Origin: an uncultured Rhizobium sp. | GTDB lineage: Bacteria; Pseudomonadota; Alphaproteobacteria; Rhizobiales; Rhizobiaceae | DNA length: 64,000 nucleotides | Reading direction: 5' to 3' | Assembly (NCBI GenBank): GCA_945952045.1 | Contig: CAMFHE010000008.1 | Location: 85,769-149,768 of the forward strand | Shown here: in pieces, positions 1 to 64,000 of the stretch | How the letters are laid out: each line of letters starts with the position of its first letter | How positions within the stretch are numbered: position 1 is the first letter of the stretch | Translations under genes and position numbers: made by a program | Notes under the pieces: model-generated | Told to the model about the DNA's origin: nothing | Databases searched by the model: none | The model's input: only the letters and a program-made list of their open reading frames with translations

Positions 1-308
1 CGCGCCGGCGGCGTCTGGCCTGTGATGCGGTAGCGGCAGGTCGAGCGCAGCGGCTGGCCGCTGTCATCCTGCCCTGCGGTGAATTTCAGCCCTTCGGCGC
101 TGCCGAGCAGCAGCTTGCCGGCGCGGGCGCGGTGGGATTTGGCGTAAGGATCGGCATCGGCGGTCTGCGCGCGCGGAAAGGCTTCCCAGGCGCCAAGGCG
201 GATGACCCCGAAGCCGGAGGAGGCGTTCAGCGCATACAGCGTCGTGCTGATGCCCGCGCCGAAGGCGATGGCCAGCGCCAGAGCGACATAGAGGGGAACC
301 CGGAACAC
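1..308 (-). CDS. DUF1214-like protein, partial (runs off window start)
   Basis: Minus-strand reading gives VFRVPLYVALALAIAFGAGISTTLYALNASSGFGVIRLGAWEAFPRAQTADADPYAKSHRARAGKLLLGSAEGLKFTAGQDDSGQPLRSTCRYRITGQTPPA, with an N-terminal TM segment; GTG start is inferred. Confidence 0.55.
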   Translation of the reverse strand, partial: MFRVPLYVALALAIAFGAGISTTLYALNASSGFGVIRLGAWEAFPRAQTADADPYAKSHRARAGKLLLGSAEGLKFTAGQDDSGQPLRSTCRYRITGQTPPA

Positions 309-349
309 GATGCGGCGGCCTCTTGTCGCTTATCGGAAAAGGAATGGGA

Positions 350-2554
350 TCATTCGACGCTCGCCACCTTCTGCGTGCCGAGCGGTTTTGCTTCGCGAAG
401 CTTGTCGCCAAGGGAGCGCAACAGGCGCGTGGCTTCCACAGACAGCGAGCGCGGCCGGATGAGCGGCGGCAGCGCGCCTTCCTCGGTCTTGGTATCGGCC
501 TTGGCAACCGCTTGCGCCGGCTTGGCGTCCTTCGAGGGCAGCGGATTGTCGATGCCGGGGATCGCACGCAACTCGATGCCCTGATGGGCATAATCCATGA
601 CGCGCTTGAAGGTCGAGGCCGGCAGCGAGCCGCCGGTCATGTTGTTCGTCGAGGTGTAATCGTCGTTTCCGAACCAGACGGCGCAGGTGTAATTGCCGGT
701 GAAGCCGACGAACCAGGCATCGCGATAGGCCTGCGTCGTGCCGGTTTTGCCGGCGGTGACGATGCCGTTGTCGAGCGCTGCCTTTCTGGCCGTACCGATA
801 ATCGGGATCTGCGACAGCATGTAGTTCATCGAGGCATTGGCCTTTTCCGACAGGATCCGCTTCGGCGGCGGCTCGTCCCGGTCGAAATCGTAAAGCACGC
901 GCCCGTCATAGCCGATGATCTGCGTAATGCCGTGACGGCGCGATTGCATGCCGCCGGCCGGGAAGACGGAATAGCCGGTCGCCTGGTCCATGACCGTCAT
1001 TTCCGACGTGCCGAGCGGGATGGTCTTGTCGTTGCGGATCGGCGTTTCGACGCCCATGGCCTTGGCCATGTTGACGATGGTGTCGATGCCAAGCTCATCC
1101 TTGGCAAGCCGCACCGGCACGGTGTTGATCGACTTGGCGATGGCGGTCAGAAGGGTGATCTTGCCGGAATAGGAGCGGCCGTAATTCTGGGGCGACCAGC
1201 CGCGCCAGGTGATCGGCGCATCGACGATGGTCGTCTGCGGCGTCATGCCCTTTTCCATGGCGGCGGCATAGGTATAGACCTTGAAGGACGAACCCGGCTG
1301 GCGCAGCGCCTTGGTGGCGCGGTTGAACTGGCTTTCGCCGTAATCGCGCCCGCCGACCATGGCGCGAACCGCCCCGCCATTCTCGATCATCACAAGCGCG
1401 CCCTGCTTGACGCGGTAGCCTTCGCCGAATTCGCGCAGGCTGGTTTCGACCGATTGTTCCGAGGCCTTCTGCAGCCCCATGTCGATGGTGGTGCGCACGA
1501 TCACCGAATGTTCGGGGAAACGATAGGAGAGGCGCTGCACCTCGTCAAAGGCCCAGTCGAGGAAGAAATCCGGGGCCTCGACCTCGTTGCGGTCGATGAC
1601 GGTGGCCGGATTGCGCCGCGCGGCGATCACCTGACCCTCGGTCATCATGCCGCTCTGCACGAGGTTGCTGAGCACCTCGTTGGCGCGGGCGCGCGCCGCC
1701 GGCAGATTGACATGCGGTGCGTATTTGGCAGGCGCCTTGAACAGGCCGGCGAGGATCGCGGCTTCCGCCAGATCGACCTCGCGGATCGATTTTCCGAAAT
1801 AGAATTGCGCTGCGGCGGCTGCGCCAAACGTGCCGCCGCCCATATAGGCGCGGTCGAGATAGGTGCGCAGGATTTCCTTCTTCGAAAGATTGGCTTCCAG
1901 CCACAGCGCGAGGAAGGCTTCCTTGATCTTGCGTTCGATGGAGCGCTCGTTCGACAGGAACAGGTTCTTGGCGAGCTGCTGCGTCAGCGTCGAACCGCCC
2001 TGCACGACGCCGCCGGCCTTGGCATTCTCGCTCATGGCGCGGAACAGGCCGATGAAATCGATGCCGAAATGATCGAAGAAGCGCCGGTCCTCGGTCGCCA
2101 GCACGGCTTTCACGAAATAATCCGGCAGGTCATCGATCGGGACGGAATCCTCATGGATGATGCCGCGATGGCCGATGACATTGCCGTAGCGATCGAGGAA
2201 GGTGACGGCGAAATCGCCGCGATTGCGCCAGTCGTCCTTGGTTTCCTCGAAGGCCGGCTGGGCGAGCATCAGGAGGACGACGGCGCCGCCCGTGCCGAGC
2301 GTCGCGGCCTCGCCGAGCACTTCGAACACGCCGCGTTTCCAGCCGCGTACGCGAAAACGGCGGAAGAAGATGGTGATCTCTTCCCAGATTTCGCCGGCCT
2401 TGAAGCCGGCGTTCCAGACGGTGGAATCGATCCACGAGTCGATGCGCAGCAGGATATGCCGCTTGCGGGGAGGACGGTTTTCCGGGGGAAGAGGTTCCTG
2501 CACCTGGTCTGCGCTCCAGTTCCCGTTTTCACCATTCGGCCTTGACGCAGCCAC
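350..2554 (-). CDS. Penicillin-binding protein 1A-type transglycosylase/transpeptidase
   Basis: 734 aa; GT51 motifs ([27 protein letters not shown]) and transpeptidase motifs ([17 protein letters not shown]). Confidence 0.93.
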
Positions 2555-2717
2555 ATCCTGCCGTCAGAGCATGGACCTGAACCGATACGCCCGTAGGGTT
2601 AACAAACCGATATCGTGGCATCATTGGGGAATTGCGAAAAAAGAACAAGAGTTGCGGCGCAACAGCGGCGGGGATTTTCCGGTTCGCGGGCGCCCCTCGC
2701 GAGAAATTGAAAGAACC

Positions 2718-3185
2718 ATGGCCGACGAACGACCCTTCTGGAAAACCAAGGCGCTGACCGAGATGAGCCAGGCGGAGTGGGAAAGCCTGTGCGACGGCTG
2801 CGGCCTCTGTTGTCTCAACAAGCTGGAGGACTGGGACACCGGCGAGGTGGTGTTCACCAGCGTTGCCTGCAAGCTGCTCGACGGCGAAAGCTGTCGGTGC
2901 TCCAGCTACCCCAACCGGCAGGAGATCGTTCCCGATTGCATCCAGCTGACCCCTGAGGCCGTCCATGAGATCGGCTGGCTGCCGCCGACCTGCGGCTACC
3001 GGCTGGTGCGCGATGGGGAGGACCTCTACTGGTGGCATCCGCTGGTGTCCGGCGATCCCGAAACGGTCCACCTCGCGGGCATTTCCGCCCGTGGTCGCAC
3101 CGTCAGCGAAGACGAGGTCGATGTCGACGATTTCGAGGATTACGTTGTCGACTGGCCGCTGACCGTGGGGCAGGGCAAGGGATGA
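2718..3185 (+). CDS. YcgN/UPF0260 family cysteine-cluster protein
   Basis: [44 protein letters not shown]..., typical conserved Cys cluster. Confidence 0.9.
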
Positions 3186-3805
3186 TTGAGGGCCTGCCGC
3201 CCGAACTCTGGGCTTTCGTGCTTGCCTCCTTCCTTATCGAACTGACGCCGGGCCCCAACATGACCTGGCTCGCGATGCTGGCGCTGGTGGAGGGGCGATT
3301 GCGGGGCTATGCCGCCGTTGCAGGCATCGGCCTGGGGTTGGCCCTGCTGGGTGCGGCGGCGGCGATAGGGCTTGCCGAACTTGTGCAGGCATCCTCCTTT
3401 CTTTACCAGGCGCTGCGCTGGGCCGGCGTCGGCTTCCTGCTCTATCTCGCCTATGACGGCTGGCGCGGCGAACCGGCGGCGGGCCCGCAGGATATTGCGG
3501 TGGACCTGCGTCGCGCCTTCCTGCGTGGGCTGACGACCAATCTGCTTAATCCAAAGGCGGCGATCTTCTACATCGCCGTGCTGCCGACCTTCGTTTCGTC
3601 CGGGCCGCCTCAGGCTGCGCAGATCGCGACGTTGACCGCCGCCTATGTCACGGTCGCCACGCTGGTGCATGCCGGCATCGTGACCCTGTGTGGCACCTTC
3701 GAGCGGTTGGTCGGCAAGGGGACGCGTGAACGCTATGTGCGGCGCAGCCTTTCCGTCTGCCTGGCGCTGGTTGCGGTCTGGTTCGCCTGGACGACGGCAA
3801 GATAA
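3182..3805 (+). CDS. LysE/RhtB family amino-acid exporter
   Basis: [35 protein letters not shown]...; TPGPN motif; overlaps the preceding stop. Confidence 0.88.
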
Positions 3806-3834
3806 GAAAAAATTCTTATATAGGAAAATAGTCC

Positions 3835-3863
3835 TTGACGGCGTGACGGTCGTTTGATAGGGT
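3835..3863 (+). promoter_or_regulatory. Putative sigma70 promoter (TTGACG-N17-TAGGGT)
   Basis: TTGACG at 3835-3840, 17-nt spacer, TAGGGT at 3858-3863, upstream of the GTA cluster. Confidence 0.55.
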
Positions 3864-3921
3864 TCAGGCATAGTCGAAGAGTTGCGCCGAGATGAGGCGC
3901 AGCGGCGACAAGGGTTTGCGA

Positions 3922-3955
3922 AAGCGGCGGTTCCTTCCGGGACGGCCGCTTTTTT
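3922..3955 (+). terminator. Rho-independent terminator/attenuator hairpin upstream of the TerS-like gene
   Basis: AAGCGGC...GCCGCTT stem followed by a T-run (TTTTTT). Confidence 0.65.
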
Positions 3956-3971
3956 AATTGGAGTGGTGGCG

Positions 3972-4541
3972 ATGGGCACGATCGATCTGGAGCTGTTTGC
4001 GGATTGGGCGGAACAGCCGGCTGACACTGGCGAAGAGGCCGAGGGCGACGACGCGCGGCTGTTGCGCCGGGCCGGAAAGCTGTTGCTGGAGGTCAAGTCG
4101 CGCGAGGCGGGCGAGGGCGATCTGCGCGTGCTGCTCGGCGACATGACCCGCGAGATGCGGGCGCAGTTCGATTATTTCCGCGCCCTTCGTGAAAGCGCCG
4201 AAAAGGCGCTTGCCGATCCCGCCGACGAGGCGGCGGCGAAAACCTCGCGCGCCGATGCGAAGGCGGCGAGCGACGCCATGTCACTGATCGTGCGCACGCT
4301 GGAGAAGGTCGACAGCCTGCAGCGCCAGCTTGCCCATGACCGACAGCTGGAGGCCGAGAGGCAGGCGGATGCGCAAGACCCCGCCGCAGCCCGCGCTCAC
4401 TTCCTGGCGCTGATCGATGCCCGCGCCGAGGAGGCGGCAACGCTTCGCTTCGAACAATTCAAACAGGATTGGCTGAATGCGCGTGATCAAACCGATGGGC
4501 CTGCCGAACCGCAACCGCCGCCGCCGATGCAAGGCGGCTGA
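3972..4541 (+). CDS. GTA gp1 / terminase small-subunit-like protein
   Basis: Immediately upstream of TerL; acidic/coiled-coil-like MGTIDLELFADWAEQPADTGEEAEG... Confidence 0.55.
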   Translation: MGTIDLELFADWAEQPADTGEEAEGDDARLLRRAGKLLLEVKSREAGEGDLRVLLGDMTREMRAQFDYFRALRESAEKALADPADEAAAKTSRADAKAASDAMSLIVRTLEKVDSLQRQLAHDRQLEAERQADAQDPAAARAHFLALIDARAEEAATLRFEQFKQDWLNARDQTDGPAEPQPPPPMQGG

Positions 4542-5115
4542 CGGCAAGGCGATCGCGATCCTGAATGGGCATGAGCAGGGCATGATTGATATCGCAAGGC
4601 AACACGAGGGCGGGCTCGCCAAGGCCGCTGCATCGGCGCTGGAGGCCGGCCGCCGGCTTCTTCCCGCGCCTGCGCCCGACCTTTCCGGCGATCCGCTCGA
4701 CTTCGCTACCGTCCTTTCTCGTGATTGGACATTCCTGCGCCGGCGCGAACAGGCGCCGCCGCCGGGCGACTGGCGCAGTTGGCTGATCCTTGGCGGTCGT
4801 GGCTCCGGCAAGACGCGGGCCGGCGCGGAATGGGTGCATGAACTGGCGACGCGCCATCCCAATGCCGGCGAATTGCGCATCGCGCTGGTCGCCGAAACCC
4901 TGGGCGACGCCCGAGAGGTGATGATCGACGGCGTCTCCGGCATCTGCCGCATCGCCCGCGCCAAGCGCCCGGATTTCGAGGCATCGCGCCGGCGGCTGGT
5001 CTGGCCGACGGGCGCGATGGCGCAGATCTTCTCCTCCGAGGATCCGGAAAGCCTGCGCGGGCCGCAATTCCACTTCGCCTGGTGCGACGAGCTCGCCATG
5101 ATGAAAAATGTATAG
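4477..5115 (+). pseudogene. Terminase large subunit, N-terminal (ATPase) part, interrupted by the element
   Basis: Walker A GGRGSGKTRAGAEW and Walker B-like FAWCDELA, then premature MMKNV* from element DNA; continues at 12234. Confidence 0.9.
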
Positions 5116-5124
5116 AAGGTTCGA

Positions 5125-5706
5125 CTACTGATACGCCGCTTGAATTCTCATCACAGTTGCCCGACTTACGTTAAACCGTCTTGCCAGTTCTGAGTTCGTT
5201 GCGCCTTCTGCTGATCCGGCGATCAGCTCGTCGCATTCCCGTTTCGAAAGAGCCTTCGGCCTTCCGAGTGTCTTTCCCTCTGCCTTCGCCCTTTTCAAAC
5301 CAGCGTGGGTCCTTTCGACGAGCAATTCCCTTTCAAACTGAGCGAATGCCATGATGACGTTGAGCATCATTTTGCCAATGGCCGTCTGGAGTTCAAAGCC
5401 AGATAGGGCAAGACAATGGACCTCAATGCCTAAATCTGAAAGATGGCTCATTGTTCGGTTGATGTCTGCAACATCCCTTCCCAACCGGTCCAGCTTGGTC
5501 ACGATTAAGCGGTCACCTTTCTCAAGCTTCATCAGCAGCGTTTTAAAGCCTGCGCGCTCCAATGCGGGCGATGAACCAGAAACCGTCTCCGTGACAATTC
5601 TATGCTTCTCAATCTGGAAACCTTTGGTTTCGATTTCCCTGATTTGGTTCTCAGTTGTCTGTTCGCTTGTAGAAACACGGCAATACGCAAAAGTGCGGCT
5701 CATCAA
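5125..5706 (-). CDS. Small serine recombinase (resolvase/invertase family)
   Basis: 193 aa; TFAYCRVSTSEQTTENQ catalytic Ser region, LDRLGRD, GRPKALS and a C-terminal HTH (SELARRFNVSRATVMRI). Confidence 0.93.
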   Translation of the reverse strand: MMSRTFAYCRVSTSEQTTENQIREIETKGFQIEKHRIVTETVSGSSPALERAGFKTLLMKLEKGDRLIVTKLDRLGRDVADINRTMSHLSDLGIEVHCLALSGFELQTAIGKMMLNVIMAFAQFERELLVERTHAGLKRAKAEGKTLGRPKALSKRECDELIAGSAEGATNSELARRFNVSRATVMRIQAAYQ

Positions 5707-5766
5707 TCCACCTGTTCAAAATCGATGTGCAAAATGTACCTATGTTCAAAACCAAAGTAAAGGGTT

Positions 5767-5805
5767 TTTGAACGGTGAATGATGCGGAGTATTTCACCGT
5801 TCAAA
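5767..5805. repeat. 13-bp perfect inverted repeat upstream of the resolvase gene
   Basis: TTTGAACGGTGAA (5767-5779) / TTCACCGTTCAAA (5793-5805). Confidence 0.8.
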
Positions 5806-5927
5806 TACGTTCGTTTACGAACAGTATTATTGGAATATATTTTTGACGGTCGTAAAATTATTTTTTAGAATCTTAAATAAAAATTGATTTAAATTCGATT
5901 TTAACCTATAAATACATTAGAACTAAT

Positions 5928-6025
5928 CGTTGTCGGAGGCGAGGGTTCCCTCGCTATCGATGACAATTGGATACAGAGGGGCCTGAAATTGCTGACCGAC
6001 AACAGCAGTTTCAGGCCTCTTTTGT
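5928..6025 (+). ncRNA. Candidate structured RNA or origin-like hairpin region
   Basis: Hairpin GCGAGGG-tt-CCCTCGC within TTGTC...GACAA; second hairpin AGAGGGGCCTGAAATTGCTG...CAGCAGTTTCAGGCCTCT followed by TTTTGTCTT. Confidence 0.45.
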
Positions 6026-6187
6026 CTTGTAATCCAACCAGATTTTCAACTGCGAAAGAGGCTGATCCGCAACCAGCTATGGGGGTAGGGGTCGAGCCCA
6101 ATGTTTGTTGCAGAAAAATTTCAATAAATTCATGTGCTTTTATTTAAGGGCGCATTTGTTCAATTATTGCCAAATAAAGGCTTGAAA

Positions 6188-6889
6188 ATGCTGAGCACGA
6201 AGGAAATACTAAAGGAATACGCTAATTGGACAATCGAAAAGAAAAGCAGTGGTTGGATAGTATATCAAATTACGATAATGTTCGATCAATTAAATTTGGA
6301 TAATGGCCCATATAAACGTCAGATGACCAAATTGATCGATTTGTTATACATAAAACTGCTTTCTCGTGTTTTCAAACGAAAAGACGATCATGCGTATGAA
6401 AACTATCCAATATGGGTCCTTTGCCCGGATTTGCCTGTACCTAAGGTCAGGAAAAAGAAACTCAAAATCGAGGATGTGAAAATAAACGGCGGACTACACT
6501 ATCATGGGATCGTAATGATCCCGCCAAATAAACGAGATGACTTCGATCTAATTTATATAATTAAAAATTTTAATCATCTATATTGTATTCGAGGAATTGC
6601 ATCCATCCATATAGATACTGTTACAGAAACGCCAGAAAAGTTCTCAAATTACGTTCTAAAATCATTGCAACGCTTCAGGGCGAGTACAGACGATCTATTT
6701 ATTTTGCCAAAAAATTCCAGCGAAGAAGGTAATATTACTGAAATCGAACGCGAAGAAATAGATAAAGATATCGCCGTATCTCGCCGTGAAAGCGAAATAC
6801 GAAAAATTATAAATCTATCAAAATCAAATAAAGACGAATACGTATCGGCTTTTAAACCGTCCTCGACTATCTCAAATATAGCTGCCTAA
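6188..6889 (+). CDS. Candidate HUH endonuclease / Rep-like protein
   Basis: Motif I-like WIVYQITIMF, HUH motif GLHYHGIVMIP, Tyr motif FSNYVLKSLQR; start at MLSTKEIL is preferred over 6134. Confidence 0.5.
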   Translation: MLSTKEILKEYANWTIEKKSSGWIVYQITIMFDQLNLDNGPYKRQMTKLIDLLYIKLLSRVFKRKDDHAYENYPIWVLCPDLPVPKVRKKKLKIEDVKINGGLHYHGIVMIPPNKRDDFDLIYIIKNFNHLYCIRGIASIHIDTVTETPEKFSNYVLKSLQRFRASTDDLFILPKNSSEEGNITEIEREEIDKDIAVSRRESEIRKIINLSKSNKDEYVSAFKPSSTISNIAA

Positions 6890-6931
6890 TGATAAACGGG
6901 CATATTTTTAAGTGAAATCGTTGCAAACATT

Positions 6932-6954
6932 AAGGGGGCGAACAGCCCCCTTTT
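6932..6954. terminator. Bidirectional rho-independent terminator between convergent genes
   Basis: AAGGGGGC-gaaca-GCCCCCTTTT. Confidence 0.85.
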
Positions 6955-6981
6955 GTCGTTCACAAGCCGTCAATCGCGGGT

Positions 6982-9000
6982 TTATTGGCGGAACAGTTGC
7001 ATAACATTCTCGGCATTGCTGTTGGCAATTTGCAAGGCCTGTATAGCAAGCTGCTGTTGGGTTTGGAGCGCCTTAAGACGGGTCGAGGCTTCATTCATAT
7101 CGGCATCCACGAGACGGCCAATTCCCTTGTCCAGCGTATCCATCAATGTATGCGCGAAGTCCGTTTGCATGTCGATACGGGTCTTCACTGCACCAAGAGT
7201 CGAACCCGCATTGGTGACGCGCCTCAACATGGCATCAAGGCCATTGAGATAATTGTCGAGACTGTTGGCAGAATTCGTGATATCGACATCCACAATATTG
7301 AAATCAGCAACGATCCCAATGTTGTCGCCAAGTTTGTTGACGGCGATGACTGAGCGTGTTCCCCTGTTAGGATGGAGAGCGGTGTCGATATCCAGGGTGA
7401 TCGTACCTGTCTTGTCGGTTACCTTGACGCCCAAACTGGACATTGCCGCGTTGAGAACCTGCGCAAATTCTGCTGCTGTATTTATCATGCCGTCAGACGT
7501 ACCGAGCACGCTATCAACCAAATTGCGGTCTACACTGACCTGCTGGACAGTATTGTCCACGGTCAATTCAAATTGGAACGCAACGTCGCGATAGACGCGG
7601 AATGGCGATGTAAATGCGAACTGAGTTTTGGCATAATCGCCAATGCTGGTTGTTCCTGCTGTTGAGGTGCCAGTACCCACAAACCCGGTCGGGTCTTCGG
7701 AGTTGCGGGTAATGCCTTTAATGCCAACGGTCGCATCTGAAGTCGCGCCAAGAGTTTGAAACGTCAAGTTGGAGCCAGACGAGGCGACACTGATCTTTGT
7801 GTTGATGCCAGCATCCGTGAAAGCCTGCGTCAAAACGGTCGCGTACGCTGAGGTCGATGCGATAGCCCCAGTCGTTATGCCAAGCGCAGAATTGACCAAT
7901 GTATCGTCGATGGTCAGAAAATATGTTGTTCCGTCCACGTCAACTCGGAAATTGATGTTGTCCCCCGCATCAAGCAAAAGGGGCAAGTTGGCTGTCTGCC
8001 ATGTCTGCGTGGTGGGAACAACAAATCCAGTTGGTATCGCGCTTGGCGTACCGGTTATTTTCTCAATTGCGACCGTGGCTTGTGTGCTGCCAGTGGTTTC
8101 GAGGCTGCGGAAATAAAGACTGCCCGCCGTAGAACTCACAGTCACCTTGTTATCAATACCTGCATTTACGAATGCCTGCGTCAGAACAGCAGCATAATCG
8201 CTCGCATTGCTGATCGCTCCGGTGGAAACACCGAGCGTAGAATCGATAAGGGACTTATCGATTGTAAGAGTCTGCGATGCGGAGCCATCAATATCGACGG
8301 TCAGGGAAATCGTGTCGCTGCCCGTCAACGTGATCGGCAGGCCAGTAAGATTTCGCGTCTGGCTCCCCTGTCTTCCGCTATCATTGAGCGTTGCAGTGCG
8401 GAAACCACCGATATCACCCAAGCTGCGCGGATCGGCTTGCAATGCACCGCCACCACCGGCATTGAAAAGGCTGACATCCGCCAGTTCGAGCTTTGTCGTT
8501 CCGACTCTTACCGAGCCGTCAGAAGAGCGAATGAATGAGGAGACGATCTCGGCAGGCAATGAAGAGATTTCAAACAGTTGGCGAGGATCGTCTGTCTGTA
8601 GCCAGTTGACGCCGTTGAAGCTGGCGGAAGCTGCAACTGACTTCAATTGCTCCTTGAACTGATCCAATTCCTTTTGAATTTTTGTTTTGTCAACGCCCGG
8701 TTCTTTAGCAGCAACCAGTTTTGCGCGAAATTCGCTAAGGATATCTACCGTAGCATCGAGACCTGCATAGCTCGTATCGATCTTGGCGGCTCCGAGTCCC
8801 AATGCATCCGCCACAGCCGAAATCGCCATATTGTCGGAACGCATCGTCGTTGAAATCGACCAATAGGCAGCATTGTCTGCTGCGGTTTTTATGCGCAAGC
8901 CAGAACTAACTTGTTCCTGTGTCTTGTCGAGGTTGGAGCCAATGGTGCGAAGAGTCTGCAATGCAGCCATTGCTGCGGTGTTCGTCAAAATGCTGGTCAT
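6982..9000 (-). CDS. Large flagellin with expanded, repeat-containing central region
   Basis: N-terminus MTSILTNTAAMAALQTLRTIGSNLDKTQEQVSSGLRIKTAADNAAYWSISTTMRSD and C-terminus ...LKALQTQQQLAIQALQIANSNAENVMQLFRQ are diagnostic of Rhizobiaceae flagellin; 672 aa. Confidence 0.95.
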   Translation of the reverse strand: MTSILTNTAAMAALQTLRTIGSNLDKTQEQVSSGLRIKTAADNAAYWSISTTMRSDNMAISAVADALGLGAAKIDTSYAGLDATVDILSEFRAKLVAAKEPGVDKTKIQKELDQFKEQLKSVAASASFNGVNWLQTDDPRQLFEISSLPAEIVSSFIRSSDGSVRVGTTKLELADVSLFNAGGGGALQADPRSLGDIGGFRTATLNDSGRQGSQTRNLTGLPITLTGSDTISLTVDIDGSASQTLTIDKSLIDSTLGVSTGAISNASDYAAVLTQAFVNAGIDNKVTVSSTAGSLYFRSLETTGSTQATVAIEKITGTPSAIPTGFVVPTTQTWQTANLPLLLDAGDNINFRVDVDGTTYFLTIDDTLVNSALGITTGAIASTSAYATVLTQAFTDAGINTKISVASSGSNLTFQTLGATSDATVGIKGITRNSEDPTGFVGTGTSTAGTTSIGDYAKTQFAFTSPFRVYRDVAFQFELTVDNTVQQVSVDRNLVDSVLGTSDGMINTAAEFAQVLNAAMSSLGVKVTDKTGTITLDIDTALHPNRGTRSVIAVNKLGDNIGIVADFNIVDVDITNSANSLDNYLNGLDAMLRRVTNAGSTLGAVKTRIDMQTDFAHTLMDTLDKGIGRLVDADMNEASTRLKALQTQQQLAIQALQIANSNAENVMQLFRQ

Positions 9001-9921
9001 ATTGAAACCTGCGGCACGAACCAAGCCATCGCCGCGCACAAGTGTGCGCACGTCCTTGGAGTGCTGAAACATGATTAAAGTGGCAGGATTTTACGCAATT
9101 CGCCTCATGGCGAAATGAAAACAAATACTCTAAAATCGTATCGGAAATCACGAGTTCCTATTAACGGGACACCCTGTGATTGCTTCGTTAACCGTTTTTC
9201 AACATTCTTAGTTAACAAAAAGTTAATGAATGCCAACATTAAGTTGAACTATAAAAATTTGGGGGTCTTCCAGATGGTAATATGGCCCCCAGGAGACGGC
9301 CAATGAGTCAGCAGCACTGGAGGTGCTTCAAATCGATAGCCAGCGAATTTCCGTGGTTAGCGGATGCTTAAATAGCGCGTGTGAACCGTACTCATCGAAA
9401 ATCCACTTTATCGGCGCGATGATATCATTGGATTTTGAGTAAGATTTTCTTCATAGATGGCTTTCCACCTATAGAGATTGCAGATCAATACTTATGCGCT
9501 GCACATCCGTTGAAAATAATCGCTAACGTGGCAGACTCTCACCCGACGCGCCTCTTTGCGATGAAAACTTCAAAAATGACATATATGTCAATGGCTTAAT
9601 GCTGAAAAATCGAATTGCCACTGGTCTAACGTCCAATTCGAATTTCGAATTAACGTAATGTCGAATATTGACCGCCCATACTGCAACGTATGGTGGGCGT
9701 TCTATTGTGCAGTATTCAAAAAAATTCTATAAAGTAATAATCGATGAGCTAACTAACGCCTGCAAAAAACCCGTGTGTCGCGATACGATGTCGCTAAAAA
9801 ATGGGTGAGCGCGTAATATTTTGTCACCAAAACTGAGAAATGCGGAAATATAATTATTTCAATTTGATTGATTACGAGAAGAATATAAATTAAAAATAGA
9901 TAATACATAATATTGAACTAT

Positions 9922-9964
9922 ATAATTCATTTTATAAGCAATATAAGCGAGGTAAATGAATTAT
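9922..9964. repeat. 11-bp perfect AT-rich inverted repeat
   Basis: ATAATTCATTT (9922-9932) / AAATGAATTAT (9954-9964). Confidence 0.7.
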
Positions 9965-10000
9965 GTAATATTATTAGACGGAATAACATTTTCGACAAAA

Positions 10001-10159
10001 TCAAATTACAACGACAACGTCTGTGTCCTTTCGCTCCAGCGCGTTGATTTGCTCTTCCAAGGTGCAAATCTGTTGATACATATCCTCAAATATCACCATT
10101 GCGTATTCGATGTAAATTTTTGAAGTTTTGACGCGAGCAGAAAGTATTTCCTTTTTCAT
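10001..10159 (-). CDS. Small 52-aa ORF downstream of the large serine recombinase
   Basis: MKKEILSARVKTSKIYIEYAMVIFEDMYQQICTLEEQINALERKDTDVVVI; below the ORF-track cut-off; coiled-coil-like. Confidence 0.45.
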   Translation of the reverse strand: MKKEILSARVKTSKIYIEYAMVIFEDMYQQICTLEEQINALERKDTDVVVVI

Positions 10160-10233
10160 TATAATTTTCCGAATTTAATGAATTGAATCTCAAATGTATT
10201 TAATGTAATTCAATTGAGAAATTTTTTTGGTAA

Positions 10234-12162
10234 TTACATTGATTCGCGATCTCGTTTTTTGAAGAAATTATTGTTGCTGTTCACAGCAAGCTCTATTTGC
10301 TTTTCATCGAGCCCAAAAGACTTTAGCGTGCTAATCATCGCCTTTCTTGCCATGGGGTCAACTGGCCCATTTTCCGCTAAGATGTCGCGATAGCTTGCTC
10401 TATCGCCCTTGACGATGGCTTCAAGTGCCTTCTTTATCTGTTTGTCCGATAGGGAGAGTGCCCTTAGTAATGCCTCTCTATCCGAGGCTCGGGTAATACA
10501 AAGGTATTTAAACTCTATGTCTATTGACGCCTCTGATCGTATGTATGCGTCCGCGAAATTTTGTTTTCTAAAAATTTCTCCAATTTTATTAAATTGGTAT
10601 ACTTTAGTAAAGCCGGCGACATATGCACACACAATCCCATCGTCAAAATCAAAAGTTAACAAGTTGATAAATCTCCGCATTGTTGAAGCAATGTTCGCGC
10701 GAGAAGTAAAAACTTTATTGTCGTCAGTGCATGTTTGCCAATAATCAAGATGGTTGCGTATTTCTTCAATACAATTTATATTTTCATTATTTGTAGCGTT
10801 TTCAGAAGATATCAGATCATTTAATCGTTTTATTGATAATTCCTTTTCTTTTATATTATTGCGTAGAGAGTTAATATCGTTCTGAACGTCGCGTCTGTCT
10901 TCCTCATCGTCAAGACCGCTGGCCAAGCTTATGAGATTTGTTCGCCTTTTTTTCAATGAATCAATCTCACCTTGGAGACGTTCAACATTGAAGGAAAGCT
11001 CTTGCGATGGTATCCTATTCGCGTTGCGCATATTTTGGTCGTCTTTTTGAAAATCGACGATGTTTGTCAATATTCCGCTTTCGATAAGTTCGTATCTCAT
11101 GCTCGTACGTGAACAGGTGGTCCTTGATGATGTAAGTCTTTCTGAGCATGAAAGATAATATAGAGGTTTATTCTTGGATCCGCCTCTAATAAAGCGCAGC
11201 GTACTGCTACATTTGGCGCACTTGGAGTAACCTGCAAATAGGTTTGAGTACCTTCTCCCGTGTGGGCCAGTCGCTTTGAGCTTCCTTTTATTAGAAACGC
11301 GATAGAATAGTTCTTTATCAACTGCTGCGGGATAATAGTCTTCCAAGGACGCAATTAGATATCGGCTTCCGTTGTCATCTTTATTGTAAATATTATATGT
11401 ACCGATTGCCATCTCGTTTTTGAGAATGGACCAAACAGACGCATCTTTCCAACGCATTCGTCTGTTTGTCGCAGAACGCATCACCGGATATGCTTCATCA
11501 TTTAAGATACGTGCAATTGAATGAGCGCCGATATCTGCGTCAGCTAATTCAAATATTCGTTTTATCGATTTCGATTTCTCAGGATCAAGCTTGAATTCGT
11601 AGTCCTTGGTACCCGGTAGCCGCTCCTGAACAATCCACCCGGGTAAATGGTGATTGTAGCGTTTCTGCCCAGCTGCGGCTTCAGTTTTCCGCTTGCTAAT
11701 TGCAGCTTTTACGCGTTCGGATTTTTCAAATGACTCGTTGTTAGCTCGACTCATGATTGTGAGAGAGATTATCAACTGTGTGAAATCTCTGGTTTTTTGA
11801 TAGACCTGTCCGTCAATTAACGTGACCACGATTATTTCCGCGCTCAGCAGGTTTATAAAGTGTCCTTGCGCGGTCACGACATCCTCACGGCTGAGTCTAT
11901 CTAAGCTTTCTACTAAGAGATAAGAGCCCGGCGATACCTTGCCTGAGTTGACCAACGACAGGAATGCGCCCAACGCGCCAAATTTCGTATTGTCACCGTG
12001 AAACCCACTTGAACCTTCATCAATTAGGACATCTGAATCATCGAGATCGAGACCATTTCGGGCAGCATATTCCTTCGCTGCAGCTATCTGTCGTTCAATG
12101 CCGGACCCTACTTTTTGGCGTTTAGAGGAGATGCGCGCGTAAGAATAGGCTTTGGGATTCAT
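10234..12162 (-). CDS. Large serine recombinase (integrase)
   Basis: N-terminal YARISSKRQKVGSGIERQI, LVESLDRLSRED, recombinase domain with zinc-ribbon cysteines (CAKCSSTLRF...CSERLTSSRTTC) and coiled coil; 5' end lies ~80 bp from the right junction. Confidence 0.95.
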   Translation of the reverse strand: MNPKAYSYARISSKRQKVGSGIERQIAAAKEYAARNGLDLDDSDVLIDEGSSGFHGDNTKFGALGAFLSLVNSGKVSPGSYLLVESLDRLSREDVVTAQGHFINLLSAEIIVVTLIDGQVYQKTRDFTQLIISLTIMSRANNESFEKSERVKAAISKRKTEAAAGQKRYNHHLPGWIVQERLPGTKDYEFKLDPEKSKSIKRIFELADADIGAHSIARILNDEAYPVMRSATNRRMRWKDASVWSILKNEMAIGTYNIYNKDDNGSRYLIASLEDYYPAAVDKELFYRVSNKRKLKATGPHGRRYSNLFAGYSKCAKCSSTLRFIRGGSKNKPLYYLSCSERLTSSRTTCSRTSMRYELIESGILTNIVDFQKDDQNMRNANRIPSQELSFNVERLQGEIDSLKKRRTNLISLASGLDDEEDRRDVQNDINSLRNNIKEKELSIKRLNDLISSENATNNENINCIEEIRNHLDYWQTCTDDNKVFTSRANIASTMRRFINLLTFDFDDGIVCAYVAGFTKVYQFNKIGEIFRKQNFADAYIRSEASIDIEFKYLCITRASDREALLRALSLSDKQIKKALEAIVKGDRASYRDILAENGPVDPMARKAMISTLKSFGLDEKQIELAVNSNNNFFKKRDRESM

Positions 12163-12233
12163 GATGCATATCTACTTTGCAGCGAGAAATTATTCGGCCC
12201 TATGGACTTATCGCCTACCCATTTTCCATTTCG

Positions 12234-13079
12234 TTAAGCGAACTGGCCAAGTGGAAATATGCGCAGGCCTGCTGGGACATGCTGCAATTCGGCCTGCGCC
12301 TCGGCGCGCGGCCGCGCCAGCTTGTGACGACGACGCCCCGGCCGGTGCCGCTTCTGAAGGCGCTGATGGCCGACCCGGAGACGGCGCTGACAAAGATCAG
12401 CACCGATGCCAACCGCGCCAATCTGGCCCCGGGCTTCATCGAGGCTCTGGCGCATCGCTATGGCGGCTCGAGACTTGGGCGGCAGGAACTGGATGGCGAA
12501 CTGATCGAGGATCGCGATGACGGTCTTTGGAAACGCGAGGCGATCGAGGCGGTGACGCTGCGGGTCACCGGGCCGCTCCGGCGCATCGTCGTGGCGGTCG
12601 ATCCGCCGGCAAGCGCGGGGCCGAATGCCTGTTGCGGCATTGTCGTCGCCGGTCTGGATGGGGCCGGGCGCGGCGTCGTGCTGGCGGATTGCTCGGTGCC
12701 GGCGGCAAGTCCCGCCGCCTGGGCGAGCGCGGTGGTGCGCGCTTTTCGCCGTTTCGATGCGGACCGGGTGGTGGCCGAAATCAATCAGGGCGGCGATATG
12801 GTCGGCGCCATGTTGCGCAGCGTCGATGTGGCGCTGCCGGTGACGACGGTGCGCGCGACGCGTGGCAAATATCTGCGCGCCGAACCGGTCGCAGCGCTTT
12901 ATGAACAGGGGCGCGTGATCCATGCCGGCCGCTTTGCCGAACTGGAGGACCAGATGTGCGACTTCGGCCCGGAGGGGCTTTCCTCGGGCCGCTCGCCGGA
13001 CCGGCTGGACGCGCTGGTCTGGGCGCTGACGGCGCTGATGCTGGAAGGGGCCGGCGAGCCGCGCGTGCGCGGCATCTGA
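12234..13079 (+). pseudogene. Terminase large subunit, C-terminal (nuclease) part
   Basis: SELAKWKYAQACWDMLQFGLRLGARPRQLVTTTPRP...VAVDPPAS...GRSPDRLDALVWALTAL; frame intact to its stop. Confidence 0.9.
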
Positions 13080-13098
13080 TCCGGGCCGGACATGAAAA

Positions 13099-13120
13099 AA
13101 GCGGCCCCAAGGGGCCGCTT
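13099..13120. terminator. Strong hairpin terminator after terL
   Basis: AAGCGGCCCC-aa-GGGGCCGCTT. Confidence 0.75.
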
Positions 13121-13164
13121 TCGAAGGATAGCCGAAGCAGGAGGCTCCGGCGCGATGTTCGCGC

Positions 13165-13287
13165 TCAGCGTGCGGTCGGCTGCGGCGTCGTTTCGCGAAC
13201 CTGACGCCACTCGGATTCGAGGCGATCCAGAACTTGCTGCGGAATGGTCTGCGGTGCCTTGACGGCCTGAACGTTGGGCTGCTGCAT
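13165..13287 (-). CDS. Small 40-aa hypothetical ORF
   Basis: MQQPNVQAVKAPQTIPQQVLDRLESEWRQVRETTPQPTAR with GAGGAGT upstream on the minus strand. Confidence 0.45.
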   Translation of the reverse strand: MQQPNVQAVKAPQTIPQQVLDRLESEWRQVRETTPQPTAR

Positions 13288-13461
13288 CGATGGACTCCTC
13301 AAATGGTTCACACGATTGACATAAACAGGTTGTTGGGCGCTTGGTTCCACATCCTTCATAAAAAGTAAATCAGGGTCTAAATCCGTAAAACGATTTAGAT
13401 TTTTTAAAATCGATTGAAATATTTCGCCTCCTGTGGAGAGGTGAAAACAGAGGTTCACAAC

Positions 13462-14079
13462 ATGGTCATCAACCGTCGGTTTTTCTTCGACCACATCCGC
13501 AACGGCCCTTTTCGTGGGCGATTGCTCAAGCCGCAGGTGGAGGGCATCGAGGCGATTCTGGAGCATTGGCAGGCCTGGGAAAAGCGCGGCGACGACCGCT
13601 GGCTTGCCTATATCCTGGCGACGGTCTTTCACGAGACCGCCGAAACCATGCAGCCGGTGCGCGAGACGCTTGCGCCTGACGATGCGAAAGCCATCGCCAT
13701 TCTCGAACGCGCCTTTGCCGAGGGGCGGCTGAGCTGGGTGAAGACGCCCTATTGGCGTCCGGACGAAACCGGGCAAAGCTGGCTGGGGCGCGGTTTCGTG
13801 CAGCTCACCCACAAACGCAATTACGCGGCGATGGCGCAAGTGACCGGCATCGATCTCGTTGCCGAACCCGACAGGGCGATGGAGACGGGGCCGGCGCTGG
13901 CTATCCTTTTCGAGGGCATGGCGCGTGGCAGCTTTACGGGCAGGAAACTCGCCGATTATTTCGATGGCGATAGCGAGGATTGGATCGAGGCGCGGCGCAT
14001 TGTCAACGGCACCGACCGGGCGGCGCTGATCGCCGGCTATGGCCGCAGCTTCTATGCCGCCATCAGCCGACGTCCCTGA
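13462..14079 (+). CDS. GH19/chitinase-like endolysin
   Basis: ILATVFHETAETMQPVRET...GRGFVQLTHKRNYAAMA, typical of phage GH19-like lysozymes. Confidence 0.75.
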   Translation: MVINRRFFFDHIRNGPFRGRLLKPQVEGIEAILEHWQAWEKRGDDRWLAYILATVFHETAETMQPVRETLAPDDAKAIAILERAFAEGRLSWVKTPYWRPDETGQSWLGRGFVQLTHKRNYAAMAQVTGIDLVAEPDRAMETGPALAILFEGMARGSFTGRKLADYFDGDSEDWIEARRIVNGTDRAALIAGYGRSFYAAISRRP

Positions 14080-14180
14080 GCATTCCCAGGACAAGGACTT
14101 CACGTCTTCGGGACAGCGTGACGCGTTGAACCGGCCGGCAAGCCATGATAATCGCGGCACGATCCGAACGGGAGCATGCC

Positions 14181-14498
14181 ATGATCCGCCACATCGTCTT
14201 CTTCACCGTGCCCAACGAAGCCGACCGCGAGGCGGTGCGCGCCGGTCTGTCGATCCTGACGGATATTCCGCATGCGAAATGCGTCGAGATCGGCGACAAC
14301 GTCAAGAAGGACCATTTCGGCAACGAGGTGGATTTCGTCGTTTATGCCGAATTCGAGGATGAAGCAGCGATGGCGGCCTACAAGGCGCATCCCAACTACC
14401 AGACATCCATCGACCTCGTGCGCCCCATTCGCGACCTGCGCATCGCCGCCGATTTCAATACGGCAACCGCGGTGACGGAGAATTTGCGCGGCGAATAA
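14181..14498 (+). CDS. Dabb (stress-responsive alpha/beta barrel) domain protein
   Basis: MIRHIVFFTVPNEADREAVRAGLSILTDIPHAKCVEIGDNVKKD... Confidence 0.75.
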   Translation: MIRHIVFFTVPNEADREAVRAGLSILTDIPHAKCVEIGDNVKKDHFGNEVDFVVYAEFEDEAAMAAYKAHPNYQTSIDLVRPIRDLRIAADFNTATAVTENLRGE

Positions 14499-14634
14499 GC
14501 CGCTCCAACCGATATTTCAGGACGCCGGCCGATTGGCCGTGACGGGAGAGAGCTGACGCTCTCGCCCTGTTTCTGGCTGATTTCAAGGGGTTACGGCTCC
14601 GTCCTTTTGATCCGACATGTTTAAGATAGATTTA

Positions 14635-14689
14635 GATATATCGAACTCTTGCGCTTTCGCGCGACTTCGCTATATTACGATATATCGAA
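14635..14689. promoter_or_regulatory. Duplicated GATATATCGAA motif upstream of the PadR gene
   Basis: Exact 11-mer at 14635-14645 and 14679-14689, 44 bp apart. Confidence 0.55.
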
Positions 14690-14711
14690 AACATATCTGA
14701 AGGAAATATCG

Positions 14712-15389
14712 ATGTTTGGACATTTCGAAGGCCGGTGTGGCCGGCAGCAGGATGAGCGGCAGTTTTCCGATCGCGGCGGACGCCGGGAGCGGCATGAGCG
14801 CTGGCGGGAGATGATGATGGCGATGGGGCGTGGCCCGTTCGGACGTGGTCCGAGAGGCCAGGGACCGGGTCGGGACGGCTTCGACGGCGACGATGATTTC
14901 GGGCCGCGCGGTCGTTTCCTCGGCCAGGGGCATATCCGCCTTCTCGTCCTGTCGCTGATCGAGACCGAGGCGCGCCATGGCTATGACCTCATTCGCCAGA
15001 TCGAGGAGATGAGCGGCGGCGCCTATGCGCCGAGCCCCGGCGTCATCTATCCGACGCTGACGCTGCTGGAAGAGGCCGGTTATGCCGCAGCCGGCACCGA
15101 GGGCAACAAGAAGCTCTATGCGATCACCGAGGAGGGCAAGGCCCATCTGGAGGAAAATCGCGACCACGCACGCCGCATCGTCGAACGCCTGACCGCGCTT
15201 GGCGACCATATGCGGGCGCGGGCCGAGCGCCACGGACGCGGCCGGGACGACGGTCCGGCGCTGCCGCGCGGCGTCGACGCCGCCTTCCTCAATCTGCGCG
15301 AGGCGGTGGCGCGGCGCATCGGCAAGGATGCCGATGCCTCGACCGAGATCGTGCGCAAGTTGCTTGCTCTGGCCGAAGATATCGGCTGA
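14712..15389 (+). CDS. PadR family transcriptional regulator
   Basis: HIRLLVLSLIETEARHGYDLIRQIEEMSGGAYAPSPGVIYPTLTLLEEAGY; Gly/Arg-rich N-terminus. Confidence 0.92.
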   Translation: MFGHFEGRCGRQQDERQFSDRGGRRERHERWREMMMAMGRGPFGRGPRGQGPGRDGFDGDDDFGPRGRFLGQGHIRLLVLSLIETEARHGYDLIRQIEEMSGGAYAPSPGVIYPTLTLLEEAGYAAAGTEGNKKLYAITEEGKAHLEENRDHARRIVERLTALGDHMRARAERHGRGRDDGPALPRGVDAAFLNLREAVARRIGKDADASTEIVRKLLALAEDIG

Positions 15390-15476
15390 CGCGGCATTCC
15401 GCATTCCTGGCATTCAAACCGGCCCGCGTCGCCTCTGGAGACGCGGGCCGTTTCGTTTTCGAAAAGGACAAACCCA

Positions 15477-16637
15477 ATGAACCTTCGATCCCTGCTGCCG
15501 TGGCGCGCCATGGCGGCGCGAAAACCCACGTCTGAAACCAAGGCCGTCTCCGGTCTCTCCGCATTCTCCGGCGAGGCGCGGGCGGCGTGGACGGCGCGAT
15601 CCTATCCGGCGCTGGCGCGTGAGGGTTTCATGCGCAATCCGGTGGCGCATCGCGCCGTTCGGATGATCGCCGAGGCCGCAGCCGCGGTGCCGTGGCTGGT
15701 CTATGAGGGTGAGCGCGAGATCGAGGAACATGCACTGATCGATCTCGTCGCCCGGCCGAACGGCCGCATGGGCGGGCCGGATTTCTTCGAGGCGCTCTAC
15801 GGGCATCTGTTGCTGTCGGGAAATGCCTATGTGCAGCCGGTGCTGGCGGCGGGACACCTGCGCGAGCTGCATCTGCTGCGGCCGGATCGGGTGAGCGTCG
15901 TCGCCGGCGTCGATGGCTGGCCGGTCGGCTATGATTATCGCATCGGCAATGCCGTCAGGCGCTTTGCCGCAGAGCCGGTGGAGGGGCTGGGTCTGCTGCA
16001 CCTGAAACTCTTCCATCCGCTCGACGACCATCTCGGCTTTCCGCCGCTCGCCGCCGCACAGACGGCGCTCGACCTGCACAACGCCGCCGCGACCTGGAAC
16101 AAGGCGTTGCTCGACAATTCCGCAAGGCCCTCAGGCGCGCTGGTCTACCAGCCGAAGGAGGGCGGCAATCTTTCGCCAGACCAATATGAGCGGCTGAAGG
16201 CGGAGCTGGAAAACGGCTATGCCGGGGCGGTGCGCGCCGGCCGTCCGTTGCTGTTGGAAGGCGGGCTCGACTGGAAGACGATGAGCCTCTCGCCGCGCGA
16301 CATGGATTTCATCGAGGCGCGCAACGGGGCGGCCCGCGATATCGCGCTCGCCTTCGGCGTTCCGCCGATGCTGGTCGGCATTCCCGGCGACGCCACCTAT
16401 GCCAATTATCAGGAGGCCAACCGCGCCTTCTATCGCCTGACGGTGCTGCCGCTGATCCAGCGCATCGCCGCCAGCCTTTCCGCCTGGCTGTCGCCGGTCT
16501 ATCGCGAGGCCCTGCGGCTGGAGCCCGATCTCGACCGCATCGCCGGCCTTTCCGCCGAGCGCGACGCGCTCTGGGCGAGGGTAGGGGGTGCCGGCTTCCT
16601 CACCGAGGAAGAGAAGCGGCAAGCGGTCGGATACTGA
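15477..16637 (+). CDS. Phage/GTA portal protein (gp3-like)
   Basis: NPVAHRAVRMIAEAAAAVPWLVYEG...GVPPMLVGIPGDATYANYQEANRAFYRLTVLPL. Confidence 0.93.
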   Translation: MNLRSLLPWRAMAARKPTSETKAVSGLSAFSGEARAAWTARSYPALAREGFMRNPVAHRAVRMIAEAAAAVPWLVYEGEREIEEHALIDLVARPNGRMGGPDFFEALYGHLLLSGNAYVQPVLAAGHLRELHLLRPDRVSVVAGVDGWPVGYDYRIGNAVRRFAAEPVEGLGLLHLKLFHPLDDHLGFPPLAAAQTALDLHNAAATWNKALLDNSARPSGALVYQPKEGGNLSPDQYERLKAELENGYAGAVRAGRPLLLEGGLDWKTMSLSPRDMDFIEARNGAARDIALAFGVPPMLVGIPGDATYANYQEANRAFYRLTVLPLIQRIAASLSAWLSPVYREALRLEPDLDRIAGLSAERDALWARVGGAGFLTEEEKRQAVGY

Positions 16638-16823
16638 TACAAAATCAATGATTTGGTTCGTGTGGCGGAATCGATTTTCGATCCCGTTGAATCGCTTTGC
16701 CAGAGGCTTGGCATTGCGCGTGAAGAAACGCGGATAAGCGATTCTTTCGACTCCGATATCGCCGTTCACAGCTGCGAAATTTCGGCGAAAATGTAAGCGC
16801 AGTCTAACCGGAGGGCGTTAACC

Positions 16824-17144
16824 ATGGCTGACTTCGGCAATGAACCCGGGCTGTGGGTGGCGCGCACGGCGGGCGCATCCGCAGGGGCGGCCGTATCGCT
16901 GGTCTATCTGTTGCCGAAAAGCCGGCGCGAGGCGGCCGGACGCTTCTTCACCGGCCTGACCTGCGGCCTGATCTTTGGAGGCCCGACCGGGGCTTGGCTG
17001 ATCGAGCGCATGCAGCTTGGCGGCCAGATGTCGCCTTTCGAAACCCTGCTTGCCGGCTCGGCGGCATCGAGCCTCAGCGCCTGGTGGGCGCTTGGCATCC
17101 TCGCCCGCATCGCCGGCCGTTACGGCGCTCGCCCCGAGCGCTGA
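16824..17144 (+). CDS. Small GTA-linked membrane protein
   Basis: MADFGNEPGLWVARTAGASAGAAVSLVYLLPKSRREAAGRFFTGLTCGLIFGG... between portal and protease. Confidence 0.6.
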   Translation: MADFGNEPGLWVARTAGASAGAAVSLVYLLPKSRREAAGRFFTGLTCGLIFGGPTGAWLIERMQLGGQMSPFETLLAGSAASSLSAWWALGILARIAGRYGARPER

Positions 17145-17169
17145 TCCCCTTTTATCTCAGGAGACATTC

Positions 17170-17751
17170 ATGAGGAACGCTGATCGCGGGCCGCGCCCCG
17201 CCACGACCCGTTTCGCCGCATTGACGCTGAAGGGCGTCACCGGTGAGGGGCGGTTTTCCGGCTATGCCAGCCTGTTCGGCGAGGTCGATCTCGGCAAGGA
17301 CGTCATCGAGCGTGGCGCTTTTTCCCGCTCGCTGACGGAACGTGGCTCGGGCGGCGTGCGCATGCTCTTCCAGCACGATCCGGCCGAGCCCATCGGCGTC
17401 TGGACCACGATCCGCGAGGATGCGCGCGGCCTTTATGTCGAGGGCCAGCTCGCCACCGGCGTCGCCCGCGCCCGCGAGGTGCACCAGCTGATGAAAAGCG
17501 GCGGCCTGGATGGTCTCTCCATCGGCTTCCAGACGGTGCGCGCCCGCAACGATGCCAAGGGCGGCATCCGTCGCATTCTCGAGGCCGATCTCTGGGAGAT
17601 CTCGGTCGTCACCTTTCCGATGCTGCCCTCGGCCCGCGTTTCCAACGTCAAGCATGCCCGCTGGTTTCGCGATGCCGAAACCGAGCTGGCCCGCACGCTG
17701 CGCCGCGCCGCGCGCACTCTCTTCAAACCCCGCCAGCCCTCGAAAGGATAG
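17170..17751 (+). CDS. HK97 family prohead protease (gp4-like)
   Basis: FSGYASLFGEVDLGKDVIERGAFSRSL...LFQHDPAEPIGVW. Confidence 0.92.
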   Translation: MRNADRGPRPATTRFAALTLKGVTGEGRFSGYASLFGEVDLGKDVIERGAFSRSLTERGSGGVRMLFQHDPAEPIGVWTTIREDARGLYVEGQLATGVARAREVHQLMKSGGLDGLSIGFQTVRARNDAKGGIRRILEADLWEISVVTFPMLPSARVSNVKHARWFRDAETELARTLRRAARTLFKPRQPSKG

Positions 17752-17755
17752 CTGC

Positions 17756-19003
17756 ATGACTGAAGCCACCGAAAAATCCGCGCCGGAAATCAAGGCCGTG
17801 CCGGACAATGTCAACGCCGCCTTCGACGAGTTCATGTCGGCCTTCGAAACCTTCCGCGAGGTCAACGACCGCCGTCTGGACGAAATCGAAAGCAAGCTGA
17901 CCGACGACGTCGTGACCCGCGAGCGCGTCGAGCGCATCAACCGCGCCATGGACGAGCAGAAGAGCCTGCTCGACCAGCTCGTGGTCAAGAAGGCCCGCCC
18001 ACCGCTGGGGCGCGGCGGCGCGGTCGAGACGAGCGAGCACAAGGCCGCTTTCGAAGCCTATATCCGCCGGGGCGACGAGGGCGCGCTGCGCGATCTCGAA
18101 GCCAAGGCCTATTCGTCCGGCACGGGCGCGGATGGCGGCTATCTGGTGCCGCCGGAAACCGATACCGAAATCGGCCGCCGCCTGTCGGTGGCCTCTCCGA
18201 TCCGCGCGCTGGCAACGGTGCGCCAGGTCTCGGCCGCCGTTCTGAAAAAGCCGTTTTCGCTGAGCGGTCTTTCCTCCGGCTGGGTGGCGGAAACGGCGGC
18301 GCGGCCGCAGACCAACACGCCGCAGCTGGCCGAACTCTCCTTCCCGACCATGGAGCTTTACGCCATGCCGGCGGCGACGCAATCGCTGCTCGACGATGCC
18401 GCCGTCGATATCGAGGCCTGGATCTCGGCCGAAGTCGATATCGTCTTCGCCGAGCAGGAGGGCGCGGCCTTCGTCAATGGCGACGGCACCAACAAGCCGA
18501 AGGGATTTCTGTCCTATACGACGGTGGCCGAAAGCGGCTGGAGCTGGGGCAATATCGGCTATATCGCCTCCGGTGCCGCCGGCGCCTTCAAGACCAGCGG
18601 CCCCTCGGATGTGCTGGTCGATACCATCTATGCGCTGAAGGCCCGCCATCGCCAGAATGCCGGCTTCGTCATGAACCGGAAAACGCAGGCCGAGATCCGC
18701 AAGTTCAAGGATGCCGACGGAAATTACCTGTGGCGTCCGCCCGTCGCCGCCGACCAGCCGGCCTCGCTGATGGGCTTTGCGGTGACGGAGGCCGAGGACA
18801 TGCCGGATATCGCCGCCAATTCGCTCTCCATCGCGTTTGGCGATTTCCGCGCCGGCTATCTCGTCGTGGATCGGACCGGCGTGCGCATCCTGCGCGATCC
18901 CTTCTCCGCCAAGCCCTATGTGCTGTTCTACATGACGAAACGCGTTGGCGGCGGGGTGCAGGATTTCGAGGCGATCAAACTGGTGAAGTTCGCGGCGAGC
19001 TGA
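17756..19003 (+). CDS. HK97 family major capsid protein (gp5-like)
   Basis: YSSGTGADGGYLVPPETDTEIGRRLSVASPIRALATVRQVS...FVNGDGTNKPKGFLSY. Confidence 0.95.
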   Translation: MTEATEKSAPEIKAVPDNVNAAFDEFMSAFETFREVNDRRLDEIESKLTDDVVTRERVERINRAMDEQKSLLDQLVVKKARPPLGRGGAVETSEHKAAFEAYIRRGDEGALRDLEAKAYSSGTGADGGYLVPPETDTEIGRRLSVASPIRALATVRQVSAAVLKKPFSLSGLSSGWVAETAARPQTNTPQLAELSFPTMELYAMPAATQSLLDDAAVDIEAWISAEVDIVFAEQEGAAFVNGDGTNKPKGFLSYTTVAESGWSWGNIGYIASGAAGAFKTSGPSDVLVDTIYALKARHRQNAGFVMNRKTQAEIRKFKDADGNYLWRPPVAADQPASLMGFAVTEAEDMPDIAANSLSIAFGDFRAGYLVVDRTGVRILRDPFSAKPYVLFYMTKRVGGGVQDFEAIKLVKFAAS

Positions 19004-19042
19004 GCCGGCGCTCTCTGCCGCAACCGTGATTGCGGCAATTTC

Positions 19043-19066
19043 CCCTTCTCCCCGCGGGGAGAAGGG
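19043..19066. repeat. Perfect 24-bp palindrome between capsid and connector genes
   Basis: CCCTTCTCCCC-GC-GGGGAGAAGGG. Confidence 0.8.
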
Positions 19067-19113
19067 ATTTGCGGCACAGCCCTATTCCAATTTCCAAATC
19101 CCCGGAGACATCA

Positions 19114-19677
19114 ATGACCTATGCCCTGATCGCGCCGCCGGTGGCGGAGCCGTTGACGCTTGTGGAGGTGAAGGCGCATTTGCGCCTCGACGGCGACGAC
19201 GAGGATGCGCTGCTGACGAGCCTTATCCGCGCCGCCCGCGAGCATCTGGAGCGGATGAGCGGGCTGGCGCTGGTCAACCAAGGCTGGCGGCTTTATCTCG
19301 ACGTCTGGCCGGAGGGGCCGATTCAAATTGGCAGGGCGCCGGTGCAAGCCATTGAATCGGTGACGATCTATGACGCGGCCGGTGCGCCGGTCAGCGTCCC
19401 GCTTGACGGCCATATGCTGGACGGGCAGGCGATGCCGGCGCGGCTGATGCTGTCGCAAAGCCCTGATACGGCGCGGGCGCTGAACGGCATCGAGATCGAT
19501 TTCACCGCCGGCTTCGGCAATGCCGTCGATGTGCCGGACGGTTTGAAACGGGCGATGCTGACGCATATCGCCCAGATGTTTTCCTGCCGTGGCGTCGTAT
19601 CTCCGGACAATCAGCCGGCGCTCATTCCCGATGGGTACGAACGGCTGGTTGCGCCCTGGCTGCCGAGGAGGCTCTGA
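19114..19677 (+). CDS. GTA gp6-like head-tail connector
   Basis: PLTLVEVKAHLRLDGDDEDALLTSLIRAAREHLERMSG. Confidence 0.88.
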   Translation: MTYALIAPPVAEPLTLVEVKAHLRLDGDDEDALLTSLIRAAREHLERMSGLALVNQGWRLYLDVWPEGPIQIGRAPVQAIESVTIYDAAGAPVSVPLDGHMLDGQAMPARLMLSQSPDTARALNGIEIDFTAGFGNAVDVPDGLKRAMLTHIAQMFSCRGVVSPDNQPALIPDGYERLVAPWLPRRL

Positions 19678-19679
19678 CC

Positions 19680-20015
19680 ATGCCTGTCGCTTTTCTCGAT
19701 CCCGGCCAGTTTTCCGCGCGGCTGGAACTGGAAGCGCCGGTTGCCACGCCGGACGGGCAAGGCGGGGCGGAGATCGCCTTTGCCGGTATTGCCGCGCTCT
19801 GGGCGCTGGTCGAGCCGGTGAGCCAGGCCTATGGCGAGATCGCAGGCGCCGATGCCGCCACGATCAGCCATCGCATCTGGATACGGTTTCGCTGCGATAT
19901 CGTCGCCGGCCAGCGGCTGCGCAAGGGCGCGCGCCTGTTCACCATCCGCACCGCCCGCGATCCCGATGAAAGCGGCCGCTATCTCGTCTGCTATTGCGAG
20001 GAGGAGGGCAAATGA
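19680..20015 (+). CDS. Phage head closure / head-tail adaptor protein
   Basis: MPVAFLDPGQFSARLELEAPVATPDGQGGAEIAFAGIAALWALVEPVS. Confidence 0.85.
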   Translation: MPVAFLDPGQFSARLELEAPVATPDGQGGAEIAFAGIAALWALVEPVSQAYGEIAGADAATISHRIWIRFRCDIVAGQRLRKGARLFTIRTARDPDESGRYLVCYCEEEGK

Positions 20016-20410
20016 GCGCCGCGAACGCCCTGATGCAAGCCATCCATGCACGGCTTGCCGACGATGTCGCGCTGACGGCGATCATCGGCGCCGATGGCAT
20101 TCACGACCGGCTGCTCGACCGTCCGCGTCTGCCCTGCATCGTCATATCGGAGCTGCGCAGCGAGGATTTTTCGACCGCGACAGAAACGGGCGAGGAGCAT
20201 TTCCTGACGCTCGAAGCCTGGTCGGCGGAGCAGGGGCAGCGCCAGGCGCAGGAGATCGCGGGCCGGCTGCGCGCCCTTCTGCATGATGCCGATCTGGCGC
20301 TTGTCGGCGCGACGCTCGTCAACCTGCAGCACCGCACGACGCGGGCGCGGCGCGAGCCGAAGTCGCGCCGCCATGTCGCCGAATTGCGCTTCCGCGCGGT
20401 TACCGAATGA
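20012..20410 (+). CDS. DUF3168 tail-completion protein (gp8-like)
   Basis: MSAANALMQAIHARLADDVALTAIIGADGIHDRLLDRPRLPCIVISELRSEDFSTATETGEEHFLTLEAW. Confidence 0.85.
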   Translation: MSAANALMQAIHARLADDVALTAIIGADGIHDRLLDRPRLPCIVISELRSEDFSTATETGEEHFLTLEAWSAEQGQRQAQEIAGRLRALLHDADLALVGATLVNLQHRTTRARREPKSRRHVAELRFRAVTE

Positions 20411-21623
20411 GAGGTTCGCCCGCCGCCCTGGCGCGACGGATGATGACCCACAAGACGAGCGTCAGCAGAAGCGACAGCATCGACAACAGCGTGATGGTGA
20501 CGATGACGGCATTGAGGCCGAGGCGGTCGAGAATGCCGGTGAAGATGACGGGTGCCACGGCGCTGGCCAGATTTTGCGGCAGCGACAGCCGCGCCGACTG
20601 CATGCCGAATTCCTGCCGTGAGAATACGAGCAGCGGCAGCAGGGCGCGCGCCACGGTCACCACGCCGGTGCCGAAACCATACAGCACCACGAAGCCGACC
20701 AGCAGCGGCGGCGCAGAACCGGCAAAGGCGAGCATGACGAAGCTGGCGACCAGCATCAACACACCGGCCGTCGTTCCGATCAGCGGCGAGCTTCGCCGGC
20801 CGAGCAGCATGTCGAGAAAGCGGGCGGCGATGCCCATGACCCCGCGCAACGAGCCAAGCTCCAGCGCGAAGGCGGGTGACGCGCCGGAGAGGCTGAGGAT
20901 ATGCAAGAGCGACGGCGTCAGCCCATAGGTGACGAAGGTCGCCAGCATGGTCGAGACGGCGATCAGCAGGAAGGCGGCCGTTCTCTGTCGCGGGCTGAGG
21001 CGGATGGGGGCGATATCGTGTCCCTCATCCGCCGTCGCCGCAGCCCCGGGGCGCGGCAGGACGAAGAGATGCAGCGGCAGGCAGACGCAAAGATGGATGA
21101 AGGCGGTGACGACGAAGGTCATGCGCCAGCCGATCTCGGCCTGCACGGCATTCAGGAGCGGCCAGAAGACGGCGCTGGAGAGGCCGGTGAACAGCATCAG
21201 GATGGCGATGACCCGGCCAGCGCGCAAGCCCTCGCGTTCGACGATGGCCGTATAGGCCGGCGGCGACAGGCCGAGCGCCCCTCCGAAGCCGATGACCGCC
21301 CAGGCAAGAATATAGCTGACTAGCCCCTGCGCCGCCGAGAGCGCCAGCAGGCCGAAGAAGAACACGACCGAGCCGGCGGCGAGCACGTTTCGTGCGCCGA
21401 ACCGGGTGAGCCAGCGGCCGGTCGCCGGGCCTGCCAGCGCGCTGACCAGCATCATCACCGAAATGCCGAGAAAGATCACCTCGTTGGCGAGGCCGAGATC
21501 GGGCGCGATGATGCGGCCCATGACGCCGAGCATGTCGAAGGTCGTGCCCCAGCCGACGAGCTGGGTGATCGCCAGGACGGCGACGGTGACCGCCGGGCGG
21601 CTTGAGGCGGGGGCATGCGGCAT
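20400..21623 (-). CDS. MFS transporter, antisense within the GTA cluster
   Basis: 407 aa with repeated TM segments; ITQLVGWGTTFDMLGVMGRIIAPDLGL... Confidence 0.88.
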   Translation of the reverse strand: MPHAPASSRPAVTVAVLAITQLVGWGTTFDMLGVMGRIIAPDLGLANEVIFLGISVMMLVSALAGPATGRWLTRFGARNVLAAGSVVFFFGLLALSAAQGLVSYILAWAVIGFGGALGLSPPAYTAIVEREGLRAGRVIAILMLFTGLSSAVFWPLLNAVQAEIGWRMTFVVTAFIHLCVCLPLHLFVLPRPGAAATADEGHDIAPIRLSPRQRTAAFLLIAVSTMLATFVTYGLTPSLLHILSLSGASPAFALELGSLRGVMGIAARFLDMLLGRRSSPLIGTTAGVLMLVASFVMLAFAGSAPPLLVGFVVLYGFGTGVVTVARALLPLLVFSRQEFGMQSARLSLPQNLASAVAPVIFTGILDRLGLNAVIVTITLLSMLSLLLTLVLWVIIRRARAAGEPLIR

Positions 21624-21710
21624 GGGTTTTTCGAATCCGGCAGGTCAGACCGGCGGTCTAGCACGCTTCGCGTGAGGCCGCATCCGGTTGCGCGGAAATT
21701 TCAACCGAGA

Positions 21711-21766
21711 GCATTTCCAGGAAAAGCGGATACCGATTTTCCGTCCGGAAATGCGACAAGACAAAA
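21711..21766. repeat. Dispersed palindromic repeat, copy 1
   Basis: GCATTTCCAGGAAAAGCGGATACCGATTTTCCGTCCGGAAATGCGACAAGACAAAA; inverted counterpart at 57056-57111. Confidence 0.75.
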
Positions 21767-21775
21767 GAGGACGAC

Positions 21776-22183
21776 ATGGTTGCTCAGAAGGGCAAGGATC
21801 TGCTCCTGAAGGTCCATAACGGCAGCGCCTATGAAACGGTGGCCGGCCTGCGCTCCAAGCGGCTCGGCTTCAATGCCGAGACGGTGGATGTCACCGATGC
21901 CGAAAGCGCCGGGCGCTGGCGCGAGCTTCTCGCCGGTGCCGGGGTGCAGCGCGCATCCCTTTCGGGCGCTGGCATCTTCAAGGATGCGGCCTCCGATGCG
22001 ACGCTGCGCGCAGCGCTGTTTGCCGGCACCATCCTCGACTGGCAGATCGTCATCCCCGATTTCGGCACGGTGACCGGGCCGTTCCAGATCACCGCCCTCG
22101 AATATTCCGGCCAGCACAATGGCGAGCTGCAATTCGAGCTGGCGCTGGAATCGGCCGGCGCGCTCAGTTTTGGTGCGTTGTGA
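21776..22183 (+). CDS. GTA major tail protein (gp9-like)
   Basis: MVAQKGKDLLLKVHNGSAYETVAGLRSKRLGFNAETVDVTDAESAGRWRELLAGAGVQRASLSGAGIFKD. Confidence 0.9.
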   Translation: MVAQKGKDLLLKVHNGSAYETVAGLRSKRLGFNAETVDVTDAESAGRWRELLAGAGVQRASLSGAGIFKDAASDATLRAALFAGTILDWQIVIPDFGTVTGPFQITALEYSGQHNGELQFELALESAGALSFGAL

Positions 22184-22551
22184 TGACGGGGCGACAGGGA
22201 CGCGCCAACCGCCGGCGCGGCGAAATCGAGGCGGTCATCGATGGCGAGCGCCGCATTCTCTGCCTGACGCTGGGGGCGTTGGCCGAACTGGAAACGACCT
22301 TCGCCGCCGACAATCTCGCCGATCTCGCCGCCCGCTTCGAAAGCGGGCGGCTGCGGGCCGTCGATATCATCCGCCTCGTCGGCGCCGGGCTTCGCGGCGG
22401 CGGCAATGTGGTCTCGGATGAAGACGTGGCGATGGCCGATATCGAGGGCGGCATCGCCGGCTGCGCCACCATCGTCCGCGATCTCCTGACCGCGACGTTT
22501 CTGGAGCCCGGCCCCGGACACGGTATGGAGGCCGCCCCGCCGCGCCCTTGA
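22180..22551 (+). CDS. GTA gp10-like (gene transfer agent family) protein
   Basis: RANRRRGEIEAVIDGERRILCLTLGALAELETTFAADNLADLAARFESGRL. Confidence 0.85.
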   Translation: MMTGRQGRANRRRGEIEAVIDGERRILCLTLGALAELETTFAADNLADLAARFESGRLRAVDIIRLVGAGLRGGGNVVSDEDVAMADIEGGIAGCATIVRDLLTATFLEPGPGHGMEAAPPRP

Positions 22552-22772
22552 GCGCCGCGGCAGGCGAGACACGGCCGGCGCCCTTCCCGTGGGACAGGGC
22601 GATGCATGCCGGCCTCTGCCTGCTGCGGCTCGATGCCGGCAGTTTCTGGGCGATGACTCCCCGCGAACTCCATGCCGCCACCGGCGGCCTGACGCCCGAT
22701 GCTGGGGCGCCGGATCGGCCGGCGCTGGCCGCGCTGATGCGGCGCTTTCCAGATAAGCCCGAAAGGATATGA
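22548..22772 (+). CDS. Phage tail assembly chaperone-like protein
   Basis: PFPWDRAMHAGLCLLRLDAGSFWAMTPRELHAATGG. Confidence 0.8.
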   Translation: MSAAAGETRPAPFPWDRAMHAGLCLLRLDAGSFWAMTPRELHAATGGLTPDAGAPDRPALAALMRRFPDKPERI

Positions 22773-23347
22773 GCATGGACGACCAGTCCCTCGACGACAT
22801 GACCCGCAATGCCTCCGCCCTGGGTGAGGTGCTGACCGATCTCGAAACCCGCTCGCGCGCCTTCGGCTCCGTCTTGTCAGGTGCTTTGCGGCAGGCGGCG
22901 AGCGGCAGCAAGAGCCTCGAAGATATTTTGCGCGGGGTCGGTACACGCTTGGGCGATATCGCGCTGTCGGTTGGGCTGAAGCCGCTGGAAGGGCTGGTCG
23001 GCAATACCGTTTCGGGCTTGGCCGGAAATCTCGGCTCGCTCTTCGCCTTTTCGCGCGGCGGCGTGCCGGGGCGAGTGACGCCCTTTGCCGACGGCGGCAT
23101 CGTTTCCGCACCCACCTACTTTGCCATGGAGGGCGGCCGTGGGCTGATGGGCGAGGCTGGCGCGGAGGCGATCCTGCCGCTGAAACGCGGCTCCGATGGC
23201 GCGCTCGGCGTCGCGGCGGCCAGTGGCGGCGGCGCCAGCATCGTCTTCAACATCACCACCCCCGACGCCGAAAGCTTTCGCCGCAGCGAAGGCCAGCTTT
23301 CCGCCATGCTCGCCCGCAGCGTCGGGCGCGGGCAACGGAATATTTGA
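22769..23347 (+). CDS. Short tape-measure protein (gp11-like)
   Basis: SLEDILRGVGTRLGDIALSVGLKPLEGLVGNTVSGLAGNLGSLFAFSRGGVPGRVTPFADGGIVSAPTYFAMEGGRGLMGEAGAEAILPLKRG. Confidence 0.88.
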   Translation: MSMDDQSLDDMTRNASALGEVLTDLETRSRAFGSVLSGALRQAASGSKSLEDILRGVGTRLGDIALSVGLKPLEGLVGNTVSGLAGNLGSLFAFSRGGVPGRVTPFADGGIVSAPTYFAMEGGRGLMGEAGAEAILPLKRGSDGALGVAAASGGGASIVFNITTPDAESFRRSEGQLSAMLARSVGRGQRNI

Positions 23348-23359
23348 GGGAAAAGAACC

Positions 23360-23992
23360 ATGCCGGGATTTCATGAGATGCGGTTTCCGTTGCGGCTGTC
23401 GCTATCGACCAGCGGTGGGCCGGAGAGGCGGACGGATATCGTCAATCTGACCAATGGGCGCGAGAGCCGCAACCGGCGCTGGCGGGGCGCGCGGCGCTCC
23501 TACGATGCGGGGTCGGGCGTGCGCTCGATTGACGATCTCTATGAGGTCGCGGCGTTTTTCGAGGCGCGGAGCGGGGCGCTCTATGGGTTTCGGTTTCGCG
23601 ATCCGTTCGATGACAAGTCCTGCCCGCCGGGGGAGAGCGTTTCGGCGATGGACCAGCTTCTCGGAACCGGCGACGGGATGCGGACGGCGTTTCAGCTCGT
23701 CAAGACCTATGCGGATGCCGGCGGCGGGGTCGAGCGGGTGATCGCCAAGCCGGTGGCCGGGACGGTGGTGGCTTCCGTTGGCGGTGTCCTCGTGCCGCCC
23801 TGGGATTTTGCTTGCGATCCGGCGACGGGGATCGTTGCCTTTTCCACCCCGCCGCTCTCGGGAGCGGCGGTGCGGGCGGGCTTCGTCTTCGATGTGCCGG
23901 TGCGTTTTGCCGGCGACCGTATCGATATCAGCCTGCAGTCCTTCAAGGCCGGGCGCATTCCCTCCATTCCCCTGATCGAGATCACGCCATGA
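23360..23992 (+). CDS. DUF2460 tail protein (gp12-like)
   Basis: MPGFHEMRFPLRLSLSTSGGPERRTDIVNLTNGRESRNRRWRGARRSYDAGSGVRSIDDLYEVAAFFEARSG. Confidence 0.92.
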   Translation: MPGFHEMRFPLRLSLSTSGGPERRTDIVNLTNGRESRNRRWRGARRSYDAGSGVRSIDDLYEVAAFFEARSGALYGFRFRDPFDDKSCPPGESVSAMDQLLGTGDGMRTAFQLVKTYADAGGGVERVIAKPVAGTVVASVGGVLVPPWDFACDPATGIVAFSTPPLSGAAVRAGFVFDVPVRFAGDRIDISLQSFKAGRIPSIPLIEITP

Positions 23993-24873
23993 GAGAAATC
24001 CCTGCAGCGCTCGCCGCCCATATTGCCGAGGGCGCCACGACGCTTTGTCATGCCTGGCGGGTCATCCGCCGTGATGGCAGCGTCTTCGGTTTTACCGAGC
24101 ATGACGGCGACCTCGATTTCGCCGCTACGCATTTTGCCGCCGCCAGCGGCTTTTCCGCCAGCGATGCGGAGACGGAGGCGGGTCTGGCCGCAACGACGGC
24201 GGAGGTGGCCGGCGGTTTTTCCAGCGAGGCGATTACGGAAGGTGACCTGACCGACGGGCGCTATGACGGGGCGCGGGTGGAGGTCTATCTCGTCAATTGG
24301 GCCGATCCGGCGCAGCACATGCTGCTGCGTGTGCAGGAAATCGGCGAGGTAACGTTGAGCGATGGCGATTTTCGCGCCGAATTGCGCAGTTTTACCCACA
24401 AGCTCGGGCGCGATCAGGGCCGCATCTATGGGCGGCGTTGCGATGCGACGCTGGGCGATGGGCGCTGCGGCGTCGATCTCGCCGCCTATCGCGGCGGCGG
24501 CGCGGTGACGGCGGTCCTCGACGGGCAGACGGTGGTGGTCTCGGGGATTTCCGGTTTTGCAGCCGGGTTTTTCCGCTATGGGGTGCTGAAAGTCACCGGC
24601 GGGCCGCTCGCCGGCCTGTCCTTCGATATCGACGATCATCGGGTCGAGGAGGGAGCGGTGGCCCTGACCTTCTGGTTGCCGCTGCCGCGTCCGGTCACGG
24701 TGGGGGCGACGTTCGAGATCGCTGCCGGTTGCGACAAGGCGTTTTCCACCTGCCGGGCGAAATTCGCCAACCAGCTTAATTTCCAAGGATTTCCGCATAT
24801 CCCGGGCTCGGACTTCGCCTATTCCTATGCCGATGGCGAGACCGTGCATGATGGCCGGGCGCTGTTCGAATGA
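23989..24873 (+). CDS. DUF2163 tail protein (gp13-like)
   Basis: MREIPAALAAHIAEGATTLCHAWRVIRRDGSVFGFTEHDGDL...GRRCDATLGDGRCGVDLA. Confidence 0.92.
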   Translation: MREIPAALAAHIAEGATTLCHAWRVIRRDGSVFGFTEHDGDLDFAATHFAAASGFSASDAETEAGLAATTAEVAGGFSSEAITEGDLTDGRYDGARVEVYLVNWADPAQHMLLRVQEIGEVTLSDGDFRAELRSFTHKLGRDQGRIYGRRCDATLGDGRCGVDLAAYRGGGAVTAVLDGQTVVVSGISGFAAGFFRYGVLKVTGGPLAGLSFDIDDHRVEEGAVALTFWLPLPRPVTVGATFEIAAGCDKAFSTCRAKFANQLNFQGFPHIPGSDFAYSYADGETVHDGRALFE

Positions 24874-25295
24874 ACGGGGTCGGCGAAAAAGTCTTGCGCG
24901 CGGCGGAAGCTTGGATCGGCACGCCCTACCGCCATCAGGGATCGCGGCGCGGCATCGGCTGCGATTGCCTCGGGCTGGTGCGCGGCGTCTGGCGGGAGCT
25001 TTACGGCGGCGAGCCGGAAACGCCCGCGCCTTATGCGCCCGATTGGGCGGAGCGTTGCGGCGAGGAGCGGCTGCTGGCGGCGGCCGGGCGGTATTTTTTG
25101 CCCGTCGACGCCATGGAAGCGGGCGACCTGATGATCTTTCGCTGGCGGGCGGGTTATGCGGCCAAACATGCCGGCATCTTCTGCGGGCAGGGGCATTTCA
25201 TCCATGCCTATGAGCAGGCGGCGGTGATCCGCTCGCCGCTGACGCCCTCCTGGCGCCGGCGCATTGCCGGCGTCTTCCGCTTCCCCGAACTCTGA
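24870..25295 (+). CDS. NlpC/P60 peptidase (gp14-like)
   Basis: AWIGTPYRHQGSRRGIGCDCLGLVRGVWRELYG...AKHAGIFCGQGHFIHAY. Confidence 0.92.
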   Translation: MNGVGEKVLRAAEAWIGTPYRHQGSRRGIGCDCLGLVRGVWRELYGGEPETPAPYAPDWAERCGEERLLAAAGRYFLPVDAMEAGDLMIFRWRAGYAAKHAGIFCGQGHFIHAYEQAAVIRSPLTPSWRRRIAGVFRFPEL

Positions 25296-25305
25296 GGTTC
25301 TTCAA

Positions 25306-28300
25306 ATGGCGACGATTCTGTTTCAGGCGGCGGGTGCGGCACTTGGTGGCGTCTTCGGGCCCGTGGGCGCAATCATCGGCCGGGCGGCGGGCGCGCTGGC
25401 CGGCAATGTCGTCGACCGGGCGCTGATCAACGGCACCCGCACCATCTCCGGCCAGCGGCTGGCGACGGCGCGCATTCCCGGGGCCGATGACGGCACCTCC
25501 ATCAGCCGTCTCTACGGCACCGCCCGCATCGGCGGCACGCTGATCTGGGCGACGCGTTTCGAGGAGGAAGTCTCCGTGGAGCGCGCCGGCGGCAAGGCGA
25601 CGGGGCCGCGCGTCGAAAATTTCAGCTATTATGCCAATCTGGCCATCGGGCTCTGTGAAGGCGAGATCGCCAGCGTGCGCCGTGTCTGGGCCGACGGGCG
25701 CGAGATCGACCTGACCAATATAGAGATGCGGGTGCACACCGGCAGCCGCGACCAGCTTGCCGATCCGCTGATCGAGGCGAAGCAAGGCGCGGGCAGGGTG
25801 CCGGCCTATCGCGGACTGGCTTACGTCGTCTTCGAGCGGCTGCCGCTCGATACTTTCGGAAACCGTATTCCACTGTTCCAGTTCGAGGTGCTGCGCACCG
25901 TCGGGCGGCTGGAAAGCCAGATCCGGGCGATCACTATCATTCCCGGCTCCACCGAGCACGGCTATTCCACTGTGCCGGTCACCGAAAGCCTGGGGCCGGG
26001 CAGTGTGCGCAGCATGAACCGCCATACACTGACGCATGCGACCGACTGGGCTGCCTCGATCGACGAATTGACGGCCGTCTGCCCCAATCTGGAAAGCGTG
26101 GCGCTGGTCGTCTCCTGGTTCGGCACGGATTTGCGCGCCGGCGAATGCCGCATCCTGCCGGGCGTCGAGACGCTGGGGCGGGAGGAGGAGAGCATTCCCT
26201 GGATCGTCTCCGGCATTCCCCGCAGCGATGCGCACCTGATCAGCACCAGTAATGGCGGCCCGGCCTATGGCGGCACGCCGAACGATGCCAGCGTCGTCGC
26301 GGCCATCGCCGACCTGAAGGCGCGCGGCCTGAAAGTGTTTCTCTATCCCTTCCTGATGATGGATGTGCCGCTCGGCAACGGCTTGCCGGATCCGCATGGC
26401 GGGGCGGAACAGGCGGTCTATCCCTGGCGCGGGCGCATCACCTGTCATCCCGCGCCCGGCCGTGCCGGTTCGCCGGATCGCAGCGCCGCCATCGGCGCGG
26501 CCGTTTCCGCCTTCTGCGGCGATACGGCGGTTGCGGATTTTTCCGTGGCGGGCACGGAAATTACGCATACCGGAGCGGCCGAGGGCTATCGCCGGCTGGT
26601 GCTGCATTATGCGCATCTGGCGGCGGCGGTCGGCGGGGTCGATGGTTTCATCATCGGCTCGGAATTGCGCGGGCTGACGCAATTGCGCGACGAGACGAAC
26701 GCCTTTCCCTTCGTGCAGGCGCTGGCAACGCTGGCGGGCGAGGTGCGTGGGCTGCTGGGGCCGGCGGCGAAGTTGACCTACGGCGCGGACTGGAGCGAAT
26801 ATTTCGGCTACCACCCGGCCGATGGCAGCGGCGACGTCTATTTCCATCTCGATCCGCTCTGGGCCTCGCCGGCCATCGATGCGGTGGGGATCGATAATTA
26901 CATGCCGCTGTCGGACTGGCGCGATGCCGATCTGCTGGCGGAAAGTCCGGACGGCGCGCGCACGGCGGACGATCCAAGAGCCTTGAAGGCCGCCGTCGCC
27001 ACAGGCGAAGGGTTCGACTGGTATTATGCCAGCGAGGCCGACCGCAAGGCGCGGCAGCGCAGCCCGATCACTGATGGGCTGGCGGCGAAGCCCTGGGTGT
27101 TTCGCTACAAGGATATCCATGGCTGGTGGTCGAACCGGCACTACAATCGCGTCGACGGCGCGGAGGTCGGGACGCCAACCCCCTGGGTTCCCGGCATGAA
27201 GCCGGTCTGGCTGACCGAACTCGGCTGCCCCGCCATTGACAAGGGCGCGAACCAGCCAAACGTCTTCGTCGACCCAAAGTCTTCGGAGAGCTTTGCGCCC
27301 TATTTCTCCAACTGGATGCGCCTCGACAGCATTCAGCGCCGCTTTCTCGAGGCCCATCACGATCACTGGACGGGTGCTGACGCGCCGGCCGGCATGCTGG
27401 ATGCGACAAAGACCTTCGTCTGGACCTGGGATGCGCGGCCGTTTCCGGCCTTTCCGCAGGAAAAGAAGGTGTGGAGCGACGGCTCCAACTGGACGACAGG
27501 GCATTGGATGAACGGCCGCCTCGGCGCGGGCACGCTGGCGGAAGTGATCGCCGCCATCCTGCGAGATCATGGGTTTACCGATTTCGATGTCGAGGAAGTC
27601 AGCGGCGATCTTCCGGGGTATGTGCAAGGCGAAATCGCCTCGGCGCGGGCGCTGATCGAGCCGCTGCTGTTCGCCTTTCAGGTCGATGCCTACGAGGGCG
27701 GGCCGATTTTACGGTTTCGCTCGCGGCTGAAGGCGAGCCGCCCGGCAAAAGTGATCGACGTTCTGGCCGATCTCGACGACCAGAAACTGTGGACGGAAAA
27801 CCGCAACCACGATGCCGACCATGCCGGCGAGGCGATCATCGGTTTCTACGACCAGTTCCTCGATTACGAGCAGGCGAGCAGCCGTTCGCGCCGGGTGGCG
27901 GCCGCTAATGACCGGGTTCTGCGTTGCGATCTTGCCGCCAGCCTCGCTGCGGAGACGGCGCTGGCCGGCGCCGAAGCGCTGTTGCGCGACCAGCTCGTGG
28001 CGCGCCGTTCCCTCAGCTTCGATCTCGCGCCTTACGAACTCGGCCTGCAGCCGGGCGATGCGGTGGAATTGCCGGATGGGCCGGCGGGGCGGTTTCTCGT
28101 CACCCGCATTGAGGACGGCAAGACCCGGCATGTGGAGGCGCGCGCCTTTGCAGCCTCCACTGCGACACGCCCGCCTTCGCGTGAAGACGAGCCGGGCACC
28201 GTGGGCACGGAGGTATTCCCCTTCGCGCCGCTTCTGGTCTTTCTCGACCTGCCGCGCTTCGAAGGTGGTGCGTCGGGCGATTTCGCCCGCGTCGCGCTCT

Positions 28301-29148
28301 ATGCAAAGCCGTTTCGGCGCAGCGCGATCTCCTCCTCGACCGGAGCCGAAGGGTTTCGGCTTCGCGCTGCGGTGGAACGGCCGGCGCGGATCGGAACCCT
28401 GCAAGCCGCGCTGTCTCCGGGCGTGTTCGGCCGTTTCGACCGGTTGAACGCGCTGACGGTCGATCTGCCCTTCGGCGCTGCGGCAAGCGCCGCCCGCCCC
28501 GCCGTTCTCGCCGGGGAAAACCGGCTGGCTGTGGCCTGCCGAGACGGCGGCTGGGAGATTCTGAGCTATAGCGAGGGTGAGGAAATTGCCCCTGGCCGCT
28601 GGCGTTTGACCGGGCTGCTGCGCGGGCTTGCGGGCAGCGATGACGCGATGCGGGCCGGCGCCGAGGCCGGCGCGCGGGTCGTCTTCCTCGATTCGGCGGT
28701 GCGCCCGCTGGCATTGATGCCGGAAGAGGCGGGGCTGTCGCTGAACTGGATCGCGGAAGCTGCGGGCGGACAGGGGGCGACGGCGCCGCAAACCTTTGCC
28801 GGCGGCATGCGCGCCGAAACGCCGTTGGCGCCCGTGCATGTCGGCGGCCGGCGTCTGGCCGGCGGCGATATCCATCTTTCCTGGGTGCGGCGCGGGCGTG
28901 TCGATGCCGACGACTGGGGTGGGGCAGATATCGCGCTGGACGAGCCGGAGGAGCGTTATCGCATCGACATTCTCGACGGTCCGCACGTGCGCCGCAGCGT
29001 CGAGGTGACGGCGCCTTTCTACGATTATCCGGAGGCTTTGGAGACGGCGGATTTCGGCGGACCGCAAGCGGCGTTGTCGCTGCGCATCCGCCAGATGGGC
29101 CGCAAGGTGCCGCTGGGGCTTGCCGCCGAGCGGGTGGTTTCACTGTAA
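25306..29148 (+). CDS. GTA host-specificity/baseplate megatron protein (gp15-like)
   Basis: ~1280 aa; TIM-barrel-like GTA domain (LTYGADWSEYFGYHPADGSGDVYFHLDPLWASPAIDAVGIDNYMPLSDWRD) plus phage tail domain. Confidence 0.93.
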   Translation: MATILFQAAGAALGGVFGPVGAIIGRAAGALAGNVVDRALINGTRTISGQRLATARIPGADDGTSISRLYGTARIGGTLIWATRFEEEVSVERAGGKATGPRVENFSYYANLAIGLCEGEIASVRRVWADGREIDLTNIEMRVHTGSRDQLADPLIEAKQGAGRVPAYRGLAYVVFERLPLDTFGNRIPLFQFEVLRTVGRLESQIRAITIIPGSTEHGYSTVPVTESLGPGSVRSMNRHTLTHATDWAASIDELTAVCPNLESVALVVSWFGTDLRAGECRILPGVETLGREEESIPWIVSGIPRSDAHLISTSNGGPAYGGTPNDASVVAAIADLKARGLKVFLYPFLMMDVPLGNGLPDPHGGAEQAVYPWRGRITCHPAPGRAGSPDRSAAIGAAVSAFCGDTAVADFSVAGTEITHTGAAEGYRRLVLHYAHLAAAVGGVDGFIIGSELRGLTQLRDETNAFPFVQALATLAGEVRGLLGPAAKLTYGADWSEYFGYHPADGSGDVYFHLDPLWASPAIDAVGIDNYMPLSDWRDADLLAESPDGARTADDPRALKAAVATGEGFDWYYASEADRKARQRSPITDGLAAKPWVFRYKDIHGWWSNRHYNRVDGAEVGTPTPWVPGMKPVWLTELGCPAIDKGANQPNVFVDPKSSESFAPYFSNWMRLDSIQRRFLEAHHDHWTGADAPAGMLDATKTFVWTWDARPFPAFPQEKKVWSDGSNWTTGHWMNGRLGAGTLAEVIAAILRDHGFTDFDVEEVSGDLPGYVQGEIASARALIEPLLFAFQVDAYEGGPILRFRSRLKASRPAKVIDVLADLDDQKLWTENRNHDADHAGEAIIGFYDQFLDYEQASSRSRRVAAANDRVLRCDLAASLAAETALAGAEALLRDQLVARRSLSFDLAPYELGLQPGDAVELPDGPAGRFLVTRIEDGKTRHVEARAFAASTATRPPSREDEPGTVGTEVFPFAPLLVFLDLPRFEGGASGDFARVALYAKPFRRSAISSSTGAEGFRLRAAVERPARIGTLQAALSPGVFGRFDRLNALTVDLPFGAAASAARPAVLAGENRLAVACRDGGWEILSYSEGEEIAPGRWRLTGLLRGLAGSDDAMRAGAEAGARVVFLDSAVRPLALMPEEAGLSLNWIAEAAGGQGATAPQTFAGGMRAETPLAPVHVGGRRLAGGDIHLSWVRRGRVDADDWGGADIALDEPEERYRIDILDGPHVRRSVEVTAPFYDYPEALETADFGGPQAALSLRIRQMGRKVPLGLAAERVVSL

Positions 29149-29166
29149 ATTGAAGGGAGACGCAAC

Positions 29167-29388
29167 ATGATCGAATCGAAGCCGTGGTATCTTTCCAAGA
29201 CCGTGTGGGGCGCGGGCCTGGCCGTTCTGGCCTCGCTCCTGCACCTCTCGGGCGTCGAACTCGGGCTTGAGGAACAAGGCGCGCTGGCCGACGGACTGGT
29301 GGCCCTCTTCGGGGCGCTTGGCGCTCTTTTGGCGGTGTATGGGCGGATTTCGGCCCGCCACGCAATCGGCGGGGATGGGCGGAAATGA
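29167..29388 (+). CDS. Holin-like small membrane protein
   Basis: 73 aa; MIESKPWYLSKTVWGAGLAVLASLLHLSGVELGLEEQGALADGLVALFGALGALLAVYGRISA. Confidence 0.6.
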   Translation: MIESKPWYLSKTVWGAGLAVLASLLHLSGVELGLEEQGALADGLVALFGALGALLAVYGRISARHAIGGDGRK

Positions 29389-29587
29389 CAGGAATTTCGC
29401 CCATTCATTTGCCATTCAGGCGGTGTTGATTAAGTATGGACCATGGAACATGGCGTGCAAAACCATGATACGGACTTGCGATAACGCCATGATTTCGAGA
29501 AAAACTTGAAGCGCGGCCGCATACGGCGATCTGGATACGGCGCGCTTTTTAACTGGTATCGACGTGTTTTCGGTGGAAGTATAGGCG

Positions 29588-29836
29588 ATGGCATCTCCGG
29601 CGATCTTAGCGACCCTTGCCGCCGGGCTTTCGGCGGCGGCACCGCAGGATACAGGCATGAGCATACTGGTTGACGCCGCCGGCGATTGTGCTGCAGCGGC
29701 GGAGCAGGTGGTCGCCGAAACCGGCGGACAGCTTCTTTCCGCCCAGCCCTCGGGCGATTCCTGCGTCATCACCGTGCTGATCCAGGGCAATGGCAGCGAA
29801 CGGCCACGCAAGGTCCGCGTCAAGGTTCCGATGTAA
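29588..29836 (+). CDS. feuN: Small exported protein upstream of feuPQ-like genes (FeuN candidate)
   Basis: 82 aa with signal peptide; position directly upstream of the FeuP/FeuQ-like pair. Confidence 0.6.
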   Translation: MASPAILATLAAGLSAAAPQDTGMSILVDAAGDCAAAAEQVVAETGGQLLSAQPSGDSCVITVLIQGNGSERPRKVRVKVPM

Positions 29837-29883
29837 GCAGGCCCCACCTGTTTTGACGTTTTTCCATGGAGTGACCTGCGGAC

Positions 29884-30555
29884 ATGCGAATTCTTGTGGT
29901 CGAAGACGATGCGACGCTCAACCGCCAGCTTGCGGATGCGTTGAAGGAGGCCGGCTATGTCGTCGACCAGGCCTTCGACGGCGAGGAAGGCCATTTTCTC
30001 GGCGACTCCGAACCTTATGACGCCGTCATCCTCGATATCGGCCTGCCGGAAATGGACGGCATCACCGTTCTCGAAAAGTGGCGCGCGAACGGGCGCACCA
30101 TGCCGGTGCTGATCCTCACCGCGCGCGACCGCTGGAGCGATAAGGTGGCCGGCATCGACGCCGGGGCCGACGATTACGTCGCCAAGCCCTTCCATGTCGA
30201 GGAAGTGCTGGCCCGCATCCGCGCGCTCATCCGCCGCGCCGCCGGCCATGCCTCCTCCGAGATCGTCTGCGGGCCGGTGCGGCTCGATACCAAGACGTCC
30301 AAGGCCTCGGTCAATGGCAGCCAGCTCAAGCTCACCTCGCATGAATTCCGGCTGCTCTCCTATCTCATGCATCACATGGGCGAGGTCGTGTCGCGCACCG
30401 CGCTCGTCGAGCACATGTACGATCAGGATTTCGACCGCGATTCCAACACCATCGAGGTTTTCGTCGGCCGGCTTCGCAAGAAGATGGGCGTCGACCTGAT
30501 CGAGACGGTGCGCGGCCTCGGCTATCGCATGCAGGCGCCGGGCGCAGCAAAGTAA
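29884..30555 (+). CDS. feuP: OmpR-family response regulator, FeuP-like
   Basis: MRILVVEDDATLNRQLADALKEAGYVVDQAFDGEEGHFLGDSEPYDAVILDIGLPEMDG... Confidence 0.75.
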   Translation: MRILVVEDDATLNRQLADALKEAGYVVDQAFDGEEGHFLGDSEPYDAVILDIGLPEMDGITVLEKWRANGRTMPVLILTARDRWSDKVAGIDAGADDYVAKPFHVEEVLARIRALIRRAAGHASSEIVCGPVRLDTKTSKASVNGSQLKLTSHEFRLLSYLMHHMGEVVSRTALVEHMYDQDFDRDSNTIEVFVGRLRKKMGVDLIETVRGLGYRMQAPGAAK

Positions 30556-30592
30556 CAATCACTTCGGAACGCGCGGGGGCGCTGCGACGGAT

Positions 30593-31999
30593 ATGACCTT
30601 CGGTGCTCGTTCTCTCACCGCCCGCGTGCTGCTGCTCGCCACCCTTTGGTCGGCGGTGGCGCTGGTGGCAATTGCGGTGGTCATTTCGACGCTCTACCGC
30701 GAAAGCGCCGACCGCGGCTTTCAGGATCTGCTGCGCGCCCAGCTCTATAACGTCGTCAACTCGCTTTCCATTGGCGAAAACAGTTCGCTCGCCGGCAATC
30801 CCGAGCTTGGCGACCTGCGTTTCTCGCAGCCGAAAAGCGGCTGGTACTGGATCGTCGAGCCCCTCGGCACCTTTTCGACCGGGCCGCTGGTTTCCTCCTC
30901 GCTTGGTCTCTCCAATCTCAAGGTTCCCTCGGTCGCCGAAGTGCCTTTCGACAGCAATTACGAGCGTTTCTATTCGCTCGACGACGGCAACGGCAATCGC
31001 ATCCAGGTGGCCGAGACCGAAGTGGTGCTGGATCAGGAGGGTCGTGCCGCGCGCTTTCGGGTCAGCGGCAATCTCGCCGTGGTCGAAAACGACATCGCCG
31101 CCTTTGACAACAGCCTCTATCTGGCGCTGGCCGTCTTCGGTTTCGGTAGCCTGATCGTCAATGCGCTGGCCATTCTCTATGGCCTGAAACCGCTCGACCA
31201 TGCCCGCGCGGCCCTTGAGCGCATTCGCGGCGGCGAGGCGGAGCGGCTGCAGGGCGAGTTTCCGCGCGAAATCCAGCCGCTTGCCAACGAGATCAATGCA
31301 CTGATCGACAGCAACCGCCGCATCGTCGAGCGCGCCCGCATGCAGGTCGGCAATCTCGCCCATTCGCTGAAGACGCCGATTGCCGTGCTGCTCAACGAGG
31401 CGCGCGTGCTCGACCGCCAGCATGGCGAACTGGTTGCTCATCAGGCCGAGGCGATGCAGGGGCAGGTGCAATCCTATCTCAACCGCGCCCGCATCGCCGC
31501 CCAGCGCGATTCGGTTCTGGCGCGCACGGAAGCAGAGCCTGCGCTGGAGCGGCTGGTGCGTGTCATGCGCCGCCTGAACGCCGACAAGGAATTCGAGCTG
31601 GTGATCGATCCGCCGCATCTGTCGCTGGCGATGGAGCAGCAGGACGTCGAGGAGACCGTCGGCAATCTTCTGGAAAACGCGGCCCGCTTCGCTGAACGCC
31701 GGGTGATCGTCACTGCTAATGCCGCACCCGCCGACGTCAAGGGCGCCGACCCCGCGCGCAAATCCTGGGTGGAGCTGACGGTCGAGGACGATGGTCCCGG
31801 CCTCGATGCCGATCAGATCCGCGAGGCGATGAAGCGTGGCCGGCGGCTGGACGAAAGCAAGCCCGGCACGGGCCTTGGCCTGTCGATCGTGCGCGAGATC
31901 ACCTCCGAATATCACGGGTTGATCGATCTCTCGCGCGGGCCGGCCGGTGGGCTGAGGGCGCGGCTAATTTTGCCTGCCGTGACAAAGGACATTGCGTGA
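30593..31999 (+). CDS. feuQ: Sensor histidine kinase, FeuQ-like
   Basis: NLAHSLKTPIAVLLNEAR H-box, GLDADQIREAMKRGRRLDESKPGTGLGLSIV G-box. Confidence 0.75.
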   Translation: MTFGARSLTARVLLLATLWSAVALVAIAVVISTLYRESADRGFQDLLRAQLYNVVNSLSIGENSSLAGNPELGDLRFSQPKSGWYWIVEPLGTFSTGPLVSSSLGLSNLKVPSVAEVPFDSNYERFYSLDDGNGNRIQVAETEVVLDQEGRAARFRVSGNLAVVENDIAAFDNSLYLALAVFGFGSLIVNALAILYGLKPLDHARAALERIRGGEAERLQGEFPREIQPLANEINALIDSNRRIVERARMQVGNLAHSLKTPIAVLLNEARVLDRQHGELVAHQAEAMQGQVQSYLNRARIAAQRDSVLARTEAEPALERLVRVMRRLNADKEFELVIDPPHLSLAMEQQDVEETVGNLLENAARFAERRVIVTANAAPADVKGADPARKSWVELTVEDDGPGLDADQIREAMKRGRRLDESKPGTGLGLSIVREITSEYHGLIDLSRGPAGGLRARLILPAVTKDIA

Positions 32000-32112
32000 C
32001 GCCGATTGCGGTGTCAAAAAAGGCGGACGGTCACAATGACGCCACGCAAAGCCCTCACCAGTGCAAGGAACTTGATTTGACGATTGCCGACCGCGAATAC
32101 TGGTTTGATTCC

Positions 32113-32547
32113 ATGCATGTTTCCACGCGTTGCCTCACCCTTGCCGCGCTTGCCGCGACGCTCGCCCTTGCCGGTTGCAAGACCACAGGTTCCGGAACCG
32201 GCAGCATTGCGCCGAAGCCGGCTGTCACAGCAGCAAACGGTTCGACAGGCTTCATCACCGCCCTGCAGGGCGGCATCGTGGCGCGCAGCGGCGTGACGCT
32301 CAGCAATTCCGACAAGCAGCGGGCGCTGGAAGCCGAATACCGCGCGCTGGAAGCTGCCCCCGGCGGCCAGCCGGTCGCATGGAGCGGCCGCGGCGTCAGT
32401 GGCGAGGTCGTGGCGGCAGCGCCGTATCAGGTCGGGTCACAGAATTGCCGGCAATATACCCATACCTTGAAGCTGGAAGACCGGCAGGCGGTGGCGCGCG
32501 GGGCTGCCTGCCGCAATGCGAACGGAAGCTGGTCGCCATTGACTTAA
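32113..32547 (+). CDS. Outer-membrane lipoprotein-like protein (surface antigen family)
   Basis: MHVSTRCLTLAALAATLALAGCKTTGSG lipobox; conserved GSQNCRQYTHTLKLEDRQAVARGAACRNANGSW. Confidence 0.7.
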   Translation: MHVSTRCLTLAALAATLALAGCKTTGSGTGSIAPKPAVTAANGSTGFITALQGGIVARSGVTLSNSDKQRALEAEYRALEAAPGGQPVAWSGRGVSGEVVAAAPYQVGSQNCRQYTHTLKLEDRQAVARGAACRNANGSWSPLT

Positions 32548-32657
32548 AGCAATGTGCGATGCCTCCAGAGCGGCTACTTGCGGCTAAACGCCACAAATCC
32601 GCGTGAGCGGAGCGTTTGCCAGTTGGAATGACCGTTCGGGTAAAGTAATTGGGCGCT

Positions 32658-33791
32658 ATGCTTTTCTGGATATTCGTCGCGATCCTCACGGCGGCCGTCG
32701 CTGCCGCTTTGCTTTATCCCCTGCTGCGCGGTGCGCATGCCGGTGCGGACGACCGCGCCGGCGAAGCCGCCGTCTACCGTGACCAGCTCAAGGAACTGGA
32801 GCGTGACCGGCAGCAGGGCCTGATCACTGCCGATGAGGCCGAATACGCCAAGGCCGAGATCGCCCGTCGGCTGCTCGCCGTCTCCGGCGGGACCGATGCG
32901 GGCAATCCCGCCAAGCCCTCCGCCCGCCGCCGTCGTGTGGCGGAACTGCTCGTGCTTCTCTGTCTTCCCGCCATCGGGCTCGGTTTCTACCTGGAAACCG
33001 GCAGCCCCGAACTGCCGGCGCAGCCGTTGCAGGCGCGCCTCGACAATCCCGGCACCGATGTCGGCATCCTGATCGTCAAGGCCGAACAGCATCTGGCGAA
33101 GAACCCGGATGATGGAGCCGGCTGGGATCTGCTGGCGCCGATCTACTTCCGCAACATGCGTCTTGGCGATGCCGAAATGGCCTATCGCAACGCCATCAGG
33201 CTGAGCGGCCCGAGCGCGGAGCGCTTCAACGGTCTTGGCGAAACGCTGGTGGCCGGCGCCGAAGGCGTCGTTACCGCCGATGCGCGCGACGCCTTCGAAT
33301 CGGCATTGAAGCTCGAACCGAAGAATTTCCGCACGCGCTTCTACGTGGCGCTCGCCAAGGAACAGGCCGGCCAGTATCCGCAGGCCAAGGCGGATTTCGA
33401 GGCCATTCTCAAGGATTCGCCCGCCGATGCGCCGTGGCTGTCGCTGGTGAAGCAGCATCTTGTGCTGAACAGCGGCCCGCCCGTACCGCCGGCGCCCGGC
33501 AATCCGACGCAAGAGCAGGTTGCCGACGCTGAGGCCATGACGACTGGTGACCGCACCCAGATGATCGAAGGCATGGTCGCCAGCCTCGACGCCAAGCTTG
33601 CCGAAGATCCCAACAATATCGAAGGCTGGTTGCGGCTGGTGCGCTCCTACAGCGTTCTCAAGCAGCCGCAGAAGGCGGGCGACGCGCTGAAGCGCGGCCT
33701 TGCCGTCTTCCCCGCCGACAGCGCCGAAGGCAAGCAATTGCTGGCGCTTGCCACCGAACTCGGCCTCTCTTCCGAAGGAGCCAGCCAATGA
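32658..33791 (+). CDS. ccmI: Cytochrome c biogenesis protein CcmI
   Basis: [25 protein letters not shown]...[18 protein letters not shown] plus TPR region; followed by ccmEFH. Confidence 0.93.
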
Positions 33792-34237
33792 ACCGCAAGC
33801 AGAAGCGCCTCGCCGTGATCGGCGTCGGAATGGGCTTCATCGCCATCGCCGCCATGCTGGTTCTCTACGCGTTCGGCCAGTCGATCGCCTATTTCTACAT
33901 GCCGGCCGATCTGGCGAAGACGCCGGTGCCGCCCGAAACCCGCATCCGCCTCGGCGGTCTGGTGGGCGAGGGTTCGGTCGTGCGCGGCAACGGCTCGACG
34001 GTCGCCTTCTCGGTCACCGACGGCGAGGGAACGGTGAAAGTCACCTATACCGGGCTGCTGCCCGATCTGTTTCGCGAGGGACAGGGCGTGGTCACCGAAG
34101 GCAAGTTCGAGCCGGGCAGCGATGTCTTCCAGGCCGATTCGGTGCTTGCCAAGCATGACGAAAACTACATGCCCAAGGAAGTCGCCGACCGCCTGAAGGA
34201 AAAGGGCGTCTGGGCCGGACAGGAGCAGACACAATGA
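33788..34237 (+). CDS. ccmE: Cytochrome c maturation protein CcmE
   Basis: [43 protein letters not shown]... heme chaperone. Confidence 0.95.
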
Positions 34238-36222
34238 GCGTCGAACTTGGTCACTATGCTCTCGTGCTGGCGCTCGCCACCGCCATTCTGCTCTCCGTCC
34301 TGCCGATGTGGGGCGCGCGCCGTAACGATCCGGCCCTGATGGATATCGGCCCGATCGCGGCCGTCGTGCTGTTTGCGCTGGTGGCCTTTTCCTTCGGCGT
34401 TCTTACCCATGCGCATCTGGTTTCGGATTTTTCCGTCCGCAATGTCTGGGAAAATTCGCATTCGCTGGTCCCGATCCTGTTCAAGGTCTCCGGTGTCTGG
34501 GGGAACCATGAAGGATCGATGCTGCTCTGGCTGCTGATCCTGGCGCTGTTCACCGCGCTGGTGGCGCTCTTCGGCCGCAATCTGCCTGATCGCCTTCGCG
34601 CCGATGTGCTCTCGGTGCAAGGCTGGGTGTGCACGGCTTTTGCTCTCTTCATCCTCCTGACGTCCAACCCGTTCCAGCGCCTCAACCCGGCGCCGGCGGA
34701 AGGCCAGGATCTTAATCCCGTGCTGCAGGATATCGGCCTCGCCATCCATCCGCCGCTGCTTTATCTCGGTTATGTCGGTTTTTCCGTCTGCTTTTCCTTT
34801 GCCATCGCGGCGTTGATGCAGGGGCGGATCGACGCCGCATGGGCGCGCTGGGTGCGGCCGTGGACGCTCGCTGCCTGGACCTTCCTGACCGCCGGCATCG
34901 CCATGGGTTCCTATTGGGCCTATTACGAGCTCGGCTGGGGCGGCTGGTGGTTCTGGGATCCGGTCGAAAATGCCTCCTTCATGCCCTGGCTTGCCGGCAC
35001 GGCGCTCTTGCATTCGGCCCTGGTGATGGAAAAGCGCGAGGCGCTGAAGATCTGGACCATCCTGCTGGCGATCCTGACCTTCTCGCTCTCGCTGCTCGGC
35101 ACCTTCCTGGTGCGTTCCGGCGTCCTGACCTCGGTCCATGCCTTCGCCACCGATCCGACGCGCGGCGTCTTCATCCTCGCCATTCTGGTGATCTTCATCG
35201 GCGGGGCGCTGTCGCTGTTTGCCTTCCGCGCGCCGATGCTGAACGCAGGCGGGCTGTTTGCGCCGATTTCGCGCGAGGGCGCACTGGTTCTCAACAACCT
35301 CATCCTGACGGTCTCGACCGCGACGGTGCTGATCGGCACGCTTTATCCGCTGCTGCTGGAAGCCCTGACGGGTGAGAAAATCTCCGTCGGTCCGCCCTTC
35401 TTCAACCTCACCTTCGGCCTGTTGATGATCCCGTTGCTGCTCGCCGTGCCGTTCGGACCGCTGCTGGCCTGGAAGCGCGCCGATCTGCTCGGCGCACTGC
35501 AGCGCCTGTTCGTGGCGGCGGGCCTGTCCTTCGCCGTGGCGCTGGTCTTCTACTACGATCAGTATGGCGGCCCGGTCATGGTCGTCTTCGGCCTCGCCGC
35601 CGGCCTGTTCCTCGTCTTCGGCGCCCTGACCGACCTCTGGCTTCGCGCCGGTTTCGGCCGGCTGTCGACCTCGATCGGCATGCGACGGCTGGTGGGCTTG
35701 CCGCGCTCGGCCTTTGGTACCGCACTGGCGCATATGGGCCTCGGCATCACCGTTCTCGGCATCGTCGCCGTCACCGCCTTCGAGACGGAGCACGTGATCG
35801 AGATGAAGCCGGGCATGACCACGCCTGCCGGCGGTTACAGCCTGACCTTCGACGGCATGAAATCAGCGGTCGGTCCGAACTTCACCGAGGATCGCGGCCA
35901 CTTCACCATCCGTCGTGGCGGCGCGGTCAAGGCCGACGTCTGGTCCTCCAAGCGTCTCTACACCGCCCGACGCATGCCGACGACCGAAGCCGGCATCGCC
36001 ACATTCGGCCTGTCCCAGGTCTATGTTTCGCTGGGCGATGTGATGGCCGATGGCGGCATCGTCGTGCGCATCTGGTGGAAGCCCTACATCCTCTGCATCT
36101 GGGGCGGCGCGCTGGTGATGATGCTTGGCGGGTTCGTGTCGCTGAGCGACCGCCGCCTGCGGGTCGGCGCACCGAGCAGGCGCGCCCGTGCCGGTAGCCA
36201 AGCCCTGGAGCCAGCCGAATGA
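34234..36222 (+). CDS. ccmF: Heme lyase CcmF
   Basis: [30 protein letters not shown]. Confidence 0.96.
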
Positions 36223-36674
36223 TCCGGCGGCTTTTCCTCGCGCTGGTCCTCTTTCTCACGGCCCTGCCGGCGCTTGCCGTCAATCCCGACGAGATACTCG
36301 CCGATCCCGCGCTGGAGGCACGGGCAAGAGGGCTGTCGGCGCAATTGCGCTGCATGGTCTGCCAGAACCAGTCCATCGACGATTCCAACGCCGAGCTTGC
36401 CCGCGACCTGCGCCTTCTGGTGCGCGAGCGCATCACCGATGGCGACAGCGACCAGCAGGTGATCGATTATGTCGTCTCGCGTTATGGCGAATTCGTGCTG
36501 CTCAAGCCGCGGTTGAGCGCGCATACCTATCTCTTGTGGGGTGCGCCCATCGCGCTTTTCGTGATCGGGGTCATCGCCATGGCGGTCTATGCGCGCTCAC
36601 GCGTTGCCCGTCCGACAGGGCGCAAACTCAGCGACGAGGAACAGGCGGCATTGGATCGGCTGCTGAAAGAATAG
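36219..36674 (+). CDS. ccmH: Cytochrome c maturation protein CcmH
   Basis: [23 protein letters not shown]. Confidence 0.95.
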
Positions 36675-36809
36675 GGCTTTTTTCTTACTCAGGACATTAC
36701 CAAAAATTCATCGGCCGGACAGTTTTTTGTAAGGTGCGTCTTCCTATATCTGCTTCATCGAATGAATTCGCCCGCATCGGGGGCGAAGAGATGAAAGAAG
36801 GCGACAGGC

Positions 36810-38357
36810 ATGTTCAACAAAGTCAAACCCTCTACCAAGACCCTGCTGAAGGCAACCACCGTTGCCGGTCTTGCCGCCGTGATGCTCTCTACCGGCGTTC
36901 CCTCCTATATCCACAACAGTTTCGCGGCACCCGTCGAAGTGACTGCGCCGCAGGTTCCGAGCTTCGCCAATGTCGTCGAAGCCGTTTCGCCTGCCGTCGT
37001 CTCGGTGCGTGTCCAGTCCGATGTCCAGAACACCGCCAATGACGAAAGCGGCTTCAGCTTCAATTTTGGCGGTCGTGGTTTCGACGAACTGCCGGACGAT
37101 CATCCGCTGAAGCGCTTTTTCCGTGATTTCGGCGGACAGAACGGCCAGAATGGCCCGGGCGATCGCGCCGAGCGTCCGCGTAAAGGTCCAGGTAAGGGCC
37201 ATCTGCGCCCGACATCCCAGGGCTCAGGTTTCTTCATTTCCGAAGATGGCTACCTCGTCACCAACAATCACGTCGTTTCCGATGGCGCGGCCTATACCGT
37301 CGTGATGAACGACGGCACCGAACTTGATGCCAAGCTGATCGGCAAGGACAGCCGCACCGATCTCGCCGTGCTCAAGGTCGATGACAAGCGCAAGTTCACC
37401 TATGTGAAGTGGGCGGACGACACCAAGGTTCGCGTCGGCGACTGGGTCGTGGCTGTCGGCAACCCCTTCGGCCTTGGCGGCACGGTCACCGCCGGTATCA
37501 TCTCGGCCCGTGGCCGCGATATCGGCTCCGGCCCCTATGACGACTACCTTCAGGTGGATGCGGCGGTGAACCGCGGCAATTCCGGCGGCCCGACCTTCAA
37601 CCTGAGCGGCGAAGTCGTCGGCATCAACACCGCGATTTTCTCGCCCTCCGGCGGCAATGTCGGCATCGCCTTCGCGATCCCCTCGACGGTCGCCAAGGAT
37701 GTGGTCGCCGACCTGATGAAGGATGGCAAGGTCGATCGCGGCTGGCTCGGCGTGCAGATCCAGCCGGTGAGCAAGGATATCGCAGAATCGCTCGGCCTCT
37801 CCGAAGCCAGCGGTGCGCTCGTCACCGCTCCGCAGGACGACTCTCCGGGCCTCAAGGCCGGCATCAAGAAGGGTGACGTGGTGACCGCCGTCAATGGCGA
37901 ACCGGTCAAGGATCCGCGCGATCTCGCCCGCCGCATCGCCGCCTTCCCGCCGGGTTCCAAGGTCGAAGTCTCGTTGTGGCGCGATGGCAAGGCGACGTCT
38001 GCGACCGTTACGCTCGGCACGCTGCCGACCGACACCAAGCAGGCTGCGACCGAAACGCCAGAGCAGAGCGACGACACCGGCGGCAAGGAGCTTTCGGCTC
38101 TCGGCCTGACGCTTGCGCCCTCCGAAGACGGCAAGGGCGTGACCGTCACCTCCATCGACCCGGACTCCGACGCCGCCGACAAGGGCCTGAAGGAAGGCGA
38201 AAAGATCACCGCGGTCAACAACCGCGAGGTTTCCTCGGCGGCTGACGTTCAGAAGGCGCTCGATCAGGCCGTCAAGGACGGTCGCAAAAAGGCGCTGTTC
38301 CAGATCGAATCCAGCAGCGGCAACCGCTTCATGGCTTTGTCGATCAACCAGGGCTGA
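36810..38357 (+). CDS. degP: DegP/HtrA-family periplasmic serine protease
   Basis: GSGFFISEDGYLVTNNHVV, NRGNSGGPTFNLSGEVVGINTAIFSPSGGNVGIAFAIPS, two PDZ domains. Confidence 0.93.
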   Translation: MFNKVKPSTKTLLKATTVAGLAAVMLSTGVPSYIHNSFAAPVEVTAPQVPSFANVVEAVSPAVVSVRVQSDVQNTANDESGFSFNFGGRGFDELPDDHPLKRFFRDFGGQNGQNGPGDRAERPRKGPGKGHLRPTSQGSGFFISEDGYLVTNNHVVSDGAAYTVVMNDGTELDAKLIGKDSRTDLAVLKVDDKRKFTYVKWADDTKVRVGDWVVAVGNPFGLGGTVTAGIISARGRDIGSGPYDDYLQVDAAVNRGNSGGPTFNLSGEVVGINTAIFSPSGGNVGIAFAIPSTVAKDVVADLMKDGKVDRGWLGVQIQPVSKDIAESLGLSEASGALVTAPQDDSPGLKAGIKKGDVVTAVNGEPVKDPRDLARRIAAFPPGSKVEVSLWRDGKATSATVTLGTLPTDTKQAATETPEQSDDTGGKELSALGLTLAPSEDGKGVTVTSIDPDSDAADKGLKEGEKITAVNNREVSSAADVQKALDQAVKDGRKKALFQIESSSGNRFMALSINQG

Positions 38358-38515
38358 CCCCTTCACATCGCATTGGCGGGGTCGCGCAGTCTGCAACCGG
38401 CTGCGCGGCCCTTTTTCTTTGGTCATGGAGGATATGCATGAACACGATCCAACCCTTCGAATTGCCCGCGCAGGCGGGTTGTGCGGCCGCGGGACGTGAG
38501 GGTAATGTCCCGAGC

Positions 38516-39193
38516 ATGAAGATTCTCGTGATCGAAGACGACCTGGAAGCCGCTGCCTATCTGACCAAGGCCTTTCGCGAGGCCGGTATTGTCGTCGATC
38601 ATGCCAGCGACGGCGAAAGCGGCCTCTTCATGGGCAGCGAAAACACTTATGACGTGATGATCATCGACCGGATGCTGCCGCGTCGCGACGGGCTGTCAGT
38701 CATCAGCGAACTGCGCCGCAAGGGCATCCACACGCCGGTGCTGATCCTTTCGGCGCTGGGGCAGGTGGACGACCGCGTAACTGGCCTGCGGGCCGGCGGC
38801 GACGACTATTTGCCCAAACCCTATGCCTTCAGCGAGCTTCTCGCTCGCGTCGAGGTGCTCGGCCGGCGCAAGGGCGCGCCGGAGCAAGACATGGTTTACC
38901 GCGTGGGCGACCTCGAACTCGACCGGCTCTCCCATGAGGTGCGCCGCGCCGGCAAGGAGATCCTGCTGCAGCCGCGCGAATTCCGCCTGCTCGAATATCT
39001 GATGCGCAATGCCGGTCAGGTGGTGACCCGAACCATGCTGCTCGAAAACGTCTGGGATTATCACTTCGATCCCCAGACCAATGTCATCGATGTGCATGTC
39101 TCGCGCCTGCGTTCCAAGATCGAGAAGGATTTCGACCAGCCACTGCTGAAGACGATTCGCGGCGCCGGTTACATGATCAAGGACGAGGGCTGA
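38516..39193 (+). CDS. OmpR-family response regulator
   Basis: MKILVIEDDLEAAAYLTKAFREAGIVVDHASDGESGLFMG. Confidence 0.92.
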   Translation: MKILVIEDDLEAAAYLTKAFREAGIVVDHASDGESGLFMGSENTYDVMIIDRMLPRRDGLSVISELRRKGIHTPVLILSALGQVDDRVTGLRAGGDDYLPKPYAFSELLARVEVLGRRKGAPEQDMVYRVGDLELDRLSHEVRRAGKEILLQPREFRLLEYLMRNAGQVVTRTMLLENVWDYHFDPQTNVIDVHVSRLRSKIEKDFDQPLLKTIRGAGYMIKDEG

Positions 39194-39213
39194 ACCATTC
39201 AGGCGCCCATGGC

Positions 39214-40623
39214 ATGACCCGCTTCCATGTTGTCTTCAAATCGACGGCCGTTCGCCTGTCGGCGCTCTATATCGTGCTGTTCGCGCTCTGCGCCGCATTT
39301 CTCGTTTTCTACGTTACGGCGCTTTCCGAGCGGATCCTGAGCCAGCAGACGCGCGAGACGCTGGAGCAGGAGGTAGCCGACGTGCAGCGCTCCTACAATC
39401 GCGGCGGGCTGAACGGTATGCTGCGGCTGATGGAGCGCCGCGCCCGCCAGCCGGGCGCCAATCTCTATGTCATCGCCAGCCCGTCCGGCGAGATCCTCGC
39501 CGGCAACGTCGCCTCGGTGCAGCCGGGCGTCTTCGACGAGGAAGGTTGGACGCCGCTGCCCTTCCAGTATGAACGCTATTCCGAGAGCGGTTCGCCGGTG
39601 CCGCATCTGGCCAATGCGCATGTCATCGTGCTGGACAACGGCTTGCGGGTGCTGATCGGCCGCGACCTTGGCGAGCCGCAGAAATTGCGGCTGCTGGTGC
39701 GCCGCGCCCTGATGGTGGCGCTCGGCGTCATGGGGCTCGGTGCGCTGGTCATCTGGTTCGGTATTGGCCGGAACGCGCTTCGGCGTATCGACCGCATGTC
39801 GGCGGCCAGCACCAAGATCATGGCTGGCGACCTGTCGCAGCGTCTCCCGGTCGGTGGCTCAGGCGACGAATTCGACCGCATGTCGGAGTCGCTGAACGCC
39901 ATGCTCGGCCGGATCGAGAAGCTGAACGAAGGCCTGCGCCAGGTTTCCGACAATATCGCCCATGACCTGAAGACGCCGCTGACGCGCCTGCGCAACAAAG
40001 CTGCCGATGCGCTCGATCAGCCCTCCGAAGATGCGCGGCGTGCCGGTCTCGAGGGCATCATTGCCGAATCGGACCAACTCATCCGCACCTTCAATGCGCT
40101 GCTGATGATCTCGCGCGTCGAGGCCGGCTCCGTCGCGGCGGAAATGTCGGATGTCGATCTCTCCGGCATCGTCACCGATAGCGCCGAGCTTTACGAACCG
40201 GTGGCGGAAGAGGCCGGCATGGTTCTGACGACGGAGATCGCCGATGGCGTCATCATTCAGGGCAATCGCGAACTGATTGGTCAGGCGATCTTCAATCTCG
40301 TCGACAATGCGGTGAAATATTCCGCCGACTGCGCCGGCGAACCGCGCATCGACGTTAAGCTCATGCGCCGCGACGACGGCATCTGCATTTCCGTCGCGGA
40401 CCACGGTCCGGGCATTCCAGCCGATCGCCGTGAAGACGTGATCAAGCGTTTCGTGCGCCTGGACGAAAGCCGCTCCAAGCCCGGCACCGGTCTCGGCCTG
40501 TCCCTGGTCGAAGCGGTGATGGAGCTGCATTCCGGGCGGCTGGAGCTTGGCGACACCAATCCCGGCCGCGAGCAGGGCCGTGGCTTGACCGTGACCATGA
40601 TTTTCCCGCAGCCGGCGGCGTGA
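39214..40623 (+). CDS. Sensor histidine kinase
   Basis: HAMP plus NIAHDLKTPLTRLRNKAADAL H-box, DERSKPGTGLGLSLVEAV-like G-box. Confidence 0.92.
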   Translation: MTRFHVVFKSTAVRLSALYIVLFALCAAFLVFYVTALSERILSQQTRETLEQEVADVQRSYNRGGLNGMLRLMERRARQPGANLYVIASPSGEILAGNVASVQPGVFDEEGWTPLPFQYERYSESGSPVPHLANAHVIVLDNGLRVLIGRDLGEPQKLRLLVRRALMVALGVMGLGALVIWFGIGRNALRRIDRMSAASTKIMAGDLSQRLPVGGSGDEFDRMSESLNAMLGRIEKLNEGLRQVSDNIAHDLKTPLTRLRNKAADALDQPSEDARRAGLEGIIAESDQLIRTFNALLMISRVEAGSVAAEMSDVDLSGIVTDSAELYEPVAEEAGMVLTTEIADGVIIQGNRELIGQAIFNLVDNAVKYSADCAGEPRIDVKLMRRDDGICISVADHGPGIPADRREDVIKRFVRLDESRSKPGTGLGLSLVEAVMELHSGRLELGDTNPGREQGRGLTVTMIFPQPAA

Positions 40624-40711
40624 TCGCCGGTATTTTGGCCTGTAAAACCGCGCTGGCCGGTTTCCGCTTTTCACAGTCCTGCGTTAAATGGGGTATGGCG
40701 GAGGATTTTGC

Positions 40712-43669
40712 ATGACGGCAGAAGAGAAGGTTTCACGCCTCGTCGAGGTGGCGTCGGGCGTGTTGAAACCCTTCAACCAGACCGAACTGAAGGCTGTAAA
40801 TGCCGAGCTGAAGGATATGGCCAAGGCCGAGCCGGCGATTGCCGAGGCCTTCGCCGCCCATCCCGATTTCCGGGATTTTCTGGCCGCCGCGCTGACACTT
40901 TCGCCTTTCTTCCGCGATATCGCCGTCACCCACGCGGCCCTCGTTATCGAGGCGGTTTCGACGCCGGTCGAGGAATTGCTGGCTGAGGCCGTCGCGGCAG
41001 CGCGGGCGGCCTGGACGCCGATGGATGGTGTTTCCCCAAGCGAGGCGGAGGTGATGAGCCGGCTGCGCATCGCCAAGCGCAAGGTTTCCTTTTTCACCGG
41101 TCTTGCCGATCTCGCTTGCCTGTTCGATGCGCGCCAGACGACCGCGTGGCTGAGCCGGCTGGCGGAGGCAAGTGTTTCGGCTGCCGTCGACCACCTTCTG
41201 CTCGTCGGCCACCACACGGGCAAACTGAAGCTTGCCGATCCCGCCGATCCGAGCAGGCAAAGCGGCCTGATCGTGCTCGGCATGGGTAAGCTCGGCGCCC
41301 GTGAACTCAACTATTCCTCCGATATCGATCTTGTCGTCTTCTTCGAACTGTCGGCGGGCATCGTCGCAGACCCGGACGAGTCGAGTGAGGTTTTCGCGCG
41401 CATGATGCGCAGGCTGCTGCGCATCATGCAGGAGCGCACGGCCGACGGTTATGTCTTCCGCGCCGACCTGCGCCTGCGGCCCGATCCCGGCTCGACGCCG
41501 CTGGCGATCCCGGTCGAGGCGGCAATGATCTACTATGAGGGGCGCGGCCAGAACTGGGAGCGCGCCGCCTATATCAAGGCGCGGCCGGTGGCGGGCGATC
41601 TTGCGGCAGGCGAAGCCTTCCTGCGCGACCTGACGCCCTTCGTCTTCCGCAAATATCTCGACTATGCAGCGATTGCCGATATTCATTCGATCAAGCGGCA
41701 GATCCACGCCCATAAGGGCCATGGCGCCATCGCCGTGAAGGGCCATAACGTCAAGCTCGGGCGCGGCGGCATTCGCGAGATCGAATTCTTCGCCCAGACG
41801 CAGCAGCTTATCGCCGGCGGTCGCATGCCCTCGCTTCGCTGTAAGGCCACGGAAGAGGCATTGCATGAGCTGACCCGCGCCAAGTGGATCGATGAGACCA
41901 CCTGCGACGAGTTGATCCGCTGCTACTGGTTCCTGCGCGACGTCGAACACCGCATCCAGATGGTGCGCGACGAACAGAGCCATCTGTTACCGGAAACAGA
42001 GGCGGAGTTGAAACGCACCGCGCTGATGCTCGGCTTTGCCGATACCGGCGCCTTTTCGCAAGCGCTGTCCGAGGTTCTGAAGACGGTCGAGCGCCGTTAC
42101 GCCGACCTGTTCGAACAGGAGACGAAGCTTTCCGGCGAGACCGGCAATCTGGTCTTCACCGGCCAGAACGACGATCCCGACACGCTGAAGACGCTGCAAA
42201 AGCTCGGCTTCGAGCGGCCGGCGGATATTTCCCGCGTGGTGCGCACCTGGCATTATGGCCGGTACCGCGCCACGCAATCTGTTGAGGCACGCGAGCGGCT
42301 GACGGAACTGATGCCGGACCTGCTGAAAGCCTTCGGCGAGAACAAGCGCGCCGACGAGGCCTTTTTACGCTTCGATGCATTTTTGGCCGGTTTGCCGGCC
42401 GGTATCCAGCTTTTCTCGCTACTTGGCAACAATCCCGCGCTTCTATCGCTGATCGTCACCATCATGGCTTCCGCTCCGCGTCTTGCCGATATCATCGCGG
42501 CGCGGCCGCATGTCTTCGACGGCATGCTTGATCCCGGCCTCTTGTCGCAACTGCCGACACGCGAATTACTGACCGAACGCATGCGGCAATTCCTCTCCGG
42601 CAGCCGGCACTATGAGGAAACGCTGGATCGCCTGCGCATCTTCGCCGCCGAGCAGCGTTTTCTCATCGGCATCCGCCTGCTGACCGGGGCGATCAATGGC
42701 GACATGGCCGCGCGGGCCTTCACCCATCTGGCGGACCTGACCATTGCCGCCGCGCTGGAGGCGGTCGAGACCGAGGTGAGGGCGGCGCATGGCGCGTTTC
42801 CCGGCGGGCGCGTAGCGCTGCTCGGGCTCGGCAAGCTCGGCAGTTTCGAGCTGACGGCCGGCTCCGATGTCGATCTGATCCTGCTTTACGACTATGACGA
42901 CGCGGCAGCGGAATCGGATGGGGCCAAGCCGCTCGATCCGATGCGGTATTTCACCCGCCTGACGCAGCGGCTGATCGCCGCCATCTCGGCGCCGACGGCC
43001 GAGGGCGTGCTCTACGAAGTCGACATGCGCCTGCGGCCCTCGGGCAACAAGGGGCCGGTGGCGACCCGCATTGCCGCCTTCGAGAAATATCAGGAAACCG
43101 AAGCCTGGACCTGGGAGCATATGGCGCTGTCGCGCGCCCGCTTCATCGCCGGCGATGCCAGCCTGATCGCGCAGGGCGAGGGCATCGTCTCCACTGTGCT
43201 GCAACGCCACCGCGACGTCGCCAAGATCGCCAAGGACGTCACCGAAATGCGCGGGCTGATCGAGGCGGAAAAGCCGCCGCACAATGCCTGGGATCTGAAG
43301 CTCGTTCCCGGCGGCCTCGTCGATATCGAATTCATTTCCCAATATCTGGCGCTGGTCGCGCCCGCCAAGGGCAGGCCCGCCGCACCGCAGGGCATCAGCA
43401 CCCATGAGGCGTTGAAGCTGCTGGGCGAGGGGTTGATGGAGGCTGAAAGCCTCGATACCTGCCTGGAGGCACTCAGGCTCTATACGGATATTTCGCAGAT
43501 CGTGCGCCTGTGCATCGACAGCGATTTCGATCCCAAGGATGCCCCAGCCGGGCTGATCGATCTTGTGACGCGTGCGGCCGATTTCCCCGACATCAAGACT
43601 TTGGAGGCCGAATTGAAGCGGCTATCCAAGGCGGTGCGCAAGGTTTTTCAGGCGACGGTGATCGCCTGA
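40712..43669 (+). CDS. glnE: Glutamine synthetase adenylyltransferase/deadenylylase
   Basis: GMGKLGARELNYSSDIDLVVFF and GLGKLGSFELTAGSDVDLILLYDYD nucleotidyltransferase motifs. Confidence 0.96.
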   Translation: MTAEEKVSRLVEVASGVLKPFNQTELKAVNAELKDMAKAEPAIAEAFAAHPDFRDFLAAALTLSPFFRDIAVTHAALVIEAVSTPVEELLAEAVAAARAAWTPMDGVSPSEAEVMSRLRIAKRKVSFFTGLADLACLFDARQTTAWLSRLAEASVSAAVDHLLLVGHHTGKLKLADPADPSRQSGLIVLGMGKLGARELNYSSDIDLVVFFELSAGIVADPDESSEVFARMMRRLLRIMQERTADGYVFRADLRLRPDPGSTPLAIPVEAAMIYYEGRGQNWERAAYIKARPVAGDLAAGEAFLRDLTPFVFRKYLDYAAIADIHSIKRQIHAHKGHGAIAVKGHNVKLGRGGIREIEFFAQTQQLIAGGRMPSLRCKATEEALHELTRAKWIDETTCDELIRCYWFLRDVEHRIQMVRDEQSHLLPETEAELKRTALMLGFADTGAFSQALSEVLKTVERRYADLFEQETKLSGETGNLVFTGQNDDPDTLKTLQKLGFERPADISRVVRTWHYGRYRATQSVEARERLTELMPDLLKAFGENKRADEAFLRFDAFLAGLPAGIQLFSLLGNNPALLSLIVTIMASAPRLADIIAARPHVFDGMLDPGLLSQLPTRELLTERMRQFLSGSRHYEETLDRLRIFAAEQRFLIGIRLLTGAINGDMAARAFTHLADLTIAAALEAVETEVRAAHGAFPGGRVALLGLGKLGSFELTAGSDVDLILLYDYDDAAAESDGAKPLDPMRYFTRLTQRLIAAISAPTAEGVLYEVDMRLRPSGNKGPVATRIAAFEKYQETEAWTWEHMALSRARFIAGDASLIAQGEGIVSTVLQRHRDVAKIAKDVTEMRGLIEAEKPPHNAWDLKLVPGGLVDIEFISQYLALVAPAKGRPAAPQGISTHEALKLLGEGLMEAESLDTCLEALRLYTDISQIVRLCIDSDFDPKDAPAGLIDLVTRAADFPDIKTLEAELKRLSKAVRKVFQATVIA

Positions 43670-43672
43670 GTT

Positions 43673-45988
43673 TCACGCTTCGTCGGGAATGCTGAGCGAG
43701 ATGATCGTGCCGATGTTTTCGCGCGAGCGGATGCGCATCGTGCCGCCATGCAAGCGGATGAGCGAGCGGGAAATGGCAAGCCCGAGCCCGGAGCCGCCCT
43801 TGCTCTTGGCATACTGGCTCTGAACCTGTTCGAAGGGCTGGCCAATCTTGCCGAGCGCAGATTTGGGAATGCCGATGCCGGTATCGGCGATGGTGATGAC
43901 GGCGGCGCCGTCGATCTTGCGCGCCCTGACCGCGACATTGCCGCCTTCGTTGGTGAATTTCACCGCGTTCGAGAGGATGTTGAGCAAGATCTGCTTGATG
44001 GCGCGGCGGTCGGCGGAAACGGTCAGCCCATCCGAAATGCGCTGCGCCACCTCGATATTCTTGTGCGCGGCGGGAATGGCGGTGAAGCGCAGGCTTTCCT
44101 CGATCAGCGGCGCGAGATCGACGTTTTCGCGCTGCAGCTTCATATGGCCGGCCTCGATCTTCGACATGTCGAGGATGTCGTTGATGACGTTCAGCAGATG
44201 CCTGCCGCTGTCATGGATATCCTTGGCGTATTCGTCGTATTTCGGCGAGCCGACCGGGCCGAACATCTGGTTGAGCAGCATTTCGGAAAAGCCGAGAATG
44301 GCGTTGAGCGGCGTGCGCAACTCATGGCTCATATTGGCGAGGAATTCCGATTTGGCGCGGTTGGCGGCCTCGGCGCGCTCCTTTTCCGCTTGGTAATTGG
44401 CGTTGGCGGTGGAAAGCTCGGACTTCTGGCGCTCCAGCGTCTGGCGCGAGGCGGAGAGGTCGTTGATGGTCGCCATCAACCGGCGCTCGGAATCGCGCAG
44501 GCGCTCCTGGTTGCGTTTCAGGAGGGTGATGTCGGTGCCGACCGAGACCGTGCCGCCGTCGCGGGTACGGCGCTCGTTGATCTGCAGCCAGCGCTCGTCG
44601 GCAAGCTGCACTTCGGCGGTCTGCGAATAGCCGGAACGATCCGGGTCGGCGATGCGCCGCTCGATCACCGGCCGCGCCGCCGCCGTATTGACCATCAGGC
44701 GTTCGGTGCCGGGCACCAGCACGCGGTCCGGCAGGCCATACGCTTGCTGGTAATGGGCGTTGCACATCACCAGCCGGTCGTTCTTGTCCCACAGCACGAA
44801 GGCTTCCGACGTGCATTCGATGGCGTCGGCAAGACGCTGGTCGGCCTCGGCGTAACGCTGCGCCAGCCGGTGCTGCTCGGTGACGTCCATGGCGATGCCG
44901 ATCATGTGGATGCGGCCGGAGGCGGTGCGGATTACCTGGGCGCGGGCGCGCATCCAGACGTAATGTCCGTCCGCATGGCGCATGCGGAACACCTGATCCA
45001 CCTGCCGCGCCTTGCCGCGCGCCACCGCGCGGGCCAGTGCATTGAGATTGCCGTCGCTCGGATGCATCATCCGCGCGGCCTCGGCAAAGGCGATGTAATT
45101 GTCCGAATGCGGCTGGCCGAGCATCTCGTACATCGAGCGGGACCAGTAGAGCCGGCGATTGGTGAAATCGAAATCCCAGAGACCGCAGCGGCCGCGCGAC
45201 AGCGCCGTCTCCACGCGAACATTGGATTCGAGAAAGGTCTCGTCGGCAGTGCGGGCGCGGCGAACTTGGTTGTAATAGGCATAGAGCACGACGAGCAGGA
45301 TCGCGGAAATACCGGCGAACAGCGTAACGTTCAGCGCCACTTCTTCCCGCCAGAGCGTGTTGATCTGCTTTTGCGCCGTCAGCGCGAGGACGAGGCCGCC
45401 CTGTTCGCCGGCCAGCCGCAGCGCGCCGTAATAGGGTTCGTCGGCAATGCTGGTTTCGATGACGCCGCTGTTGCGCACGGAGCGGCTGAGTGTCGCCACT
45501 TCCGGCAGGATATCCGACAGTCGGCGGCCAACGAAAGATGAGCCTGCGGCAGATGCGGCAAACACATTTCCATCCTCGCCGGCCAGCAACAGGAATGTAT
45601 CGGACGGCAGGCGGTCCTGCGGCAGCACTTGCGCCAGGCGTTTTTCCGCATCCGCACGCGCATGCGTCGAAAACAGCGTTTCGCTGCCTGTAAAGGCGGC
45701 GGCAGCACCGGCGGCGGCGAGCGAGACCGCCTGTTGCGCAGTTTCATGCAGGCGCGATTGCTCGGAGACCATGCCGACGGCGCGCGCGGCTGCGACGACG
45801 ATCAAAAAGGCAACGATCAGGATGGGGATGGAGCGCTTGAGGAAGGGCTCAAGGCTCGACAAGCGGCGCGTCACGGGCTCTACCGACAGCCGCCCTTGCG
45901 CGCCAAGCCGGTGATCCGCCACGGAGTGGGTTGGAAATCGAAGTCGCAGCCCTTCGCCGGCTGCGGTTGCCCGCTGCGCGTCCGCCAT
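43673..45988 (-). CDS. pleC: PAS-containing sensor histidine kinase, PleC-like
   Basis: NMSHELRTPLNAILGFSEMLLNQMFGPVGSPKYDEYAKDIHDSGRHLLNVINDILDMSKIEAG; two TM; PAS domains. Confidence 0.7.
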   Translation of the reverse strand: MADAQRATAAGEGLRLRFPTHSVADHRLGAQGRLSVEPVTRRLSSLEPFLKRSIPILIVAFLIVVAAARAVGMVSEQSRLHETAQQAVSLAAAGAAAAFTGSETLFSTHARADAEKRLAQVLPQDRLPSDTFLLLAGEDGNVFAASAAGSSFVGRRLSDILPEVATLSRSVRNSGVIETSIADEPYYGALRLAGEQGGLVLALTAQKQINTLWREEVALNVTLFAGISAILLVVLYAYYNQVRRARTADETFLESNVRVETALSRGRCGLWDFDFTNRRLYWSRSMYEMLGQPHSDNYIAFAEAARMMHPSDGNLNALARAVARGKARQVDQVFRMRHADGHYVWMRARAQVIRTASGRIHMIGIAMDVTEQHRLAQRYAEADQRLADAIECTSEAFVLWDKNDRLVMCNAHYQQAYGLPDRVLVPGTERLMVNTAAARPVIERRIADPDRSGYSQTAEVQLADERWLQINERRTRDGGTVSVGTDITLLKRNQERLRDSERRLMATINDLSASRQTLERQKSELSTANANYQAEKERAEAANRAKSEFLANMSHELRTPLNAILGFSEMLLNQMFGPVGSPKYDEYAKDIHDSGRHLLNVINDILDMSKIEAGHMKLQRENVDLAPLIEESLRFTAIPAAHKNIEVAQRISDGLTVSADRRAIKQILLNILSNAVKFTNEGGNVAVRARKIDGAAVITIADTGIGIPKSALGKIGQPFEQVQSQYAKSKGGSGLGLAISRSLIRLHGGTMRIRSRENIGTIISLSIPDEA

Positions 45989-46139
45989 CTTAACCTATTG
46001 ATCCTCGTGGGATTCGAAGGCGCCGCCCGCCCGAATCTGGCCTAATGAATCAAACGCGATTCGGCTTGTCCAGAGAAAAGTTAAGAGGTTTTAACGAAGG
46101 GCATGGCCGGCGGCGCAAGAGGCCGCCGGTTTCAAGGGT

Positions 46140-48809
46140 TTAGCCTTTCAGGATGCGCTCGACGATATCGCGCACATCGGTCGACAATTCGCCGGAGCGC
46201 TCGATGCGCATCAGCGCCTCGCGGGCATGGTAGGCGCGGCTCGGCTCCAGCAGACGCCAGGAGCGCAGCGAGGTGAGGATTCGCGCCGCAAGCTGCGGGT
46301 TGCGCCGGTCGATATCGAGGATCTCGTCAGCGAGGAAGGCGTAGCCGCCGCCGTCGGCGCGGTTGAAGCCGGTGGGGTTGGAAAAAGCGAAGGTGCCGAC
46401 CAGTGCGCGCACGCGGTTCGGGTTCTTCGGATTGTAATGCGGGTTCTGCTGCAGTGCCTGCACGCGGGAAAGCGCACCGTCGCCCGGAATGGTCGCCTGG
46501 ATGGTTAGCCACTTGTCGATGACCAGCGCATTGTCGCGGAACCGGCTTTCGAAGGCGGAGAGGGCATCCAGCGTTTCCGGCGCGTCGGGGAAGCGATGGG
46601 CGAGGATGGTCAGCCCCTGCGCCAGATCCGTCATGTTATTGGCGGCCTTGAACGCGGCGCTGGCGCGGGCCGGGTCGTTTTCAGCGTAGGACAGGAAGGT
46701 GAGCGCAGTGTTGCGCAGTGCCCGCTTGCCGGCGCTTTCCGCATCCGGGCTGAAGGCGCCAGGTGTGGTCATGCCGTCATAGAGCGACTGGAACAGATCG
46801 GCGCCGGCCGTGGCGACGGCGGTGAGGATCGCCTTGCGTCCGGCATGGATGGCGTCGGGATCGTTGTCATTGCCAAGCTCGCGGGCGATTTCCGCCTCGC
46901 TCGGCAGGGTCAGCGCCTGGGCGCGGAAGGCGGGCTCCAGCGTTTCGTCGCCGGCGGCCGCCAGTAGCGCCTCGATCAGCGCCGGATCGCAGGCGATTTC
47001 GCGGCCTTCGCGGGCATCGCGCGCGGCTTGAGTGAGGTTCGGGAGCGCAATGTCGATCAGCGCCTGCCAGCGGGCGAACTGGTCGCTTTCATGGCGGGCG
47101 ATATGGGCGAGGTCGGCCGGTGTCTGGTTGAAATGCAGGTTGATCGGCGCGGAAAAACCGCGATTGAGCGACACGACGGGGCGCGAGGGAATGCCGGAAA
47201 ACACCGCCGTCTGCGCCCGCTGCGTCAGGTGCGCCACGTCGCCGGTCATCTCTATGCCGCTGACGGAGGCGGGTGTCACCTCGCTGCCGTCTTCCAGCAG
47301 CAGGCCGAGGCGCAGAGGGATATGCATCGGCTCCTTGGCCGATTGGCCGGGTGTCGCCGGGATCATCTGCTCCAGCGACAGCGAGAAGGTGGCGGTTGCA
47401 GCATCATAGGCGCCGGAGGCGGTGACGACGGGCGTGCCGGCCTGGCTGTACCATAGCGAAAATTGCGTCAGGTCGCGGCCTGTCGCATCCTCGAAGCATT
47501 TGACGAAATCTTCGACGGTGGCGGCCTGTCCGTCATGGCGCTCGAAATAGAGGTCCATGCCGGCCTTGAAACCATCGCGGCCGAGCAGCGTCGCGATCAT
47601 CCGCGTGACCTCGGAGCCTTTTTCATAGACGGTCGTCGTGTAGAAGTTGTTGATTTCGCGATATTTGGTGGGGCGCACCGGATGGGCCAGCGGCCCGGCA
47701 TCCTCGGTGAACTGCTCGGCCTTCAGGTGACGCACCTCGGCGATACGCTTGACGGCGCGCGAGCGCTGGTCGGCGGAAAACTCGTGGTCGCGATAGACCG
47801 TCAGCCCTTCCTTCAGGCAGAGCTGGAACCAGTCGCGGCAGGTGATGCGGTTGCCGGTCCAGTTGTGGAAATATTCATGGGCGATGATCGCCTCGATATT
47901 GGCGTAGTCGGCATCGGTCGCGGTTTCCGGGTCGGCCAGCACGTATTTGTCGTTGAATACGTTGAGACCCTTGTTCTCCATCGCCCCCATGTTGAAGTCG
48001 GAGACGGCGACGACCATGAAGATGTCGAGGTCGTATTCGCGGCCGAAGACGTCTTCGTCCCACTTCATCGAGCGCTTCAGCGCGTCCATGGCATAGGTCG
48101 CGCGTGCTTCCTTGCCGTGTTCGACATAGATTTTCAGCGCGACTTCGCGGCCGGAAAGGGTGGTGAAGGTGTCTTCGACGACGCCCAGATCGCCGGCGAC
48201 CAGCGCGAAGAGATAGCTGGGCTTGGGATGCGGATCGAACCAGGCGGCGAAATGCTTGTCCGGGCCGAAGCCGGCGCCGCCGAGGAAATTGCCGTTGGAG
48301 AGCAACAGCGGATTGGCGGCCTTGTCGGCGATGATGTTGATCGTATAGGGCGCCAGCACGTCCGGCCGGTCCGGAAAATAGGTGATGCGGCGGAACCCTT
48401 CCGCCTCGCACTGGGTGCAATAGATGCCGTTCGAGCGATAAAGCCCCATCAGCTGCGTATTGGCTTCGGGATTGATGATGGTGGTGATGGTCACCTCAAA
48501 GGGCGTCGATTCCGGCAGATCGCGGATAGCAAGCGCTTCCGGCGTCACGGTGTAGCGGCTGGCATCGATCTCGTTCTGATCGACGAGCAGGCCGGAAAGG
48601 GTCAGCTCGTCACCATCGAGCACCAGCGGCGCCGTCACATCGACACCCTCGCGCCGATGGAAGATCAGGCGGGCTTCGACCTTGGTCTCCGTCGGGTCAA
48701 GCTCAAATGTCAGGTCGACACGTTCCAGCACGAAGTCGGTCGGTCGGTAATCTGCCAGATGGATCACTTGGCCGGTGTCTGTGCGCATGAGAATTCCTGA
48801 GCGGTGCAT
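46140..48809 (-). CDS. pepN: Aminopeptidase N
   Basis: GAMENKGLNVF, HEYFHNWTGNRITCRDWFQLCLKEGLTVYRD. Confidence 0.96.
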   Translation of the reverse strand: MHRSGILMRTDTGQVIHLADYRPTDFVLERVDLTFELDPTETKVEARLIFHRREGVDVTAPLVLDGDELTLSGLLVDQNEIDASRYTVTPEALAIRDLPESTPFEVTITTIINPEANTQLMGLYRSNGIYCTQCEAEGFRRITYFPDRPDVLAPYTINIIADKAANPLLLSNGNFLGGAGFGPDKHFAAWFDPHPKPSYLFALVAGDLGVVEDTFTTLSGREVALKIYVEHGKEARATYAMDALKRSMKWDEDVFGREYDLDIFMVVAVSDFNMGAMENKGLNVFNDKYVLADPETATDADYANIEAIIAHEYFHNWTGNRITCRDWFQLCLKEGLTVYRDHEFSADQRSRAVKRIAEVRHLKAEQFTEDAGPLAHPVRPTKYREINNFYTTTVYEKGSEVTRMIATLLGRDGFKAGMDLYFERHDGQAATVEDFVKCFEDATGRDLTQFSLWYSQAGTPVVTASGAYDAATATFSLSLEQMIPATPGQSAKEPMHIPLRLGLLLEDGSEVTPASVSGIEMTGDVAHLTQRAQTAVFSGIPSRPVVSLNRGFSAPINLHFNQTPADLAHIARHESDQFARWQALIDIALPNLTQAARDAREGREIACDPALIEALLAAAGDETLEPAFRAQALTLPSEAEIARELGNDNDPDAIHAGRKAILTAVATAGADLFQSLYDGMTTPGAFSPDAESAGKRALRNTALTFLSYAENDPARASAAFKAANNMTDLAQGLTILAHRFPDAPETLDALSAFESRFRDNALVIDKWLTIQATIPGDGALSRVQALQQNPHYNPKNPNRVRALVGTFAFSNPTGFNRADGGGYAFLADEILDIDRRNPQLAARILTSLRSWRLLEPSRAYHAREALMRIERSGELSTDVRDIVERILKG

Positions 48810-49149
48810 GAACGGAGCGAGCGATTGAGGCTGGCCAAGCGTTCCAATTCCAAGCGGTGCGCAATGCCAGAGATCGAGCCGGATAGTCTCATTTAATTCT
48901 GAACGATTGTTAAAATTCGAACCAAATTGAGACGGTATTCGAACATTGAAATAAGGCGGTTAACGGTATCTGTTCTTCGTCACGGCGACTGTGGGAAGCG
49001 ATCGAGCAGGAATTTTTACATTTGCCGGACGAATTTGCTGTGCAGGCCGGCGCGATCGGGTAGATTGAAGCTCCGCCCTGCGATTTGCGCTTCGATCAGC
49101 ATAGCCCCCGCGTTCTTCTCATGCCCGATTGCCTTTTTCATGCCGCGAG

Positions 49150-50085
49150 ATGTCGATGATTGGTCATCAGGCAAATCCGCTGCGCGGCATTTTGTTGAAA
49201 GTCGCCTCGGTCGTCGTTTTCGTTGGCATGCAGACATTCATCAAGCTGGCGGGGCCGGGCATCAATCCGGGGCAGATCACCTTTTATCGCTCCTTTTTCG
49301 CCATTTTCCCGATCGTTTTGTATCTCGCCTGGCTCGGGCAACTGCGCGGTGCGTTCTATACGAAGAACCCGTTCGGCCATCTTCGGCGCGGCTCTATCGG
49401 TATTCTGTCGATGGGCTGCGGCTTTTATGGCCTCGTCCATCTACCGATGCCCGAGGCGATCTCCATCGGATATGCGATGCCGCTGTTTGCCGTTGCTTTC
49501 GCCGCCCTTTTTCTCGGCGAGGCGGTGCGCTTCTATCGCTGGACGGCGGTTTTCATCGGTCTCTTCGGGGTGATGGTGATCAGCTGGCCGAAGCTTACAC
49601 TGTTCGCCGAGGGGGATTTCGGTTCGGAAGCCGCTCTCGGCGCCTTGGCGGTTCTCGCCGCTGCCGCGATGGGCGCGATGGCGATGATCCAGGTGCGCCT
49701 TCTGGTGCGTGAGGAAAAGACCCCGACCATCGTGCTCTATTTCTCGATAACCGCCTCGGTTTTCTCGCTGGCGACGATCCCCTTCGGCTGGTCGTGGCTC
49801 GATATGCACACGACGATCATGCTGATGTTGTGCGGCTTTTGCGGTGGCGTCGCGCAGATCCTGCTGACCGAAAGCTATCGATATGCCGACGTCTCGACGA
49901 TTGCCCCGTTCGAATATACCTCGATCCTGCTTGGTATCGGCATTTCCTACATGCTTTTCGACGACATACCGACATGGACGACGCTTGTCGGCACATTGAT
50001 CGTTGTGTCTGCGGGCATCTTCATCATCTATCGCGAGCAAAAGCTGGGCATGCGGCGGCGTGGCGACAAGGTCCAGCCGGGTTGA
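49150..50085 (+). CDS. DMT/EamA family transporter
   Basis: Multiple TM; ...FYRSFFAIFPIVLYLAWLGQ...APFEYTSILLGIGISYMLFDDIPTWTTLVGTLIVVSAGIFIIYREQ. Confidence 0.9.
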   Translation: MSMIGHQANPLRGILLKVASVVVFVGMQTFIKLAGPGINPGQITFYRSFFAIFPIVLYLAWLGQLRGAFYTKNPFGHLRRGSIGILSMGCGFYGLVHLPMPEAISIGYAMPLFAVAFAALFLGEAVRFYRWTAVFIGLFGVMVISWPKLTLFAEGDFGSEAALGALAVLAAAAMGAMAMIQVRLLVREEKTPTIVLYFSITASVFSLATIPFGWSWLDMHTTIMLMLCGFCGGVAQILLTESYRYADVSTIAPFEYTSILLGIGISYMLFDDIPTWTTLVGTLIVVSAGIFIIYREQKLGMRRRGDKVQPG

Positions 50086-50105
50086 ATTCGCGCTCCCCGA
50101 TGTGA

Positions 50106-51356
50106 CTATTCGTCGGCAGGCGCGAGCGGAGTGGTCGCGCCTTCGGCGCCCTGCATCGGCAGGGGGCGGGCCTGGAAATCGGTCTTGTCTTCGCTGTCGG
50201 TGCGTCGGCTGATGCGCCAGGCGGAATATCCGCCATAGATCGCAAAGGCCCCGGCAAGAAACAGCAGCAGGCCGCGCGGACCGAGATTCTCCATCATCGC
50301 GCCGCCCATAAGCGGGCCGGCCACCGTGCCAAGCCCGTAAAGGATCATGATGCCGCTGGCGATGGTCACATATTCCTGCGGTTCGGCGCGGTCGTTGGCA
50401 TGGGCGGAGTTCAAGGAATAGATCGGATAGATGACCGTGCCGACGAGGAAGGCTGCGACATAAAGCCCGTAAATATGCCCCGGATCGACCATCAGCATGA
50501 CAATGCAGGCGAGCACGCCGATGCCGCCGCAGACCGCCATGACGATACGGCGATCGACGCGGTCGGAGATGCGCCCGATCGGCATCTGCGACAGCGCCCC
50601 GCCGGCGAGAACCGCGGCGAGGAGCGTTGCGCCCTCGGCAGTCGTCATGCCGATATTTTGCGAATAGACGCCGCCGAGGCTGCCCCAGGCACCCGATAGC
50701 GTGCCGGCGACGAAAGAGCCAACGAAGGCGATGGGTGACAGGCGATAGAGGCGCGGCAGATCGAATTTCGCCGTGGCGATCGGCGCGGGCGTTTTCGCCG
50801 TCGACAGCGCGGTTGGTAACATCGCCAGCGAAAAGATGATGCCGCAGACGATGAACAGTTCCGTCTTCGTCGGATCGCCGAGCGGCACGAGATATTGTCC
50901 GCCGATAGAGCCGACAAGGCATGCGATCATGTAGACGGAAAACAGCGCGCCGCGATTGTCGTTGGTGACGCGTTCGTTCAGCCAGCTTTCGATGATCAGA
51001 TAGGCGCCGGCGATGGCAAAGCCGGCCAGGCCGCGAAACAGCACCCAGGCATGCCATTCCACAATGAGCGCGCAGAGCAGAATGGCGACCGTCAGCAAGG
51101 TCACCAGCGCCCCGAAGACCCGCACATGCCCGACGCGCTTCACCAGCATCGGCGTGACGACGCATGATGCCGTGAACCCGACCGTATAGCCCGTCGCAAT
51201 GATGGAAATCGTGAAGGTCGACCAATGTTCGGCAAGCGCGCGCACCGGCAGCAGATAGGTCATAAGCCCGAAGCCGACCATCATCATCAGCGTCGACACC
51301 ATCAGACTTGCGATCGAAAACAGGCTGCCGAGCATCACAATTCCCTCGAATGACAT
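50106..51356 (-). CDS. MFS transporter
   Basis: 416 aa, 12-TM-like; RVFGALVTLLTVAILLCAL...GAYLIIESWLNERVTNDNRGALFSVYM. Confidence 0.9.
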   Translation of the reverse strand: MSFEGIVMLGSLFSIASLMVSTLMMMVGFGLMTYLLPVRALAEHWSTFTISIIATGYTVGFTASCVVTPMLVKRVGHVRVFGALVTLLTVAILLCALIVEWHAWVLFRGLAGFAIAGAYLIIESWLNERVTNDNRGALFSVYMIACLVGSIGGQYLVPLGDPTKTELFIVCGIIFSLAMLPTALSTAKTPAPIATAKFDLPRLYRLSPIAFVGSFVAGTLSGAWGSLGGVYSQNIGMTTAEGATLLAAVLAGGALSQMPIGRISDRVDRRIVMAVCGGIGVLACIVMLMVDPGHIYGLYVAAFLVGTVIYPIYSLNSAHANDRAEPQEYVTIASGIMILYGLGTVAGPLMGGAMMENLGPRGLLLFLAGAFAIYGGYSAWRISRRTDSEDKTDFQARPLPMQGAEGATTPLAPADE

Positions 51357-51569
51357 ACCAGTCTGCGCAGGATCCGCGCCTGATGTCCTGTCGATTGCGA
51401 CAGATCGCGGCGGATTTCCGATGCGTTAGGCGATTACACTGCGCGATTCCGATAGTTTTCCCCGGAATTAACGTGCTATATCATCGACTTGCAAGTTATG
51501 TTTTCAGGTCGATGGGTGTTGCGCGTATTGCGTGCGCCACTGCTGCGATCATGCTGAAAGTTCGGACTT

Positions 51570-52475
51570 ATGGCATTCACGTCCGAACGCCTGGCGGCCC
51601 ACCCGGCGTTCACAAGTGTTCTCGGGCATCTGGCGCGGGGCCTGCGCTCCGTTCACGAGGAAACGCCAAGGCTGGCGCGCGCGCTCGCCTCGCATCAGCG
51701 CTGGCTGTTGAGCCAGGCGGCCTTCGCCCTGCATCTCGAATATGATCCTGCCGATCCGAGCAGCGGGCTGACGACGGTGCGGCTGAAGGAGATGATCACC
51801 GGCATCGGCGGGGCCAGCAGAAACACCGTCCTCAACTACCTCGACGAGATGGTGTCATACCGTTTCGCGCGTTATGTCGATGTGCCCGGCCGGCGTTATC
51901 GGCGGCTTGAAATCACGGAGATCACCTATGCCGGGATGATGCGCTGGTTCGTCGCCAATCTGGCCGCGCTGGATTTCCTCGATGGCGGCTCTCGTGTCGC
52001 CACGATGGCGGCGCATCCGCGTCTGCTCCGCCTGGCCCAGCCCTTGGCTGCGCGGACTTGCCTCGACAATCCCGTATGGTGTGATCCGCAGCCGCGCATC
52101 GCCGCATTCTTGTGGACCGAATCCGGCGGCCTGGTGATGGACGAATTGATTGCCCGCAGCGATCCGCGAAAGGAACGCGACGGGCGCGTGGAGATCGGCC
52201 GCATCGATGCGCGGCAGATGGCCGAACACTTCCTGATGTCGCGCACCCATTTGCAGCGCCTTTTCAAAAAGGCCGAATCTTTGGGCTGTCTTGGCTGGAC
52301 CGGTTCGCCGCGCGCTTCGGCGATGTGGTTTTCGAGCGATTTCCTGCAGGAATATGCCGGCTGGCAGGCGATAAAATTCGCAGCCATCGATCAGGCGTTC
52401 GAAAAGGCGCTTGAGAGCTTGCCGGCAGAGTCGGAAGACCGTCCGCAAGACGATGGGGTGTTGCGAGCCTGTTGA
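51570..52475 (+). CDS. Uncharacterised putative DNA-binding protein
   Basis: 301 aa; possible winged-helix segments (LKEMITGIGGASRNTVLNYLDEM; ARQMAEHFLMSRTHLQRLFKKAE). Confidence 0.55.
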   Translation: MAFTSERLAAHPAFTSVLGHLARGLRSVHEETPRLARALASHQRWLLSQAAFALHLEYDPADPSSGLTTVRLKEMITGIGGASRNTVLNYLDEMVSYRFARYVDVPGRRYRRLEITEITYAGMMRWFVANLAALDFLDGGSRVATMAAHPRLLRLAQPLAARTCLDNPVWCDPQPRIAAFLWTESGGLVMDELIARSDPRKERDGRVEIGRIDARQMAEHFLMSRTHLQRLFKKAESLGCLGWTGSPRASAMWFSSDFLQEYAGWQAIKFAAIDQAFEKALESLPAESEDRPQDDGVLRAC

Positions 52476-52555
52476 AGAGGACCGCCCCATAAACGCAAAA
52501 TACCGCAGGACGAAAGCGTCATGCGGTATGTGAGCGGGGACAGCGATTTCCAAAA

Positions 52556-52738
52556 TCAACGTTCGCGAAAATACGCGAAGATTTCGGCTTGGCGCGTGAT
52601 GTGGCGATAGCCGATCGCGGTCAACTGTTCGTTGGTCGGCGTTCCGAAGCGATGATAATCGCGGCTCGTGCGGCCTGCGCTTCCGGCGATGCGCAAAGTT
52701 TCGAAACCGGAATGGATAGGGCGAAAACGCGGGGTCAT
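52556..52738 (-). CDS. Small DUF1127-like protein
   Basis: 60 aa; FGTPTNEQLTAIGYRHITRQAEIFAYF. Confidence 0.4.
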   Translation of the reverse strand: MTPRFRPIHSGFETLRIAGSAGRTSRDYHRFGTPTNEQLTAIGYRHITRQAEIFAYFRER

Positions 52739-52885
52739 GGCCTTGGTTCCTGACTAAAGAATTTCCTCCCAAGACACGCTGTCTATATTGCACTGCAACA
52801 AAGATTCGGCAATTGCTATGCCCGCGCGCCTGTCATGCGCAATTTGCATGGCTTATTTCATATTTTGGTAATGAATGGCGCTGTT

Positions 52886-53764
52886 TTAGGCAGAAGGCAT
52901 GCTGGGGCCTCGCTTAAAGGCGAGCAGATCGGTCCAGGCGAGGCGCTTGTTGATCGGCGCGGCCATGAGATCCACGGGATGAAGCGTAGCGAGCGCCGGC
53001 AGGAGCCGGTCGCCGGCGGAAATTTCCCGCCATTCGCCGCGCAGGGCATGGATGGTCTCACCGGTGCCGAAAAAGAAGCGGGCGGTGAAATTGCCGAGGA
53101 TCAGCACGGATTTCGGCGCGGCAAGCGCAATCTGTCGCTCGATGAACGGCCGGCAAATATCCATTTCCGGCTGTGAGGGCATGCGGTTGCCGGGCGGCCG
53201 CCAGGGCAGGATATTGGTCAGCAGCACCGTTTCGCGCGACAGGCCGATGGCGCCGAGCATCCGGTCGAGCATCTGTCCGGCGCGGCCTGAAAAGGGCAGG
53301 CCCTCGCGATCGTCGTCGGCATTCGGCATCGGGCCGATCACCATCAGCCCGCTCGTCGCTTCGCCGCTGGCAAAGACGGTGCTACGGGCGCTATTCTTCA
53401 GGTTGCAACCGGTGAAGGCACTCAGCGCGCTGCGCAGTTCCTCCAGGGTCGAAGCGCTTTCGGCTGCAAACCGCGCCTGCGCCACGGCCTGGTCGTCGGG
53501 AATGGCCGGCGGCGGGGCAGCTGGCGCGCGGGCGGCTGGCTGCTGGCGGCTGGCGGCAGCACGGGCAGGGGAGGCAGCTTCGGGCGAGCCGGTTTCAGGG
53601 CGGGGCGCGCTGCGGGCGGCAGCCTGTCGACTGGCGCGCATCACCTCGAATTCGGCAAAACGATCAACCGCTTCCGGCTCCAGCAACGCATCGACGCCCG
53701 CATCCGCATAGAAATGCAGGAGGGCGGCGAGTTCACCGGCGGAGAGAGTGGCGGCTGAGGTCAT
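52886..53764 (-). CDS. Uracil-DNA glycosylase, family 4-like
   Basis: [78 protein letters not shown]. Confidence 0.9.
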
Positions 53765-53779
53765 GGCTCCCTGTTTACC

Positions 53780-54694
53780 CTATCGACCCGGCGGGGGAAA
53801 GTCGCCGCTGTCGCTTCGCCCGCGCGTTTCCGCTGCCATTTCGCCGATCCATTGGCGAAAGGCCTGCATGGCAGCACTTTCTTGCCGGGATTTGAGGCGG
53901 GTCAGCCAGTAAAATCCCTTGGAGACATAGACGGGGAAGGGCTGCTCGATATCGCCAGCGGCCAATTGCCTGCTGAACATCATCGGTGGCGCAAGCGCCA
54001 CGCCCGCGCCCTGAAGGGCTGCCTCGACCATCAGGATCGAGGAATCGAAGACGAGGCCGCGTACTGGCGGCGGCTCGATGCCGGCCGCCTCGAACCAGCC
54101 CGGCCATTCATCGGCGCGATAGGAGCGCAAGAGCGGCTGCCGGGTGATATCCTCGGGCGCTTTCAACCCGCGCGCGATAGAAGGAATGCACAGCGCCGAA
54201 AGCGGCGCCTCGAACAGCGATTCAGCCTCTGTGTCGTGCCACGCGCCATTGCCGAAGCGGATGGCGTAATCCAGCCCCTCGGCGGCGATATCGACGCGGT
54301 TGTTGTTGGTCGAAAGCCGGAGGTCGATATAGGGAAAGCGCGTGCGAAAATCGGCAAGACGCGGCAGCAACCAGCCCACCGCGAAGGTGCCGACCGCGCC
54401 GAGCGTCAGCACGTCGCGCACATGCCCGCCCTCGAAACGGTCGAGCATGTCGGCCATGCGGTCGAAGGCCTCCTGCAAAGTCGGCAGCAGCGCCCGGCCT
54501 TCCTCCGTTATCATCAGCCCGCGCGGCAGGCGGCGAAACAGGGCGGTGCCGAGTCGCTGCTCCAGCAATTTCACCTGATGGCTGACGGCGGCCTGCGTCA
54601 CGCAGAGTTCGATAGCAGCCCGGGTAAAGCTCAGATGCCGGGCCGAGGCCTCGAAGGCGCGCAGCGCATTCAGCGGAAGATGTGGCCGAACCAT
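53780..54694 (-). CDS. LysR-family regulator, GcvA/AmpR-like
   Basis: [61 protein letters not shown]. Confidence 0.92.
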
Positions 54695-54799
54695 GGCAAA
54701 GACCCAAATTTTTCTAATAGCTGGTCACAGATATCATCGTTTGTCGGAGGCCGGCAAGCTAGGTTAGGACTTGGGATATCGATGCAACGGAGCTTCTCC

Positions 54800-55609
54800 A
54801 TGAGCGGAAAAAGACACTTCACCCTTGCGATATCATTCGCTATTTCAGCGGCTTACCTTACAATTTCCCCGGCCGCCGCCGCGCAAAAACTGACCTGCAC
54901 GCTGATCATAGATGAAACAAGCGGCGATGCCCTGCATCGCGAAGGCACCTGCGACAAGGCGTTTGCGCCGATGTCGACATTCAAACTGCCTTTGGCCATC
55001 ATGGGCTACGATGCCGATATCCTGCTCGATGCGACCACGCCGCGCTGGGATTACAAGCCGGAATTCAACGGCTACAAATCGCAGCAGAAGCCGACCGATC
55101 CGACCATCTGGCTCAAGGATTCCATTGTCTGGTATTCGCAGGAACTGACGCGCCGCCTCGGCGACAAGCGCTTTTCCGACTACGTGCAACGCTTCGACTA
55201 CGGCAATAAGGACATATCAGGCGATCCCGGCAAGCATAACGGCCTGACCCATGCCTGGCTGGCCTCATCGCTGAAAATCTCGCCGGAAGAGCAGGTGCGT
55301 TTCCTGCGCCGCTTGCTGCGCGGCGAATTGCCGGTCTCCGAGGATGCGCTGGAGATGACGAAAGCCGTGGTGCCGCATTTCGAGGCCGGCGATTGGGACG
55401 TGCAGGGCAAGACCGGCACCGGCTCGCTCACCGATGCCAAGGGCGGCAAGGCGCCGATCGGCTGGTTCATCGGCTGGGCGACGCGCGACGACCGCCGCGT
55501 CATCTTCGCTCGCCTGACGGTTGGGGCGAAGAAGGGCGAGCAGCCGGCCGGCCCGGCCGCTCGCGACGATTTCCTCAAGACCTTGCCGGCCCTGTCGGAA
55601 AATTTCTAA
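54800..55609 (+). CDS. Class D (OXA-like) beta-lactamase
   Basis: Signal peptide; STFK ([14 protein letters not shown]), SxV ([14 protein letters not shown]), YGN ([13 protein letters not shown]), KTG (GKTGTGS), WFIGW motifs. Confidence 0.93.
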
Positions 55610-55613
55610 CGCC

Positions 55614-56897
55614 TCAGGCCGTCCATTGCTGGATGTCGTCGCGCTCGCCGATGAGCGCGAGACCATGGGCGATGGACAGCAATTCGCCACCGCTTTCGAT
55701 GCGGGCCGCATCGAAGCGCTCGGTGAACAGGCGCCGCACCGCCGGCACGAAGGAGGTGCCGCCGGTCAGGAACACCTTGTCGATATCGCTGGCCTTGCTG
55801 TTGGTCTTTTCGAGGATCTCGTCGAGTGCACCTTCGATTCGGGCGAGGTCGGGGGCGATCCATCCCTCGAATTCCGCGCGCTTGACGACGGTGTGACCGT
55901 CGCGCCCGAGCGGCGCGAAGTTGAACTCCGCTTCCTCCGCTTGCGACAGCGCCATCTTGGTGGCCGAAACTGCCTGATAGAGCGGATAACCCTCGTCATG
56001 CTCGATCAGCTCGATGAAGGTTTCCAGCTTTTCCGGCTCCAGGCTGGAGCGCACCAGCTTCTTGAGATCGGCAAATTCCTTCGAGGTCTTGAACACCGAA
56101 AGCTGATTCCAGCGGCTGAAATTGGCGTAATAGCCGCTCGGCACTTCCAGCACCTTGTCGAAACTCTTGAAGTGGCTGCCCTTGCCGATGCGCGGCGATA
56201 CGATGTTGTCGACGATGCGCGCATCGAACTGGTCGCCGGCAATGCCGACGCCGGAATGGCCGACCGGCTTTGCCGTCAGGCGTCCGCCATGGGTTTCGAA
56301 ACGGATCAGCGAATAGTCGGTTGTGCCGCCGCCGAAATCGGCGACCAGCACGTTTGCATCGGCCATGAGATTCTGCGCGAAATAGAAGGCGGCGGCGACC
56401 GGTTCGTAGACGTAATGGATTTCCGGGAAGCCGAGCCGGGTCAGCGCATCATTGTAGCGGGCAATCGCCAGTTCCTCGTCGGGATTGGCGCCTGCGAAGC
56501 TGACCGGACGGCCGACGACGAGGCGGGAGAAATCGCCATGCCATTCCGTTCCCGCATAGGTCTTCAGCCGCCGCAGGAAGACTTCCATGAGGTCGTCGAA
56601 ATTATATCGCTTGGCAAACACCAGCGTACCCTGGAACAGGGCGCTAGCGGCAAAGGTCTTGATCGATTGCAGGAAACGACAATCGCCGGGATTGTCGATG
56701 AACTGCTGGATCGCCGCCTTGCCGGCTTCCGCCTTGATGGTGCTGGCCTTGTCCTTCATGAAGGACAGCGCCGTGCGCATCGTATCGGTGACGCCGGCGC
56801 TGCTGGTGAATTGCATCGAATGCGTGAAGGCCCCGTCCTCGGCGCGTGCCAGAACCGTATTCGTCGTGCCGAAGTCGAGACCGAGTGCGCCAGCCAT
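55614..56897 (-). CDS. Hsp70-family protein (YegD-like)
   Basis: MAGALGLDFGTTNTVLARAEDGAF...VADFGGGTTDYSL...VFLTGGTSFVPAVRRLF. Confidence 0.88.
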   Translation of the reverse strand: MAGALGLDFGTTNTVLARAEDGAFTHSMQFTSSAGVTDTMRTALSFMKDKASTIKAEAGKAAIQQFIDNPGDCRFLQSIKTFAASALFQGTLVFAKRYNFDDLMEVFLRRLKTYAGTEWHGDFSRLVVGRPVSFAGANPDEELAIARYNDALTRLGFPEIHYVYEPVAAAFYFAQNLMADANVLVADFGGGTTDYSLIRFETHGGRLTAKPVGHSGVGIAGDQFDARIVDNIVSPRIGKGSHFKSFDKVLEVPSGYYANFSRWNQLSVFKTSKEFADLKKLVRSSLEPEKLETFIELIEHDEGYPLYQAVSATKMALSQAEEAEFNFAPLGRDGHTVVKRAEFEGWIAPDLARIEGALDEILEKTNSKASDIDKVFLTGGTSFVPAVRRLFTERFDAARIESGGELLSIAHGLALIGERDDIQQWTA

Positions 56898-57055
56898 ATC
56901 CGCGCCCTTTCCATATTTTCCAAGTCGTTTCGTCTGAAATGCCCAGGGGGCAAAAGGCCGGCGAAAACGCCGGCCGCAATGAGGAGGGGCGCTCTTGGCA
57001 TGAACAGGCCGCCAAGGCAAGCACCTCACAGACGAAGACTGGAAAATCAGGCTCT

Positions 57056-57111
57056 ATTTGTTTTGTCGCATTTCCGGATGGAAAACCGGTTCCCACTTTT
57101 CCTGGAAATGC
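57056..57111. repeat. Dispersed palindromic repeat, copy 2 (inverted relative to 21711)
   Basis: Reverse complement GCATTTCCAGGAAAAGTGGGAACCGGTTTTCCATCCGGAAATGCGACAAAACAAA. Confidence 0.75.
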
Positions 57112-57900
57112 TCACACGGAATGGGCGGCACCCCCATCGCAGCGGATGACGCTGCCGGTGATGTAGCTCGCCGGCTGGCTGCACAAGAAGGCGGCGGTGG
57201 TGGCGAATTCCTCGACGCGGCCATAGCGGCCGGCGGGGATGCGTGCTTCCGAGCTGGCGCGAATGTCGTCGATGCTGCGCCCGCTGCGCTTGGCGGCGGC
57301 GCCGTCGAGTTCGTCGAGACGGTCGGTGTGGATGCTGCCCGGAAGCAACAGGTTTGTGGTGATGCCATACGGCGCCACTTCGCCAGCCAGCGTCTTCGAC
57401 CAGCCGGCCAGCGCCGGCCGCAGCGTGTTGGAAAGCGCGAGGCCCGGGATCGGCTCGATCACGCCGGAGGAGGCGACCGTCAGGATGCGGCCCCAGCGGC
57501 GCTCCTTCATGCCCGGCAGCAGCCGGTTGGCAAGCGTGATCTGCTGCAGCACCATGGAGTGGAAATAGGTGATCAGCTTTTCCTCGGTCATGTCCTCGGT
57601 CGAGCCGGGCGTCGGCCCGCCGCTATTGTTGACGAGGATATCGACGCCGCCGAGCTTTTCTTCGGTGGCCTGGACGATGTTCTCGACGAAATCGGCATCG
57701 GTGAGATCACCCCAGACCCAGTCGGCCTTTCCGCCGCCGGCGGCATTGATCTCCGCGCAATTGTCCGCCAGACGGTCGCCATTGCGCCCGCACAGCAGCA
57801 CGTTGACGCCCTCGCGCGCCAGCGCCACGGCAATGCCGCGGCCGAGGCCGCGCGAGGAGGCCAGCACGACGGCGCGTTTTCCCTGAAGTCCCAGATCCAT
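57112..57900 (-). CDS. Short-chain dehydrogenase/reductase
   Basis: LQGKRAVVLASSRGLGRGIAVALAREGVNVLLCGRN...VNNSGGPTPG; ends with YITGSVIRCDGG. Confidence 0.9.
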   Translation of the reverse strand: MDLGLQGKRAVVLASSRGLGRGIAVALAREGVNVLLCGRNGDRLADNCAEINAAGGGKADWVWGDLTDADFVENIVQATEEKLGGVDILVNNSGGPTPGSTEDMTEEKLITYFHSMVLQQITLANRLLPGMKERRWGRILTVASSGVIEPIPGLALSNTLRPALAGWSKTLAGEVAPYGITTNLLLPGSIHTDRLDELDGAAAKRSGRSIDDIRASSEARIPAGRYGRVEEFATTAAFLCSQPASYITGSVIRCDGGAAHSV

Positions 57901-57923
57901 CTCTTTAGCTCCTCATAAAATTG

Positions 57924-59321
57924 TCAGAAAGGCACCTTGCCCGGATTGAACAGCCCCTTGGGATCGAGCACCGCCTTGATCTGGCGGGCGAGCAGGCGTT
58001 TGACCGGATTGCCGAAGGTCTCGTAGGCATGGCGCTTTTCCTGCCCGACGCCGTGTTCGGCCGAAAAACTGCCCGCCGCCTCGCTGACGCCGCTATAGAC
58101 GGCCGCCTCGATCTCTAACGTTTGTTCCGGCGAAACGTTCTCCGTCTCGGTGATCGACAGGTGCAGGTTTCCGTCGGCGATATGACCGTAGACATAGGCA
58201 CCGTGTTTGGCATCGACGGCCGCCAGGCGTGCACGCATCTCGGCGACATAGGTATCGAGATAGCTCGGCGGCACCGAAACGTCGTAGGACAGCGCCTTCG
58301 GGTGCAGGCGGTAGATGAATTCGGACTCTTCGCGCAGCTGCCAGAATTTGCGCGCCTGGTCGAGCGATTGCGCGACGATGCCGCCGGTCAGCGCCAGCGG
58401 TTCCCACAGCGTTTCCAGCCCTGCCTCGAACAGCTCCATCGTCCGCTCGATGCTTTCGCCGGAGAGTTCCAGCAGCAGTACGGCCGGCGTATCGTCTTCC
58501 AGCCAGCTCGCATCGAAACCGAAGACACCAGCCGCATCGCGGAAAAACTGGCTCCACATCAATTCCGCGCCCTCGACCAGAACCTCCGGCCGCGCCTGGA
58601 AATGGCCGACGATATCGAGCGCCGTTTGTGCGTTCGGCATGCCGATCAGCGCCGTCGCCCGCTCGGTGCGCCGGCTTTCCAGCTTGACGACGACGCGGGT
58701 GACGAGGCCGAGCGCACCTTCTGCGCCGATGAACAGGTGTTTCAGATCCGGCCCGGCGCTGACCTTCACCACGCGGGTGAGATCGCCGAAGGTATCGCCG
58801 TTCGGCAGCACGGCCTCGATGCCGAGCACCTGATGGCGCATGACGCCGTTACGGAAGGCGAGGATGCCACCGGCATTGGTCGAAACCATGCCACCGATGG
58901 TCGCCGTACCGCGTGAGGGCAGGTCGATGCCGGTCGTCAGCCCAAGTTCTGCGGCCGCCTCCTGCAAGGCTTGCAGCGTCACGCCAGCCTGAACGACTGC
59001 GGTGCGCTCGGCGGCATGGATGGCCTCGATGGCAGTCAGCTTGGCCGTCGAGACGATCAATTCGCCCGGCCGGCTGATGCCGCCGCCGACAAGGCCGGTG
59101 CGCCCGCCCTGCGGTACGATGGCGACCCCTTCCGCCGCGCACCAGCGCACCAGCGCGGAGACGGCTTCGACGCTATGGGGCAGGGCCATGACGCCGCCCT
59201 GGAAATTCAGCGGATGCTCGCCGGGCGCGCGATTCTTCAGCTCATCGGGACCGATCAGGCTGATGTCGAGATCGAGCGTTTTCAGCCTGTCGAAAAGTCT
59301 TGCGGCGGCGTCTTCGACCAT
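57924..59321 (-). CDS. FAD-binding oxidase (D-lactate / 2-hydroxyacid dehydrogenase type)
   Basis: GVAIVPQGGRTGLVGGGI...GMVSTNAGGILAFRNGVMRHQVLGIEAVLPNG...SAEHGVGQEKRHAY. Confidence 0.9.
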   Translation of the reverse strand: MVEDAAARLFDRLKTLDLDISLIGPDELKNRAPGEHPLNFQGGVMALPHSVEAVSALVRWCAAEGVAIVPQGGRTGLVGGGISRPGELIVSTAKLTAIEAIHAAERTAVVQAGVTLQALQEAAAELGLTTGIDLPSRGTATIGGMVSTNAGGILAFRNGVMRHQVLGIEAVLPNGDTFGDLTRVVKVSAGPDLKHLFIGAEGALGLVTRVVVKLESRRTERATALIGMPNAQTALDIVGHFQARPEVLVEGAELMWSQFFRDAAGVFGFDASWLEDDTPAVLLLELSGESIERTMELFEAGLETLWEPLALTGGIVAQSLDQARKFWQLREESEFIYRLHPKALSYDVSVPPSYLDTYVAEMRARLAAVDAKHGAYVYGHIADGNLHLSITETENVSPEQTLEIEAAVYSGVSEAAGSFSAEHGVGQEKRHAYETFGNPVKRLLARQIKAVLDPKGLFNPGKVPF

Positions 59322-59537
59322 GTCTCGTCTCCCGATTTTTTCCGATGATGCTTTAGCTATGGCGTAGCGCTCCTGACGCAAGAAATGCAAGCATTGGCGG
59401 GAAGGAGCGCAAAATAATTATGCGCGCGTACAATTGGGCGAAACACGTCGCATCCAAGCTCGACAAAGCCAAATGGTTTTGACAAGAGATAAACAAACAG
59501 GCCTATAGGCGCAGCCGTCCATTTGGAGAATGAGAGC

Positions 59538-61202
59538 ATGAGTGAAACCCTCGACCTCCCCGAACGCGAAAGCATGGAGTTCGATGTCGTGATCGTCGGT
59601 GGCGGGCCTGCCGGTCTGTCGGCTGCGATCCGGTTGAAGCAGAACAATCCGGAGCTTTCGGTCGTGGTGCTGGAAAAGGGCTCCGAAGTCGGCGCCCATA
59701 TCCTGTCGGGCGCCGTCGTCGATCCGGTCGGCATCGATGCGCTTCTGCCCGGCTGGCGCGAGGATGACAGCCATCCCTTCAAGACCAAGGTGACGGACGA
59801 CCACTTCCTGTTCCTGGGGCCGGCTGGCTCGATCCGCCTGCCGAATTTCGCCATGCCGCCGTTGATGAACAATCACGGCAATTATATCGTCTCGCTCGGA
59901 AACGTCTGTCGCTGGCTGGCGACCAAGGCGGAAGAGCTTGGCGTCGAAATCTATCCGGGCTTTGCCGCCGCCGAAGTGATTTACAACGACGCGGGCGCCG
60001 TCATCGGTGTCGCCACGGGCGACATGGGCATCGAGCGCAACGGCGAGCCCGGCCCGAACTTTACCCGCGGCATGGAGCTGCTCGGCAAATATACGCTGAT
60101 CTCCGAAGGCGTGCGCGGCTCGCTCGCCAAGCAGCTGATTTCGAAGTTCAAGCTCGACGAAGGCCGCGAACCGCAGAAGTTCGGCATCGGCATCAAGGAA
60201 TTGTGGCAAATCAAGCCGGAGAAGCACAAGCAGGGTCTCGTGCAGCATTCCTTCGGCTGGCCGCTCGACATGAAGACCGGTGGCGGTTCCTTCCTTTATC
60301 ATCTGGAAGACAATCTCGTCGCCGTCGGCTTCGTGATGCATCTGAACTACAAGAACCCCTATCTCTTCCCCTTCGAGGAATTCCAGCGTTTCAAGACGCA
60401 TCCGGCGATCCGCGATACCTTCGAGGGCGGCAAGCGCCTGTCCTATGGCGCCCGCGCCATCACCGAGGGTGGCTATCAGTCCGTGCCGAAACTGTCCTTC
60501 CCGGGCGGTGCGCTGATCGGCTGTTCGGCCGGCTTCGTCAACGTGCCGCGCATCAAGGGCAGCCACAATGCGGTGCTGTCCGGCATTCTCGCCGCCGACA
60601 AGCTGGCCGATGCGATTGCCAACGGCCGCGCCCATGACGAACCGGTGGAGATCGAAAACGAATGGCGCCAGACCGCCATCGGCAAGGACCTGAAGAAGGT
60701 TCGCAACGTCAAGCCGCTGTGGTCGCGCTTCGGCACGGCTGTTGGCATCGGCCTCGGCGCGCTCGACATGTGGACCAATACGCTGTTCGGCGCCTCGCTG
60801 TTCGGTACGCTGAAGCATGGCAAGACCGATGCGCAGTCGCTGGAGCCGGCAGCCCAGCACAAGAAGATCGACTATCCGAAGCCCGACGGCGTCCTGACCT
60901 TCGACCGCCTGTCCTCGGTGTTCCTGTCGAACACCAACCATGAGGAAGACCAGCCGATCCATCTGCAGCTCAAGAATCCTGCCCTGCAGAAGAGCTCGGA
61001 ACTGGATGTCTTCGCCGGTCCGTCGACGCGTTACTGTCCGGCAGGCGTCTACGAATGGGTGGAGAAGGACGGTCAGGAGGTCTTCGTCATCAACGCCCAG
61101 AACTGCGTTCACTGCAAGACCTGCGACATCAAGGATCCCAACCAGAACATCAACTGGGTGCCGCCGCAAGGGGGCGAAGGGCCGGTCTACCCGAACATGT
61201 GA
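59538..61202 (+). CDS. Electron transfer flavoprotein-ubiquinone oxidoreductase
   Basis: MEFDVVIVGGGPAGLSAAIRLKQ... C-terminal FeS motif CVHCKTCDIKDPNQNINWVPPQGGEGPVYPNM. Confidence 0.96.
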   Translation: MSETLDLPERESMEFDVVIVGGGPAGLSAAIRLKQNNPELSVVVLEKGSEVGAHILSGAVVDPVGIDALLPGWREDDSHPFKTKVTDDHFLFLGPAGSIRLPNFAMPPLMNNHGNYIVSLGNVCRWLATKAEELGVEIYPGFAAAEVIYNDAGAVIGVATGDMGIERNGEPGPNFTRGMELLGKYTLISEGVRGSLAKQLISKFKLDEGREPQKFGIGIKELWQIKPEKHKQGLVQHSFGWPLDMKTGGGSFLYHLEDNLVAVGFVMHLNYKNPYLFPFEEFQRFKTHPAIRDTFEGGKRLSYGARAITEGGYQSVPKLSFPGGALIGCSAGFVNVPRIKGSHNAVLSGILAADKLADAIANGRAHDEPVEIENEWRQTAIGKDLKKVRNVKPLWSRFGTAVGIGLGALDMWTNTLFGASLFGTLKHGKTDAQSLEPAAQHKKIDYPKPDGVLTFDRLSSVFLSNTNHEEDQPIHLQLKNPALQKSSELDVFAGPSTRYCPAGVYEWVEKDGQEVFVINAQNCVHCKTCDIKDPNQNINWVPPQGGEGPVYPNM

Positions 61203-61246
61203 TGTTCGGCAGGCGGACCGCACGGACCCCCGCAACAAGAGAGAGC

Positions 61247-61276
61247 GGCGAAGGGCCGGTCTATCCCAACATGTAA
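61247..61276 (+). repeat. Second copy of the ETF:QO gene 3' end
   Basis: GGCGAAGGGCCGGTCTATCCCAACATGTAA duplicates 61173-61202 (GGCGAAGGGCCGGTCTACCCGAACATGTGA). Confidence 0.9.
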
Positions 61277-61280
61277 AATG

Positions 61281-61320
61281 CAAAGAGGCCGGCGGGATCA
61301 TCCGCCGGCCTCTTGCTTTG
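61281..61320. terminator. Strong terminator hairpin
   Basis: CAAAGAGGCCGGCGG-gatcat-CCGCCGGCCTCTTGCTTTG. Confidence 0.75.
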
Positions 61321-61331
61321 ATGATCGTGGC

Positions 61332-62714
61332 TTAAAGCAGCGTCCCGCTCAAGATCACCAGCGCCACGCTGAAATAGATCACGAGACCGCTGACATCGAC
61401 CAGCGTCGCGACGAAGGGCGCCGAGGCGCTGGCGGGATCGAGTCGCAGCTTTTGCAGAAGGAAAGGCAGCATAGAGCCGGCCATGGAGCCGAAGGTGACG
61501 ATGCCGATCAGCGCGGCGAAGACGGTCAGGCCGACAAGCTGCCAGTGCGGACCGTAGTCGTAGAAACCGGCCGACTGCCACAGTGCGATGCGGGCGAAAC
61601 CAACGAGGCCGAGAATGCCGCCGAGCACCAGCCCGGTCGGCAGTTCGCGCAAGGCGACGCGCCACCAGTCGGAAAGCTTCAACTCGCCGAGCGCCAGCGC
61701 CCGGATGATCAGCGACGTCGCCTGCGATCCCGAATTGCCGCCGGAGCTCATGATGAGCGGCACGAACAGGGTGAGCACGATGGCCTTTTCCAGTTCGGTC
61801 TCGAAATGCTGCATGGCGCTCGCCGTCAGCATTTCACCGAGGAAGAGCGCGGCCAGCCAGCCGGCGCGCTTCTGGATCATGCCGGCCATGCTGATCTTCA
61901 TGTAGGGTTTGCCAAGCGCTTCCATGCCGCCGAATTTCTGGGCGTCCTCGGTCGTATCGGCGATCATCGTATCGATGACGTCGTCGACGGTGACGATGCC
62001 GAGAACCCGGGCGTATTCGTCCAGAACCGGCAGGGCGAGCAGGTTGTTGGCGCGGATCAGCCGGGCGACCTCTTCCTGCGGCGTCAGCGGCGTGACGCTG
62101 ACCACGCCGTCGCGGCGGGCAACCGTCAGGATATTGGCGTCGGCCTCACCCATGATCAGTCGCCGCAGCGTGACGACGCCGACGAGGTTGCCATGCAGCC
62201 GGTCGAGTACATAGATCGCATAGATCGTCTCGCTGGCCTTCTCCACCTTGCGGATATGGGCAAGCGCATCGGCGACCGAAAAATTCTCGGGAACGCTGAC
62301 GAATTCCGTGGTCATCATAGCGCCGGCTGTGCGCTGCGGATAATGCATCAGGTGTTCGACGGCACGAGCCGTGGCCGGATCCAGCCGGGCGAAGATGGCG
62401 GTGCGCCGGCCTTCGTCGTCCATGGCCTGGAACAGGTCGGTGACGCGGTCATGCGCCGTGCCCTTCAGCAGGCGCACGGCCTGCTCGATCGGCAGGGCCG
62501 AAACGATTTCGGCGGCGTGATGCAGCTCCGGACGGGCCAGCAGCGCCAGCGCCTTGCCTTCCGGCAGGGTAGTCAGGACCTGGGCTGCCTCAGGCACGGT
62601 GAGACCGTTGAGCTGCTCGACACGTTCGGCAAGCGAAGGCGTCGTGGCAAGGCCGGTGGGAAGGAAAATACGGGCGGCGCGGCCGGCCCGTTCGGGAAAG
62701 CTTTGGAAGTTCAT
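61332..62714 (-). CDS. mgtE: Magnesium transporter MgtE
   Basis: N-domain, CBS pair and TM domain; MSSGGNSGSQATSLIIRALALGE. Confidence 0.94.
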   Translation of the reverse strand: MNFQSFPERAGRAARIFLPTGLATTPSLAERVEQLNGLTVPEAAQVLTTLPEGKALALLARPELHHAAEIVSALPIEQAVRLLKGTAHDRVTDLFQAMDDEGRRTAIFARLDPATARAVEHLMHYPQRTAGAMMTTEFVSVPENFSVADALAHIRKVEKASETIYAIYVLDRLHGNLVGVVTLRRLIMGEADANILTVARRDGVVSVTPLTPQEEVARLIRANNLLALPVLDEYARVLGIVTVDDVIDTMIADTTEDAQKFGGMEALGKPYMKISMAGMIQKRAGWLAALFLGEMLTASAMQHFETELEKAIVLTLFVPLIMSSGGNSGSQATSLIIRALALGELKLSDWWRVALRELPTGLVLGGILGLVGFARIALWQSAGFYDYGPHWQLVGLTVFAALIGIVTFGSMAGSMLPFLLQKLRLDPASASAPFVATLVDVSGLVIYFSVALVILSGTLL

Positions 62715-63065
62715 ATTGCTCGCCTTTCCGTCGATTGCACACCCCGTGCAACCGCGTGGACGAGCTGACGGGCGTCAGACCACGATGGCCGCTCGGGGCT
62801 TGCTCAATCGACCGCTACTGTCGCTTGGCATCGTAATGATGGCTCCGTTGAACTCCGCGCGGGGTGAGAAAAAGTCAGCGCGTAACGCATGAGGTGATCC
62901 TGTTTTCTGCAAATGTCAAGCGACGGAGTGTCGCAGCCTCCGCGGCGTGCGAAGCGCCGGATTTTCGCCATAGGCGTGAATGGAAAGAGCGGTGTCTTTA
63001 CCGGCTGTTAACTATGTTTTCCGTAAGTTTCGGGACATCAACGAACCGTTTACGAAAGCGTGCCG

Positions 63066-63683
63066 ATGTCGATCACCCGCCGCCACCTGCTGCTTGGACT
63101 GTCCGCCATGCTGGCCGGCTGCACCGCGCAGACCTCCAGTCAACTGGCCAATTACGGTCCTCGGCCGGATGAGAAGCATCCGATGCCGGCGATGCCGCTG
63201 GAAAAGATCAAGCCGGAACTGCGCCGGCAGGAGGTCGCCTATGCGACCGAGCAGGCGCCGGGCACCATCGTCGTCGATACGCCGGCGCGCCGGCTCTATT
63301 ACGTCCTCGGTGCGGGGCGCGCCATGCGGTATGGCATCGGTGTCGGCCGTGAAGGCTATGCGCTGGCCGGCAATGCCTATATCGGTCGCAAGGCCGAATG
63401 GCCGAGCTGGACGCCGACGCCGAACATGATCCGCCGCGATCCGCAGAAGAACCTGAAATATGCCGGCGGTCTGCCGGGCGGGCTGACCAATCCGCTGGGC
63501 GCACGCGCCATCTATCTCTATCGCGGCGGCAACGACACCATGTTCCGCATCCATGGCACCAATCAGCCCTGGTCGATTGGCCAGGCGATGTCGAGCGGCT
63601 GTGTGCGGATGCTCAACCACGACGTCATCGATCTCTTCGAGCGCGTCAAGCCGGGCGACAAGGTCGTCGTCCTGCAGGCCTGA
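63066..63683 (+). CDS. L,D-transpeptidase (YkuD) lipoprotein
   Basis: TAT/lipobox-like MSITRRHLLLGLSAMLAGCTAQ; HGTNQPWSIGQAMSSGCVRMLNHDV catalytic motif. Confidence 0.93.
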   Translation: MSITRRHLLLGLSAMLAGCTAQTSSQLANYGPRPDEKHPMPAMPLEKIKPELRRQEVAYATEQAPGTIVVDTPARRLYYVLGAGRAMRYGIGVGREGYALAGNAYIGRKAEWPSWTPTPNMIRRDPQKNLKYAGGLPGGLTNPLGARAIYLYRGGNDTMFRIHGTNQPWSIGQAMSSGCVRMLNHDVIDLFERVKPGDKVVVLQA

Positions 63684-63716
63684 CGCGGCCAAAATCCCAT
63701 TTGAAGATGACAATGG

Positions 63717-63743
63717 AAGCCCGCTTTTACGCGGGCTTTTTTG
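63717..63743 (+). terminator. Rho-independent terminator after the L,D-transpeptidase gene
   Basis: AGCCCGC-ttttac-GCGGGCTTTTTT. Confidence 0.85.
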
Positions 63744-63962
63744 ACGTTCAGCGGCGTTTGATGACGCAAGCGTGTCAGCCCGGGACGCATAATGAGCGAC
63801 ATCCGGCCTCCAGCATGCAAAACTGCTATACGGTTGAAAAGAAAAACCGGGCGATTTACTCAAGTCGTTGAACGGTTTCACGTTCGAAAAATGCAGGACC
63901 GAACACGGCGGTGCGCTGGAACTGTTGGTGCAGAAGCATCGCCATAGAAAAAGGGAACGGAC

Positions 63963-64000
63963 ATGAAGAGACTGCTTGCAACGACCTGCCTTGCGTTTGG
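63963..64000 (+). CDS. Start of a CDS truncated by the window end, probable exported protein
   Basis: ATGAAGAGACTGCTTGCAACGACCTGCCTTGCGTTTGG = MKRLLATTCLAFG. Confidence 0.4.
   Translation, partial: MKRLLATTCLAF

Follow-up and report, generated by a model that had tools for sequence, protein, structure and literature searches.

A large flagellin gene was found as the cargo of a short integrative element that splits the terminase gene of a GTA cluster, and it belongs to a lineage of oversized flagellins that, judged from sequence comparisons, is horizontally mobile and recurrent on unrelated mobile elements in Rhizobiaceae. The window, meaning the whole stretch of 64,000 nucleotides that was analysed, comes from a 6.0-Mb Rhizobiaceae genome (contig region C8:85769-149768). 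The explanation that accounts best for the whole, and which we consider probable, is that a serine-recombinase element in terL carries a mobile accessory flagellin that re-coats the filament, with a changed phage receptor as the most plausible benefit. In this way bacteria may exchange the exposed surface of their flagella along with mobile DNA.

The element covered about 7.15 kb of the window (5092-12244), where the GC content dropped from 65% to 44%. The assembly had an estimated contamination of 8%; nevertheless, the element and the GTA genes were contiguous on one stretch. Only four recognisable genes were found between the att sites by ORF calling and by searches against Pfam and PHROG. 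The element and its target were composed as follows.

4477-5091, plus strand: 5′ part of the terminase large subunit gene (Terminase_6N, Pfam E = 1.8e-18), cut at the Walker-B 'WCDEL' codons
5083-5099, no strand: attL, from the alignment against the empty site and the M. album and Mycoplana junctions, with the probable crossover CT at 5092-5093
5125-5706, minus strand: small serine recombinase of the resolvase/DNA-invertase type, 193 aa (Pfam Resolvase E = 3.1e-38)
6134-6889, plus strand: orf251, candidate HUH (rolling-circle type) Rep with H-x-H and Y-x-x-K motifs
6982-9000, minus strand: large flagellin, 672 aa (from Pfam, tree, selection and model)
10234-12162, minus strand: large serine recombinase (integrase), 642 aa, with Resolvase, Recombinase and Zn_ribbon_recom domains
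12238-12248, no strand: attR, from the same junction alignment, with the probable crossover dinucleotide CT at 12243-12244
12245-13079, plus strand: 3′ part of the terminase gene (Terminase_6C, Pfam E = 1.2e-22), 83% aa identity to M. album
15477-24873, plus strand: remaining RcGTA-like cluster by Pfam, with portal, S78 protease, capsid, connector, tail tube, GTA-gp10, DUF2460 and hub

The initial annotation had placed the flagellin on a serine-integrase element inside a GTA terminase gene, and each part of this claim was borne out. Terminase_6N lay to the left of the element and Terminase_6C to the right, and Pfam revealed the RcGTA-like gene order terL-portal-protease-capsid-connector-tail, including GTA-gp10, at the target, with baseplate genes further along. 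The large serine recombinase, located at one end of the element, combined Resolvase, Recombinase and Zn-ribbon domains in one protein and matched a PHROG integrase (E = 1.3e-65). The status of the flagellin as cargo was supported by its position within a low-GC element, whose borders are fixed by an empty site in a congener and by the occupied site in M. album. An MFS transporter-like ORF (20400-21623, minus strand) was also observed between the GTA head and tail genes, and a similar gene was present in L087 and L294.

The empty site, in the congener G106 (locus L082), reads TGGTGCGACGAACTGGCGAAGTGG and encodes WCDELAKW. In the occupied window the left junction reads TGGTGCGACGAGCT followed by CGCC, and the right junction reads GCGAACT followed by GGCCAAGTGG. 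The same break point was found in Metarhizobium album (G178, locus L065), where a related element also carried a flagellin, and in Mycoplana azooxidifex, where the two terminase halves were on two contigs. There was accordingly a single conserved attB site, empty in L082 and occupied at the same base in the window, M. album and Mycoplana. The crossover would be CT within the DEL codons of the Walker-B motif of the packaging ATPase, and the element would have entered through its own large serine recombinase with these conserved codons as attB. Since the element splits terL, GTA packaging should be abolished. The inner ends of the M. album element (3607-3627 and 15080-15100 of L065) formed an inverted repeat, which fits the expectation for the attP of a serine recombinase.

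The combination of cargo, carrier and site had been called unusual, but it is not a one-off: M. album has a sister element with a flagellin at this very site, and tRNA islands across Rhizobiaceae carry further large flagellins of this kin. A comparison between the window and M. album showed 80-83% aa identity and a dS of about 0.8 for the flanking host genes, and 82% identity with a dS of 1.0 for the main-cluster flagellin ortholog, whereas the element genes were only 34-57% identical with saturated dS. Furthermore, G106 was closer to the window (terL dS 0.48) than M. album was, yet it was without the element. Descent of a single element within Metarhizobium was therefore disfavoured, and the comparison suggests that both elements, with the same kind of cargo, were most likely acquired separately at the same site. 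The Mycoplana genome with the occupied site contained no large flagellin, which indicates that the flagellin is cargo and not a core part of these elements.

No structural or packaging phage genes of its own were present in the element, so it did not qualify as a prophage, and the absence of type IV secretion and relaxase genes from the 7.15 kb set it apart from integrative conjugative elements. In E. coli minor-flagellin loci a fliC repressor lies adjacent; no regulator ORF was found beside the flagellin within the element, which in this respect departs from a flk-type islet. Remnants of the genes common to tRNA islands were sought in the window, and none rose above chance. In orf251, the residues H122, H124, Y173 and K176 were invariant across a six-sequence alignment at 23-34% identity. 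Family searches with orf251, Pfam and PHROG among them, gave no match, no relaxase family matched, and a low-confidence predicted model (pLDDT of 49) gave no significant match to a solved fold. HUH-like H-x-H and Y-x-x-K motifs were observed in three unrelated families of small proteins on flagellin-bearing elements (window 6134-6889, L066:1815-2408 and L199:5468-6802). The 1.2 kb between flagellin and integrase (9001-10233) were AT-rich and without a long ORF, and a flagellin leader or a decayed gene may lie inside.

The flagellin ORF was intact on the minus strand, from the ATG at 9000 to the stop at 6982, and an in-frame ATG at 9072 is an alternative start that would give 696 aa. Flagellin_N (E = 2.1e-30, 106 bits) and Flagellin_C (E = 2.3e-16, 60 bits) scored well above the cut-offs of 26.6 and 23 bits. 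The protein was indeed far larger than typical, as had been noted from the sequence: the host's other flagellins have 315-322 aa, about half its length, and those of R. leguminosarum have 301-337 aa (PMC2936354). The D0/D1 ends were canonical, and the extra length consisted of three tandem surface domains of about 100 residues.

8020-8340, minus strand: surface repeat 1, residues ~221-327 (z = 24 with repeat 2; a fold unit in the AF2 model)
7678-7986, minus strand: surface repeat 2, residues ~339-441 (self-alignment and AF2 model)
7330-7569, minus strand: surface repeat 3, residues ~478-557 (z = 13 with repeat 1; AF2 model)

Self-alignment of the repeats against shuffled sequences gave z-scores of 24, 13 and 8. 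Each repeat was modelled by AF2 as strands, two helices and strands with a pLDDT mostly of 80-94, and D0/D1 were modelled at low confidence. The flagellin family profile matched S. meliloti flagellin A (7sn9) at 1.6e-116, and this was also the best fold match.

A tree was built from D0/D1 alone, with large flagellins defined as those of at least 540 aa. Of these, 48 large Rhizobiaceae flagellins formed one clade (SH-aLRT 99), separate from every conventional flagellin sampled, including the host's own, and a second, smaller set of large flagellins was nested within the conventional part of the tree. The window flagellin grouped with those of M. album, G352, G157 and G220 (genus code g76), an A. 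tumefaciens MAG and Ciceribacter sichuanensis (support 95). Its D0/D1 shared 76-78% identity with the ends of the flagellins from M. album, G157 and G352; with the host's own flagellins the value was 42-65%. Vertical descent as part of the main fla cluster, the outcome that would have spoken against the original proposal, was rejected on the tree and the locus. Matches to the surface region were found in 71 of 398 Rhizobiaceae genomes, scattered across 35 of 109 genera. Two other sources were considered and rejected: a phage-encoded flagellin, with zero matches among 50,697 phage records, and a plasmid origin, with matches that were merely partial and more distant (best 43% over 91%). In IMG/VR, flagellins were found on four contigs and were clearly of the large-flagellin lineage in just one or two. 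On one IMG/VR contig with phage terminase- and portal-like genes, a large flagellin (L195:3796-5532) was seen by eye beside an apparent IS630-type transposase.

Mobile linkage was scored when a flagellin lay within 5 kb of a recombinase or within 2.5 kb of a tRNA. By this measure 24 of the 48 large-clade flagellins were linked, compared to 0 of 48 conventional ones (Fisher p = 2e-9, a value that is optimistic because the loci are related and the conventional contrast group sits in stable clusters). The nearest kin of the window flagellin outside the genus were located on islands at tRNA-Arg(CCG), which carried the flagellin, a tyrosine integrase and small proteins with HUH-like motifs; a large serine recombinase was present in some and in others not. 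Two further searches that did not ask for a flagellin agreed with this. Among 80 integrases related to the window's, 5 had a large flagellin within 10 kb (about 0.06 expected), one of them (L095) a remnant, and of 11 islands carrying the tyrosine integrase Xer1 (at least 50% identity), 5 had a large flagellin as well.

Selection was estimated mainly from relatives of the window flagellin because the window gene's own pairs were near dS saturation. The dN/dS of D0/D1 was about 0.07-0.13 where dS was well measurable, with single comparisons up to 0.18, and the surface region diverged faster than D0/D1. The surface region appeared exchanged between L100 and L152; the A. tumefaciens/Ciceribacter pair, with a dN of 0.05 in the N-terminal D0/D1 and 0.49 in the surface, showed the pattern seen after a surface swap. 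A motif that recurs upstream of flagellin genes was also found.

9187-9216, minus strand: two GTTAAC motifs at -192 and -216 from the start codon, common to large and conventional flagellin upstreams, with a putative role in expression

GTTAAC occurred within 300 bp upstream of 32 of 48 large and 31 of 48 conventional flagellins, compared to 2.8% of background 300-bp windows. The window motifs lie farther upstream than in most relatives (-75 to -104), and in this AT-rich upstream region a chance GTTAAC is less improbable. Purifying selection on D0/D1 and the upstream GTTAAC together fit an expressed filament subunit, and expression of the flagellin is likely, given the selection in relatives and the flagellin-type motif. 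A LuxR-type HTH gene of about 230 aa adjoined the large flagellin in seven loci (L072, L074, L209, L210, L211, L230 and L231), placed as a local regulator would be.

The flagellin could instead be the passenger of a decaying element and silent in this strain, a reading that we consider improbable. It would agree with the lack of an ORF between flagellin and integrase, with an element that is without the other genes of larger islands, and with a promoter-like motif located far upstream. However, the 672-aa frame and the integrases are intact, D0/D1 are under strong purifying selection across the lineage, and two elements that arrived separately at one site both retained the same gene. Even less probable is a phase-variable cassette, with the flagellin segment inverted or moved by the small serine recombinase in the manner of Hin on fljBA. 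The small recombinase resembles DNA invertases (PHROG DNA invertase E = 3.7e-57; a 56% homolog is found in the M. album element), and in the M. album element the flagellin and the recombinase are oppositely oriented, but the gene-order difference exceeds one inversion and the best bracketing inverted pair (5093-5117/9089-9113) was only 72% identical over 25 nt, as by chance. No convincing repeats of the kind that would support an invertible flagellin switch were found around the segment.

The sequence features point most clearly to an accessory filament subunit, and the flagellin most likely re-coats the host's filament. It would be transcribed from a flagellin-type promoter, exported through the host's flagellar apparatus and copolymerised with the host's own flagellins via the conserved D0/D1 ends, and the three extra surface domains would then present a different surface to phages, hosts or surfaces. 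A benefit to the host is plausible. The benefit that keeps the flagellin as cargo is most plausibly, as our leading guess, an altered receptor surface for flagellotropic phages. Such phages exist for Agrobacterium (PMC3517404), and after exchange of D2/D3 in Salmonella the cells were partly motile and fully resistant to phage chi (PMC10399903). It counts against this reading that accessory flagellins may leave the motility of R. leguminosarum almost unchanged (PMC2936354).

The extra flagellin could also serve motility alone, through a stiffer or thicker filament or niche-specific swimming, with no relation to phages and with the element as a mere vehicle. This alternative is possible but clearly the less favoured one. 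In R. leguminosarum, extra flagellins make up a minor part of the filament and influence motility differently from strain to strain (PMC2936354), and several large-flagellin loci have fixed positions within a genus and no recombinase, as for a useful resident gene. In contrast, the sporadic distribution of the surface region (the 71 of 398 genomes above), the fast-evolving and swapped surface domains and the defence genes that adjoin several mobile copies suggest a diversifying rather than a mechanical role.

The defence genes were seen in a selective look at the neighbourhoods and their linkage to mobile large flagellins is a lead only. DISARM DrmA and a methyltransferase lay near the flagellin in L074, a type IV restriction enzyme beside it in L202, and an OLD/AriA/GajA-like ATPase in L203; L066 and L207 contained candidate defence genes, and PADLOC candidates were among the genes seen. 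In the same selective look, an anti-phage defence gene was observed near the mobile large flagellin in L221. A broader proposal is speculative and on balance unlikely: oversized flagellins would be mobile, receptor-changing phage-defence cargo, often beside DISARM, type IV restriction and OLD/Gabija-like genes, and elements of the same integrase family would inactivate the host GTA via the terminase attB. If true, this inactivation would also stop the lysis that accompanies GTA production.

Related integrases were also found at other GTA genes. In Rhizobium L087 and L090/L091, the elements of related integrases abutted the 22 codons at the 3′ end of the GTA capsid gene, and in Methylobacterium L134 a more distant relative of the window integrase split the GTA portal gene. 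In IMG/VR L292-L295, the same terL point was occupied by prophages whose integrases have 42-45% identity to the window's; the structural genes of these prophages were judged podovirus-like by eye. The terL, capsid and portal insertions indicate that GTA genes are repeated targets of this integrase family, and the shared GTA-terminase attB points to a recurrent shut-down of GTAs by phages and small elements that integrate in them. A literature search that covered few subscription journals found no paper describing GTA genes as targets of this family.

If our preferred reading of a mobile accessory subunit is right, what the rhizobial flagellum mainly exposes is in part a trait exchanged via mobile elements, beyond allelic recombination, and the driver of extreme flagellin surface diversity, a long-standing question, becomes testable in tractable soil bacteria. 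The mobile large-flagellin lineage appears previously unremarked as far as the literature searched shows.

The podovirus-like prophages share the integrase family and the terL insertion point with the window element, but they carry phage structural genes and the 7-kb window element has none. In Salmonella, the fljBA-hin locus has a second flagellin near a serine recombinase. The window differs in that its recombinases are an integrase and a small enzyme. FlaE, FlaH and FlaG of R. leguminosarum are likewise extra flagellins outside the main cluster, one of them plasmid-borne, but they have 302-337 aa, whereas the large clade has at least 540 aa and is phylogenetically separate from the conventional flagellins sampled (PMC2936354). 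The flkA, fllA, flmA and flnA flagellins of E. coli (cited in PMC7018530) are likewise imported flagellins outside the main cluster, linked to the excisable flk islet, and they change the filament surface. The E. coli strains with these minor flagellins have an inactivated fliC and unilateral phase variation, whereas the window host keeps its conventional flagellins; further differences from the flk islet are that the window element contains no repressor gene and that the flagellin travels on a serine-recombinase element inserted into a GTA gene. Because excisable flagellin islets are already known in E. coli (PMC7018530), what is new here is the carrier, the insertion site and the lineage.
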